Position numbers and translations under genes: made by a program. A stretch of 64,000 nucleotides of DNA from NCBI GenBank assembly GCA_903813345.2, contig CAIIXF020000004.1, positions 18,709,513 to 18,773,512 of the forward strand. Reading direction: 5' to 3'. Numbering within the stretch: position 1 is the first letter of the stretch; each line of letters starts with the position of its first letter. The stretch is from Owenia fusiformis. Lineage: Eukaryota; Annelida; Polychaeta; Sabellida; Oweniidae. Below are positions 1-64,000 of this stretch, piece by piece. The notes beneath the pieces are model-generated. The model did no database searches and had not been told where the DNA came from. It saw only the letters and a list, made by a program, of their open reading frames with translations.

Positions 1-1930
1 GTGGAGGTTGGGTGTTTGATTGTATAAAGTGACGCTTACATCAGTGCTTTTGACTGCATAAAGTGATGTTTGTCGGAGGTTGTTTGTTTGATTGTATAAA
101 GTGATATTTGGAGATTGTGTGTTTGATTATTTAAAGTTATGCTTTTCTGAGGTTGTGTGTTTGATTATTTAAAGTTATGCTTTTCTGAGGTTGTGTGCTT
201 GAATGTATAAAGTGATGCTTAGAGGTTGTGTACTTGATTGTATAAAGTGATGCTTGGGGGAGGTTGTGTGTTTGATTGTATAAAGTGATGCTTGGTGGAG
301 GTTGTGTGTTTGATTTTATAAAGTGATGCTTAGAGGTTGTGTGTTTGATTGTATAAAGTGATACTTGGAGGTTGTGTGCTTGAATGTATAAAGTGATGCT
401 TCTTGGAGATTTTGTGTTTGATTGTATAAAGTGATGCTTGGTTGAGGTTGTGTGTTTGATTATATAAAGTAATGCTTGGTGGAGGTTGTGTGATTGCATA
501 AAGTGATGCTTAGAGGTTGTGTGCTTGATTGTATAAAGTGATGCTTGATGGAGGTTGTGTATTTGAATGTATAAAGTGATGCTCGGTAGAGATTGTGTGT
601 TTAATGGTATAAATTGATGCTGGGTAGAGGTTGTGTGTTTGATTGTATAGAGTGATACTTGATGGAGGTTGTGTGTTTGATTGTATGAAGTGATACTTGG
701 TGGATGTTGTGTGTTTGATTGTATAAAGTGATGCTTAGAGGATAATGTGCTTGATTGTATAAAGTGATGCTTGGTTCAGGTTGTGTGTTCGATTGTATAT
801 TGTGATGCTCTGTAGAGGTTGTGTGTTTGATTATAGAAAGTGATATTTGTTGGAGGTTGTGAGTTTGATTGTATAAAGTGATGCTTGGTGGAGGTTGCAT
901 GATTTTATAAAGTGATGCTTAGAGGTTGTGTGCTTGATTGTATAAAGTGATGCTTGGTGGAGGTTGCATGATTGTATAAAGTGATGCTTGATGGAGGTTG
1001 TGTATTTGAATGTATAAAGTGATACTTGTTGGAGGTTGTGTGCTTGATTGTATAAAGTGATGCTTGATGGAGGTTGTGTGCTTGAATGTATAAAGTGATG
1101 CTTGGTAGAGGTTGTGTGTTTGATTGTATAAAGTGATGCTTGGTTGAGGTTGAGTGTTTGATTATATAAAGTGATGCTTGGTGGAGGTTGTGCGATTGCA
1201 TAAAGTGATGCTTAGAGGTTGTGTGCTTGATTGTATAGAGTGATGCTTGATGGAGGTTGTGTATTTGAATGTATAAAGTGATGCTCGGTAGAGATTGTGT
1301 GTTTAATGGTATAAATTGATGCTGGGTAGAGGTTGTGTGTTTGATTGTATGAAGTGATACTTGGTGGAGGTTGTGTGTTTGATTGTATAAAGTGATGCTT
1401 AGAGGATAATGTGCTTGATTGTATAAAGTGATGCTTGGTTCAGGTTGTGTGTTCGATTGTATATTGTGATGCTCTGTAGAGGTTGTGTGTTTGATTATAG
1501 AAAGTGATATTTGTTGGAGGTTGTGAGTTTAATTGTATAAAGTGATGCTTGGTTGGTGGAGGTTGCATGATTTTATAAAGTGATGCTTAGAGGTTGTGTG
1601 CTTGATTGTATAAAGTGATGCTTGATGGAGGTTGTGTATTTGAACGTATAAAGTGATACTTGTTGGAGGTTGTGTGCTTGATTGTATAAAGTGATGCTTG
1701 ATGGAGGTTGTGTGCTTGAATGTTTAAAGTGATGCTTGGTAGAGGTTGTGTGTTTGATTGTATAAAGTGATACTTGTTGGAGGTTGTGTGTTTGATTGTA
1801 TAAAGTGATGCTTGGTAGATGTTGTGTGTTTGATTGTATGAAGTGATGCTTGATGGAGGTTGTGTGGTTGATTGTTGTATTAAGTTATGCTTGGTGCAAG
1901 TTGTATGTTTGATTGTATAAAGTGATGTTT
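1..1930. repeat. Minisatellite of about 37-bp units
   Basis: About 50 degenerate copies of a unit of roughly 30-38 bp run from the window edge to about 1930. The core is GGTTGTGTGTTTGATTGTAT followed by AAAGTGATGCTTGGTGGA. The array probably continues to the left. It has a higher-order duplication: distinctive variant units at 601 and 787 recur at 1303 and 1451, offsets of 702 and 664, differing by about one unit. Long minus-strand reading frames exist only because the repeat is AT-rich and lacks stops in that frame. I see no gene here. Confidence 0.95.
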
Positions 1931-3140
1931 TTGGCAAAGACTTTGAAATACTTGTTTTCAGTCTTTTCAGTAGTGAATTCTTCAGAGTTCTTGTAAGTGT
2001 GAGTGTTGATTTTAATATATCACTGTAAAGCTTGGTCTATATATCACATGTTGCAGAAATACTTATGAACTCGGAGCAGTGATAACATGGATAGCAACAC
2101 ATATTATATTTTTATGAATATAATTTTGTTGTGTTTGTTGTATTGGCAGCCAGGTGTGTAGTTGTATAGTGACAGCCTAACAGGTATGACAGTACCACCC
2201 TGAATGAAGCACTGTTAAATCACACACTGATTTGTAGCTCACATCCTACCCAAAACACACACCTCCAACATAATTAGTGCCCCACCAAACTCTTACATAG
2301 GAACAAGGAATTCTCAGATGAGATATAGAATTTCTAGTGCTTATGTTAAAAATTCAAGAAAATTGAGGTCTATAGTGAAAAGTAGTGAAAAAGCAAAGAA
2401 TGCAGGTGAAATATTTTTGAGAGGGAGGATGTATTGGATTTATGTTACAGTATCTTATATTTCCTGTTATGTGTGTTTAGTCAGTTGTAAAAAAGTACAT
2501 GTTTCAAAATAAAGCCCAGACAAAAGCTTGGTTATCACATCAAAATTGACTGCTGAAAAAACACATCAAAGTAAAAAATACCTTTAATGAAATTATTTTG
2601 TTTGTACTAAAATGATATCATTTACGAATTTATAATAGATATCCAAACATCGAAGTATGCCGATTTCCTAACTATAAGTGATACATCAAATTTTTGGAGT
2701 TTAACAATTTCATTTTTTCAGTCGCAACTTTGAAAAACTCAAGGTAGATGATCACAGTAAAATCTCAATGAGGAGATATCGAATTGACTCATTAAATCAC
2801 CATATATGGACAAAGGACCAATTTTCCTGTCAATTAAAATCTTGCAAGATTGAAGGCTCATTAATTACCATGACAAGCAGTACGCCCCCTAGTCTGAGAA
2901 GTTTTTGTAGATTTAGCAGTTATATCATGTCATGATGTTAGTATTTCCACACAATTCACTGGTGGTCAAGGCATAACATTTTTCATGTAAACTTGAAATA
3001 TATGATAAAAACCAAATGGATATTTTAAAGTCACCTTGTAGATGAAGGTTGGGAGATGAAAAATTTTTTCCTTCTCTTCTTGTATTCACTTTAAATACAC
3101 TTTTCCATACAAGTTTATCACATAAGTCCTGGATGCATAT
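1931..3140. other. Non-coding, nothing recognised
   Basis: AT-rich sequence with no conserved protein segment and no RNA gene. The only open frame of note (2318-2512) has no recognisable similarity. It could be intergenic or part of a long first intron of Wnt11. Confidence 0.5.
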
Positions 3141-3518
3141 ATTACATGATAATCTGCAACATGTTCACATGTTTAAAATTAAGCTTTAGCATTAGAAAAC
3201 ATGACTTTTGTTTATTACATGATAATCTGCAACTTGCTCACATGTTTAACACTAAGCTTTAGCATTAGAAAACATGACTATCTTTTATTACATGATAATC
3301 TGCAACTGGCTCATTAGAAAACATGACTATCTTTTATTACATGATAATCTGCAACTGCCTCACACGTTTAACACTAAGCTTTAGCATTAGAAAGTATGAC
3401 TATCTTTTATGACAAGAAAATCTACAACTGGCTCACATGTTTAACACTAAGTTTTAGCATTAGAAAGTATGACTATCTTTTATTACATGATAATCTACAA
3501 CTTGTTCACATGTTTAAC
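3141..3518. repeat. Tandem repeat, about 74-bp unit, 6 copies
   Basis: ATTACATGATAATCTGCAAC recurs with small changes at 3141, 3214, 3288, 3337, about 3409 and 3482. Each copy is followed by a segment around CACATGTTTAACACTAAG and TTTAGCATTAGAAA. One unit (3288-3336) is shortened to about 49 bp. No coding role is apparent. Confidence 0.9.
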
Positions 3519-5911
3519 TGTAGCCCTGAGATACCCTTCACGTTGATTTTCATAGCTGTTTTGTTTGTAACCATTTCAAATTGATGCATGATCTGAAATG
3601 TATTACTTTATGGAACCCTAATACTCATTTATCAGTTTGATTTTCAATCATGAAAACTTCATAACTTGGTAATCCAAGATGTGGAACCCTTGCCCAATTA
3701 AAATTCATCTACTGTTTTGGTATAATAATAGTCTACATTGTATCACTGACGCAGACTCTGACCTGACTTCCTCCAATGAAACTCCTAATATATCTAGATA
3801 TATCAGATCTTAATAAATTGATTTTCGCTAGATTTTCCATGTTTCCCTCTGGACTGGCAGTCCCACTGTGGATATATTTATATCTCTTTCAACGTGACAT
3901 ACCAATTTATTTAATATATTTTTGACATTTAATTAATTTAAACTGATTTAGAAGCATTATTATGACAGATTTATTACGGTTATCCAAAAATTGATCCAGA
4001 AACTATGGATCTTCAAAGAATTATTTTTCATTCATCAAAATCCCTTACTTTAGATCTGATATAGATTATAACATGTAACATTTAGTATAAAGAGCACCCT
4101 GGTACAAATGGTATATTCCTGGAAAAATACTAAATAATAGACAGGTTGATGACAATGGTAAACATATTCCTGTTCAAACAGGAATGGAGATGTTGAGCCT
4201 TCCAGATGAGGACATCCACATCTTGGCACATCCAAGTATTTTGTTGGATTGTACAGAAAAAGTTGTCTAATTGTCTAAGTGGAACACTTTTGATACCTTG
4301 TAAGTTTTCTCAGTTGATCATGGGATTCATAAGTGTTGCACTTATTGATGTGTTCCATTGAGAGAGCTGGTGTTCCACTGAAAGAGGTGTTCTACGTCAC
4401 ATGTTTTACAGGATATAAATCTACTTATTGGAATAATGATGGTTTGAAGAATGCAACCATTTGTATCAGCAAATTCATGTATTCTTTTATTTTGATACAG
4501 TGCTTACTCTTAATATTGAGGCAGCAAGCTTTTCATTATTCTTCAGCTAATTTTATTGAAAAGTGTGCATATTTCTCCAATGATTCAGCCCTCTATAATA
4601 AATTAGGGTAATTAGAATTCTATGTCTCTACTTATTTGATATGAATGAACAACTTGATCCCTGTCAGAAAACATCTGTCAAACTTTTGACATATTCAACA
4701 AAAGTATCTATCAATCCTACAAGTCAACATTTTGAAGTAAATAATAGCACTTTTACATGAACATTTATTAGAAAGGCAATATATTTGCTAGAGAGAAGTG
4801 TTCAGAAAATAAAAGTGTTCACAGAGAGAATAATGTCTACTTGAGAGAGGTGTTAAGGAAAGAAAATGTTCACAAGAGAGTTATTACCGAGAAGTGTTCA
4901 CTGGTGATGGATGCTCATTAGAGAGTTATGATAAGACGAGAGAAGTGTGCAGTACAGTGAAGTGTTCAGAACTGAGAAGTATTTTCAAGAGACATGTCTT
5001 GGTCAGATATATGTGTTTGTCAGAGACAGAAGTGTTCATGATGGTGCATTTTACAGTACATGTATGTGTTTACATCCTGTAGGGATGTTTACACTCAAAA
5101 GACACACTGCTGTAGGCTAGTTGATTGGTCAAGTAGTGCTTGAGAATAGCCCTGTAGATGTGGAAGTATCACAATTGACATGCCTCCATTCATTTAACAT
5201 GGGAGCAGTAAGAACAGAAGATAAATAGAATGAAATAATAAATAACAAAAAAACAACAACATTTATTTCCATAAATAAACGACAATGAAGACAACCTGTT
5301 TAATTATTTGAGGGACATTTTCTAAGTTGTTTTCATGAAACTGAAGATTATGCTGGTAAAAAAATAAACAGAATTAATTTCTAAGCATTTTTTATGTATA
5401 TGTTGTGCCATTTTTTCAAAGTGCCCACAGCCACAACATTTGTAAATGTTCATCACTACAGTAACTGATGATAACTTGTATTAGGGAATTGGATCTTACT
5501 TTTAGAGATGTGAATCACAGTTTTTTATGTAGAGATGAGTAAAAGAAGATGGTTGTTTAATTGAGAGAAGCTCTTATTGACTGATAATTATCTCATAAAT
5601 CTTGTTTATTGTCTTGTTTTTACACAATATTAGTCATTGTGTTAGCAGTTAGCTTCCTTGAGATGTTCCTTGAAGGAATGTTAAGTCATGTGTGATGTGT
5701 CAGCTTAATTCTTCTGTTCCTTGATGTATCAATGTTTTGACTCTTTCCATATCAACTCATCAATTAGCTAATATTGATATATCTATTAATTAGTCTATTT
5801 TTCAATCCATATAACTGTCAAAATCTTTATAATTCCACATTTTGCAATCTCTTGATAGTTTAATTTCTCTATAATTGTTTGTTAAACATAATTCATTCTA
5901 TATATTTGCAG
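3519..5911. other. Non-coding stretch before the first visible Wnt exon
   Basis: No conserved exon was found. Around 4790-5100 there is purine-rich sequence with repeated GTGTTCA and GAGAG motifs, similar in character to a repeat near 29640-29820. The end of this interval (TATTTGCAG at 5903-5911) is the acceptor of the Wnt11 exon. The exon encoding the Wnt11 signal peptide must lie here, in 1-3140, or left of the window; I could not identify it. Confidence 0.5.
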
Positions 5912-6147
5912 GGCGCTTGCATCCAGTAAGAAACATTGGAACATTACAGTCCACTGTACGAAGGGTCGACGTGATGGACTGCACTCTTCGCAAGTTGATG
6001 TGTGCAAGGAACACATTGATGTGATGCCTATTGTAAAGACTGCAGCATATGTAGCAAAACAGACCTGTCAGTACATGTTCCAAGATAGACGCTGGAACTG
6101 TTCCTCTATAGAAAGTGTCCCCAAAATGACTAGGGATCTCAGCCTTG
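5912..6147 (+). CDS. WNT11: Wnt11 exon (N-terminal Wnt domain)
   Basis: Acceptor TTTGCAG ends at 5911 and donor GTAAGT starts at 6148. The first base completes a codon begun in the missing exon, very likely Trp by comparison with Wnt11. The exon encodes [15 protein letters not shown] through [12 protein letters not shown] to DLSL and ends one base into a Gly codon. It contains an N-glycosylation sequon (NIT) and the RWNCS motif. Confidence 0.93.
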
Positions 6148-9100
6148 GTAAGTATAAGTTGCAGCACTGAAGCATACTCATCAGAACAATTTGGATCTAA
6201 TTATAGCTTGACATTGTGAGTTTGTTTGATGGCTTGACAGTGTGAGTTTGTTTGATGTCTTGACAGTGTGAGTTTGTTTGATGGCTTGACAGTGTGAGTT
6301 TGTTTGATGGCTTGACAGTGTGAGTTTATTTGATGTCTTGACAGTGTGAGTTTGTTTGATGGCTTGACAGTGTGAGTTTGTTTGATGGCTTGACAGTGTG
6401 AGTTTGTTTGATGGCTTGACACAGCTAAATTAGGATGATTGCTTGAATTTGCTTGTATTTGTGTGATGTCTCGACAAAGTGGTTTAGGTTGATGGCTTGA
6501 TGTCAATGCTGTCCCTTAGGCTCTATAACAATCGGATGACCAGAGTTTAGGAAATTTTAGCTTACGATTTTAAACTTTACAGTTTAAATTTGACATGAGA
6601 AAAGAAACACAAATTTCTGAATTTCACTTTGCAGGTACAAGAGAGCAAGCATTTGTGTATGCTGTATCATCTAGCTCCTTGGCCCACACAGTTTCCCGTG
6701 CCTGTGCCTTAGGACACACACTCCGCTGCGGCTGTGGCCTGCTACCCACAGAAGCACCCACAGAGGAATTTAAATGGGGAGGCTGCAGTGATGATTTAAG
6801 ATATGGCATTTCATTTACTAAGACTTTTGCCGATGCACCATTTTTAAAAAGAAACAAAAAATCCTCAATGAATAGACATAATAACATGGTGGGAGTACAG
6901 GTAAAGTAGCAGATTTCATATTCAGACACATTCACTTGTTCTAAGAGTAACAGCAATTCGGGAAAGTTGCATTTATTTGCAATTTTGATATGGCTTTCTG
7001 TAAGATTCTCATCTGTAATCCTTTTGATTTTGATATGACCCATTGCCTTTATTCAAAGTTTTTGTTCAAGCATTTTTTGTAATATTTAGGTTCATTCAGA
7101 TACGCATTAAGAACAATGGCTTTTGTGATGGTTATAAGATTACAGGCAATTTACACAAAGTCAGTATAAGAAATCCAAATCCCAAAAACAATTCAAAACA
7201 TAAGTATAATCAATGCATTAACCCACCAATTAATAAATACAAGCTTCCAATATTCCTCTTTTAAAGTATAATTTTGGAGAGCAACTGCCTCATGGTTCCC
7301 CCATTACATGAAAGAGAATAAAGTTTAATTCTTATTTTTAATGTTGAGCAGCTGGGTGTATTCAACAATGCATCTATTTGAAGTTAAATTAAGTTTAAGA
7401 CATTAAAACAGTCTAACTATGGGAGAATGGTAAGATCAGGGGTTAGATCAAAGAAATGGGTCAATTTATTGATTCAATGTCCCTATATTATTGCCTGCTT
7501 TAATAGCAGAGATGTGATTTCACATTTTATGTGGTGATTTCTACTCTAAACTAAGACATATAAAATTAGAATTCTGTTTTCTTGAAGTTAGGGACTGTGA
7601 TTTAATACACTTGCAGCTATAATTTCTTTGAAAATAACTTCAAGGTGTTGCAAAAATAACTTGTTTATTGACAGGCTTTAACTAAATAAATCAAGTGACC
7701 AATCTGTCCAAAGTGCATGACATTTCCAGTCCCCAATATATTCCCTCTTCAATGACTCCAAAATCCATTTCTAGTCCCCGATATATTCCCTCTCCAATGA
7801 CTCCAAAATCAATTTCTAGTCCCCGATATATTCCCTCTCCAATGACTCCAAAATCCATTTCTAGTCCCCAATATATTCCATCTTCAATGCCATTTCCAGT
7901 CCTTAATTTATATCATCTCCAATGACTCCAAAAGCCATTTCCAGTCCTTAATTTATATCATCTCCCATGACTCCAAAAGCCATTTCCAGTCCCCGATATA
8001 TTCCCTCTCCAATGACTCCAGAATCCATTTCTAGTCCCCGATATATTCCATCTCCAATGACTCCAAAAGCGCGCATTTGTTTTTTAAGAGTATCGCGTGA
8101 ATGTAACTTTGATTCCCTGGATTATAAGATAATATTCTAATTAAAGGTATATATCATTTTAAAGCTGTTTCGATGAAGTTTTTATGACTACACTCCGTTC
8201 ACGATTCTTGCGCGTTCTTTTTAAAAAAAAAAAGTTTTTTACCAAAACATCTGGCAAATATTCCCTGTTGACACGTTACATTTTGAATTATTTTTCGTCT
8301 TTAAACGCTCATAACTCAAACAATATATGACTATTATACTTATTTTTCATCTTGATAAAGGTAGATGGAAGTTTTATTTCAAAGGATGAATTTTAGTAAG
8401 CGTCCCATATTGTGACGTCATAGAGTTTGAAAAATAGAATCTGTTGACAGCGACCTTTTTTGCTCATTTTTTGTTACCTTCAACTTTTCAGGTGTCCATT
8501 AAACAAAAAATACGAGATCAATTTTTAATAAATCATACATGATTATTTTGCTCTTAATTTTGTTCGCAAAGGTATGTGTTTTCTGTTGTATGTGGAAAAG
8601 TGGAGGACGAAAGGTTTTCAAAATTCATTAAAATTGGGCTAATTTACGCCATTCGCCTATTTAAAAGCACAGCAACACGTATATTTATTTCACCTAAAAT
8701 ATCAATTGATTCGTGTTTTATGATGCTCCGATCCCATTGTTAATACATATATGATATCAGAGTTATTCGCCTTAAATATTTTGAGATATAGAGGCAAATG
8801 TGGAGGACGAAAGGATTTCCATATGTGTACATTTTTCTCAAAAGACGTCACATTCTGTGGTGTTAAAAAGCGAAAATGTGTAATAATGCGTGCGCGACCT
8901 TTTTGCGACACGTCATTACATTAAAGATAATTTGCAAGCAAATAACCATTTCCAGTCCCTAATATATTCCTTCTCCAGACTAAAATTTCAAGTCCCCGAT
9001 AAATCCCCTGCTCAGAGTTAATTTCATGAAAATAAAAATCATATAAATTCCAGACTTTGCTTTTCCAAATAATGTATGTTTTTGTCTAACATTTTGTTCA

Positions 9101-10267
9101 TAATGTACCATAGCACAATACAAATGTATTACGTTTAACTAAACCTTTTTTTATGCAAATGCAACATCACAAAATTTATGATATAGCATTGAGCCATCTT
9201 TTGCCAGTGTACCGCCTTAATCAAATAATTTGCCTGGATACTTTAATATTAAACTTATTTCAGGTGATAGACAGCAGTTTGGGCACAGCATGCAAATGTC
9301 ACGGTGTATCAGGATCATGCGCTCTAAAAACTTGCTGGAAAGCACTTCCTGACATGGAAAAAATAGGACACAAATTAAAACATAAATATGCCTATGCTGT
9401 GGAAGTTGAAAGTAGGCGTGTTGGAAGGACTAAGAGATTGGTACCAGTTGATCATGATAAAATAGACATTGGCAATGATGAGTTGATATATTATACTACA
9501 TCACCAGATTATTGTGGGCCAGACCCAAAGACTGGCTCTGTCGGCACTGCAGGAAGGTAAGTAGAACATGTTCCTGCAACACTGTCTGCACTGCCTTTCC
9601 AACCTGAGACATTACGGTTTAGATTCATCATTGTTACATTGTGACAACTTTGGTTAGCAACAAGATTAAAAAGAGTTCTCCTGTATAAATGGTTCTATCA
9701 TGGGCCCAGTTTTGTTTCCTCTGGTAAGGTATTAGTTTGTGGCATAAGGGACTTGATGAAACACTAGTCAATATGCAGCTTTGACAATGATGACATCTAA
9801 TTGAGAGCAGATGGCTAAACAGGTTCCTTTCTGTATTTCCTTTCAGTATTTCAGGAGAGACATCTTTCTACTCATTTATTGCAAAAACAGTATCTACCTG
9901 TACTTCAATCAACCTGCTCATATTTACATTGTACTATCTTATTACTTGTACTATCACAAGTAATGTGTTTTAAGACTAATCAAAAAGTAATATTTAAACA
10001 ATGTATTTCAAGTTCTATCATGTATCCTACCAACATATGATAACTGGTTCATAAATACAATGAGAGTAATGTAGTTCTTTCTTTATTTGTAGGCGGTGCA
10101 TCAAGGGCGATGGAGGGTCTGGGGGTTGTGATAGCATGTGTTGTGGGAGGGGCTTTATCACCCTAAATCTACTGAAGAAGGAGAGGTGTGAGTGTAAATA
10201 CTACTGGTGCTGCTACGTGAAATGTAAAACATGTAGGAGATATGTTGAGATCCATAAATGTAGATAG
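5912..10267 (+). CDS. WNT11: Wnt11 secreted signalling protein (5' exon missing)
   Basis: Four exons join in consistent phase: 5912-6147, 6635-6900, 9264-9556 and 10093-10267 (stop TAG). They give about 322 residues. Vertebrate Wnt11 is about 354, so what is missing is essentially the signal-peptide exon. Wnt hallmarks seen are RRWNCSS, the cysteine pattern, [10 protein letters not shown] with the serine that Porcupine lipidates, and the C-terminal block ending [13 protein letters not shown]. Wnt11-type features are [28 protein letters not shown] and SPDYC. The product should be a secreted, lipid-modified ligand for Frizzled receptors; Wnt11 is known mainly for non-canonical signalling and convergent extension. 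Every intron begins GT and ends AG. A few AATAAA-like signals lie downstream (about 11516-11612), but the 3' end is not fixed. Assignment to the Wnt family is certain; assignment to Wnt11 is strong. Confidence 0.93.
6208..6425. repeat. Tandem repeat, 26-bp unit, about 8 copies
   Basis: Unit CTTGACAGTGTGAGTTTGTT followed by TGATGG, in the intron after the first visible Wnt11 exon, about 60 bp beyond its donor. Every unit contains GTGAGT, a good splice-donor core, but the unit is not copied from the neighbouring exon. Confidence 0.93.
6635..6900 (+). CDS. WNT11: Wnt11 exon (middle)
   Basis: Acceptor TTTGCAG ends at 6634 and donor GTAAAG starts at 6901. It encodes [19 protein letters not shown], then a cysteine cluster (RCGCG), [13 protein letters not shown] and [12 protein letters not shown]. 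It ends in phase 0. Confidence 0.95.
7721..9005. repeat. 45-bp tandem repeat, split by an insertion
   Basis: About eight copies of a 45-bp unit (CATTTCCAGTCCCCGATATA, then TTCCCTCTCCAATGACTCCA) cover 7721-8069 in the Wnt11 intron. Two further decayed units appear at 8946-9005. The gap 8070-8945 is unrelated sequence, so the array appears to have been split by an insertion. Confidence 0.85.
8070..8945. mobile_element. Putative ~875-bp insertion inside the 45-bp array
   Basis: Unrelated sequence interrupts the array; the expected junction AAAAGC/CATTTCC is separated by it. A phrase GTGGAGGACGAAAGG occurs twice (about 8599 and 8796). No transposase and no clear terminal inverted repeat were seen, so its class is unknown. 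Confidence 0.45.
9264..9556 (+). CDS. WNT11: Wnt11 exon with lipidation motif
   Basis: Acceptor TTTCAG ends at 9263 and donor GTAAGT starts at 9557. It encodes [19 protein letters not shown], then [21 protein letters not shown] and [18 protein letters not shown]. The serine in HGVSGSC is the conserved palmitoleoylation site of Wnt proteins. Confidence 0.96.
10093..10267 (+). CDS. WNT11: Wnt11 last exon
   Basis: Acceptor TTTGTAG ends at 10092. The exon encodes the C-terminal cysteine-rich block ([35 protein letters not shown]) and stops at TAG 10265-10267. Confidence 0.96.
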
Positions 10268-10412
10268 GAGTAAAATATGGAGTCAGAATTCAAAAGCAAG
10301 ATTTAAGACAAGATTATCAAATATTCAGACCTATAACTGTATAAGAACTTGAATCGGGAAAAACATGCATGTTTAAAATGTATGCTTTCAACAGATCAAG
10401 ATGTAAATATAC

Positions 10413-10690
10413 AAATACATTGTAAGATATGAGATTTACTGTCAGAATGTATTCATACATTGTAAGATATGAGATCATACATTGTAAGATATGAGATCTT
10501 CTGTCGGAATCTACAAAATACATTGTAAGATATGAGATCTACTGTCAAAATGTACACATACATTGTACAATATGGCAACTACTGTCAGGATATACACAAT
10601 TGTATGGTGTGAGATCTACTATCAGAATGTACAGATATAATGTAAGATATGAGATCTACTGTCAGGATGTACACATACACTGTGAGATCT
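10413..10690. repeat. Tandem repeat of about 40 bp downstream of Wnt11
   Basis: About six degenerate copies of ACATTGTAAGATATGAGATC plus TACTGTCAGAATGTACACAT lie just downstream of the Wnt11 stop, probably within or near the 3' untranslated region. Confidence 0.85.
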
Positions 10691-11059
10691 AAAGTAAGAT
10701 ACTGTAAATTGATTAATTGAATGTTTCTTTTTCAAAATTTGGAATTCATGAATAACATAAAGTGAAAATTTTCTTGGTGAAAACCTTGTATAAGTACTTG
10801 TGAAAAATGTGCATGCTTGTTCATGAACAGAACATGTATGAAATGTTAATTTATAAAAATACATTAAATCAAAACAAGAAATATTAAAAATTAGTCAAGT
10901 ATTACATGAATATAAGAGGTGCTTATATAGAACCTGAGAGCTTATGGGGATGGAAAACAAGCTTTTTCAAATAAAATGCATGATCTGGAAAGGCAAAAAT
11001 TAAATGCTTGGGATTTGTTCATATGTTAGATCCATTCTGCAATATTCATTCAAGGTCCC

Positions 11060-11475
11060 TTGGAGATTCCCAGTCAACCAGTTTGCAATGTTTATAGATT
11101 AGATCTCCAAGTTGTAATGTTCATAACTTAGGTTTCGCAGGTTGTAATCTTCATAAGTTAGGTCTCGCATGTTGTAATGTTTAGAAGTTAGGTCTCATAG
11201 GCTGTAATATTCATAAGTTAGGTCTCCCATGTTGTAATGTTTAGAAGTTAGGTCTCATAGGTTGTAATATTCATAAGTTAGGTCACGCAGATTGTAATGT
11301 TCGGAAGTTCATATAGGTTGTAATATTCATAAGTTAAGTCTCACAAGTTAGGTCTTGCACGTTGTAATGTTTATAAGTAAGGTCTCAAAGGTTGTTATGT
11401 TGATAAGGTACAATTGTATTTCCTCCAGGTTTTAAAATTCATAAGTTAGATCCTCATGTTGTAATGTTCAGCCAT
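11060..11475. repeat. Tandem repeat of about 30 bp
   Basis: About twelve degenerate copies of a unit with core TTCATAAGTTAGGTCTCGCA followed by GGTTGTAATG. Confidence 0.85.
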
Positions 11476-12991
11476 TTAGATTTAGTATGTATACTAAGTA
11501 TTTATAATAATGTGTAAATAAAAATGATTTAGTTTTTGTACAAAAATAAAATACAAAACAAATACTTGTAACCATTGTAAAATAGCCTAGTCTATGTATT
11601 GGGTTACTTAATAAATGTAACATCAGTGTTTTCACTTGTAATATTCAGTGAGATTACTGCTCTGATCACTTGAATTGCAAGTATATGCAGTGATTATTCA
11701 CCAAATTTTATATGGTGCTGTAGAGTAATATGTATTACACTTTTCTTCTTGTTTCCTGGTTTATTTGGTTATCATGGAATACAGTATGCCGTCATAATTT
11801 CATAAACTCCTGATTGCCCTGGTCTCTTGGCTTGTTTAAGCACTTTGTTCATACTTTTACAACTGACTACATAATGTTTAAGATTTGAAGAATTCCTGCC
11901 TCATGCTCTAACAGTTACATCAACTCAAAATGTTAGTTACATGCAGAAATCTATATGTCAGTTTCAGCTGAAAGAAGGCAGTTATTCATCAAATTAGAAT
12001 GTTATATGCTACTAACTGTAGATGATGTACATGATGTATGTGACTATGTAAACCACAACATATTTACAAAAGACTGATAACCCATCACTCTACTGACCAA
12101 GCAACAGAAAATGTTTGAGAATGTTAAGAAAACTACATTTTCAATCTCTTGTTTGTAGAACTGTTGTAAGTTGACAGAATCCTATGCTATTACAATGCAT
12201 GTAACTAATCCTCATAAACTTGACATGATCAATCTACTTGGTACATGTCTTCAATTCAATTCAATGCCAAGTGGATTCAAAGTGAAGCTGAAAGAGTGAG
12301 GCATAGATCAACACTAACTAGTATTTGTATAGTGATATAAGAATTGAGAAAATGTGTACTTTTTAAGCCGATATACTTTAATTGAATTTGTTTGAAACAA
12401 ACACATGTTTTACTTTTATTTGAATTTTCTGATCTTTTATTCTTGAACTTAATAAAACTTAATATGTTTTCCACATATATATGTAAAATGTATATAAATT
12501 GTAAATAAAGCAAAAAGTAAATCAAACACATACTGTTCATTTTAATAAATTAAGTTTGAATCACTAAATGTAAATCATCACACATTATGTTCCTACTTCG
12601 ACTAAAACAAGATACATTGTGTAAATGATCTTGAGAGAACCATCTTGCTTTTGTTCTCACAATAAACCAATTCAAGTGTTCAGAATAATTAGAGTTCATG
12701 TAATTCTTTTTTTGTGTCACTGTGTGATGTGTGATATTAACACCCATATCAAAATAATGAAAAGAACATCAGTACTATAATTTCTAAAATTGTATTTCAC
12801 CATTCACCAAAATATTCATCTCTCGATACAGTTGTTCAATTAAAGAGTACATATTTGAGAAAGTTTTTCCCACAGCATAAAAAACCCCAAGATGTACCCT
12901 GATTGTATCTCTTAGTTTTCCCAATCACTTAACTATAGGCATAACAAGTTAACAAACTTATCAAGTTAACACTTAACTAAATTCACCTTTG
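11476..12991. other. Intergenic region between Wnt11 and PUDP 3' ends
   Basis: No exon recognised. Wnt11 (+) and PUDP (-) converge here, so both 3' untranslated regions and polyadenylation sites should fall in this stretch. AATAAA-type motifs occur on both strands but I cannot tell which are used. Confidence 0.5.
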
Positions 12992-13171
12992 TTAACTATA
13001 AGCAGGTAGTCCAAAACTCTCAGGCACAAATTCTTCTAGGGAATTCAAAATTTGTGTCACTTTATCCCGGAGTTGTGATTGGTCAGCTTGTTTATCTGGT
13101 ATCCATATACACTGCATGCCTGCATTTATTGCACCCAAGGCTCCATTGTTGGCATCTTCAAATACTAGACA
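12992..13171 (-). CDS. PUDP: PUDP exon 5 (HAD motif IV, C terminus)
   Basis: The acceptor ATTGCAG precedes 13171. The exon encodes CLVFEDANNGALGAINAGMQ to SFGLPAYS and a stop. Its first 27 bases and the intron sequence just before it are repeated upstream as a 51-bp tandem array, so several identical acceptors compete. The one used here is the only copy followed by the conserved GALGAINAGMQ, so it must be the downstream-most. Confidence 0.92.
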   Translation of the reverse strand, partial: CLVFEDANNGALGAINAGMQCIWIPDKQADQSQLRDKVTQILNSLEEFVPESFGLPAYS

Positions 13172-16100
13172 CTGCAATATATTTAGAAAGTACATATTGT
13201 TGGCATCTTCAAATACTAGACACTGCAATATATTTAGGAAGTACATATTGTTGGCATCTTCAAAGACTAGACACTGCAATATATTTAGAAAGTACATATT
13301 GTTGGCATCTTCAAATACTAGACACTGCAATATATTTAGGAAGTACATATTGTTGGCATCTTCAAAGACTAGACACTGCAATATATTTAGAAAGTACATA
13401 TTGTTGGCATCTTCAAACACTAGACACTGCAATATATTTAGAAAGTACATATTGTTGGCATCTTCAAACACTAGACACTGCATATACATATAGCAAAGTA
13501 CATATTGTTGGCATGTTCAAACACTAGACACTGCATATACATATAGCAAAGTACATATTGTTGGTACATGGTATCTTCAAACACTAGACACTGCAATATA
13601 TTTAGAAAGTACATATTGTTGGCATCTTCAAACACTAGACACTGCAATATAGTTCATATTGTTGACATCTTCAAATACTAGACACTGCAATATATTTAGA
13701 AAGTACATATTGTTGGCATCTTCAAACACTAGACACTGCAATATATTTAGAAAGTACATATTGTTGGCATCTTCAAATACTAGACACTGCAATATATTTA
13801 GAAAGTACATATTGTTGGCATCTTCAAACACTAGACACTGCAATATATTTAGAAAGTACATATTGTTGGCATCTTCAAAGACTAGACACTGCAATATATT
13901 TAGAAAGTACATATTGTTGGCATCTTCAAACACTAGACACTGCAATATATTTAGAAAGTACATATTGTTGGCATCTTCAAACACTAGACACTGCATATAC
14001 ATATAGCAAAGTACATATTGTTGGCATGTTCAAACACTAGACACTGCATATACATATAACAAAGTACATATTGTTGGCATCTTCAAATTCTAGACACTGC
14101 AACATATATTGAAAAGTACATATATATTCAAACGTATCTCATACTTGAGTGGGTTTGGGGTAGATATCACCCGGGAATATATATCATATCTGAGGAGCGG
14201 GCAGGATATATTATGTATATCCCGCTTCAGGGCAAATGCGGGCAGATATAATATATCCATCCTGCTCACGGGAATTTTTCAAAAGTTTTAAAATTTTTTA
14301 AAAAATTAACATTTGAAAGTTTAAAATTTGTTAAAAAGTTTAAATGTTACAATTTCATTGTATTGAACTAAAAGGAATATTACGAAAATGTTAAATACAA
14401 ATTGTACTTTTACAGTATAGGCCTATCTTGTCATTTGAAAAAGGTGGAACCCCAAACCCACTTAAGTATGAGATACACCAGTTATGTACGATCGGTTTTG
14501 GATAAAGGGTATATCCCTCGGGAAATATTTATATCTCCCCTTGGTCCCTTCGGTCCCTCGGGATGATATAAATATATTCCTCAGGATATAACCTATATCC
14601 AAAACCTCCCAGTACATAACCCTTATATATCCAAACACAAGAAACTGCAATAGTGCAATATACACAAGGGTCATGCTGTTTGAGATTTCACAGTTTGGTA
14701 TCGTGATTGTATTATACAGTTCGGTTATGATTGTGGTTTTCATGGACTATGTAACATGAGCGAACAGATATGAAATTGGTCCAAAAATCAGAAAACATTC
14801 TGAGTGTGTCAAATTGTTTTATTGTTGTAAGTATTCACAATGACATACAAAGTGGACAAGCATAACTCTTCACTAGTACTCTGTTTCAGTAATGTTTATT
14901 GATTTTCTTGTTCAATGTTCATGTTTTTTCAACACATAAAGTAACTTGTCTACTTTTGGCAAAACTAGCACAGTACTTCACTAAACTGAATCCTTTTTTT
15001 ATTCAGAAACATAAGTTCATCAACTTTGACAGGAGACAATATGGCTCAAGGGCGAACGTAATACCTGGAATGTGCCTGCCTCGTTGGCAAATTCAAAGCA
15101 TTTGCTGTTCGGCTTTTTACCGTAATACTGTTCTATGAACCAATAGGATCGCGCGATATATTTAGCATAGATTACTTCCGGGTCAATATGCCAATGAAAT
15201 TTATCAACATTTCCGCTTGACTCCTTATATACACTATGATGTGGAATATTAAGAGCCATTGGTCTTGATAAATGTAATTTACCTTATCTGGAATTGGTTT
15301 CTCATCAAATCTCTGAGCTGCGACTAGAAAGCAATCTGGAGCTGGTTTCCCATGTATCACATCTGGATCACTACTACTGAGAACAACATGGTGAAACAAT
15401 TCAAATAATTCTTGGTGATTTCTGGTTTTTAATTCATAGTTGAATTTGTTTGAGCCAGTTGCTATAGCGATTGGAATGTTGTGTTGTGACAGGTGACGTA
15501 TCAATGTTTCTGCACCTGAAAATTAATCAGATTTCATTCAATGAACGTTATATAATATTTTATTTTTAATGAAGTATGTAATTCTATTATATTTTACCCA
15601 ATTTTCAAGCAAAATGGTTTGTCCTAATTTTCTAGCAGAACAGTTCCCTTTAACGATTTATCCTGAATGAGTACCTGGCAGAAGCTCACAGTGTGGAAAA
15701 AGTCTCTCCTGTGCTTCATGCATTTGTCTCAGATATTCCTCCACAGTTATAGGAAGCTCTAACTCATCTGAAATAATAACAGCATTCTCTATAAAACTAC
15801 CGGTAATATCATTATTTGTATCAATATGTGAACACCTCTCTATAATACAATTACTTTTAGCTGGTCCCAATGGTGTCTGCATTAAACAGGTTTTACTGTA
15901 TAAACAGTGATTTGAATTCAGTCTAAAAAATGATACTTAACAGCAATTTTTAATACCTTTTAAAATAAATTTGGAATAATATTATGACAAATGAAGAAAT
16001 CTTTTTTAAAAATTCTCTAAACTTCATAATTGTTCATAACAAGGTATAGACTGTTCATTTTGAGATGTCAGAGGTATTACTGCCTTGGGGTACTAAAATG

Positions 16101-19100
16101 CAATTTTAATATGTGAAATCCATAGCTTTTGAGAATCTTTAGTTGGCACATATCATGCAGACATTTTTAATGGACATTTGTTTTCAACCCCAACACCCTG
16201 AATCCACCAGTATCTATCTCAATTTTGCCAAGAATTGCAATTGGTATTTAAAAAAAAATGAAAAATTAATTTGCTCCACGGGTAACAAATTATTTCAAGT
16301 TTCCTGGTGAATGTCGAGTCTCACATCATACAAATGTAATTTTAGGTGATCTGTCTGCATGGTGTGCATATGGCTTTCTTTGGAATACCTAACATGGCAG
16401 TTTTCAGGTAGCTTCTTCAAAAACTTAGTTTTTCCAGAACTGATTACGAATGTATAAAATAATTATATACTTACTTATTAATATTTTTGCTGATTCTTGT
16501 TCTTTCTTTCCCATTTGTTTTGCTTTGATTTCCCATGTGAATGTTTTCCCATATTTTTCACATAATTCATTGGAGGCTACAGTGTATAGTCTTTCTGTAT
16601 CTGGAAAACATATATTACTGTTTTTACTTAAAAACAGATATATGAATGTTTACATTTACAAGACAAACATACTTTATTTTGTACCAGAAAATAACCAAAA
16701 TGTACAGATATAGGGCTTGTTTCTCCCCCCTACACAGGCAAATTACATTGGAGCCTGTACGACCCCCTCTTAGTTAGTATTCCAAATTTTCGACCCATGT
16801 ACTTACTACTTGCCCATACCGAGACCTGTAACTGCTGGTAATTTTCGACCCATGTACTTGCCCATATGGGATTCTTTACGAGGCTCGTAATAGCTTGTTA
16901 TTTCCAAGCTCTGTAGTGGCCTGTCATTACACTGCCCATAAGTATCCTTAATTTTTGACCCACGTACTTGCCCGTACAAGGCTCATAATGAGGCACCTAA
17001 TAGTTCATTATTTTCGATAAACTTTTTGTGATCAATGAAATAAAATATAGAGTACATTTAAAATGACATTTTGATTATATGTAAACGTGGAAAAATATGT
17101 CTGAAATATTTTTAAAATATTCACAGCCCTGTATTCATATGATGGATCAGTATAAAGCTCGAAAACAAAATTGTCTGGATACAGCAATGGCAGAGACCAT
17201 ATTTGTCAACTCGTGGAAAACTTATGTTGAAACATAAGAACACGGGAAAGTTGCCATTTTTCAACTTTCAGTTTCGAAACGATAATTTCATGCATCTTTT
17301 TGCATATAGCAGTCGTTATAGGCTGTCCTTAATCAGCATATCGATTATTAATTGAAAGGATTCCTTATGTTTTTACTGGATATATCTAACAATCATTTTC
17401 TACAAATTTCAGAAGCATCAAAAACGACCTCCCTTATACTCTTAATAACCAGTACACACTCATCGGAGGGCTTGCCCGACCCTCCAGACAAGCCCCTGTG
17501 GCCTTACCCAATGTTATCAAAATGTGATATGTGAAACTTTTTTGTTTAAGGTACAGCTGGAAAGTAACATTTTGGTAAAAAATTGCTATACCTGCACATG
17601 TTATTTTCTGGTACAAAATAAAGTATGAAGGCATGTGTCAATTTCCTTGCTTTTTTCAGGAAAGTATCATTACATTGTCTTCCTTTAGAATATTTGGTAG
17701 GAGTTCAATGGGAACTCCAGGAAATTCTGATATCTTTCTATTTTTCCAAATTTCTTTCAAAGTTTCCAGACAACACAGGAGCTACCATTGACCCATTTCC
17801 AGGTTTACTAAAAGTAGACAGTGTAATGATACTTTCCTGAAAAAAGCAAGGAAATAAACACATATGCCTTCATACTTAAATTTGTACCAGAAAATAACAT
17901 GTGCAGCTATAGCAATTTTTTACCAAAATGTTACTTTCCAGCTGAACCTTAAATTCCAGGCTTAACATTACAACAGTCATGACAGGTCTTGCAACCATTG
18001 TCACGGTCATATCTAGGTGCATTCATGCACCCTCTGGGTCTCTGAGGATCGTCTAATGCAAGTCCATACGACAATCCAACGCATTAGAGGCGGTGTTCAC
18101 CGTCTAGGTCATATCAGGCTTTAACATTACAACGGTCATGTCAGGCCTTGCAATAAAGTATAGCATTGTTACGGTCATATCAGGCTTAACATTACAACCA
18201 GGCCATGCGATATAATATAGCAATGTCAAGGTTATATCAGGCTATCCCGATAACACGTACTACAACAGTCATGGCAGGATTTTTGCGAAACTTAAAAACA
18301 CTTAATAACATGGTGACTGTTGTGCCAGGCATAAGTCTTGCAACATATAGGGTCTCGGTCCTGTGGTCAATTTGATGAAACTCAACAATGCTTTATTGCC
18401 CCCTTTATTTGATTAGGGGTTTGATTTATCTCGTTCCAAGACTCTCTACGTTCTAAACGAAGTTCCAAACGAAGTTATAAACGAAGAGGATGGTGTTGGA
18501 ACAAGATAAGGTTTGACACAGGCAATGGAACATAGAAATAATCCCCCCCCACTCTCTGTACATAAGTAAATAAAACAGGAACTTATCGTAGAAACTTGCA
18601 ATTTGCCTGTGAGGTTTGATATGTTGTGATATACAACCTTACTTCCTGCGAAAGCTATTTGGATTTTGATATAATAGCTTTCCCACGGAGCATTTGGACA
18701 GCTCAATGATCGTGACCTTTGAAATTGAATTAAGTCGATCCGCGGCTTACTTTTGGTCTCTAACTGTGTCTTACATCAGTATCATCAATCCGTGTAAGTA
18801 TTGGAGCGCTGGAGTACTTCTTTCTTGATCAAGACTTGTAATTGTTAGTCGAGTGAATCGTTTTACTGCCAAATTCCAATATGGCGGTTTCTGCTCGGAC
18901 ATTATCGTAAATCTCCGGAGGTTGTCCGAACCCAACTAATTCTCAAAATTCATTTCGTTCGTTGCATATCTCGCACCTAGCAAACCGCCATATTGGAAAT
19001 AGGTCTAAAAAACTTTCACTCGATGAACAATTTACAAGTCTTGATCGAAAAAGAAGTACTCCAGCGCTCCAATACTTACACGGATTGATGATACTGATGT

Positions 19101-22100
19101 AAGACACAGTTAGAGACCAAAAGTAAGCCGCGGATCGACTTAATTCGATTTCAAAGGTCACTATTGATTAGTCCAACAACATTAGACCTAGCCCGTGCCT
19201 CGTTTCTTATCTGACATGTGTTATGGCCCGGCTGGCCCCAAGAAAAGTCCTAATAATAAAGAACGCCGTTATTGAGTTTAACGACGTTGAACTAACTATT
19301 GATCAGCTGTTCACTTCTCCGTTTGAGAGCTAGACTGTATCCTTCGTCTGAATAAATATTCAGACTGTAAGTCACCTATTGTAAAATGTGGTGTTGTATA
19401 AATGTTACAAATAAGTTTGTTAATGATAGAATGATTACCTTATAAAGAACTCACAATATTATTTTTTCGTATATTGTCCTCTTACTGAAGATATTCATAA
19501 AATGTACAGACGCTTCTTGTAGCGAAGCCATTGATTAGGTCAAGCCATTTTGGCAATGCCAATTCTCACGATAAACGAGATTTAGCCAGTGACGTCAGTC
19601 TATTTGTAAACAAATAACACGTGGAGCGAGAGCAACATTACGGAAGCGTATTGCTAAATTCCATTTGTGCGGGAATTTATTAGATCTAGTCATTTATTAT
19701 CATTATCCCTAACTGCCCTAATTCACGTCACCATACTAGTCAATGGGCAAAAGGGCAAACGCCTGATTTTTTATCTCGAGTTATGGATTTATGTGGCCTC
19801 ACTGGCCTATCTGAGGTTCTAAAGCTATGTCTAAGCTACATCTTGACACTAAACTCAATAGGGGCCAACCATCTACTTTTTGAAATAATTGGTCAATTGT
19901 GACACTACCCCCTCTCTCTGCAGACACAAATTGAAATTCACAAAAATGAAGACAATTAATACGCCACTTGACTCGAAATTTTCCTTCAGATAACCCAAAT
20001 GAACGCATTTTCAGAAGAAATGGCATGTTGTCATTGCAAAAAGAATACAACTGCGCCTACATACTAGCTTACTGACTCGTCATGATCACAATTGTGTTGG
20101 GACTACATTTATTTTTGAATACTACTTTTTTCTATTCAGCGGAAGTGACGTATTAGGGCATTTTGGCCTAATAGCCACATGGTTGGATGATTTCTGGCTT
20201 TAAATTGCGTTTTTCCAATTTACTAGAGTTTTTCAAGTAGTTTTGTGCAGTTTAAGAATATTCTGACAGCAATTATGAAAAATATGGCTACTTCATTACC
20301 CCTGGGGTCATTTTTCCAAGAACCCAATGGTTTTCCTTTAAATTTGACTAGTTTTTCATTTACATCATGAAATCCACTGCCTGATGGTGACATTTTTCAT
20401 TATCGTGTCAAGAAATTGAGTATTTTATTGCATATTGCGATTTTTAGCCAAAATCACTGAACCGTGAACCAGAAAATTGGACAAATTTGGCCCACTTTTT
20501 GGCAAAATCTTACTAAAATCATCACTTTTTCATCCTTTATTCCATTCAACAACCTCCTGATTTGAAAAATGATGACAAATTTGATCAGTTTTGACTCTGG
20601 ACTAGAGAATTGGGACTTTTGAGATATTTTTTAGCTCGAATGTAGTCATTCAGAGTGAACAAATACATCAAAAATTGACACTTAACTCACCAATTTCTGA
20701 CTGCACCCCCGATATGTACCTTCTTTCTATACTGGAAACCATAAGATGGAAAATTCTCTCTTTATTATGAATAGCAACTCGTTGGCTTCCCCATTTACGA
20801 CAACAAATGACATTTAGGGGTCACTAAGGACAAAATTGTAGCCAAATATCGTCAAAATCAGTGGTTTTTGGGGTAAAAAGCGAAAACTGCTGATTCAGCA
20901 AAAACATTAAATTTGTTCATGAGAATTCCCCTTTTTGCCTCCGTCCAAAATATGTTTCACACTAATAAACTTCAATTCTGGGCGATTCTGAGTAGTTTTA
21001 AAAAATTTGGGTCACTTTCACATGTGACTAATAGGCAAAACTGCCCTAATTCACGTCACCATACTAGTCAATGGGCAAAAGGGCAAACGCCTGACTTTTT
21101 ATCTCGAGTTATGGATTTATGTGGCCTCACTGGCCTATCTGAGGTTCTAAAGCTATGTCTAAGCTACATCTTGACACTAAACTCAATAGGGGCCAACCAT
21201 CTACTTTTTGAAATAATTGGTCAATTGTGACACTACCCCCTCTCTCTGCAGACACAAATTGAAATTCACAAAAATGAAGGCAAAATTAATACGCCACTTG
21301 ACTCGAAATTTTCCTTCAGATAACCCAAATGAACGCATTTTCAGAAGAAATGGCATGTTGTCATTGCAAAAAGAATACAACTGCGCCTACATACTAGCTT
21401 ACTGACTCGTCATGATCACAATTGTGTTGGGACTACATTTATTTTTGAATACTACTTTTTTCTATTCAGCGGAAGTGACGTATTAGGGCATTTTGGCCTT
21501 ATGAACACATCCTGAAGTTTCGGTGAGTCTGAACATTTCATTATTTTATATCAACTTGTACCCGCCTTATACAAATATTTTTGCTTCTAGTTTAAGGTTC
21601 AGCTGGAAAGTAACATTTTGGTAAAAAATTGCTATACCTGCACATGTTATTTTCTGGTACAAAATTAAGTATGAAGGCATGTGTGTATTTCCTTGCTTTT
21701 TTCAGGAAAGTATCATTACACTGTCTACTTTTAGTAAACCTGGAAACAGGTCAATGGTAGCTCTTGTGTTGTCTGGAAACTTTGAAAGAAAATTTGGAAA
21801 AAAAGAAATTGTGAAATATCAGAATTTCCTGGAGTTCCCATTGAACTCCTACTAGATATTCTTAAAGAAGACAGTGTAATGATACTTTCCTGAAAAAAGC
21901 AAGGCAATTGACAAATGTCTTCATACTTTATTTTGTACCAGAAAATAACATGTGCTGGTATAGCAATTTTTTACCAAAATGTTACTTTCCAGCTGTACCT
22001 TAAGATGAACATCTCTTCAACATATTCACCAATTTTCAAGGTGAACATTCTTATAATAAACGAGAAATTAATGTGCAAAAAATATCACCGCGATTTCCAC

Positions 22101-23459
22101 TGGAAATATATCAATCATAACAGACCGAATATTATATTCGGTCTGTTGGAACATACTAAAAATTTCTCCATCTAAAATGTCATTCGACTTTTGGGCAATT
22201 AATTTAGTCCCTGCCTGCATTTAGTAGTCATATATTGTCATGTGCATAATTTTGAAACCATATCCTAATTATTTCACAAACCCTTTGTTGATTCTGCCAT
22301 AGTTTCCAATTTGTAAACAGCATTTAGCCTTTTTAATTGGGAACTTTTTTGAAATTTCCAAAATGGCTGCCATGTGATTCCAGAATTAACATGAGTGTGA
22401 CGTGACATCACAGTTGCTCGTTCCTAGGTAACAACAAGATCACAATTGCTCGTTTCTAGATAGCAACAAGATTTTTGATAAAATGGCACAGAATTACCCT
22501 GATTAACACCCTTAAAATCCGATTTTCAAAGAATATATTTGGAGAAACAATAAAAGGTAAGTGGAATAAATTAGAAGATGGTTTCAAGTTACCACAGAAG
22601 TCAATTTGAAACTCAAGAATGCTTTCTTTGACTCATAATCACAAAAAAGTCGAGTGACATTTTAGATGGAGAATTTCTTAGTTTGAGAGCCATAAGTTTC
22701 AAAATCTAACATGGCTCTCGAAGTGAGTAAATACAACCATTATGCTGGGGAGATCACTGAGACTAAAAATGCATTTAGATATATTATCAGGTTACTCCCG
22801 TCGAGAGCTACTAAGATTTTGAAAGTATAGCTCTCTATCGCTAGGATCAACAGCTTAAGAATCCTGACTTCAAAGAAAATTTCAGGGAATTCAGCTGACT
22901 CATGTTGCACATTATATACCTGAAAATGTATCCTACATCGCCATCTTTCATTCAATTCAACTATAGAACGTCTCACTGCCCTATGTATCGATCAGGACTT
23001 CATTTTATTGGTCGTGTCAAAAGTTTTGGCCAGGTATATTCAATATGGCGGCTTGACGTTTCCCAAGTTGCGCATGCGTCGATAGTATTTCCGTTAACCG
23101 CCATATATTGGAAATGGGTATCGAACAAAAAACGATTAGAACTCCTGATCGCCATAGAAGCACATCCGCGATCCTACATGCACGGGGAAAGTAGACACAT
23201 ATGAGCCCATATGTAGGCTACAGTTTGAGACAAACAGCAAGCCGTTGACTGGCGCTGATCAAATTAAGATGTTACAATTCTTCAGCTGGGAGATCCTCAC
23301 GATGGAGAGCTATACTTTCAAAATCTAACATGGTAGCTCTCGACGTGAGTAATTATCAGGCAATTTAAAAGAAGACAAGATCTGAACTATATTACCTAGC
23401 AGAAGTCCATCCATATCAAAGATCACATGAGAAACAGGCTTGTTTCCGGAAGTTGACAT
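12992..23459 (-). CDS. PUDP: Pseudouridine-5'-phosphatase (HAD superfamily)
   Basis: Five exons join in phase on the minus strand: 23459-23396, 16600-16475, 15767-15675, 15515-15283 and 13171-12992. They give 231 residues, against 228 in the human enzyme. HAD motifs in order: I, FDMDG with the nucleophile Asp15 and acid/base Asp17; II, AIATGS; III, Lys in HGKPAPD; IV, acidic pair in CLVFEDANNG (residues 177-178). The C terminus (NSLEEFVPESFGLPAYS) closely matches the vertebrate protein. The enzyme removes phosphate from pseudouridine 5'-phosphate, a product of RNA breakdown, in the cytosol. The start MSTSGNKPVSH is chosen because it sits just before the first conserved strand, as in relatives. 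The last acceptor lies at the edge of a 19-copy array that repeats that acceptor and the first codons of the exon. Intron 1 is 6.8 kb and full of foldback elements. Confidence 0.93.
13142..14112 (-). repeat. 51-bp array repeating the PUDP exon 5 acceptor
   Basis: About 19 copies of a 51-bp unit. On the minus strand each unit reads (intron) ATATTGCAG, then TGTCTAGTATTTGAAGATGC and CAACAATATG, i.e. a splice acceptor followed by codons for CLVFEDANN. Because 51 is 17 codons, seven units next to the real exon (to about 13489) form one open frame of repeating CLVFEDANNMYFLNILQ. A second run of seven is open at 13628-14002. Units near 13489-13560 and 13981-14100 have a changed spacer (GCATATACATATAGC), break the frame and still keep the CAG. 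Single-base variants (AATACT, AAGACT, AACACT) distinguish copies, so this is not simple assembly stutter. Confidence 0.96.
14134..14476. mobile_element. Foldback/MITE-like element
   Basis: Terminal inverted repeats of about 28 bp: GTATCTCATACTTGAGTGGG... at 14134-14161 and its complement at 14449-14476. There is no coding capacity. It lies in PUDP intron 4. Confidence 0.8.
14484..14619. repeat. Imperfect inverted repeat
   Basis: TTATGTAC...GTTTTGGATA...GGTATATCC near the left end is mirrored by GGATATA...TATCCAAAAC...GTACATAA near the right end. It is a small hairpin directly beside the previous foldback element and shares its GATATA-rich style, so the two may be relatives. Confidence 0.6.
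15283..15515 (-). CDS. PUDP: PUDP exon 4 (HAD motifs II and III)
   Basis: Acceptor TTTTCAG precedes 15515 and donor GTAAAT begins at 15282. It encodes AETLIRHLSQHNIPIAIATG, SSDPDVIHGKPAPDCFL and RFDEKPIPDK, and ends in phase 0. Confidence 0.94.
15675..15767 (-). CDS. PUDP: PUDP exon 3
   Basis: Acceptor TTATTTCAG precedes 15767 and donor GTACTC begins at 15674. It encodes ELELPITVEEYLRQMHEAQE and RLFPHCELLP, part of the helical cap. Confidence 0.92.
16475..16600 (-). CDS. PUDP: PUDP exon 2
   Basis: Acceptor TTTTCCAG precedes 16600 and donor GTAAGT begins at 16474. It encodes (D)TERLYTVASNELCEKYG, then FTWEIKAKQMGKKEQESAKI, matching the cap-domain start of PUDP. It is too short to stand out as an open frame. 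Confidence 0.92.
16740..17020. repeat. Degenerate short repeats in PUDP intron 1
   Basis: Phrases such as TTTTCGACCCATGTACTTGC and CCATACGAG-like segments recur three to four times in altered form. No protein-coding signal. Confidence 0.45.
17546..17952. mobile_element. Foldback element, copy 1
   Basis: About 407 bp with long terminal inverted repeats starting TTAAGGTACAGCTGGAAAGT on the left and ending with the complement at 17952. The inner parts are also partly palindromic (AAGTATCATTACA / TGTAATGATACTTTCC). A second copy at 21592-22003 lies in the opposite orientation. Confidence 0.88.
17953..18702. other. Intronic sequence, mild repeats only
   Basis: Degenerate repeats of the type TTAACATTACAACGGTCATG and TCAGGCCTTGCAA occur at about 17958-18280. 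Nothing else is recognised. Confidence 0.45.
18703..19167. mobile_element. Foldback element with ~190-bp arms
   Basis: The left arm (from about 18703) reads TCAATGATCGTGACCTTTGA, then GTCGATCCGCGGCTTACTTT and continues to AATATGGCGGTTT. The right arm (to 19167) is its imperfect complement. About 75 bp separates the arms. No transposase. Confidence 0.88.
19711..20169. repeat. 459-bp repeat, copy 1
   Basis: Nearly identical to 21039-21499 in the same orientation. Its start (ACTGCCCTAATTCACGTCAC) and end (GTGACGTATTAGGGCATTTT) are imperfect inverted repeats of each other, which suggests a MITE-like unit. It also contains CTAGTCAATGGGCAAAAGGG. Confidence 0.88.
20170..21038. other. 0.87-kb segment between two direct repeats
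   Basis: Unique sequence whose ends (GGCCTAATAGCCACATG at the left, CATGTGACTAATAGGC at the right) are themselves imperfect inverted repeats continuing into the TAGGGCA motif of the flanking copies. It may be the body of a composite element of about 1.8 kb (19711-21499). No transposase frame is visible. Confidence 0.55.
21039..21499. repeat. 459-bp repeat, copy 2
   Basis: Direct copy of 19711-20169, differing at only a few positions (for example GAAGGCAAAATTAATACG in place of GAAGACAATTAATACG). Confidence 0.88.
21592..22003. mobile_element. Foldback element, copy 2 (inverted)
   Basis: Same family as 17546-17952, with its centre in reverse orientation (AACCTGGAAACAGGTCAATG here against the complement in copy 1). 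Ends are TTAAGG at 21592 and CCTTAA at 22003. Confidence 0.88.
22797..23348. repeat. Inverted repeat in PUDP intron 1
   Basis: CGTCGAGAGCTACTAAGATT and TTGAAAGTATAGCTCTCTAT at about 22797-22870 are mirrored at about 23275-23348, just inside the first intron. A third, shorter partial copy lies at 22697-22725. It may be a foldback element about 550 bp long. Confidence 0.7.
23396..23459 (-). CDS. PUDP: PUDP exon 1 (HAD motif I)
   Basis: ATG at 23459-23457. It encodes MSTSGNKPVSHVIFDMDGLL plus one more Leu and one base of an Asp codon; the donor GTAATA follows at 23395. An upstream in-frame Met exists (MNYRSDTPRSFK precedes) but the shorter start fits the family. Confidence 0.88.
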
Positions 23460-24733
23460 TTTGAATGACCTTGGGGTGTCACTACGGTAATTCATTGAAG
23501 AAACTGAATAAGTGTGAAGGTGTAAATACCGTAATCCAACACGAAATTCGAAAATTCTGAACACTACTTTGCACATATGCCGTTCGTGCCCCCACCCCGT
23601 AGTGTTATATATCAAAATGTACACTCACTGCATGTGAGTTAAACTGTTTGGTCTGCAAGACCACGGGACATATTTAGCGTAGTGAAACCTTGAACTTGGC
23701 CAACACCGGAAGTTGCAAATTTTACTGGTAAGATATCATTTCTACCTTATTCAAGGTTTTACCACAGTCGATTGTAGTTTGATTTGGACAAGAAGAATTA
23801 TAATTATTCATTAGAAGAATAGTGCCCTGAGTGTGAGGACGCCAAAAGAACTCCAAATCATTTCTTCATAAAATTCCACAGGAAGCTCTTTCAACACCTG
23901 ACATCTAGAGGCTATGGAAAGGGTTCGGGCGTACAGCGTTTAAGTGGATTTTGATTGAACGAGAAATGTGAAATGCAAGTCCTGCAGGCCCGTGCAGACG
24001 TTCATGAAGTTAACCCCGTGTATCGTGAAGTCAATAAACTCCTTCTGTGACGCCTTTCAGTCTCGTTATTTCGTGCTAATTTCTAAACTCTTCTGTATTT
24101 AGCCAATCAGAACACCAGTTACAAAACGCGACAAAGATTAACATAAGAGAGGGTGCAATACCATGGGGATATTAATATTTTAATTTCTTTTCTTCTATTT
24201 TGATTGGTCGAGAATAACGACTTATTAGAAATTCAACCAATAGCAAGTCAATCCAGCGAATACAAAGATCAACCTGATATACTGAGATATCTGGACTTTG
24301 AGACCATCGTCTGGACTTTGCAAGTCTTACAAGCAAAATGGAGAGTGATTTCGCTGAGTCTGCCATTGGACAGTTTAGCGATTTATTTAATGACCCTGAA
24401 ACGTGAATGTAATGATATTTGATCTTCATGAAACGTGAATGTAATATTTTGATGATGGACGTGAAACGTGAAAGTAATTCTGATTAGTAATGTGCGACGT
24501 GAAAACGTGTTACCACCTGGCGTGATTATGTGACAAAACCCCCTTTCCATAGGCTCCATCGAGATCTATTGCCTTACCTGAAATAGACTGAGCTTCTATT
24601 CTGCCACAAACCCCTTTTTAAAAGTTAGAGAATTGTTATTTGTTTGTGCCCAAATGCTTTCCACTAAAGCGCTTTGTGCGTTTTTTCTGGTGTAATTCCA
24701 GCAGTTGCTTTCAATGGGAAATTATTTTTACTA
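23460..24733. other. Upstream of PUDP; probable promoter region
   Basis: Untranslated leader and promoter of PUDP should lie here, but I see no decisive TATA or initiator. A phrase GAAACGTGAATGTAAT recurs at about 24400, 24430 and, altered, 24463. No gene recognised. Confidence 0.4.
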
Positions 24734-25743
24734 CAGGGTGTTCAAAAAAAAACGCAACCCAAAGAAATCGCGATATCTTGGAAAATACTGATCCAATTAT
24801 GTTCATATTTTCAGGAAAGAAAGAAGAGACTATGTATGTATAGCCCCTTTGTTAGTTAGTTGTAAAACATGATGTCTTGGACATTTGCTCAAAAGACAGT
24901 TGTACTAGCAAAATACGAAAAACGCGAATGGAAAATAACTATATCTTGGAAAATACTAATTCAATTATGTTTATTTTTTCAGGAAAAGAAAGAACAGACT
25001 GTGTATGTATAGCTCCTGTTGTCAGTAAGTTGTAAAACATGATGCCTTGGACACCTGCTCAAATGACAGTTGTACTAGGAAAATATGAAAACGCAGTCAG
25101 AGGTGACTGCCACAGCAATAAATCCAAATAACTTTCTAACCATGGTGTTTTGGCACTTCAGATTTGGCACAAATTATCCTCATTCAATATGTGGTGAATT
25201 TGTGGAGTTTCATCAAAATCACTCCTGGGACTTTATAGTCATGTGTGGCGAAGTTGAGCCTCTCTATCTTTTACAAAACATGAAACCAAATGTAATTTAA
25301 AATATTAATTTATTATAGAAAAGTTTAAGTCCAAAATATAAATTCAAGTTGTTACTTACAGTTGTTGATCTGTCCGAGTTCACGTAACGAGAATCTGAGG
25401 TTTCAATGCTAAAAATGCCTCTTTTATAATGTTAATTTTGAGGTGGGCAGAGCTGAAATAAGAGGTCTTATCCAATAAAATATGAAGAAATCTCATTAAC
25501 TAAAATTGGCCGAAAAATGAATGTTTAATTTTATAGAAAGTCAATAAGGAATAGTGATGATTTTCTGCCCACGAATCTTGGATGTTTACTGAAAGTTTGA
25601 GAATTTGGCAGAATTTGGTGGGAAAGGAATGCCTAGACAAAACCTCTGAATCTCGTCCCGTGAACTCTGGATGTACAATCCAATTATCTCATTTAACCTA
25701 TTAGTTCATTAAAGTCCGAAACAAGTATTTTTATGTACATTTA

Positions 25744-27705
25744 CAGGGTGATCCAGAAGTAACGTCAAAGATGTTGTAATTTCAAAAGTATTCATCAGAT
25801 CTTCATGAAATTTGGTATACATGTACCCACAACATTTCTGAGTTACCATCTCAAAGATTGGAATTCAATCATTTCATTGGTTGAAATTATGGTTGCTATA
25901 GTAACCCGATATCGCGTAACCCGGGGCAAATTACTTAACGTGTAATGCGTAATCTCAAAATATCAACAAGATCTGAAATTGTTATATCCTCAACATTTTA
26001 TTTCACAACAATATAAATCATACTATTGCACAGTTACTAATAATAGTTCATTCTACATAATTGCCACCATTTGCAACACATTTCTCATGTCTGGATACCC
26101 ATTCCTTGAACACAGAATTAAATCCATTAGAACTCATTCCTTGTAGGGCTAGTACTACGGCATTTTTCAATTCCTCACAGGATTGAAAATTATTTCCACT
26201 AAGGTTTCTTTTTAGTTCCCCATACAAATAAAAGTCACTGGGGGCAAGATCAGGTGAATAAGGGGCATGTTCAAGTTGTTGAAATCCAAGTGTTTGGACT
26301 GTGTTGCTGATCAGGATTGCAGTGTGCGTAGGGGCATTGTCCCAATGCAAGATAAACTGCTGCAGATGTCCGGGACGCTTTTTCCTCAGGGAACGTTGAA
26401 GATCACGCTTCAGAACCTGAAAAACAAATGTTTAATGGTTGTTAAACCAGTTGTTTCATTGATTGGATTTGGATTTGAATCATGGCCATGGAGTTATAAT
26501 TATATTGACAGTGAACAACATTTAAATACTTTAATTTAAAAATAAAATTCACAGTATGATGTATTATTAGAACAAATGATATCTTACCTTTGCAATGTAA
26601 ACGGCATTAATTCTCTGGCCAATGGGAACAAAATGGGTTAACACCATTCCTCTAATGTCAAAGAATGTCACAACCATTTGTTTCTTTTGTGGAATTCCTG
26701 GTACTATTTTAGGCTTGGTTGGTGTTGGGGAGTTGTCATGTTTCCACGATGAACTTTGTTGCGTGGTCTCTGGGATGTAGAATGATAGCAATGATTCGTC
26801 ACTCGTAATGATCTTGTTAAGAAAGTCATCTCCATCTCTCCGATATTTTGCAAGAAAGTCCCTTGAAGCCTTAACACGCCGGTCTTTCTGCTCCTGTGTC
26901 AAGTCATGCGGCACCCATTTAGCAGACACCTTCTTTAACAGACAGTTCTTTGTCAGTATCCGTTGCACAGTCCCATAGCTCAGATCGTGTTTTTCAGCCA
27001 ATTCTCTGATAGAAATTTGCCTATTGTCCATAACATCAGCTTCAATTGCTTTGATGGTTTGATCATCGAATGACGACACTGGCCTGCCTCCTCGCTGCTT
27101 GTCTACCACTTCATCATATCCACTGGAATACTTGTTAAACCACCTGTAAATGTTTCTCTCAGCAATGGCAGCTTTACCATATGCCTTCTTTATCTGTCTT
27201 ATAGTCTCTTTTACACCTTTCCCCAACTTTACACAGAACTTAATGTTTGTTCTTTGCTCTATTTTACTCTGACTTGGCGCCATCTTGAATTGGATGGGTT
27301 AGTGTCCTTGGTCATGTTAGTATTTGTCATGGATGATGGAAGCAATTCAAAGAAATTGAAAGCTTTTTATGAATGCCTATTGTGACATCACAACTATTAC
27401 ATATTTGTTACCATGGCAACAAATATAAAAATCATAGAAAACAAACAATGAACATTTTCAAATGTTACTGACTTTTTAAATTAGAGAAATTCACAAAAAC
27501 GTTATGGTTTCTCTTCAATTTGCCCCGGGTTACGCGATATCGGGTTACTATAGCAACCATAATTTCAACCAATGAAATGATTGAATTCCAATCTTTGAGA
27601 TGGTAACTCAGAAATGTTGTGGGTACATGTATACCAAATTTCATGAAGATCTGATGAATACTTTTGAAATTACAATGTCTTTGACGTTACTTCTGGATCA
27701 CCCTG
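25744..27705 (-). mobile_element. Apparently intact mariner transposon
   Basis: 1,962 bp with 189-bp terminal inverted repeats at 25744-25932 and 27517-27705. By eye these differ at only two positions, a sign of recent insertion. TA target duplications at 25742-25743 and 27706-27707. It encodes an uninterrupted mariner transposase on the minus strand if one 171-bp intron is removed. Confidence 0.93.
26048..27283 (-). CDS. Mariner (DD34D) transposase with one intron
   Basis: Exon 1 is 27283-26588 and exon 2 is 26416-26048, joined in phase 0 to give 354 residues, close to the usual ~345. The N terminus has the paired helix-turn-helix region (IEQRTNIKFCVKLGKG, SYGTVQRIL). WVPHDL is the mariner linker motif. 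The catalytic triad is Asp162 (TSDES), Asp258 (HWDNAPTHT) and Asp293 (APSDFYL); 34 residues separate the last two, and YSPDLAPSD is the mariner signature. The intron (26587-26417) starts GTAAGA and ends TTTCAG, and removal restores the expected alignment at AVYIAK/VLKRDLQRSL. The enzyme would cut and paste the element at TA sites in the nucleus. Confidence 0.88.
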
Positions 27706-28740
27706 TACATGCTAAAAAGTACACAGTTATTAATGTAATGTGATACAGATTATATAGATATATACATTTATAAAGTTTATACACTAATATATAGGTTTTG
27801 GTTAGTTATGTTCAAGATCTTTAAGGCTAATGAGTTTTTACTTTATTTATAAAAAACTTGTATTTTTCACTGTTCTGCCAACAATTATGAAAACATATAA
27901 ACATTGAAAGAAAACATTGCAAAGTTTCTCATCATATATCATTGTCTATCATTTTTATCTTAACAAGAATTCTGCCATTTAATTGGTTAAAAATCTTATC
28001 ACATTTGGTAACACATAAAAACTACTTCAATCTGAAGCTAAAATATAAGAAATTAAATGGTTAGTACTACAAAATATTACTCTAAGTTCAAAGATTACCC
28101 AAACAACTGTTGTAATACAAATATTAAACTGGCAGATTCAATAATAAAAATAACGCAATATTCATAAACATGTATACATGGAAAGATCATGATGACATTA
28201 ACTGATGTACAGTGAAATAAGTAGAGTGACCAGTGAATTCAACTGTGACTTCGTCACACATGGTCAAAATGCCTTCTTAACTCTCCCTGAACCAGGGCGT
28301 TTGACTGTGATTTGAAAGCATTTCAACCATGACAGTGAAGTCCCTGAGGTGATTTTGATTTCACTCTACAGAGCCAAAACATTATGGTTAGGAAGTTATT
28401 TAATTTTTTTGCGGTTGCAGTCACCCCTGACTGCATTTTTCGCATTTTGCTAGTACAACTGTCTTTTGAGCAGGTGTCCAAGGCATCATGTTTTACAACT
28501 AACCATTGTCAGAAGCTATACATACACAGTCTCTTCTTTATTTCATGAAAATATGAACATAATTGAATCAGTATTTTTCAAGATATAGCAATTTCTTTGG
28601 GTTGCGTTTTTTTTTGAACACCCTGTATTTTAAAAAAAATCCCACCATTTAATTAAAAAATATTTATAGTTTGTTTGGGCATTTTCAAAAAAGGAGATGA
28701 CATGGCAACTATCCCCGGAGATACTGAATTGTGATATTAC

Positions 28741-30670
28741 CACAGGCTGGTATCGAAAAATTTGTCCGCAGTGACGGAGCATGCTATTTTGCATAGAAAC
28801 ACTAGGAAATCCACACAATTTATTTTTTAATCATATGTTTTGCTATATCAAAGAAAATTACTGACTCCATGCAATGAATATATCATTTGCGGGTAACTTT
28901 AACTTCTGTTTTAAGTCTAACAACGCTAAGAGTAAGCTATTGAAAACGGCGTTGGAGTATCATACTCCAAAATGTACCATTTCTTTTTAATGGTATAATA
29001 TAGCGACACAATAATATTTTTTACATATGCTTTCAGCATAACTCTGAAGGTATTAATGATATCTTGATGTATTGGGTATTTTTAATTTTTTTTATAAAAA
29101 ATAATAATTAATTTTTTGTCCGCTGTGACGGAGTAGTTTCAAATCTGAAATACGTTAAGAATTTAGATTTATAATATATCTCTTTACAACTACACTTTAG
29201 AGGAGCGAGCGTGTGAAATCTCTTTCGTAAAGTATTCTGAAAAATGAAACGTAATAATAATACACAATTCAAATTCTGAGATGTATATACGACCACTCTT
29301 TAAGCTTCTTTTCTCAGTTTATACTGCAATCCAACTTATGCATGGTAACTCATGAAAATGATAGTCAACTTCATTTCAGTATAGGGTATTTGCCTTTCGT
29401 AGTGCCTTCTGTGGATCCATCGGCCTGACATGGTCATTTTTTATGGTAACTTGATTATTTTAAGTAAAATGATTTGTTGAAGATGAAGCTAAATACATAT
29501 AATGGTATGGACTGTGGATTGTTCTACCCTCTTAAGTCATTCCAAAAGGTAAGTTGAGTGTATCTTGAAATATGAAAATGCAAAATTTGATTTTAAGATT
29601 GTTCTTTATTTGAATAAGAGTTATGGCTATCTGATGCAACTACAGTAAAACATGTGTACAGTGAACACATACATGTATGGAGCCCCAAAATGTGTTCCCA
29701 GTTGGTAGATGTTCACTCCATAGAGGCAATTTCATACAGAGGTCAGAGGAATATTTGATAAGAGGTGTTCACTAGAGAAAGATATTCATTGATACAGGTT
29801 TTACAGTGCAGCACGTTTACCAAGACTTTTTTATAATTTTAGTTTATGCAAAACGATGAATTTCAAATAATTACAAATTAAATCTGTATTGGGATCATCT
29901 TATATACAGTAATATTATGTGGTAAAAGGTTATACATCTGTCGGAATGCAGGATGTCTGTGCGCTATTTCGAATAAATTCATATTAGCCTTATTTACACT
30001 ACACGTGACATTCCAAGACGTCTTGGCGAAAACATATTAGAAATATTATGTTGAGTTTACACCATGTTGATTCATGTTGATTTCAGTACAAGATTCCGAA
30101 AAATGCTGAGAGTGGTCGTAGTTATATCTTAGATTTACATTACCCCAGATCTCCCAGAGGCTACTTGTCATAATTTAAGAAAGTGATTTGTGACGTTCTC
30201 TCTTCTAAGGGTACTTTTAAAAGATATAATTTAAATCTTAAATTCTTAACGTAGTTCACAGTTAAAACTGCTCCGTCACAGCTGACAAAAAATGTAAACA
30301 TTATTTTTTATAAAAAATATTAAAAATACCCAATACATCAAGATATCATTAATACCTTCAGAGTTATGCTGAAAACATATGTAAATATTATCTTGTCACT
30401 ATATTGTACCATTAAAAAGAAATAAAAGAAATGGTACATTTTGGAGTATGATACCCCAGCGCCGTTTTCAAAAGCTTTTACTCTTAGCGTTGTTGGACTC
30501 CAAACAGTTAAAGTTACCTGCAAATGATATACCCATTGCATGGAGTAAGAAATTTTCTTTGGTATAGCGAAACATATGAGTAAAAAAATAAATTGTGTGG
30601 GTTTCTTAGTGTTTCTATGCAAAATAGCACGTTCCGTCACAGCGGACAAATTTTTCGATATCAGCCTGTG
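28741..30670. mobile_element. Large foldback element, ~480-bp arms
   Basis: The left arm (about 28741-29228) and right arm (about 30180-30670) are imperfect complements. CACAGGCTGGTATCGAAAAA at the left matches the complement of the right end. Each arm contains two copies of TGTCCGC(A/T)GTGACGGAG or a close variant, at its outer and inner parts. The 0.95-kb centre has no coding potential. Confidence 0.85.
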
Positions 30671-31277
30671 ATTACACAGCTAAATGGAAACCATACATTT
30701 TAGGCACACCAGCACATAAACCTTGATTCTGGAATCTATTTTCCCATTTTGACTGACCTTACTTTTGATAGAAGGGTCTTCATTATAATTGTTTCCTAGA
30801 TTGTCAGCTTCTCCTTTTCTGTTTGTAACATTTGCCTTTTTGTTGTTTTTCAGAGAGATGTAGAGATACACAATGTAATGAATGTTGTTGAACCTTTATG
30901 AAGTCCTAATTAACATGAACAGTATATGCCTAGATGTAAGTAATACTAGTTATTCGCAAATGTAACCTTGTTCTTCAATGTACTGTACATATCTGAACTC
31001 ACCAGCCATGACATGTTCTTTTACAAAATTACCTACAGTATAGTGAGCCATGACATTTTCTCAAAAGAACATATCTGTAGTCTGTACTGAGACCCCTGAA
31101 TACCCCTCAGGGTATTCTAGAGAGTTTACATATATATGCTAAAAGATTAACATGTGCATTGTATCTGGTGTTCTATAGTGATTAACATATTTATGGAATA
31201 AGAATTAACATGTGCAATGTATCTAGTGTTCTATAGTGATTAACATAACTGCTCTAAGAATTAACATGTGCATTGTA

Positions 31278-32255
31278 CAGGGTGTCCAAAAAAAACAGGA
31301 CCGTAAGAAAGTTGAATAACTTGGTCAATTTTGCATATTTTGCCTTGAAATTTAAGAATTATTTAGTTCATCCAATGTGAATTTTGTTCTGAAAGTTTGA
31401 TGATAATCTGTTTATTGTGTCAAAAACTACAGTCCTTCACAAAACATGCTCAAAGTGGGCACTTCTCCTCTCTATGCACAAACGAATCCTGCGAACAAAG
31501 TTGTTAATGACCCTTACTTACTAAATATTGGGTAGTTATTGCCCTCTTAAGATTGTTAGGGTCCTGTCAGTATACACACTGGCTTTGAGAAATCCTCAAA
31601 GATAAAAATTTGGGGGATTTAGATCAGGCGAATGAGCTGCCCATATGGTTTGCGTTCTGCAACTGATGAGCTGGCCACCAAAGCATTGCCTAAACCATTT
31701 CAGCATATTATTTGCAGTGTTGGGATGGTATTGGCTTGTTGAAACCACTGCTTAATTATCTCCTTAGATGTCCCTTCTGGTGCTTACTGACCTCCAAAAC
31801 TTGGTGAGAACTTACTGGTCCTTGTTCATGGTGATAGCAAGTCCCAAGTCACCTTCGAACCAAAAGGGACTGATGATTCCATGTTTCCTCATTGCCACCC
31901 AGGGAGTGCATTGTTCAGAATGCAATGGGTGCTGTAACACTTCAACAGGAGGATGTAAGCCCCAGCAGCAATTGTTCTTGGAACAAACTTGTCCATTCAG
32001 ATAGACATGACGTGTAGGAGGATCATCAACAGCTTTGTTCGCCGGATTGAATCGTGCATAGAGATGAGATTTGCACATTTGGGGCATGTTTCGTAAGGAG
32101 CTGTAGTCTTTGACTCAATTGTTAGATTATTACCAAACTTTCACAACAAAATTCACATTGAATGAACTAAATAATTCTAAAATTTCAAGGCAAAATATGC
32201 AAAATTGACCGAGTTATTCAACTTTCTTACGGTCCTGTTTTTTTTGGACACCCTG
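31278..32255. mobile_element. Decayed mariner/Tc1-like element
   Basis: Terminal inverted repeats of about 130 bp or more begin CAGGGTGTCCAAAAAAAACA and end with the complement. TA duplications lie at 31276-31277 and 32256-32257. Removing the element restores a perfect minisatellite unit (CATTG-TA-TCTA). The interior, on the minus strand around 31812-32087, keeps transposase-like fragments (VYLNGQV, HGIISPFWFEGD) but is broken. Confidence 0.88.
31812..32087 (-). pseudogene. Transposase fragment of the 31278-32255 element
   Basis: A minus-strand remnant contains RHVYLNGQV, PLHSEQCTPW and HGIISPFWFEG. These resemble the catalytic-core segment of Tc1/mariner-superfamily transposases around their ...YLNG..N...WG...HE and GIIGP(Y/F)FFE blocks. 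The N- and C-terminal parts are lost or out of frame. Confidence 0.6.
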
Positions 32256-32515
32256 TATCTATTGTTCTATAGAAATTAACATATCTATGGTATAAGAATT
32301 AACATGTGCAATGTATCTAGTGTTCTTAAGTGATTAACATAACTGGTCTAAGAATTAACATGTGCATTGTATCTGGTGTTCTATAGTGATTAACATATTT
32401 ATGGTATAAGAATTAACAGGTGCAATGTATGTAGTGTTCTATAGTGATAACATAACTGCTCTAAGAATTAACATGTGCATTGTATCTAGTGTTCTATAGA
32501 AATTAACATATTTAT

Positions 32516-33367
32516 CCCATCGAACGAAGTTCGTAGGGATATAGGGAACGCCTCCATCCGTCTGTCCATCCGTACGTACATAAGTAGTTGAGTGATTTTG
32601 TTCATGTTTGGTATGTGAATACTTTAAGCATGGCCCAATGTCTAATGACATTTTGGGAAGTAGGTGGCCATTTTGAAAAATGGCCGCCATTTTTTGGTGT
32701 GCTATTTTACATTTTTTACAATAACTCAAAAAGTAGTAGAGCGATTTTGTTCATATTTTATATGTGAATACTATAAGCATGGCACACTGTCTAATGACAC
32801 TTTGCGTAGTAGGCGGCCATTTTAAAAAATGGACACCATTTTTTATGTTTTTTACTATAACTTGAAAAGTAGTGGAGCGATTTTGTTCATATTTGGTATG
32901 TGAATACTTATGAAACTTGCACACTGTCTCATGACACTTCGCATAGTAGGTTGTCATTTTTAAAAATGGCTGTCATTTTTACATTTTTTACTATAACTCG
33001 AAAAGTATTGGAGCGATTTTGTTCATATTTGATATGTGAAAACTTTGGGGAGTAGTTGGCCATTTTGAAAAATGCCCACCATTTTTGTGTGTGTTATTTT
33101 ACATTTTTTATTATTCTTCAAAAAGTAATAGAGCGAGCATTTACATGTATGTGTGTGCGATTTTTAAATTTTTTTATATGTGACGTGACTACTTAAAAGC
33201 ATATTACTTCTTCTGATGACAACTTGGCTAGTGAGCAACCATTTTGAAAATGGTGGCCTTTCTTAAGGATGTTATTTTACGATATTTGCTATATATTTTG
33301 TTTGTAAAAATGCCAGCCATTTCTGTTCGATGGGATTCGCTACGCTTTGGCGTTGCCATTGTTCTGG
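32516..33367. mobile_element. CCCATCGAAC-type element, copy A
   Basis: Begins CCCATCGAACGAAGTTCGTA and contains near its end GTTCGATGGGATTCGCTACG, so short inverted termini CCCATCGAAC/GTTCGATGGG are present. It sits in the 58-bp minisatellite, flanked by TTAT on both sides (32512-32515 and 33368-33371). The interior repeats a ~120-bp module (GGAGCGATTTTGTTCATATT, GGCCATTTTGAAAAATGGC). Related copies are at about 49632 and 54779. Confidence 0.8.
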
Positions 33368-33910
33368 TTATGGTATAAGAATTAACATGTGCATTGTATC
33401 TAGTGTTCTATAGAAATTAACATATTTATGGTATAAGAATTAACATGTGCAATGTATCTAGTGTTCTTAAGTGATTAACATAACTGCTCTAAGAATTAAC
33501 ATGTGCATTATATCTAGTGTTCTATAGAAATAAACATATTTATGGTATAAGAATTAACATGTGCAATGTATCTAGTGTTCTATAGTGATTAACATAACTG
33601 CTCTAAGAATTAACATGTGCATTGTATCTAGTGTTCTATAGAAATTAACATATTTATGGTATAAGAATTAACATGTGCATTATATCTAGTGTTCTATAGA
33701 AATTAACATATTTATGGCATAAGAATTAACATACATGCATTGTATTGAGTGCTCTATAAGAATTTAACATGTGCATTGCATCTAGTGCATGTTCTATTGA
33801 AATTAACATATCTATTCATATAAAGTAATTAGCATATCTATGCTATAAGAATGAACATTTATCTTGGGTTCTATAGGATGTATAGAGTCATATATAGGAA
33901 TTAACATACC

Positions 33911-34608
33911 TAGTGATCAGTAGGAATAAATGAGGTGTCTAATGAAAAGGAAACATTACTTCATGTAATTAAGTCGGAGCTACTGTATATATTGATGATT
34001 GTTAAAGCAGTTAGGAAATGCATTTAATTCATCGGTTTATTGTATAAGAGATAGAAACATCCTAGAAAGCTTTTATTAAATTGTATGCCGTGAGATTGCA
34101 TTGTGGATATAGTTTGTGCAGCAGCAGTTTGTTTTATAATAATCACATTAGTTCACTATACATACGCTGATAAAACTAACTTCAATTCAATATAATCTCA
34201 CTCGTAAAGTAGCAGCATAGGCAGCAGTACTTCAACACACTTTGAGGATATTTATACAGGTTTTATTATGAAGGGAATTAATAGCATTCCATTGTCTGAA
34301 ATTCTAATTGATTAAGTGAAACAAATTCATAAAAACAACAAGATTGTGATAAATGCATACATGTATTACAATCTAAAATCTCAAGATCACAAACTACTTC
34401 TCTTTAGCCTCATAGTCATACAGATTAGATATAATAAGGCTGAATAGGGTCAAAGGCCACAAAAGCTTTTATGATACGATACATAGGGATAGGTAACCTA
34501 TCTGGCCAACAAGTACATATACAGAATATCTATGAATATTTCCAGGGACATTAAGACAAGGAAGGGTGTGGTGTCTGCACTGTAGAGATCAAGACACTCA
34601 CTTTAATC
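33911..34608. other. Upstream region of PNPLA4
   Basis: No gene. A splice-acceptor-like TATTTCCAG ends at about 34544, so the ATG exon may begin there after an untranslated first exon. No firm promoter element was recognised. Confidence 0.4.
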
Positions 34609-34788
34609 ATGCAAACATTAAACCTGAGTTTTGCTGGATGTGGCTTCCTGGGGATCTACCACTTAGGTGTTGCTCAGTGCCTTGTAAAGCATGGTGACCG
34701 TCTCTTGAGAGAAGTGCAGTGTATAGCTGGTGCTTCCGCTGGCTCACTAGCAGCCTCTGCCATAGTAGCAGGCCCAGATAAATTAGGG
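34609..34788 (+). CDS. PNPLA4: PNPLA4 exon 1 (oxyanion hole and nucleophile Ser)
   Basis: ATG at 34609; encodes MQTLNLSFAGCGFLGIYHLG and CIAGASAGSLAAS, ending PDKLG. Donor GTGAGT at 34789. Phase 0. Confidence 0.92.
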
Positions 34789-37700
34789 GTGAGTTAACAA
34801 GAAAATATCACCAGAAATTCACCTATATGTTGATTATGGTGGAAACAATTTCAGTATATAAGGTTAGTTCCAATGATTCATCTTTATGTCACATATTGTT
34901 AATGGTTTCCAACTTTTTGTGCATGGTGTTCGGTGGTTGGCAGTTTGTGGTCAGCATATGGCATCTGTAACAAATGGCAGGTGGTGACATTTTGCATCTT
35001 AATGGCTTGTTTTTATTTACATCAATCCCTTTATATTACATATTCTCATTTATTCACACCAAGTGCTTTAACGAACTTAGCCTGCATGGTGAGTGTGCTG
35101 ATGAGTAATTTTAGGCCTTTAGTATATTTATCCCATTTTAAAGTACGGTATCTCTAATAAATTAATTGTGTTGCTTTATATAATTTTATAATTTATAGAA
35201 CTACAATTTTTCTTTCAGGAGTGTGTCAAATTCTGTTTCTCCCTGGCTGAAGCACAAGAGAATCAACGATTTGGAATGTTGACACCAAAATTCAGTCTTC
35301 TGAAGCCATTAGAGGAATTCCTACACACTATGCTCCCTAATGACGCCCATGTTACATCATCGGGAAAGCTGTTTGTATCACTTACGGAAATGTCTTCCAA
35401 TAAAAATGTTTTGAAATCTACTTTTGAGACGAAGGATGAATTAATACAGGTATGTGCTATAATCACCTGAAGGTGGGATACTTTATTTTTCCCATATGAT
35501 TGTTCCATATGTTACTTAGGAAAAGTACATTTGGTTGGAGGATAATTGGAAATAAACTACATATGCAACTCAGTGTAAAATATTAATAAATGAAGAGAAA
35601 CTAAAACAGTAACTGTACTGATATGTAGAAATGCAGATGATCTAAACTCTGCTCATATTGATTATAGTTTAGAGATAAACCACATTCATCATGTAAATTA
35701 AAAACAAACCTTGGGAAGATTTCACCTGATAATAAAGTTCAGTTGGAATACAGTGAAGCCCTCATATGTCTGTCTGTGCATACTATAATTAATATAATAC
35801 TGGATATGACAATGGAAAAAATGAAAATCAATCTATAATCTATCTACATGTTGTACAGGGTGACCCAAAAAAATGCAACCCTCCATTTCTTCAATATTTT
35901 TCTTAAATGGTGGTAAATTGCTCTGAAATTTGGCACACGAGGACTATATTCAATGTGGGATCCTCTGGCAAAGTTCCAATAATTCTAGTCTTATATTGAT
36001 AGAGTTATGGTCGTTCCAAAATATGCTCCAAATGTCGTCCATTTCCAATGTTAGGTTTTCGAATGAATCACATTCCCTTCTTTCTGAACATGTAAATTCA
36101 AGAAATAATGTGTTCTGGGATCACAAATTCCAGATGAAGTGCTTCAAAGGCCCCTTCATTTTGTTAAATGCACAGCTTGGGCTGCCAATTTCCAAACATG
36201 AAATCATCAGCCCCTTTTGGTTTAAGGTTGATAATGGCAACACTGTTACTGTTAACACACAGCGCAATCCAGGTGTTCCCAGGAAGTTCTAGGCAGTTCT
36301 AGAGTGACATAGAGGCTTCAATAGACAATAACAGTGGTTCTAGAAGGATGGAGCTACTCCTCACACTTCTAATGATAGCATAGCCTGGCTCACTAGTCAT
36401 TTCTATGAGAAGATTGTCTCTCCTAGGACGGAGAACCCGTGGTCATCCCACAGTCTTGATCTCAATGCCCCTGACTTCTATATATGGGGTTATTTAAAGG
36501 ATAATGTGTATGAAAATAACCCTCCCGCAATTGCAGAACTCCAACAAGCAATGGCTGCAAAAATTTGAGCCATACCCATGGGGAAGAATGCATCCGTGTT
36601 ATGAATAGTTTTCCTAGACGACATCTGGAGCATATTTTGAAACAACCATAACTCTATCAATATAAGACTATGGTTATTAAACTTTGCCAGAGGATCCCAC
36701 ATTGAATGAAGTCCTTGTGTGCCAAATCTCAGAGCAATTTACCTCCATTTAAGAAAAATATTGAAGAAATGGAGGGTTACATTTTTTTGGGTCACCCTGT
36801 AGATGTCCAAATGTTAGTCTAAATTGATATTTGTGTAAAGATTGTATGGTTATGTTGCTCTTAAACAAAACACATGAGGCAGTATATTTATATACTACAA
36901 GATGTGTGTCCATCAATCCATCTCTCAATTTGTCTAATTCAGTTTGTCTTAGTCATTATTGTTAAGACATTTCAAATAATACCTTTTTTATATGGAAATT
37001 GATCCTTGGGGTTTGCTACTCACTGGAGTTGCTGTTTATAGTAATTTAGTTGTTATTGAATCTGTCAAATTAATCCATAATTATCTCCCAGCAAGCCTAT
37101 TACAAGCCACACCTTTAATCTCCAGATTATTCATCTAACCAACTGCTCTTCTGGTGTTTAGTACAAATGTGAATATCAATTAGGCCATAAGAAGTAGATT
37201 CTTTGTTTTGCATTCTCCTTGCTTGCACGATTTTGAGTAAATCATAAAAAACAAACACATCCAAATAGTAATCACAAGGGTCTGAAAATGCCATCGCATT
37301 TCATTCAATAAGAATCAGACGAAATGGCGGATAATTTGATGTGCGTCAAAATTGACAGTGTTATTGATTACTTTGGCATACATTGTGTATTTTCTTATTT
37401 TTTACCCTTGAGTAATAGCTATGTTTAAATTTATTAGATATGTGTTTGTAATTACTGCAAATTGGTATGTTATCCCTTAGCCCATAAAATGTATACATTT
37501 CTCAGGAAACAAGTTGTGTTTTTCTTGAGTTTGTGTTTGTTTTCCTTGTACCCTTGCATGAATTGAATTTTGCCAGGACGCAAAACAAAGAATATACTTC
37601 TTATGGCCTTATTAATACTAAATGTGAAGTCTGTTTTCTTTATTTTTTGCAAATTCTACTTCAACTCTATTTTCTTTTAAAAACATGATATGACCCTAAT

Positions 37701-40535
37701 GATATATTTCTCATAGTCATTTAAATACATTTCATTTAGCATGCTTTCACTCATTACCATCTTCATTGGGAAGTTCCAAGCACTGGATCCAGGTGAACCC
37801 TTGGTGGGCCCAGAAATAAATATTTGAGCCCAAAAAGTATTTGGGCCCAAACATTTTGTAGGGCCTCAATTAGTGGGCCTTTTTGGGCATTACTTGGCCT
37901 TTTGTCAAACTGTTAAACAATTTTTGGATTTTGGGGCTCAAAATTTTCAAGATTTGAAATCTGCCCCCCCCCCCCCGTCTTGTTAGCTTCTGGATCTGCC
38001 AGTGATTGAACTGCTTGTTTTGAACTTACTATACTCTAATATTCTTTCTTACTTTTTTCCAGTGTTTGCTGGGTAGTAGCTGTATTCCACATGTTACTGG
38101 CACCACTCCTATAGAGATCAATGGAAAGGTAGGTAGCTATATTCCACATGTTACTAGCACCACTCCTATAGAGATCAATGGAAAGGTAGGTAGCTATATT
38201 CCACATGTTACTGGCACCACTCCTATAGAGATCAATGGAAAGGTAGGTAGCTATATTCCACATGTTACTAGCACCACTCCTATAGAGATCAATGGAAAGG
38301 TAGGTAGCTATATTCCACATGTTACTGGCACCACTCCTATAGAGACCATTAGAAAGGTAAGTAGCTATATTCCACATGTTACTAGCACCACTCCTATACA
38401 GGTCAATGGAAAGGTAGGTAGCTATATTCCACATATTACTGGCACCACTCCTATAGAGACCATTGGAAAGGTAGGTAGCTATATTCCACATATTACTGGC
38501 ACCACTCCTATAGAGATCAATGGAAAGGTAGGTAGCTATATTACACATATTACTGGCACCACTCCTATAGAGACCATTGGAAAGGTAGGTAGCTATATTC
38601 CACATGTTACTGGCACCACTCCTATAGAGACCATTGGAAAGGTAGGTAGCTATATTCCACATGTTACTGGCACCACTTCTATAGAGACCATTGGAAAGGT
38701 AGGTAGCTATATTCCACATGTTACTAGCACCACTCCTATACAGGTCAATGGAAAGGTAGGTAGCTATATTCCACATGTTACTAGCACCACTCCTATACAG
38801 GTCAATGGAAAGGTTGGTAGCTATATTCCACATATTACTGGCACCACTCCTGTAGAGACCATTGGAAAGGTAGGTAGCTATATTCCACATGTTACTGGCA
38901 CCACTCCTATAGAGACCATTGGAAAGGTAGGTAGCTATATTCCACATGTTACTGGCACCACTCCTATAGAGACCATTGGAAAGGTAGGTAGCTATATTCC
39001 ACATATTACTGGCACCACTCCTATAGAGATCAATGGAAAGGTAGGTAGCTATATTTCACATTTACTGGCGCCACTCCTATAGAGACCATTGGAAAGGTAG
39101 GTAGCTATATTCCACATGTTACTGGCACCACTCCTATAGAGACCATTGGAAAGGTAGGTAGCTATATTCCACATGTTACTAGCACCACTCCTATACAGGT
39201 CAATGGAAAGGTAGGTAGCTATATTCCACATATTACTGGCACCACTCCTATAGAGATCAATGGAAAGGTAGGTAGCTATATTACACATATTACTGGCACC
39301 ACTCCTATAGAGACCATTGGAAAGGTAGGTAGCTATATTCCACATGTTACTGGCACCACTCCTATAGAGACCATTGGAAAGGTAGGTAGCTATATTCCAC
39401 ATGTTACTGGCACCACTCCTATAGAGACCATTGGAAAGGTAGGTAGCTATATTCCACATATTACTCGCACCACTCCTATAGAGACCGTTGGAAAGGTAGG
39501 TAGCTATATTCCACATATTACTGGCACCACTCCTATAGAGATCAATGGAAAGGTAGGTAGCTATATTCCACATAATACTGGCACCACTCCTATAGAGATC
39601 AATGGAAAGGTAGGTAGCTATATTCCACATGTTACTAGCACCACTCCTAAAATCTCCTAGAATGGTCAATGGGAAGATAGGTCACTATTCCACATGTGAT
39701 TGGGATCAACATTCAATGTTTTCATTTACATAAATCACATATTTCATAATAATTTGTGCAATGAAGTCCCATTCACTTTCAACCCAACAACATTCATAAA
39801 TACAATAATGTTTGATGGAAAGGGGAATTTGATTGGTTTAAATATAAGTCATTTAATCAAATATTTGACAAAACAAGTTTCTTTCCTGATAATTTAATAA
39901 TCTTGTTCAATACACTTAAGTTCTTAAGCAGGGGGGAGTAGCTGATTTTCGCTAGAAAATTCAACAAATCCGGAAAATTAATTTTTCATCTGTATTTGCA
40001 GAAATATAAAGATGGTGGGATCACAGACAACCTGCCAATATTCAAAAATGGCCGAACAATTCGTGTGACACCATTTTGTGGTCGTCAGGAAATCAGCCCT
40101 CATGACAAAAGGGGGCGTGGTTGGTATCTGACATATTGTAATGAAGAATTCCAAGTGAATGCCAATAACCTTATAAGGGGTTACCACGCCTTCTCTCCAC
40201 CACAAAAGGATTTGATGTGGATGTATTACTACCAAGGCTATTTTGATGCAACAAGATTTCTTAAAGCTGAAAATTTATATGATGATGTCACTGGACAAGA
40301 CGATGTACCAAAATCAGAGAATATGCCAGATTCTCACTCAGGTATTGAAAATTGTGTCCACCCACAAGTCAATATGTCTCCAAAATCTATTAGATTGACA
40401 AAAAGTGATACGGATATTCATTCACTAGAGGAAAAGGAGGAAAATCAAGATGCAAGAAAGCGCTGTGCATCTTCTAATGGGTCCAATACAAATGCCAGAG
40501 AATCTGACAAAGTTCAATTTGAGTCTACTTTATAA
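34609..40535 (+). CDS. PNPLA4: Patatin-like phospholipase, PNPLA4-like
   Basis: Exons 34609-34788, 35219-35449, 38063-38128 and 40002-40535 (all junctions phase 0) give 336 residues. The patatin fold is clear: oxyanion-hole motif GCGFLG (10-15), nucleophile elbow GASAGS with Ser43, and the catalytic Asp163 in DGG. The N terminus (NLSFAGCGFLGIYHLG) and GRTIRVTPF favour PNPLA4; DELIQ and GITDNLP also recall PNPLA2 (adipose triglyceride lipase), so orthology is likely but not proven. Adjacency to PUDP, as in human, supports PNPLA4. The family hydrolyses acylglycerols or retinyl esters at lipid droplets or membranes. The C terminus extends about 80 residues beyond the domain, is polar (EEKEENQDARKR) and looks disordered. 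Exon 3 is tiny (22 codons) and is followed by a 28-copy array of itself plus its splice donor. Confidence 0.88.
35219..35449 (+). CDS. PNPLA4: PNPLA4 exon 2
   Basis: Acceptor TTTCTTTCAG ends at 35218; donor GTATGT begins at 35450. Encodes ECVKFCFSLAEAQENQRFGM to TFETKDELIQ. Phase 0 on both sides. Confidence 0.92.
35856..36799. mobile_element. Decayed mariner/Tc1-like element in PNPLA4 intron 2
   Basis: Ends CAGGGTGACCCAAAAAAATG and its complement, with TA on both sides (35854-35855 and 36800-36801); the inverted arms are about 150 bp or more. Plus-strand remnants include HEIISPFWF, DGATPHTSNDS, PWSSHSLDLNAPDFYIWGYL and AELQQAMAAKI, typical of the catalytic region of this superfamily. Stops and frame changes interrupt them. 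Confidence 0.87.
36137..36567 (+). pseudogene. Broken transposase of the 35856-36799 element
   Basis: Reading across frames, segments HEIISPFWFK, DGATPHT, HSLDLNAPDFYIWGYLKD and NPPAIAELQQAMAAKI occur in the expected order. DGATPHT and LNAPDF would be the second and third acidic positions of the DDE/D triad. The gene cannot make a full protein as it stands. Confidence 0.65.
38063..38128 (+). CDS. PNPLA4: PNPLA4 exon 3 (22 codons, shortest form)
   Basis: A pyrimidine-rich acceptor (CTTTTTTCCAG) ends at 38062. The exon encodes CLLGSSCIPHVTGTTP then IEINGK, with donor GTAGGT at 38129. This matches the segment between the DELIQ block and the catalytic DGG in relatives. Using later donors in the following array would extend the exon by 19 codons per copy, in frame, for up to 16 extra copies. 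Confidence 0.85.
38075..39655 (+). repeat. 57-bp array repeating PNPLA4 exon 3 and its donor
   Basis: About 28 copies of a 57-bp unit. Each reads GTAGGTAGCTATATTCCACA, TGTTACTGGCACCACTCCTA, TAGAGATCAATGGAAAG, so its end plus the next start forms AAAG|GTAGGT, a strong splice donor. The first unit is exon 3 itself (starting GGTAGTAGCTGTATT). The period equals 19 codons (VGSYIPHVTGTTPIEINGK), and the frame stays open from exon 3 through copy 17. A 1-bp deletion near 39061 (CACATTTACTGG) then leads to a stop at 39082. Variant copies carry GTAAGT (38356) or GTTGGT (38814) and ACCATTGG or AGGTCAATGG near the end. Confidence 0.97.
40002..40535 (+). CDS. PNPLA4: PNPLA4 exon 4 (catalytic Asp, C terminus)
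   Basis: Acceptor TATTTGCAG ends at 40001. Encodes KYKDGGITDNLPIFKNGRTI, SPHDKRGRGW and the PPQKDLMWMYYYQGYFDATR block conserved in PNPLA2/4. A polar tail and a stop at 40533-40535 follow. Confidence 0.92.
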   Translation, partial: KYKDGGITDNLPIFKNGRTIRVTPFCGRQEISPHDKRGRGWYLTYCNEEFQVNANNLIRGYHAFSPPQKDLMWMYYYQGYFDATRFLKAENLYDDVTGQDDVPKSENMPDSHSGIENCVHPQVNMSPKSIRLTKSDTDIHSLEEKEENQDARKRCASSNGSNTNARESDKVQFESTL

Positions 40536-41886
40536 GGGATTTATTGTCTCTAACTTGTGATATACTAGTATAATGTTTCATGGAGATTGGCTTGGTTGTA
40601 AAAGGTTTATTATTAATTCTGTAAAATTAACTTTGGTAAATAGGCATTTAGCATTTAATTTCACATTTTTGAAACTATCCCAAAATCATAAAAAGTACCA
40701 AATATTTATTTAAAAAAAACAAATAAAATGGCATTTAAGCTAGGACCTATAGTGTAATGGGACTTTGTGCTAGTCATTTCAGTCCATTCACATTTTAGTA
40801 GACTAGTTTTGGTCAAATGAATATAAATATAAAGGCTGTATTTTTGTATGCCCCTAGTGCAAGTTTTGATCTCACATGTACATTCCGGTCATACAGTGTC
40901 GTTATAACAAGGCATGGGAAAACAGTCATACCAACAGACTCAGTCATGTCAGTGCAGTTTATGCAGCCATCACCCAGTTGCTTGTTACATTATACAACAA
41001 TAGCATTTACCATAACACATTACATTAATGTACCATATGTGTTTACAAGGCTTGATTGTCATTTTCTTTTCTTTGCCTTATAACATTTATAATGGTCTTT
41101 CGAGTCTAGCCAAACTTGTAATAAAATAAATCTTATACATGTACTCACTGTCACATGAAATAAACTAAAAATGAAACAAAAAAGTGTTTCTAAACATGAC
41201 GTCTCGGGATTACATGTTTTACATGACAGTTTTCAATGCATTGTTATGAGCGGAAATGCAATGGATTTATTTTTTAAACCATATCACCTATTTATAAAGT
41301 CTAGTATACATACAGTAATGGGGTTCTGACTGATGTAGATCAGGTGTTTGATAAAATTACTGTTTTAGTTTCAAATTGAGGAATTAGTAAATGGCCTTAA
41401 ATTCATTCAAAAAATGTTTGTCAATGATACATCAGTTACATCACACAGATATTTTTACATTTTGTCAATCTTCATACAGCTGACGTGTATTGTTAAATTG
41501 AGGTTCAGAAGTTAGAAAGTTGTTTTAGTTCTGTTTTGTATTGTACACTGTTTTGTATTGTACACTGTTGTGTATTGTACACTGTTGTGATTTATTTGCC
41601 ATTGTATTGTTTTGGCATCAGAGCATCAATAAAAGATATATATATGTAAAAAATACTTAACATGCTGATTTTTTGTTCCATTTTTGCTTCGCCCTCTTTA
41701 AACTAACAAAAAAATGAATGGAACCTTTAATAAGGAACCATGCAGATAGAATGGTAAACACAAAGCTCATTTTATATTAGCTTAAACCACACTTAGGTAG
41801 CAACAAAATAGAATGAACTGTGTTTTATTTTTAAGAATTTACAGCTATAAGAAAGGGAAAGCGTGCATTATTTTTCTATCGTTTTT
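40536..41886. other. PNPLA4 3' region and intergenic sequence
   Basis: AATAAA at 40722-40727 lies about 190 bp after the stop and is the best polyadenylation signal. Further AATAAA motifs lie at about 41120 and 41630. A small repeat TTTTGTATTGTACACTG occurs three times at about 41534-41582. No other gene recognised. Confidence 0.5.
40722..40727 (+). terminator. Likely PNPLA4 polyadenylation signal
   Basis: Canonical AATAAA 187 bp downstream of the PNPLA4 stop codon, the first on this strand after the gene. Usage is inferred. Confidence 0.5.
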
Positions 41887-43179
41887 AGCTCACATGGTGA
41901 GCTTTTGCAATCACTCACTTGTCCGTCTGTCTGTCTGTCCGTCCGTCCGTCCGTCCGTCAACAATAGTGGCACGTTTTAAAACCTCTGTCGATAGGATTC
42001 CTGTTTTAAGTTATTTCTGTTCAACATCAAAACAGAAAACTCCCCTATGACTCCTGGTTCAAAAGCTCGCCTATTTTCAAAATGGCCACCACTTTTGTCT
42101 CGCGAAATTCACTTTTGACCCATTTCCTAGCTTTACAAATAATTTCAGGTGTCCTACATTGTAAAAATTCATGTCTATGTAAAGGGTATATATATGAAAT
42201 AATTTTGTTACAAAAAATCAGCGAAAAATTATATCCATTTTTTTATTTTCAGCCATTTTAGTTAACATTGATTTGTCTATCTGACTCGCGAAATCCACTT
42301 TCCGTCAATAACAGTGGCACATTTTAAACCTCTGTCGATAGGATTCCTGTTTTAAGTTATTTCTGTTCAACATGAATACAGAAAACTCCCCTCCTGGTTC
42401 AAAATCTCGCCTATTTTCAAAATGGTCGCCATTTTTGTCTCGCGAAATTCACTTTTGACCCATTTCCTAGCTTTACAAATAATTTCAACATCAATACAAA
42501 AAACTCTCCTATGACTCTTGGTTCAAAAGCTCGCCTATTTTCAAAATGGTCGCCATTTTTGTTTCGCGAAATTCACTTTTTGCCCATTTCCTAGCTTTAC
42601 AAATAATTCCTGCATTGTAAAAACTGCCATGTCACTAAGAGTAGTTGTATGAAATAATTTTGTTACAAAAATTCGGCAAAATATTATATCCGTTTTTTTA
42701 TTTTCAGCCATTTTAGTTAACATTGATTTGTCCATCTGTCTCGCGAAATCCTCTTTTGGACCATTTGCTTAAAACCTCTGTCGATAGGTTTCCAGTTTCA
42801 AGTTATTTTTGTTCAACATCAATACAAAAAACTCCCCTATGACTCCTGGTTCAAAAGCTTTCCTGATTTCAAAATGGTTGCCATTTTTGTTTTGCGAAAT
42901 TCAATTTTGGCCCATTTCCTAGCTTTACAAATAATTTCAGGTGTCTTGCATTGAAAAAAGCCATGTCACTGTAAAGGGTAGGTGTATGAAATAATTTTGT
43001 TACAAATAATTGGCAAAAAATTATATCTGTTTTTTTTCAGCCATTTTACTTAACATCGATTTGTCCATCTGTCTCTCAGTCAGTCCAAAATAGTGGCAAG
43101 TGGCTTAAATAATTTTGTTACAAAAAATCAGCAAAATATTATATCCGTTTTTTTTTATTTTCTGTCACCATGTGAGCCC
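41887..43179. mobile_element. AGCTCACATGG element with TCCG-rich tract
   Basis: Begins AGCTCACATGGTGAGC, followed by a GTCCGTCTGTCTGTCTGTCC/GTCCGTCC tract, and ends near CACCATGTGAGCCC, so the ends are short inverted repeats. The interior consists of about four degenerate copies of a module containing GCGAAATTCACTTTTGACCC and CATTTCCTAGCTTTACAAAT. Similar elements are common in marine invertebrate genomes. No protein. Confidence 0.7.
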
Positions 43180-43392
43180 AGTACCCACAGTACTAATTTT
43201 TTAAAGAGTGTACACTTGGCATTAGCTATCCAAATCCAGTGTGCACTAAAGCTGAACTAATTATACCCTATTCACTCTTTCAATAGCCTAGTTGAATAGT
43301 AAACGCAAAAGAAACAAACTTAATTAAACTATACATGCCCTGTCAAAGGCTTTGTATAAAAAACCTCCTACCTCATACCCACCTACTTGGGA

Positions 43393-43945
43393 CATGATAC
43401 AGTCATTGAAGGGTACAATTTTAAAGATTTTAAAATCTCAAAATAGCTCTAATTATTTACATTTCTACAATTCCGGCTTTATTTTATGACTAGACGGATG
43501 ACAGACAGTGTATGCCCTAAGGATTCCAGAGCTGCTGGTCAAAAAGGCATTACTGACCAGTTGCAATGTTATTTTCCTATACCTAGTGAAAAAATCAACT
43601 GGTCAATATCAAAAGTAACCAGATAATGACCAGCTGTCCGACGCTTAAGGCGTGCCCTGATGACAGATCCATAAATAAAGGCATATGGGTGCATTGTAAT
43701 GTGTAATGACCCGAGGGGGCCCCAGGGGAATAACTATAACTAACGACCACAAGCATAGGTCCTACAAGCCAGATAAAGAATTTGAAAGAAAGTGTGCTAA
43801 ATTGGATGCTCCGAGTGGGAATGGAACCAAGCTGGGATGTAGTAGCAACTTGATCAATGGTCGTTACAAATGCATATAATTCATCATAAACTAAGATTTA
43901 CAAACTTAGATCTTTAAAATTGAACCCTTCAAAGACTGTATCATG
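43393..43945. mobile_element. Foldback/MITE-like element
   Basis: CATGATACAGTCATTGAAGG near 43393 and its imperfect complement ending GTATCATG at 43945 form inverted ends of about 37 bp (through TTTTAAAGAT). No coding capacity. Confidence 0.65.
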
Positions 43946-44109
43946 TTCAACAAAACAAAATTATAACATTGTAGCCTGATTTTTCATTCATGATTGAATA
44001 GAGCCAGGCTTTAAATAGACCACACGTCACGTGCACTGGACCCCGGATTGAATATAGTGAATCCAAAAATTAATGGTGGAGTGATACCTGTGCACTGATA
44101 CTGCAGCGC

Positions 44110-44203
44110 CATCACGTGGAAGCGTGAAAGCCGCCATATTGGATCTTGCAAGCACTCCCAAATACTTTGTGCGTTTATATTACAAATTTCCTATCGTTTA
44201 AAG
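44110..44203 (+). promoter_or_regulatory. Candidate RBMX promoter and untranslated first exon
   Basis: CACGTG (E-box) and GCCGCCATATTGG, a YY1-like motif typical near start sites of housekeeping genes, are followed 70 bp later by AAAG|GTAAGC, a strong donor at 44204. The first coding RBMX exon begins at an acceptor (47246) with the ATG only 9 bp inside it, so an untranslated first exon must exist upstream. This is the best candidate, though 3 kb away and unproven. Confidence 0.35.
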
Positions 44204-44680
44204 GTAAGCGCTTCTAGTTAAATGTAGACTTTTGTTAAAATAGGCATTGGGGATCTCAAGAGCACTTTATTGTTAATACAGTTTATCACTTTTTTACAAA
44301 ATTTGCAAATGAACTTCTGTTTGCTTTGTTTTTCAGATTTTTCCGATTCTTTTGGGTAGCTTAGTTTTGGCTTGTCTTTAGCTTAGTCTAGCCTAGTCTG
44401 AATCATCTTTTCGTTGTGAACATCAATTAAATATCTACATAAGTAGTCAAAGGAGTAGTGCGATAATTTATGGCACATAGGCCCCAGGACATTTATAAAT
44501 AAATAGAGTCAAATCTACTTATTTATACATGTATTAGGTGGGTATCCAAAACCATGGACAGGGGCATAGATCCCGGCCAGATTATTTTGTAGTAGAATCA
44601 GTAGCTCAATAAATATTTCTGTATTATTCTTTGAGCCTATGATCCTACTACAAAACGATCTGGCCAATATCTGTGGACAG

Positions 44681-44765
44681 GGGTGACGTTCTATCGAAAC
44701 TCAGATATCTAGATCGAGACTAAGACATTATTTAAATGTCTGAGTTTTGATAGAACGTCACCCCC
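44681..44765. repeat. Short hairpin
   Basis: GGGTGACGTTCTATCGAAAC at the left and GTTTTGATAGAACGTCACCC at the right are nearly perfect complements around a 40-bp loop. Probably a remnant of a foldback element. Confidence 0.7.
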
Positions 44766-45196
44766 GTCCGTGTACAAAACCAGAAATTCTGAAGATGCCA
44801 ACCAATCTCCAAGCTTTCATTCAGTGCAATCCGTACCTACTTCACTTACCTCATGTAGTTCTTAAAATTCCCGTGAAATTTACCATTCTAGAAATGTTGA
44901 TCTACTTCAAAAAAAAAAAATTTTTGCGTTTGCTCCTGATTTTTAGAGGTGTCACAGTTTCCCGACGTATTGGACTGTCAATTTCGGTCCAGATGCTTCA
45001 GTACATAAATTACTTCCCTAGAATGCTTAAAAACGTGTATAAATAGCGAGGAACACCTCCGATTTCATTCTGAAAAATTAAATATTTTCACTTGTTATTT
45101 TCACCGTTGTTATGCAGTTCGTTTTGAAGTGACATCACCCCCATATTCGTAATATTCAATGTCTAATAAACGAATACCACATGTCGATGTGATGTT

Positions 45197-45618
45197 TTAA
45201 GGTCAGGGTGCATGTTGGGAAATTTTCTGCATTCCTCAATTGAGTCACATGTTATTTTTCAAACAAGAATCACTCCTTCCCTTCATTGTCTATATCTTCC
45301 AGTTTTGCACAAAGAGTGCACTTATGTGCCTAGAAAAGACTTGCGAGAAGAATGTTTTGATAAAGTGTATAAAAAACAAGAAAATTCAGTGAAAAAAATC
45401 AGAAAATTTTCAGAAATTTTTTTCACTGAATTTTCTCATTTTTTATACATTTTACAAAACAAACCTTCTCACAAGGCTTTTCTAGACACAGAAGTGCACT
45501 CTTAGTGCAAACTTGGAAGATGTAGACAATGTGGGGAAGGAGTTATTCATGTTTGAAAAATAACATGTGACTCAATTGAGGAATGCAGAAAATTTCCCAA
45601 CATGCACCCTGTCCTTAA
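45197..45618. mobile_element. Near-complete palindrome (foldback MITE)
   Basis: About 420 bp, palindromic over nearly its full length: TTAAGGTCAGGGTGCATGTT at the left end and the complement ending CACCCTGTCCTTAA at the right. The centre (AATTCAGTGAAAAAAATC / TTTTTTTCACTGAATT) is also paired, leaving almost no loop. No protein. Confidence 0.9.
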
Positions 45619-47246
45619 TCAATAAAATCTTTTTCTTAGATAACAAAGTATGATATTGGTTAACTCGCCAGAAATTAATATAATATTATTTGAAGCGTTT
45701 TTACAAAATTTTGAAAACGTGTAGTAATGTTGAACCCAGTGATTACTGATTGTCAATCTTGACATTTTACAATTTGTTACTCCGCGGAGATTTTACCTAA
45801 AAACACATCAAATACAACATTGATTACCTATTTGGACGGTTAAATCATTTATAATTTATGTTTTATCAAAGTTTTGGCGTTGTTGATTAAGTATTACAGA
45901 TCGAGCTAATTTCTGAATCTTTGTCAGATCGTGCACCGGGTATTTCAGAACTATTTTAACAACGTCAGAGAGGTAGTGAAGGTATGCAACGAACGAAATG
46001 AATTTTGAGAATGGATGCCAACTTTTGATGGTTAATTGTGCAAAGATTATCGTCTTTCCTTAAGTTTTGTGTGATTTTAAAGTAAGATAAAATACTAAAT
46101 AGTAACTTACGGGATGAATCATCACAGATATGCAAACTTGCTAAGACTTTCAAATGTTGAACACATTTCTTCAAATTTTGGATACCTTGGTCCAAATCTG
46201 AACACCTTGGCCCACACTTTGAGGTCCTTGGTTCAAATTTTATTGCATATAACCAAATTTTGGACACCTCAAAATTTTCGTGCTTGCGGTGACGCGGTCT
46301 GTCAAGGGCAGCCCTGTCAACCCCTCACGCATTAGGCGTGATTGTCACGCATTTGCTGGAAAAATAGAAAATACGCATCAATGTAGCGTGTATGATCAAA
46401 TATCAGGCAAATCACGCATTTTGTTGATATTTTTAAAAATTGTATTTTATGCCGATACGGTAAAATACCCAACAGCGAAAAAAAGCGTATTTCGTTCGGT
46501 CTTTACACGCGATTGCCGTTTATGTCACACATTTGGTCCAAAAGAAATGTATTTATCACACATTTGTTTAGAAAATATTTACACCATGGTCATTTGCAAT
46601 ATATTGGGCACATTTTCTAAAAAATTCAAAAAAGATTCTGTCCAGTGACCTTTCCGAAGGTCAAACTTTTAGTTATTTTTCAGTCACATTTTCAGCTGGC
46701 TGAAAAGGTTATTTCATCATCTTTTGGGTCATTCTGACCATGTACATTGTGATCCTGGCCATGTAAATGATATGTGGAACTAGTTAAACTGACTGGAGGT
46801 CAAAACAGAACTCTGTTATCTTGGTTCAAAAAATGTTCAAAAAATGCATGTTTTGTCACTTCCTGTTTCGGCATTGGTACTATTAGACTTTAAGCATTGA
46901 AACAACAATCAGTTGTAACAATCAGTAGTAAGTAGTATCATTGCAAAGTGGTGATTAATCAAGATATGTGAGAGCAAGCTTATGGGCCTGACTAGATGTT
47001 GCTAGAGCAGCTAATGGGACTTTTTAGGCACCCCTTCTAGCTAGTCTATCAATTCACTAAAAAGTCAGCTAAGACACCATGAAAAATTAGATCAGAAGTT
47101 TTGCAGAAGATAATCTTTTGAACTCTTGCACTACTTTCAAACTAATTCATTAGATGAAATAATAATGTTTATTATGCTATAAAACAATGCAATTGTTTGA
47201 GAATATATAAAGTTATCTTTTTACTCATTATCATGTGTATTTCCAG
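45619..47246. other. Non-coding, probably RBMX first intron
   Basis: No conserved protein. Around 46310-46660 the words TCACGCATTT and CACACATTTG recur. The stretch ends with the acceptor TATTTCCAG at 47238-47246. Confidence 0.45.
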
Positions 47247-47255
47247 TTATATAAA

Positions 47256-47418
47256 ATGAATGGTGATACTGAGAATGGCGGCGGAGGAGGGGGTGGGGGC
47301 TATCAACGGAGCAGCGAGGGGGGAGAACCAGGGAAGATCTTTGTAGCAGGACTACCACAGGACATTGATGAAAAAACATTAGAAACTGCTTTTGGCAAAT
47401 ATGGAAGAATAGCAGAAG
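47256..47418 (+). CDS. RBMX: RBMX coding exon 1 (RRM start)
   Basis: The exon begins at 47247 after TTTCCAG; ATG at 47256. It encodes MNGDTENGG, a glycine run, [20 protein letters not shown] and FGKYGRIAE, ending one base into Val. Donor GTATTT at 47419. Confidence 0.93.
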
Positions 47419-50400
47419 GTATTTATCAGATAAAGAAGGTCAACTAAATTAAATTTAATTCTTACATTAAGTTGGAGGAAGGAACAGTACTCTACTTGTC
47501 ATCTTCCGATAACAGTATTTCAAATGACATATCTATAAGACATGCATTTCTGTACTTAATGAGAAATCCACTTGACAAGCCATATTCATTCATGTGAAGT
47601 TGGCTTCACCTATATTCAAAATGTTCATGGAAAGACGTTTGAAAAGTTGAATCCGACACAAATATTGAATTGAGAGCTTATTGCAGTATAATATATCATA
47701 TTTATTGTAATGAGTGCACACCCCTTCCCTATTCTTCATGTATGTTGCATTCTAGTCAGTGGAAATATCGAAAATTATTTAAAATTACATTGTACTTTGA
47801 TATCAAACTGATCATACAAAGACCACACTATCATAAGCCTAGATCGTGGGTATTTTAAATTGTGTATTATTTATGTATAACAAATGTAATATACTAGTTA
47901 CAATCATGGCTATTGAAAATAATATTGTGGTACAGTTTTTTTTTTGTTATTTTAATTAGTGTTGGTGATGAAACACAAGGACTCTCAGGTTCCAAAGGGG
48001 TTTGCATTTGTTACATTTGAGAACCCAGATGATGCAGAGGATGCCATTAAAGGCATGGATACCAAGGTATGTAAGATCAAGATAAGTTAAGATAAGTTTA
48101 TTGTTCTTTATAGTGGTAGGTTACACAAATCAACCCAGCCCACCTGGGCTTATCAACCACTTAACAAGTTTAAACATTTTAAATTATACAATTAGTGAAA
48201 TAAATATCAATCTGTGTCATACATATGGTTACGTCTTTTGACAAAGCACTCCCTTACAAAATGAGCAAATTGTCTTGTCATTTTCTCAAACGGGTACTTT
48301 AACTTTTCTACATTTGTGTCAATACATTTAAAATTGTTATCAATAAAATACCTCTGTCTAATTTCATTATAAAAATGGCAATGAAACACAAAATGTATCT
48401 CATCTTCCACACAATTTTGTTCCCATAAACAGCATAATCTTTCTTCTAGTTTTTCATTCTTAAAATGACCCGTTTCTATTCTTAATGGTAAAATACCCAT
48501 ACGCAATTGTGCTAAAAATGACCGTTCATATTTACTTAAATTCAATGTCAAATACTTTTCAGTTTTATAATTATTTTTAAAAGTTGCATAAGTCCTTAAC
48601 TTTGGTTTTGAACTAACCATATCTGGCCATCTATTTTTTTATAATCATCCATACGATTTTTTAGTACAATTTTTGTATCACAATATGTCATATCATTGAA
48701 ATGTTCAGTAAGATTACATTTCTCTAAAATGCTTTTTACAGTTTGAGACCATTTACTCTTACATTTAATGTCCCATAAAAATATTTTCTTTGTCAGTCTC
48801 CCATCTTCCAGCCATAATAGGCGGTTAAATAATCGAACTAATTCAATTTGCTGTTCTAAAATTAAAGGTGTCCACCCAAAATCTCCATGCAAAGCATGTA
48901 AAGGCACAAATTTGTGTACTCCTGCATAATACCTTTGTGCTCTATCATAAATTAAATAAATTACAATATTTTAAATAATCATGTGCTCCCCATACTCCGA
49001 CTCCATAATGTAGCACTGGCAATACACAAGCTTTAAATAATTTTGTAAAAGTATTAAATCCTATGTCTATTAAACTTGCATTTATTAATTAGAGCACCTA
49101 GAGCTCTACCTGCTGAGTCAGATAGCATTTTTACAGCTTCTTCAAACTTACAATTTTCATTAAATATAACACCAAGGTATCTGTATTGATCAATTATATT
49201 AACACTTACATCACCTAGCTTAAAATTAAAATTAATATGTATTGCAGTTGGGATATTAACAATTCTAAATAAGGAGTCTTCCCAAACCATGCAAAATTCC
49301 ACAGACATCCATGAAAACATATCCGAAATGGCTTATTTTAAGGGAAAGTTATGTAAATACTCAAAGGAGAAGAGACCATGTATCTGTATTCCCTTGTATC
49401 TGTATTCCCTATCACCAATATGGGGATCTTCTAAGAGTGACATTTAATTGTATTGTACATGTTTTACAGTACTTTGGAAAATGGTTCTTGTTTTAGGAAT
49501 TGAATGGTCGTAACATTCACTGTGAGAAGGCAGTGCCAAAACAAGACAGACCTCGTACATTTGTGGACAGAGGGGGCTTTAGAGGTGGATTCAGGTAAGA
49601 ATGATTCTTTCTAGAAACAATGAATTATTATCCCATCGACCAAAGTTCGGAGGGATATAGGGAACGCCTCTGTCCGTCCGTACGTATGTCCGTCCGGGCA
49701 ATAACTCAAATACCGTTGGCCCGATTTTGTTCATATTTTGTACACATATACCCTATGGGGGAGGAAGTTCTGTTGGAAAGCCGATTTTCAAAATGGCCGC
49801 TCATTTAAAAATGGCGGGAGTGCCTCCGTCCGTACGTCTGTACGCACATACATCCGTCCGGGCAATAACTCAAATACCATTGGCCCGATTTTGTTCATAT
49901 TTTGTACACTTATACCCTATGGGGGAAGAAGTTCTGCTTGAAAGCCGATTTTCAAAATGGCCGCTCATTTAAAAATGGCAGCCATTTTAGTGCAGATTTT
50001 ACAGTAATTTAGGTGCAATATGTAAAATTGTAATAGCAATATATTTTAAATGTAAAAAAATTATACAGGACATTAATAAAGCTAGAAATGTAGATATTAA
50101 AGAACTACATGGCAGCCATCTTGAAAAATGGCAGCCTTTACTCGTTATTTTACTATTTTTGCTGTAACTCGAAAAGTAGTGGAGCGATTTTGTACATATT
50201 TGGTATGTGACTACTATAAGCATGGCGCGCTGTCTAATGACACTTTCGGTAGAAGGCGGCCATTTTGAAAAATGACCGCCTTTTTTGCTATACACTTTGT
50301 TTGTAAAAATATGCCAGCCATGGCTGTTCGATGGGATTTGCTACACTTTGGCGATGCTGCTGTCTAGTTGTGAATAAAAACTATTGTGTATGAATATTGT

Positions 50401-53400
50401 CAAATAAAAGGCTAATAATCAACTCCCAAGAATAATCAATGGTTAAGAGCATTTGTTCAATATAAAGGTGTAGAATCAAATAATAAAATTGAAGAGAAAC
50501 AAAGTCTGAACAAACCAAAATAGCATTTTTTAATTTTTGACATTCTTTCAATTCTTGTATTTGTTGCTGTATCATAAAACTCTGTTAATTGTAAAATGAA
50601 TGTTGAGATTGATAAATTGAATGTATTTATTCATTCACCAGGGGGCGTGGTGGTAGAGGAGGAGGATTCAGGGGACGTGGCAGTCGAGGAGGATACAACA
50701 GTTATGGTAAGATGTCACAGCTATATGGGCTCTTGTGTGAAGTTATTCTCTTTTCCTTTTCTGGTCTGAGAAAAAGATGATTAAAGGGGTGCAAGGACAA
50801 AGTTACAACACTATCAATAGTATATACTAATCCTCTAAATTCAGGGCTCTCGCTAGGCTTTTAGACAACGGCACAATGTCATGGTCTATTTAGCTTCCAC
50901 CACAACTGACTATATCAAATCATGATTGTTTCCACAGTCTAAACTTGACTTAATACATAATTTCATGAATATAGGATAAAATATAACATAAACACGATTT
51001 ATCATGACTGAATGGTTATGCTGAAAATGCATCAACCACTTCACCCTAAACATTTCCTGGTGAGAGCCCTGAAATTGCATTAAATTCAGGCAAGTGGCCT
51101 TAGAATTGCAGTGAATCCTGAATATGAAGAAATCGCTCTAAAAGTCAACGGGAGTGCAGTGCTTCGGTATGCATGTATGCATGCCTATCTGAATTTAAAA
51201 GCAGTTTTAAGTAGTATTAATAGTATTAATAATTAATCAAGTATATGCTGAAGCTGTATCTAAATTAACACATAATGAAAAACTCATGGCCATTTCACTT
51301 GAAAAAGAACTGCAATTATCAATAGACAAATGATACTGGGATTTTTAGAAGGTTCTACAAGACAGTTTGCATTTTTCATATTGATCAGAATAACAGTTAC
51401 TGATTTTGGGAAATCACTTTCAGCCTCCATTGACCATCCTATATCTTGTAATTCACTCAAATCATCGCAATAAATGGATGCTTTGGAAGAATGCATAGTT
51501 CTTCAGGTGGTTTTCTAAGGCCACTCTTTTACCAATTTTGTTTTTATTTAATTATGTAAGTGGCATTAGCATCTATATCTCATCATTCTGTTAGATGCTG
51601 AAGATAGTGTTAGGGTTGTTTATGCACTAACCTTTGGGGAAATGATTGTATGATGAATGGAATACTATGATATTATAGCTGCAATGTACAAGTGCAGACA
51701 TTTCAATGCAATCACTTCACATATGATAACTTTGGGGTTATATAGATGGTCAATGGGGGTTCATGGAATATTAAAAGTAAGATCTGGTAATATTATTTAG
51801 GGGACAGGGAAGGGAGGGGCCCTCCCCCCTATGGATCCAGGAGCTACTACGATGACCCCCCTTATGGAGGTAGCGTACTGTGTTCTGTAGTAATACTTTG
51901 TAATATATAACTTACTTTAGGTAAGAGCTCTTATTTCAGTTATTTCAGTTTATATTTCATGTCTAGTCTTAAATGTTTCCTACACATGATTTCTTCAATT
52001 GAAATTGATATACCAGATAATATCAAACTTGTATTGGATCAGGTAGACAAAGTATTTATAATTCATTTATTTTATGAGAGGGTACATCTCTAAAATGATT
52101 TCACTTAGATATTTGAATGCGTTAATATTGAAACAGTGAAATTTGCCAAATTCCTGCTTAAAGAGTTCTAACCTCTGTTGTTGTAGCTATGTAGATGATG
52201 TATTAGTAACAATATGAATGCACTGATTGTAATTATTAGTCATTGTTCATGTGTGATATTGTAAGGTGCTTAAATTATGCATTTTATATTTCACCCCTCC
52301 CTCTTACGATGTCAATAGTGAAACCTGTGGAATACCTCTTAGAAGTGGAACATCTCTGTTAGTGGAACACTCACACGACCAATTTATGTTAATGAACTTA
52401 AGGAAATCACCTCCCAAGTAGAACACTTTTACCAAAGTACCAAAGGGGTTCCACTGAGACAGATTTTACTGTACATTGCTTGTAATCATTGATCATTGCA
52501 CATGTGTGATGTTGTAAGATGCTTAAATTTCCTATTTTATATTTTGACTAAATTAGACTAAATTAGCTTTGACCCCCATACAGTAGCTTCAGAATTTTGA
52601 ATTTTTATTGTGGAATTGACAAATATCTAGAATAGGGTCAGAAAATTATAAGTTATTAGTCTTACCTTGAAAATTTTATTTAATTGCAATTACCGTATTC
52701 TCTGTAATTAGCGCCCAGGGCATTTAGAAAATTGAAAATACATTATTTAGACCATTCTAATAAGCGCCCATGTATGAAAGAAATCAGAAATCCTGAGGAA
52801 TTTCATGTATGGCAATTTTTCTTGACAAGAATGCATTTTCTTCAACATATTTTTATAATAATATGACAAGTGCTGTTATTGGAGAGAATACGGTAAAGAT
52901 CGCTTAGACAATATTGACAGTGGTTGAAGACCCGTCTATGTCTAATTTATTTCCGGCACGCCCACTTTGTCATTATCGCCGATTACCTTCAATATTTCCA
53001 CTAGAGACTGCTGGATATCGATCTAAAGTTATACATTATTTCTAATTTGATGAGAGATCATCATTATTCGTGCAAAAATCGTGTAAAAGTCGAGAAACAT
53101 TAAAAAGAAACCAGAAAGTTCACGACCTTGACATGCGCAGAACATCTGCGCAGTAGCTTTTGAAATTTCTGAATGCCGATAAAGAACAATTCCTTCATTC
53201 ATTATGGATTATTATGATTCCTTGATGTTTCTTGAACTTTGTGAAGCGGGGTGGGCGCTTATTAGAGAGTGGGCGGTAATTACAGAGAATACGGTAATTA
53301 TTTGAATGAGGTTCATTTTTTCCATTCATACGTGTCATTTTATGTTTTTTTGCATATCTTTTGCAAAAGTATCTGGACAATTTTGTTGATATTTTACACA

Positions 53401-56400
53401 TATATGTAAGTCCTACTACAGTGTACTTGAAATTGGGTTTTGTGTGATAAACTGACCGCTTTCATCTCATCTTGAAAATGGTAAGCCTATGCAAACTATG
53501 GAATAACCCAGTACATTTCCACTGTCTGTCCATCCATCTGTTTGTTCTTGTCAATACAAGAATTAGCATACATTTTCAGCATGAAAAAGGTGGTTATCCT
53601 ATTGTTTAAACTGGTAAATACTATACTATTCTGTGATGCTTTATTTTTTATTACTGTAGAGATATGCATGAATGGTGCTTTAAAGTGAGACTAGTAGTTC
53701 AACCAAACTTGAACCATTCATTTTTCACAAAAATCCCAAATGCATTTGCACACAAATTAAAAATGCATTTTCGCAAAAATTACAAATGCATTTCAACAAA
53801 AATTATAATTGCATTTTTCACCAGAATTACAAATGTTACCAAGGCACTTTCAACTATCTCTATAATAATTCTCATGATAAGGCCTCTTTATTATGTGGCT
53901 CTTCGGCATTTGTTGGCAACAATGGCTTTACCCATAGAGAAATAACAATCAGTGCAATGGGACAACTTTCCAAACATTTGTACAAAACTGTTTTGTTTTC
54001 AAAAGTGCCTTAGAATTGAAAACACAATGCAACTCTAATTCAAATTTTTTCTATGAACTACCAAGTGGAATTTATGTGTAAAATTATAATTTCAAGGGCA
54101 GCAACAAACTAGGCCTTGCTTTTCGAGAATTGATGTGTTGCTATGTATGGTCTTGGGTCAGCTTTGCTCAAAATTGACTTCATCTACTATTAAATCCTGC
54201 ATCAAATCAAATCATTACACTGATATTTGATTCATTGCACCCATGATGTTCTTGTATTGCATGTAGCTCTGTGTAGTACAGTAAGTGATGTTAACTGTAT
54301 TGTGTTATTTTACCAGGAGGTGGGGACAGAGGATATAGTGATAGAGGACCGTCCTGGAGAAGTGATCGTGATGGTAGGCTGCCTCACTTACCTTTATTTA
54401 TAAAGATGTAGTTCTATATGCCGTATAGTAACGTTAAATGGCTGAATTATGTTATATAAATAAGGCCCGGCGTTAATATGTTTTGCCTTGCTATCTGTCA
54501 ACTAAACCTAATTTAATTAAGCCTATTCTTTAACTAACCATAGAATCATAGTTTACATAAACAACATATCTTTGCAAGATGCCACTCCTAGCTGAGGTGT
54601 CTCAGACTTGTATTTGCTATAACTTGGTTCCATTATGTTGTGCTTGCAGGTAGAGACTCTTATGGTGGGGGAAGGGACTCTTACAGAGATGACAGACCCA
54701 GTTACAGAGATGACTACCCACCAAGAGACAGTTACTCATCTAGACCTGATAGGTACATCACAAAATATTCCCATCTAATAATACCATCGAACGAAGTCCA
54801 TTTTGAAAAATGGCTGTCATTTTTGCTACATACTTTGTTTGTAAAAATGCCAGCCATTGCTGTTCGATGCGATTTGCTATGCTTTGGCGTTGCTGTTGTT
54901 TAGTGAACACCATTCAACACCTCTTTCCGTCCATCGAACCAATAACTCAAATACCATTGTTAGTCTGATTTTCATATTTTGCACACATGCCCTATGGGGG
55001 TAAAGTTCTGCTCAAAAGCCTCGACAAAATCTTGTCTTGTTTCAAAATAGTGGCCATTTTACAGTAATTTAGGTACAATATATCTAACACTGTAATAGCA
55101 ATTTGTTTTGAATGTAAAAAAGTTATATAGGACATTGATAAAGCTAGAAATGTAGATATTTAATGAACAGATGGCAACCATCTTAAAAAAGGCAGCCTTT
55201 ACGATTTTTGCCATTTATTCATATTTGATATGTTTATAAACAATGCTCTGTGGCTCACTGTCTTATTTTTGGCTGCAAGGCAGTCATTTTGAAAATGGCA
55301 CCATTTACATGTAAGTGAGCGATCTGGTTGAAATTTTATATGTGCCTACTTGGAAGGATATTACTCTTTCTTGTGACAATTTGGCCATTGAGTGACCATT
55401 TTGAAAATCGTGGCTATTTTTATGTGTGTTATTTTACGATTTTTGAAATCTGAAAAAGTAGTAGAAGGATTTTGTAAATAATTGGCTGCCATGGCTGTTT
55501 GATGGGATATGCTACGCTTTGTCATTGCTAGTTAAAATCTGCTATTGCATATAATGATGAGATTTGAACTCTCTCACTGACAGTAATGATGTCAACTTTT
55601 CCTCTGAATATGCATTTAGCTCTGTATGCAGTGTTAGGAATTATATATGAAATGCAAGCAAATTGACCTGGCTGTTTAAAATAATAACGAAACAAAAAAA
55701 TTTTCAGATGAATTGATTGAAATTGCAAAACAGGTGAAAGCAGCATACTGTGATCAGTTGTAATATAATATTAGAAATTATTGAAGTTTCAATTGAAAAA
55801 ATTTTCTGTCAGTTTTTCATTTCACTGTTTTATTCACTGACATTTGTCTTTCAAATCAAAATGCACGTGAGCAGCAATTCTGAGGATTGTTCTCTCAGGC
55901 CTTGAAACAATTGATTAAAAGATCAGATGTTATGAGAAAAACAGTTGCTTAATATATTTTTTATTACTATTTTTGCAGGGATTATGGTCAACGCAGTCGA
56001 GAGGACTATGGTCCTCCTCCCAGCAGAAGCTACTCAGAGAGGGATAGAGGCAGGGATTATGGCCCACCTAGATCAAGGTAAAATATGTTTAGAATATTAT
56101 TGTATTGTATTGTGGAGTATAGCATAGCATAGTAAAGAATTATTGCACTGTCATGATTCTTCTCTTTTAGACTGTTGCGCAGCACTGCACTCTATTTAGC
56201 TCCCTCCACACCCTATTGGCAAATCATGACTGTTTCCACAGTCTAAACTTGACTGAATATACAATAATAGCATTTAAAAAGGATAAAACATAACATAAAT
56301 ATGATTTATCATGATTGAACGGTTATTCTGAAGATGTTAGCACCACACCCTAAATATTTCCTGGTGAGAGCCCTGATACATCATGTGACATCCTGTGATA

Positions 56401-59400
56401 TTTCCATGTGATCTTTCTTCCGTAGATATATTGAGTCTTGTTTTGAAGATTGATTATTTCCTGAACTCTATCAAACAATCATTGTTGGGATATAGATATA
56501 GTCACCCCATTCCAGGAAAATTCAAAGATTTTAATAATTTCAAGTTCAGCAAAAGTGGTGGCATATTGTTATGGTCTCCAACTTTTTTGTGACGGTGTCT
56601 GGCTGTTGGTGTCCTGTGGTCGCATTTGTAACAAATTCTTACAACTTCCAATAACTTATATACTGTTTTGACTGACTACAATTTTTTTCAAAATCATCTT
56701 CAAGTTCTCAGAAGTTAAAATCTGACTTCAGATATGAGATTTGACCTTCTCAAGGTCAAAAGGATCATTGACCAAATTTGTTTTCTTAAAATCATCTGGA
56801 AGTTCTCCGAAGTTCAAATCTGACTTTAGATTTGAGATTTGACCTTCAAAGAAGGTCTTTTTTAACTTGCTTCAAATTGACCAAATGTTTTTTATAAAAT
56901 CATCTACAAGTTCTCAGAAGTTCAAATCTGATTTAAGATTTGAATTCATAATACATATTGTGAGCATCTAGAAGGTGACATTTTGTCATGTTAATGCCTT
57001 GTTTATAAACGTAGATAACTACATGAAGATATCACCAAGTGGATATTGTATACTTGGTTGATTAATTGAAAACAGAACTTTGTTTACTTGAAGTATTTTT
57101 TTTTGGTGTTGTAGTCGTGATGGACCAAGTGACTACCCTCCCACAAGGAGCTACCCCTCCAGTAGAGAATATGACTCCAGAGACTACATGAGCTCTAGCT
57201 CAAGGGACTACATCCCCTCAAGGGAGTATCCACCAAGGTACGGCACGTTTTTGATACAGCTTCATCAGAATCTTACAAAAAGTTTTTTGACTTAAACCAG
57301 GCATATGATGATGAGATTTGAACTCTCTCACTGACTTTTATGAAGTCAACTGTTCCACTGAATATGCATGGAATTTTTATTTTTATCATAAAATCATATC
57401 TTGTATCATACTGGGTGGAACTCGAATCAAATTATGTTAAATGACATCACAGTTGACAAAAACACTGATAAGAAATAGTTGGAAAGCATTGATTTCCAAC
57501 TTCAACCTGATCTAAACAAGTATTTACTTGCTTCAGAACCCCAATGCTAGCTTGACATTCTCTTTGCACAAAATGCCATCCGTCATCCAAGAAAATGGAA
57601 TAGAAAATGATCAAAACCTTATCTGTTAAGGAAAACAACAAAAATCAGTTAAATTCGAAGTCAGCTACATCCAGTGATCAAGTATTCAATCCAGTGATAA
57701 AGTATTCAATCTAGTGATCAAATATTCCATCCAGTGATCAAGTATTCCATCCAGTGATCAAATATTCCATCCAGTGATCAAATATTCCATCCAGTGATCA
57801 AGTATTCCATCCAGTGATCAAATATTCCATCCAGTGATCAAGTATTCCATCCAGTGGTCAAGTATTCCATCCAGTGATCAAGTATTCCATCCAGTGATCA
57901 AGTATTCCATCCAGTGATCAAGTATTCCATCCAGTGATCAAGTATTCCATCCAGTGATCAAGTATTCCATCCAGTGATCAAATATTCCATCCAGTGGTCA
58001 AGTATTCCATCCAGTGATCAAATATTCCATCCAGTGATCAAATATTCCATCCAGTGATCAAGTATTCCATCCAGTGATCAAATATTCCATCCAGTGATCA
58101 AATATTCCATCCAGTGATCAAGTATTCCATCCAGTGATCAAATATTCCATCCAGTGATCAAGTATTCCATCCAGTGGTCAAGTATTCCATCCAGTGATCA
58201 AGTATTCCATCCAGTGATCAAGTATTCCATCCAGTGATCAAGTATTCCATCCAGTGATCAAATATTCATAATGATCACAAAATTGCAGAATGAGTAAAGC
58301 TTGAAGTGAACTAATATGAGCTTAAAATATTCATTCATATTATAGTCGGGACTCTTATGGAGCACCCCCTAGAGACAGTTACAGCAGTCCCCCCAGGAGA
58401 GACTATGGTCCTCCCCCCAGCAGTCACTATGATTCACGAGACTCTTATGACCGTGGACCCCCAAGGGACAGCTACAGCTCCAGAGACAGGGACTTAGGTA
58501 AGAGAGTTATTCCTTTGTGCACCTCCAAATGGCTAACACAAAAGTCTTAAGTAATACTTGTTCAGTTTGGTTGATACTTGTGTCATTTTAATTAGACCAA
58601 GATGTTGTATTGTGTTGGGTACCCTACGTGAGAAGTTATAAAAATGAGGAAATCCTGAATTTGGAAAAATGAGCAAGTATTCACTTTTCACATAAGTAAA
58701 GGTTTGGCCCTGACCTAGCTATTTTACAAATAAGAAAAGATATTTCGTTATCAACGGATATAGATTGATGGCTAAAAACAGACAAAAATGTTATAGAATA
58801 CATTTTCGGCAAGAGTTGGCATATTATAAAATGTTGCATTATGAACAGATATCAATGAAAGAATAAGAGAAAAAGAAATTGGAAGAATTTAGAAATACTT
58901 GGAGTAATATTGGAGAGTGTTAATTAATGACTGCATGCAGAATTCAACAATCACACATGGTAGTCAGCCATGCTTTTCTTTTTGCTCATAGTATTTTGTT
59001 TGAATAATTAAAATTAAGATGAAATACATCTTTGAGATTAATATGATATATTTCAACTCCTAAGTATCAACAGTGTCTGTTGAAGAGAGGCAACTATAGT
59101 AATGACCAATGATAGAATATTAATATGCATAATGCAGACATTAGATTCCAGTCTTTTATATGATGCAGATTAGAGCCAAGGAAATATTCTACCAGGATGT
59201 ATCCCAGTACATGAGTGTATTCATTCTTTACTAATAAATGCATGGTAGCAAATTTGTTTTAGCAAAATTGTGGAGTTCAAAGTAAAAATCAACAGCGGAA
59301 AACATGATTCACAAAGAAACAAGTAGAATGCACATGAGAAAAGTGAGCTCGTAAGTAGAGGTGTATTGTATGTTGCAAACTTGAATATTATAGGGCCATC

Positions 59401-59578
59401 GCGTTTCTCACCAAGACCAAGTGGAGGCCCCTCTTATGGGGGATCTTCCTACAGATCAGAGCGTACAAGTAGACCTACCAGAGAGGCTAGCCCAGGTGGC
59501 CCTCCACCCTACAAGAGATCAAGAGGTCCGGAAGATTACCCCCCTTCAAGCAGGGGCAGCTATAGAGGGCGCTCATAA
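47256..59578 (+). CDS. RBMX: RBMX / hnRNP G RNA-binding protein
   Basis: Eleven coding exons join in phase: 47256-47418, 47960-48066, 49497-49594, 50642-50706, 51801-51869, 54317-54373, 54650-54752, 55979-56077, 57115-57237, 58346-58497 and 59394-59578. They give 406 residues (human RBMX 391). One RRM sits at the N terminus: RNP2 KIFVAGL (27-33), RNP1 KGFAFVTF (67-74), with the hnRNP G-type FGKYGRI. An RGG-rich stretch ([17 protein letters not shown]) and a long low-complexity tail of RDSY, SYSSRD, DYGPPP and SYGGSSY repeats follow, as in RBMX. The protein acts in the nucleus in splice-site choice and nascent-RNA binding. The ATG lies 9 bp into its exon after an acceptor; a Gly run (8 residues) precedes the RRM. 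Introns carry a LINE fragment, MITEs and a 20-bp array, all spliced out in this model. Confidence 0.93.
47960..48066 (+). CDS. RBMX: RBMX coding exon 2 (RNP1)
   Basis: Acceptor TTTAATTAG ends at 47959. Encodes [20 protein letters not shown] and [16 protein letters not shown]. Donor GTATGT at 48067. Too short to stand out as an open frame but unmistakable by similarity. Confidence 0.94.
48076..49320 (-). mobile_element. 5'-truncated LINE fragment, antisense in RBMX intron
   Basis: Minus-strand reading gives the C-terminal part of a non-LTR reverse transcriptase in several frames: [46 protein letters not shown], then [46 protein letters not shown], and ERCLLW-like [20 protein letters not shown] with its cysteine/histidine cluster. 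At least one frameshift (near 49060-49080) and stops near 48910-48990 break it. The 5' reverse-transcriptase core and endonuclease are absent. The 3' tail, about 10-30 bp from the donor of RBMX coding exon 2, has AAGATAAGTTAAGATAAG repeats. Confidence 0.85.
49497..49594 (+). CDS. RBMX: RBMX coding exon 3 (RRM end)
   Basis: Acceptor TTGTTTTAG ends at 49496. Encodes [20 protein letters not shown] and [12 protein letters not shown] plus two bases of Arg. Donor GTAAGA at 49595. Confidence 0.93.
49632..50365. mobile_element. CCCATCGA-type element, copy B
   Basis: Begins CCCATCGACCAAAGTTCGGA and ends near GTTCGATGGGATTTGCTACA. It has two copies of a GTCCGTCCGGGCAATAACTC module and several GGCCATTTT/AAAATGG segments. 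Same family as 32516-33367, here in an RBMX intron. Confidence 0.75.
50642..50706 (+). CDS. RBMX: RBMX coding exon 4 (RGG box)
   Basis: Acceptor TTCACCAG ends at 50641. Encodes [20 protein letters not shown] then SY. Donor GTAAGA at 50707. Confidence 0.92.
50843..51073. mobile_element. Small MITE, copy 1
   Basis: About 230 bp with ends TCAGGGCTCTCGC and GGTGAGAGCCCTGA. The core GTTTCCACAGTCTAAACTTG and ATTTATCATGA are shared with 56164-56374. Confidence 0.75.
51801..51869 (+). CDS. RBMX: RBMX coding exon 5
   Basis: Acceptor TTATTTAG ends at 51800. Encodes [20 protein letters not shown] and PYG. The donor GTAGCG at 51870 is weaker than its neighbours. Phase fits both sides. Confidence 0.85.
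52320..52475. repeat. GTGGAAC-rich hairpin-like repeat
   Basis: Starts GTGAAACCTGTGGAATACCT and ends GGTTCCACTGAGACAGATTT followed by TACTGTA. Related wording (GTGTTCACT..., ACAGTAAAAC) occurs at about 4800-5060 and 29640-29820, suggesting a dispersed family. Low certainty. Confidence 0.4.
52689..53298. mobile_element. MITE with CCGTATTCTCTGTAATTA ends
   Basis: ATTACCGTATTCTCTGTAAT at the left end and its complement at the right. Next to each end is a GCGCCCA/GGGCGCTTATTAG motif, and a third partial copy (GAGAGAATACGGTAA) is internal near 52880. About 610 bp, no protein, in an RBMX intron. Confidence 0.8.
54317..54373 (+). CDS. RBMX: RBMX coding exon 6
   Basis: Acceptor TTTTACCAG ends at 54316. 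Encodes [19 protein letters not shown]. Donor GTAGGC at 54374. Confidence 0.87.
54650..54752 (+). CDS. RBMX: RBMX coding exon 7
   Basis: Acceptor TGCTTGCAG ends at 54649. Encodes [20 protein letters not shown] and [14 protein letters not shown]. Donor GTACAT at 54753. Confidence 0.88.
54779..55530. mobile_element. CCATCGAAC-type element fragments, copy C
   Basis: CCATCGAACGAAGTCCATTT at about 54783 and GCTGTTCGATGCGATTTGC at about 54858 form a short internally deleted copy. A longer decayed copy continues to about 55530, with AATAACTCAAATACCATTG at about 54943 and GTTTGATGGGATATGCTACG near 55497. In an RBMX intron. Confidence 0.65.
55979..56077 (+). CDS. RBMX: RBMX coding exon 8
   Basis: Acceptor TTTTTGCAG ends at 55978. 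Encodes [20 protein letters not shown] and [12 protein letters not shown]. Donor GTAAAA at 56078. Confidence 0.9.
56164..56374. mobile_element. Small MITE, copy 2
   Basis: Second copy of the 50843-51073 family, sharing TGACTGTTTCCACAGTCTAA and ending GGTGAGAGCCCTGA. The left terminus is degraded. Confidence 0.7.
56560..57015. repeat. Dispersed repeat with internal ~105-bp duplications
   Basis: GGTCTCCAACTTTTTTGTGA at about 56572 and GGTGACATTTTGTCATGTTA near 56973 match a contiguous sequence at about 34903-35020 near PNPLA4. Between them a segment with AAATCATCTGGAAGTTCTCC and GAAGTTCAAATCTGA is repeated about three times. Confidence 0.6.
57115..57237 (+). CDS. RBMX: RBMX coding exon 9
   Basis: Acceptor GTGTTGTAG ends at 57114. 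Encodes [20 protein letters not shown] and [20 protein letters not shown]. Donor GTACGG at 57238. Confidence 0.9.
57668..58268. repeat. 20-bp tandem repeat, about 30 copies
   Basis: Unit CATCCAGTGATCAAGTATTC with variants GTGGTCA and AAATATTC. It lies in the RBMX intron before coding exon 10. Variant A/G copies alternate in blocks, which suggests recent multi-unit duplication. Confidence 0.96.
58346..58497 (+). CDS. RBMX: RBMX coding exon 10
   Basis: Acceptor CATATTATAG ends at 58345. Encodes [38 protein letters not shown] and [10 protein letters not shown]. Donor GTAAGA at 58498. The exon follows the 20-bp array by only about 75 bp. Confidence 0.9.
59394..59578 (+). CDS. RBMX: RBMX last coding exon
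   Basis: Acceptor TATTATAG ends at 59393. Encodes [40 protein letters not shown] and [10 protein letters not shown], with stop TAA at 59576-59578. The ending resembles the SRGAPRGGGRGG/SRY-type C terminus of RBMX. Confidence 0.92.
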
Positions 59579-60129
59579 AGAGACTCCTAATGAAGGCAAT
59601 CAAGCAAATCTCTTGAAGTTTGAATAATTAATATGCAGAAGTATGTGAAAGGAACAGAATCTTAAACCATATGGAACTCTGGATACTTTTTATATATCAC
59701 TTGTTTTTAACTAAGGAGAGAAAGGACAATGATGAATGCACATGCACTAAGGAACTGAGTGACTCTGACAGAGCTAGAATTCATAAGAACCACAGAGTAA
59801 TACAAAAACGTTGTCTGATGATAACCATAGACAGAATATGATTGTGTCGTAGATGTTGTGCTTGGACAAAATCAACATGCTAATAAGTGTAGTAATGATA
59901 GATCTAATGTGTATCTAGGAACAATGAATCATCATCTTTTCACTTATATTTTAGAGTCTAAATATCTAATGCACCATTGTGGATGTACTTATAAAACAAG
60001 GAGTTGAAGGAAGTGAATTATGATGGATTGTGTCAGATTTTATCATGTTTTATTTTCTCAATGACAACATGCTGTTGCAATATTGTAGAATTGAACAAGT
60101 AGATGTTCTGAATATAAGAGAACTATTTT

Positions 60130-60135
60130 AATAAA
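60130..60135 (+). terminator. Likely RBMX polyadenylation signal
   Basis: AATAAA 552 bp after the RBMX stop, the first canonical hexamer on this strand there. Usage inferred. Confidence 0.5.
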
Positions 60136-60191
60136 TATTGTATTACATACTGAACATATAATCAAAGTGTGAAGATGTTTATTTGGTGAAA

Positions 60192-60331
60192 CAATTCAAG
60201 CAAAGTCAATCAAAGTTCAAACAAACACAATCAAAGTTCAAACAAAGTCAATCAAAGTTCAAACAAACACAATCAAAGTTCAAACAAAGTCAATCAAAGT
60301 TCAAACAAACACAATCAAAGTTCAAACAAAG
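60192..60331. repeat. Short tandem repeat, 30-bp unit
   Basis: Alternating 15-bp halves CAATCAAAGTTCAAACAAAG and CAATCAAAGTTCAAACAAAC, about five 30-bp units. The open frame it creates (KQSQSKFKQTQS repeats) is an artefact of the period. Confidence 0.9.
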
Positions 60332-60335
60332 TTGG

Positions 60336-62416
60336 TCAACTCGGGGGAAGATTCTGAAAAATCAAAATGAGATAGAAATGAAAGAAACTCATGTTTCAGT
60401 CACACAAAAACAATGTCATACTTTTGAAGGCCAGTTTGAACTCATACTTGAATTTTGAAAAAAAAGCGATACTAACCTTTAAGAAGAGCCAAAAGGAAGG
60501 CCATGCTAATGTGTAAAATGCAGTTGCATGAATTACAGTTGTACTTACACGTGTTCCAAACAAAACAGGAAAGCTCATGTAATTGCTGACATAATTCATT
60601 ATGTGATGTATTCTCATTACAAAATTCAATGATTATAACAGAACTTGTTGCTTGGAAAATGTATCAACGTTAATATATCAATGCTGACTTTTTCAAAAAG
60701 TAGAATGATTTTGATGATATAGCATTTGAGCACATTGGTAAGTAAAACTATGTCGAAGAATTCCATGCTACCATCCCAGAGTGGCCAGGATCAGAGCATA
60801 AATTGAGACACTTGAGCAAATGAAGAGTTGAAGCAGAGCCACAGCCTGAAGCAATCATATCACTGAAATTAAGAAGAGAAAAAGTTAAAAGGTAACACAT
60901 GGGCCTCAAGTAAGATAGAAACTACTACATACTGAATATAACTAAACCAGTCAATGGAAAACCTTTGAAGAAAGGATGCTTTTGAGTCACTGAATGAAAA
61001 CAAGAAAATAGGGAAAGATTTGGTAGTTTTGTAACTTCTGTATAGCCTTTGAAGAAACTTGAAGAGCAAAAGAGGTGTTTATTTTAGATATAAGTGATCT
61101 GTGTCTTGTACAAATAAAACCTTATATTATTTAAAGTCCTGAAAAGCAAGATGAATTTCATATAGACTTAAGTGAAAAGTGGAAGATTACTGTATATTAG
61201 AAAAATGCTAAAGGTGACATGTTCATTTGCAAGTTTATATAAATTGAAAATGATTTTTTTGCTGAAATGTTCTCACATATTATCATTGTCAGTTACCAGT
61301 TACCCTCATCAACTGTAGCTTTGAATAAATGATTGTTTGCTAGGAAGCTGATGTAACATCTGAGGTACCATAGTTGGAATCCTTACTACAAGTTCTTGGA
61401 AGCTGATTGGTGCAGAATTGTAGATGAGCCCATTCTGCTGGTGCAGTCCTGTTGTTGGTCAGAAGAGTTGAGGTGTGACAACACATCATTGAGGTAACCT
61501 TTCAATTACAACTGTAACTCATGGAATATTATTTGATTTAACCCTTTCCTGCCCAATCATGCTAATTGGCCTCATTTTCAGATTGTTGGCTTGAGTTATA
61601 AGGGTTGAGATGACCAGTTATCAATAGTACTGACCATAATCTATTGATGATGAAAGTGCTTATTTTTAGAAATATCTCATAATTCCTTAAAAGATTATGG
61701 GCAGGAAAGGGTTAAAATCAGTGGCATCTTGATGACATTTTGGCTGAGAGTGAATCCATAATAAGTAATTCGTAATTTTTGTAGTTAATATTTAACCTCA
61801 TTTGACCTTGTACAGGAAAAAATAAAAGCTTTCTCTTATCACACTTTTTCAAAGTGTTATATTGTTATCATCTGGTGTTGATTGGTGTGCATGTCTTAAA
61901 GGGTAGGCAAATAGGAAAACTGTTAACTTGTTGAACTTCAAATTTTTAAATGCAAAAGCCAGCTCAAAGTGCCATGATCTGATTAACTTTTGCAAATGTT
62001 GGATAAATTGCTCTGAATTTTTTGATATTGAGAATGAGAACCCTCACCAACCGTTTGTACATTTTGTTTATTTACAGGCTGTGGCAAATTGATAGGAGTG
62101 AAATGTGGCGGTTACACTTCAAAAACTTAAGCGCAAACGATGCATTATATCCAAAAAACAAATGATGAAAAATACAGATCTTAAACTGATTATGGATATT
62201 GAAGTTTGAAGGACTGTAGAGGGAGACAGTGACGATATATGACAAAGTTATGAACTGAGAAATGATGAATCCTCAACTTGATATAATCTGATTGAAGTCT
62301 GTGATTCATCCCGTTCTAACTGCCATATCTACAAAATTGATCTTCAAATAATTTCACTTTCATATTTTCAGAATAAATTAATAATGAAAGGGAATTTGTG
62401 ATATTAACTTTTAAAA
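60336..62416. other. Downstream of RBMX, nothing recognised
   Basis: No conserved exon or RNA gene. A small inverted pair, AACCCTTTCCTGCCC at about 61541 and GGGCAGGAAAGGGTT at about 61698, marks a ~170-bp hairpin element. Confidence 0.5.
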
Positions 62417-62890
62417 TACTGTAGATTGGGTTAATTTGGCGCTACTTAATTTGGCGATTTTGCCATTTTTGGCATATTGGCGGCTATTTAATTTGGCGGA
62501 TATGCAAGAAAATTAACTTACGCACTGTTTGCGAATTACCATGTAAATGGATAAGTTTGGCTATGTCCATTTTTCTTTTGAGGACCACTGGCGATCATCC
62601 TTTACATTTTGCACCTCGATCGATGCTGCTACTATACCACGCTTTTCCTTTCTAGTTTTTCCCTGAATATTAATGAGTGACTGACCAGGTATGAGCCAAA
62701 TTATGAGAGACATTTTTCATATTTTTGAAAGAAACTAAACCGGAAGTGACCTAAATACACTGGAGGAAATACTCTAGATAATTCCTGGGGATTCATTTTA
62801 AATTTTGGCAAAGATTTATATTGGCGAATTTTTCAATTTCGCCAAATTCGCCAAATTAAAGCGGGCGCCAAATTAACCCAATCTACAGTA
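62417..62890. mobile_element. MITE with TACTGTAGATTGGGTTAATT ends
   Basis: TACTGTAGATTGGGTTAATT followed by TGGCGC at 62417, mirrored by GCGCCAAATTAACCC then AATCTACAGTA at 62890. Internal repeats of AATTTGGCG. About 474 bp with no protein. Confidence 0.88.
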
Positions 62891-63115
62891 ACAGTTGATT
62901 CTACTGTATACAAATAGAAAAAACGATACTTTTAGTTTGAATAAATATATTTAAATATAATATCATTGAAATATTTCTTTTGTTTAGCAATCCATTTTAA
63001 TGCATTGCACGATAGAATCATACAGATTACAGTCCTCTTATAGCACATCCACATGACATTTAGTTAGCTGAAAGACTATTATATCATGAGTTCATGATTT
63101 TACTGTATACAAGTA

Positions 63116-64000
63116 CAGGGTGACCAAAAAACATGTTACTCTAAGTAAATGTGTATTGTTCAATTCATGAAACAATGATGTACTACATAGCATCATCGAC
63201 TTTGAAATTTAGAGATATGTTTTTTAAAAACTTATACGTATACTTATACTTATAAACCCAATAAACAAGGTGTTTCATAATTTCCTAATTCGTCGGGAAA
63301 TATCTTCTAGGACGGTAATAAAAAGGGCCAATGGCATACCATCCGTACCCCCTTGATGTAAAGCATGTTTAGTTGTGTCATATGTGTTTTCTAGAATCAA
63401 ATAGGCTGATATAGCACACAGGTTTTACAGATTTATCTACTCTCAAATATATTTTTTGTAGATGATCGTTTTGAATCACCTTGTAAAAATAACGAAGGGA
63501 GAATTAGTTCAGCTAATGAATGAGTCGAGCTGTTTGATTGGATACTATGCCTATTCAGCCGATTAATTTTAATAAGCCATTCTGGTCAGTAGGTCCACAC
63601 ATATACTATGCGGAGATCCAACTCTGTAAGTTTATAATCTGCGTATAAAGGCCCTTTTATACGTAAAAACTTAAAATTGACCTTATAATTTCATGAGAAC
63701 TTTGAAATGATCGACTCGTTCGTGTAGTGATTCACTTTAAAGGGTCTTGTTTATCGTACACTACAAGGACCCGTCAACTAGCGTTTAGTTTATCGTGTTC
63801 ATAATTGACACTAGCAAAGGACATTGTATTCGCAGTCCCTAGTTGATGATGGAGCTTGACTATATCGGGAATAGTTATGCCCCACTTGGTACAGATTATG
63901 AAAATCAATTTGAATTGATTTTAGTTCGACAAGACCCTTTAAACTATAAGTATACGTATACGTTTTTGAAACAACTTATAACGAAAATTCTTTAATATTT
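63116..64000. mobile_element. Left end of a mariner/Tc1-like element, cut by the window edge
   Basis: TA followed by CAGGGTGACCAAAAAACATG at 63116 has the same CAGGGTG terminus as the three complete elements in this window. No matching right end is present, so the element either continues beyond 64000 or is truncated by the foldback element at 63221. Confidence 0.55.
63221..63970. mobile_element. Foldback element with ACGTATAC ends
   Basis: TTTTTAAAAACTTATACGTA and TACTTATACTTATAAACCC at 63221 are mirrored by TATAAGTATACGTATACGTT near 63945-63970. An internal TTTAAAGGGTCTTGTTTATC echoes the right arm. No protein. Confidence 0.65.

Follow-up and report, generated by a model that had tools for sequence, protein, structure and literature searches.

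The stretch of DNA analysed here, which we call the window, comprises 64,000 nucleotides of Owenia fusiformis. Its minus strand carries a gene of five exons, with GT-AG introns throughout, that codes for a protein of 243 amino acids (Table 1). Residues 14-242 of this model align with human PUDP (3l5k) at E 3.9e-73 and 248.7 bits. The HAD domain is found with both PF13419 (89.3 bits) and PF00702 (90.4 bits), and the Owenia protein P0001, which bears the name PUDP at its source, shows 100% identity across 91% of the model. The gene model is sound, and judged by its sequence the predicted protein is a member of the PUDP / HDHD1 pseudouridine-5'-phosphatases. Its acidic pair, placed at 177-178 by the first-pass annotation of this DNA, is E177-D178 if we count from the second methionine; counted from the first one, the same residues are 189-190. 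On the plus strand lies a PNPLA4-like gene, and in both genes a tandem array spans the boundary between an exon and an intron.

Table 1. Positions in the window of the two genes and of the arrays at their exon-intron boundaries (a slash within a motif marks the splice boundary)
Feature	Positions	Strand	Remarks
PUDP exon 1, from first Met	23396..23495	-	
PUDP exon 2	16475..16600	-	
PUDP exon 3	15675..15767	-	
PUDP exon 4	15283..15515	-	donor AAG/GTAAAT, phase 0
Diverged intron end before first PUDP copy	14097..14123	-	array edge, GTTGCAG acceptor
Acceptor mirage, 18 upstream copies	13172..14096	-	last 925 nt of PUDP intron 4
Six consecutive 51-bp units open in PUDP frame	13172..13477	-	CLVFEDANNMYFLNILQ x6
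PUDP exon 5, last	12992..13171	-	59 codons + stop; protein P0001 agrees
PNPLA4-like exon 1 of model	34609..34788	+	GCGFLG motif; Patatin PF01734
PNPLA4-like exon 2	35219..35449	+	
PNPLA4-like exon 3	38063..38128	+	66 nt, ending in copy 1 of the donor mirage
57-bp donor mirage	38129..39679	+	27 AAG/GT sites including true donor 38128/38129
PNPLA4-like exon 4	40002..40532	+	joined directly to 38128 in P0228

The array at the last PUDP exon

The last exon of PUDP is preceded on the minus strand by a tandem array (13145-14123) for which TRF gives a period of 51, 19.0 copies, 91% matches and a score of 1562. This array is confirmed as real and not a matter of chance. It consists of 18 tandem copies and the genuine start of exon 5, whose first 27 nt make up copy 19, so that the ladder of about 19 acceptors built from the real acceptor and the start of this exon, as proposed in the first-pass annotation, is indeed present. 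Each repeat unit consists of about 24 nt of the intron end, including the AG, followed by the first 27 nt of exon 5. The annotation had described all units as being 51 bp long and as containing ATTGCAG, which holds for the majority only. We see that 13 of the 18 upstream units measure 51 bp, while three (units 1, 2 and 12) measure 53 bp, one (unit 11) 60 bp and one (unit 9) 43 bp. Similarly, ATTGCAG is found in 14 of the 19 acceptors, with GTTGCAG in number 1 and TATGCAG in the four acceptors numbered 2, 3, 12 and 13. The sequence GCAG/TGTCTAG, on the other hand, is kept in all 19.

The intron half of units 1, 2, 11 and 12 differs from that of the other units. The 13 clean 51-bp units vary at no more than two sites of their alignment: column 9, where the change is silent in a Val codon, and column 43, which belongs to the intron-derived half. 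Since the unit order 53/60-53-51-51-51, the last of these with a C at column 9, occurs twice, block duplications must have taken place within the array.

A tandem repeat that spans an exon-intron boundary was named a "mirage" in the amphioxus gene Adh3 (PMC3087553). The PUDP array has the anatomical features of a mirage: the unit includes an exon end as well as an intron end, the authentic boundary is the outermost one, and the splice signal is kept. It is thus, by its anatomy, of a known kind, described in another phylum.

A search of the 498-Mb assembly with the array DNA, in which very common words were skipped and only the best candidates were scored, returned a single match, and on this ground a second copy or haplotig of the array was rejected. 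It is conceivable that the array was over-expanded during the assembly or is absent from the animal, given that there is one assembly and that it is a consensus of noisy long reads. However, the N50 of the PacBio reads is 25.75 to 30.75 kb, far above 1 kb (PMC9977687), and the units differ from each other by point changes and by ordered block duplications. We consider such an artefact very improbable.

Just upstream of the array, at 14134-14476, there is a MITE-like element whose terminal inverted repeats measure 28 bp (96%); next to it, at 14481-14620, comes an imperfect palindrome.

As for the origin of the array, it would have started with a tandem duplication of the last ~24 nt of PUDP intron 4 together with the first 27 nt of exon 5, perhaps via the AT that is common to both break points, a match of two bases only. 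The array may then have grown and shrunk by unequal exchange or slippage, block duplications included. As the copies sit in the intron, they would be removed by splicing.

Choice among the repeated splice sites

Next, we asked which protein would result from each of the PUDP acceptors. When exon 4 is joined to one of the acceptors 13-18 and translated, PUDP stays full-length and gains between six (acceptor 13) and one (acceptor 18) inserts of CLVFEDANNMYFLNILQ, whereas any of the acceptors 1-12 yields a truncated PUDP, with stops inside the extended last exon. The first-pass annotation had counted seven units that are open in the coding frame, of which six are in-frame inserts and the seventh is the true exon. 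Its statement that an insert would duplicate motif IV in front of the genuine one follows from the reading frame, but there is no sign in the records described below that such a protein is made.

In the protein P0001 we read ...IPDK-CLVFEDANNGAL..., which means that exon 4 is joined to the true, most distal acceptor at 13171 and that no insert is present. P0001 is marked as partial, and the use of 13171 is known from the gene model; the gene set of Owenia combines junctions from RNA-seq with PASA and with Augustus predictions that were guided by Capitella proteins (PMC9977687). This evidence supports the use of 13171, but not its exclusive use, and short reads from the upstream acceptors would map ambiguously within the repeat. 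A PUDP query carrying two inserts found no insert-bearing protein among the best 120 of 457 matches, the top match being again P0001, and the insert motif was present in 0 of the 284 protein sequences examined. Note that proteins sharing 90% identity are clustered in the database and that representatives were compared (P0001 stands for 2 sequences).

The first-pass annotation regarded the inserts as options. In this reading the six in-frame acceptors would be used in part and would give PUDP isoforms with 1-6 extra copies of CLVFEDANNMYFLNILQ. That acceptors 13-18 are in frame is in agreement with this idea, and so is the identity of acceptor 7 (13786) with the true acceptor from -42 to +27. 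On the other hand, the searches described above returned no insert-bearing protein, an insert would probably disrupt the fold, since it comes to lie directly before the motif-IV strand, between its first residue and the preceding K, and the two variable columns of the clean 51-bp units represent too few events to argue for selection. Together with the unit lengths of nearby arrays (see below), this makes optional inserts quite improbable. Alternatively, the array could act as a regulatory switch, in which the truncated proteins from acceptors 1-12 leave less PUDP in some tissues; indeed, all twelve lead to early stops. Junction-dependent decay needs a junction downstream of the stop, however, and would not act here, as the extended last exon that contains these stops is followed by no further junction. 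Boundary arrays are furthermore found also at unrelated exons nearby, and we judge a switch to be most improbable.

We also considered that the true site might simply be the stronger acceptor. This was rejected: 10 of the 17 positions from -20 to -4 are pyrimidines, the same number as in most copies (the exceptions are the first acceptor with 11 and the tenth with 8). Since acceptor 7 equals the true acceptor over -42 to +27, the distinguishing feature must be the position or sequence lying farther away. Acceptor 17 is identical to the true one over 144 nt upstream and over just 8 nt downstream. CTAA occupies the corresponding position in 13 of the 19 acceptors. As a possible branch site we note, by eye, a CCAAC that precedes most of the AGs by ~29-31 nt and belongs to the exon-derived part of the copy before.

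The second mirage of the window offers a comparison from the donor side. The PNPLA4-like gene contains a Patatin domain (PF01734, 82.5 bits) and its relatives are named PNPLA4; a comparison of the protein with solved structures gave no match. Its 27 donors read GTAGGT in 25 cases, GTAAGT in one and GTTGGT in one. In the Owenia protein P0228 the first donor, which is the one attached to the exon, is used (38128 to 40002) and a 19-aa insert is absent. There is a resemblance between the opening of exon 3, GGGTAGTAGCTGT, and that part of the unit which looks like intron, GGTAGGTAGCTAT, and therefore the donor copies may stem from exon sequence alone. At its N-terminus, P0228 departs from our model in that exon 1 is read in another frame and the GCGFLGIYHLG motif is skipped, which is either an alternative start or an annotation error.

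According to the first-pass annotation, the spliceosome normally takes whichever AG comes first downstream of the branch point, and the true PUDP acceptor would have to win against all upstream copies. This is not binding with long introns: with flanking introns above 250 nt, the sites closest to each other across the exon are preferred (exon-centric proximity, PMC9225289). The classical, intron-centred rule pairs the sites that are nearest to each other across the intron; for PUDP it predicts the first acceptor, and for the PNPLA4-like gene the last donor. By the exon-centred rule it would be the last acceptor and the first donor, respectively. Both protein records use the exon-attached copy, which gives the longest intron, and so match the exon-centred rule. 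The two array-bearing introns (2,111 nt for PUDP intron 4, from exon 4 to 13172, and 1,873 nt in the PNPLA4-like gene) are longer than the 250-nt changeover reported in PMC9225289. The exon-centred rule is a statistical one, derived from internal exons, and in some size-matched classes the preference for the upstream 5' site is only 29-44% (PMC9225289).

Given the length of intron 4, PUDP exon 5 would be recognised as a unit, and the acceptor attached to the full exon and the poly(A) side would win. The 18 copies would then be ignored, barring possible low-level noise. Such a reading extends the exon-centred rule to a last exon, for which the poly(A) definition may serve as the other side. As the intron upstream of exon 4 has a length of 159 nt only, exon definition at PUDP is something that we infer. 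Overall, it is in our opinion probable that the PUDP array is a neutral mirage minisatellite and that exon definition picks the acceptor that sits on the real exon, where both the neutrality and the selector are what we infer from the evidence given above.

Tandem arrays across 264 kb

We wanted to see the PUDP array in the context of the surrounding DNA and surveyed the window together with the next 200 kb, chosen because it adjoins the window (264 kb in total). Arrays were called with TRF, requiring a period of at least 15, at least 2.8 copies and a length of at least 90 bp, and were merged. In summary, there are 61 tandem arrays, which occupy 46.8 kb or 17.7% of the sequence. Four of the 61 are supported mirages and three more are candidates. 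These counts are lower bounds, since only 18 of the 134 reading frames that cross array edges were scanned with Pfam (17 in the adjoining 200 kb and one in the window); trimmed versions of three edge frames were scanned as well.

Among the 17 frames of the adjoining 200 kb, two reached the curated cut-off. The first of these belongs to a DSL exon with an acceptor mirage (L004:7567-8362, which is 91567-92362 if the window numbering is continued) of eight TTTCAG/TGTG sites with a period of 109, where the first site is followed by the exon start alone. The frame scores 27.4 bits in its long and 27.9 bits in its trimmed version (cut-off 24.2), and a second frame across the same array stays below the cut-off with 18.7 bits. 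The other is an EGF_CA exon with a donor mirage (L020:4930-9609), in which we find 45 donors with a period of ~97, TRF giving the dimer of 193. Here the frame reaches 33.5 bits (cut-off 27), and only a few bases separate the end of the domain match from the first donor.

The three candidates are less clear. An F5/8-like exon at L005:966-1443, with eight copies and a period of 61, has an E of 0.085 for the long frame and nothing for the trimmed one. A 32-bp array at L019:8699-9625 (242699-243625) contains 28 AG/GTA sites and matches unrelated domains with E ~0.04. Finally, in a 31-bp array at L004:6904-7145 (90904-91145) there are seven acceptors, the intron end alone is repeated, and Pfam gives no match.

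For the frame at 60162-60455 in the window, which crosses an array edge, no Pfam family was found. Two further frames were set aside as repeat noise: that of a 33-bp array at 79833-80662, with three below-cut-off matches (the best being B_lectin with 22.7 vs 32.4 bits), and that of the array at 116462-117094, with two (DUF7247 and Ank_5). The exons of a Wnt gene lie on the plus strand at 5892-9557 of the window, with minisatellites in two of its introns; these arrays (6206-6421 and 7721-8068) were rejected as mirages, as by eye their units are without exon sequence. The window also contains a Mariner-like transposase on the minus strand (26051-27298). Its frame 26570-27298 shows the domains HTH_48 and Transposase_1, and by eye the frame 26051-26431 resembles the other part of this transposase.

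The unit lengths bear on the question of optional inserts. The 51 and 57 bp of the two mirages in the window are multiples of three, as in-frame inserts would call for. Taken together, however, the supported mirages (51, 57, 109 and ~97) and the candidates (61, 32 and 31) have no bias towards multiples of three, and selection for in-frame units was rejected accordingly. By a rough estimate, for which we took 26,966 genes and assumed that each has 5-9 exons, 1.8-3.6 arrays with the founding unit over a boundary are expected by chance. The number of mirages is near this expectation, which suggests that they are nearly harmless.

Mirages in other animals and their meaning

Apart from Adh3, the amphioxus mirages listed in PMC3087553 and PMC3902484 are the globins BflGb6 and BflGb9, TnC and PGBD5. 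In BflGb6 the intron end and the exon start are repeated, with 6 and 3 copies on two haplotypes, and RT-PCR suggested regular splicing of the amphioxus mirages (PMC3087553). They resemble the PUDP array in being minisatellite-like boundary duplications, which in BflGb6 combine the 3' end of an intron with the 5' part of an exon, and the Owenia mirages in general in that both acceptor and donor types occur and that the AG or GT is kept in many copies. On the other hand, Owenia is an annelid and not a cephalochordate, its arrays are larger (19 copies at PUDP and 27 sites in the PNPLA4-like gene, vs 3 and 6 copies in BflGb6), and several of them lie within 264 kb.

In human duplicated genes, internal tandem repeats at exon-intron boundaries can form new introns or be retained (PMC2812944). 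Like the arrays in Owenia, these are minisatellites at exon-intron boundaries; the human set is located in recent segmental duplications, and for 66% of the intron modifications there is a retained isoform too (PMC2812944). The PUDP array differs from this set by its single match in the assembly and by the lack of an insert-bearing record in our searches. Closer to Owenia, the metallothionein loci of earthworms contain intronic minisatellites, and exon 4 duplications there are missing from the final transcript (PMC12783039). The intronic minisatellites are thus shared between these annelids, but arrays that span a boundary are not described in the accessible part of PMC12783039. Nor did we find a boundary-spanning array in an annelid in the literature that we searched, that is, in the accessible text of open-licence papers.

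One may go further and propose that mirages are pervasive in Owenia, with nearly identical splice sites in a row at an appreciable fraction of its minisatellites, that their length changes feed occasional isoforms with in-frame inserts or new introns, and that the PUDP copy number is a heritable, variable splice ladder. We think that this is rather unlikely; most likely, the PUDP array is a neutral mirage that splicing reads past. It is more than a curiosity, as there are further mirages nearby. With at least four of them in 264 kb of an annelid, mirages are not an oddity of cephalochordates, the group for which the papers that we found describe them, and new introns could repeatedly arise from such material. 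The supported exons, with their runs of 8 to 45 splice sites, are moreover natural tests of splice-site choice, because the sites are in places identical to the true site over tens of bases while one of them sits on the real exon, and because the array end that is favoured by an intron-centred choice is the opposite of that favoured by an exon-centred one.

Follow-up and report, generated by a model that had tools for sequence, protein, structure and literature searches.

The analysed window, a stretch of 64,000 nucleotides from the annelid Owenia fusiformis, carries a patatin-like lipase gene of four exons, the third of which runs into a 57-bp minisatellite, and a PUDP homologue with a second repeat array at one of its exon boundaries (Table 1). 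When joined in a spliced model, the lipase exons encode an uninterrupted protein of 336 residues, and neither the frame nor the splice sites nor the catalytic motifs are damaged. A single Pfam match spans the whole joined patatin domain (PF01734, E=5.7e-23), GASAG occupies residues 41-45, and the Asp of the DGG motif, predicted to be catalytic, is residue 163, the position given in the first-pass annotation. That annotation had named the gene PNPLA4, which is probably right; the patatin domain with its GXSXG and DGG motifs is that of a patatin-like lipase.

Table 1. Features of the lipase gene and of the two boundary arrays (positions within the window)
Feature	Position	Strand	Basis
Lipase exon 1, PNPLA4-like (MQTLNLSFAGCGFLG...GASAGS...DKLG); donor GTGAGT; GXSXG nucleophile residues 41-45	34609..34788	+	spliced model, motif search, Patatin PF01734
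Lipase exon 2 (ECVKFCFS...KDELIQ); acceptor TTTCAG, donor GTATGT	35219..35449	+	spliced model
Lipase exon 3, 66 nt / 22 codons, phase 0 (CLLGSSCIPHVTGTTPIEINGK); acceptor TTTCCAG, authentic donor AAG/GTAGGT	38063..38128	+	spliced model; exon of the C6 paralogue alike in size and phase
Lipase exon 4 (KYKDGGITDNLPIF... to stop); acceptor TTTGCAG; predicted catalytic Asp163 of DGG	40002..40535	+	spliced model
57-bp minisatellite, 27.7 copies	38072..39649	+	TRF and copy table
56-bp copy lacking one base, which breaks the frame; stop at 39080; closes the in-frame donor run	39041..39096	+	copy table, spliced model
Boundary array of acceptor type, 51-bp unit (modal), 19 GCAG/TGTCTAG acceptors	13145..14123	-	TRF, copy table; PUDP identity by match
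Authentic last exon of PUDP-like gene (CLVFEDANNGALGAINAGMQ... to stop)	12993..13171	-	first 27 nt within repeat unit

Bearing on orthology to vertebrate PNPLA4 rather than to PNPLA1/2/3/5, the neighbour of the lipase gene has pseudouridine-5'-phosphatase as its best PDB match (1.8e-52). PUDP-like and PNPLA4-like genes are adjacent (12993-40535), as are human PUDP and PNPLA4 at Xp22.31, which may reflect a deeply conserved synteny. Beside this pair is a Wnt gene (about 5912-9557, plus strand). The window also contains a Mariner-like transposase (26051-27298, minus strand), apparently in two pieces, helix-turn-helix and catalytic, as judged by eye from the translations.

The tandem array in the lipase gene is real, and its size agrees with the original estimate of about 28 copies: TRF, run on the 64-kb window, reports 94% matches and 0% indels. 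Successive copies are spaced by 57 bp everywhere except for the one 56-bp copy, which accounts for the single base that was said to be missing near 39061. As had been proposed, the first copy is coding sequence (copy 0 is the final 57 nt of exon 3), while the other copies lie inside intron 3. The unit therefore spans the exon-intron boundary, and a total of 27 AAG/GT donors (the slash marks the splice junction) follow each other in a row, all of them AAG/GTAGGT except for GTAAGT at 38357 and GTTGGT at 38813. The view that each copy combines the exon body with a fresh donor is correct for the donor but not for the body, as the exact sequence IPHVTGTTPIEINGK is absent from most copies, where ETIGK, QVNGK, HIT and VTS are common variants. 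The last 46 nt of exon 3 are identical to those of the intronic copy at 38186, and 43-45 of these 46 positions are identical in the other copies compared; differences from the exon are found mainly at the start of the unit, where the exon has GGTAGTAGCTG against GTAGGTAGCTA. The copies sort into 13 sequence types, variants being common to distant copies and scattered in their order, with the type order FGH found twice, a pattern of minisatellite-like turnover. The 57-bp array is found at a single place in the assembly, which represents a single haplotype.

The comparison with a paralogue on contig C6 (L016) indicates which of the donors is the original one. At the matching place, the paralogue has an acceptor, 66 nt and a donor (ALLCSSFVPFYSGMVPPSFKGV, then RYVDGG) in the same phase and with no array, and alignment of the domain with a solved bacterial patatin-like protein shows no insertion in front of KYKDGG either. 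Because the paralogue has a plain 22-codon exon, we conclude from this comparison that the first donor (38128) and the single-copy exon are ancestral, the copies being derived intronic DNA. Extensions by 19 residues would consequently enter a site which, according to both the paralogue and the bacterial alignment, is conserved in length.

In the spliced model, the first donor and 16 further donors join exon 4 (40002) in frame, so that the predicted limit of 16 in-phase extensions holds. From donor 17 onward (the authentic donor being donor 0) a truncated product results, owing to the base lost in the copy at 39041 and the stop at 39080. The first-pass annotation also pointed out that the frame stays open through copy 17. 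A unit that is derived from coding DNA and has a period divisible by three is open automatically, and one reverse-strand frame across the array is likewise open (339 aa), so the open forward frame is not special.

Selection on the copies was assessed in the 25 full-length intronic copies, counting distinct states per site without a tree, which makes this a small test. Among 15 distinct changes, 1 is synonymous, 14 are nonsynonymous and none creates a stop; 29% synonymous changes are expected under neutrality, which gives P = 0.044 for at most one. The probability that 15 changes create no new stop is 0.80. In this set, neither the repeat peptide nor an extended exon gives evidence of purifying selection. 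Nor do the donors of these 25 copies show constraint: 2 of the 15 changes fall into the 9-nt donor, where 2.4 are expected, so that its conservation does not exceed that of the remaining unit.

The window abounds in minisatellites, TRF reporting 49 rows, and a second boundary array is located 24 kb from the first. Its unit combines the final part of an intron with the 27 nt (CLVFEDANN) that open the last exon of the PUDP-like gene, and the six upstream acceptors closest to this exon keep the frame, with no stop. With its 19 near-identical 3' splice sites, the PUDP acceptor array is the mirror image of the lipase donor array. By a hand estimate (about 16 arrays of at least 3 copies, an assumed 20 exons), random placement would produce around 0.5 such overlaps with exon boundaries compared to the 2 seen, so we do not claim a strong excess.

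Of the possible explanations, we strongly favour that the lipase array is a “mirage” minisatellite that is spliced out together with intron 3, with no selected function of the copies being required. Mirages are known from amphioxus as tandem repeats which span exon-intron boundaries, reportedly without disturbing splicing (PMC3087553, PMC3902484), and anatomically the lipase array is a mirage. It would have been born by a tandem duplication across the boundary, caused by slippage or unequal exchange, in which the real donor (GGTAGGTAGC) was joined to a stretch resembling a donor within the exon, 57 nt further upstream (GGTAGTAGC). That copies differ from the exon mainly at the start of the unit means that such a donor-like stretch is present in the exon, one unit before its real donor. 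Further rounds of unequal exchange would then have expanded and homogenised the array, including the exonic copy, and the identity of the exon 3 tail to copy 38186 over 46 nt is what concerted turnover predicts. The working enzyme would be made from the first donor, the rest of the array being removed with the intron. Such an array may be tolerated since it leaves exon 3 intact, and since splicing now and then at a donor further downstream would do no more than add 19 residues with each step, keeping the frame, for up to 16 copies. What counts against a reading as mirage only is that every copy has retained an AG/GT donor which matches the authentic one completely or almost so; the GTAAGT at 38357 even fits the donor consensus better. 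Strong, identical downstream donors could be used at some rate.

Exon arrays also occur elsewhere in the genome, which has been reported as 505.8 Mb in 12 chromosomes (PMC9977687). We searched a total of 498 Mb (GC about 34.5%), with nearly all matches being on contigs C1-C12. Two further high-copy arrays are known by their match coordinates only: a kinesin motor exon (profile 290-327; C2:23266359-23269174, minus strand) with 18 copies at 159 bp, including one step of 158 bp, and the start of a ubiquitin-protease (UCH) domain (profile 1-36; C9:8171898-8173571, minus strand) with 11 copies at exactly 150 bp within an open frame of 666 aa, which may be a coding repeat. Two-copy cases have steps of 109, 178 and about 94-99 bp (the last at L038). 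When 60 myosin and kinesin exon loci were analysed by TRF and self-BLAST for mirages, the only finds were an acceptor duplication with two copies in L038 and, in L036, a doubled stretch of 17 bp, and searches of the genome for P450, ABC and DEAD-box exons yielded no arrays with constant spacing. The L038 case (1365-1560) is a decayed duplication of a myosin acceptor and exon start with 79% identity, perhaps an old mirage.

The periods of the four high-copy arrays (57, 51 as the modal value, 159 and 150) are all multiples of three, while the two-copy steps of 109 and 178 bp are not. With a one-in-three expectation for each period this has a probability of 1/81, or 1/27 without the array whose frame had contributed to its selection. 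As the sample is small and favours coding units that can be detected, this is suggestive only, a lead rather than a result. It may mean that read-through or mis-splicing is not wholly neutral. A broader interpretation is that exon-boundary minisatellites are common in this genome and filtered by frame, such that only those with a multiple-of-three period reach high copy number, because a low level of extra donor or acceptor use results in real proteins graded in length by in-frame steps. We regard this as unlikely; if it were true, PNPLA4 would belong to a group of genes that continuously supply isoforms of different length.

The first-pass annotation had suggested either a ladder of donors or an array of decoys, and neither finds support in our data. 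With a ladder, splicing would take place at several among the 17 donors that are in frame, producing lipase isoforms with n x 19 additional residues just before the catalytic Asp and so tuning activity or localisation. Near-equal donors that are all in phase, with no stop through 16 extensions, would be suited to this, and the periods of 51, 159 and 150 in the other high-copy arrays point in the same direction. The insertion site, however, is length-conserved and lies just before the catalytic DGG, the paralogue manages with a plain 66-nt exon, the copies show neither coding nor donor constraint, and an open frame is what descent from coding sequence would yield anyway, so that we consider a ladder quite improbable. 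In a decoy array, non-productive binding of U1 to the 26 downstream donors would tune the efficiency or timing of exon 3 splicing, or would retain transcripts in the nucleus. Intronic U1 sites can enhance upstream donors, and dense, identical U1-like sites do follow the 66-nt exon. As these donors have changed as freely as the rest of the unit, and as a general minisatellite process also covers the PUDP array, which is of acceptor type, decoys are a very improbable explanation. It is extremely unlikely that the animal has just one or two copies that were inflated during assembly, even though the array is at one assembly place only, as this would explain neither the 13 types with shared variants in scattered order nor the several arrays of independent sequence that have the same form elsewhere in the genome.

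Under the mirage interpretation, the two arrays extend to an annelid a type of boundary-spanning minisatellite that, in the literature consulted, is described only for lancelets, with donor and acceptor examples within one 64-kb window. Such a genome offers many natural experiments on the choice of the spliceosome among identical donors and on the reading frame as a filter on the growth of intronic repeats. As intronic copies can match the exon exactly, satellite homogenisation could rewrite coding sequence.

The closest known systems are the amphioxus mirages, described for Adh3, the globins BflGb6 and BflGb9, TnC and PGBD5 (PMC3087553, PMC3902484; TnC and PGBD5 are noted in the latter). There, as in the lipase gene, part of an exon and its splice site have been copied into the intron and show repeat turnover; units range from tens to about 160 bp, which includes the 57 bp found here, both donor and acceptor types exist, and the genes stay functional. 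The globin mirages have 3-6 copies compared to about 28 in the lipase array, and the latter is from Owenia rather than a lancelet. A tandem duplication crossing an intron-exon boundary and carrying splice signals along has also been described for potato RdRp (PMC4974935); the lipase copies differ in that they are located in an existing intron, with no sign of a new one. Duplicated exons with mutually exclusive or cassette splicing share with the lipase array the presence of tandem coding-exon copies in one gene, but the lipase copies lack an acceptor of their own, are very similar and closely spaced, and show no coding constraint. A better example of mutually exclusive exons in this genome is a series of about eleven copies of a myosin head exon (profile about 27-81; C9:37986009-37994334, minus strand), which are roughly 0.3-1.8 kb apart and have the appearance of that arrangement.
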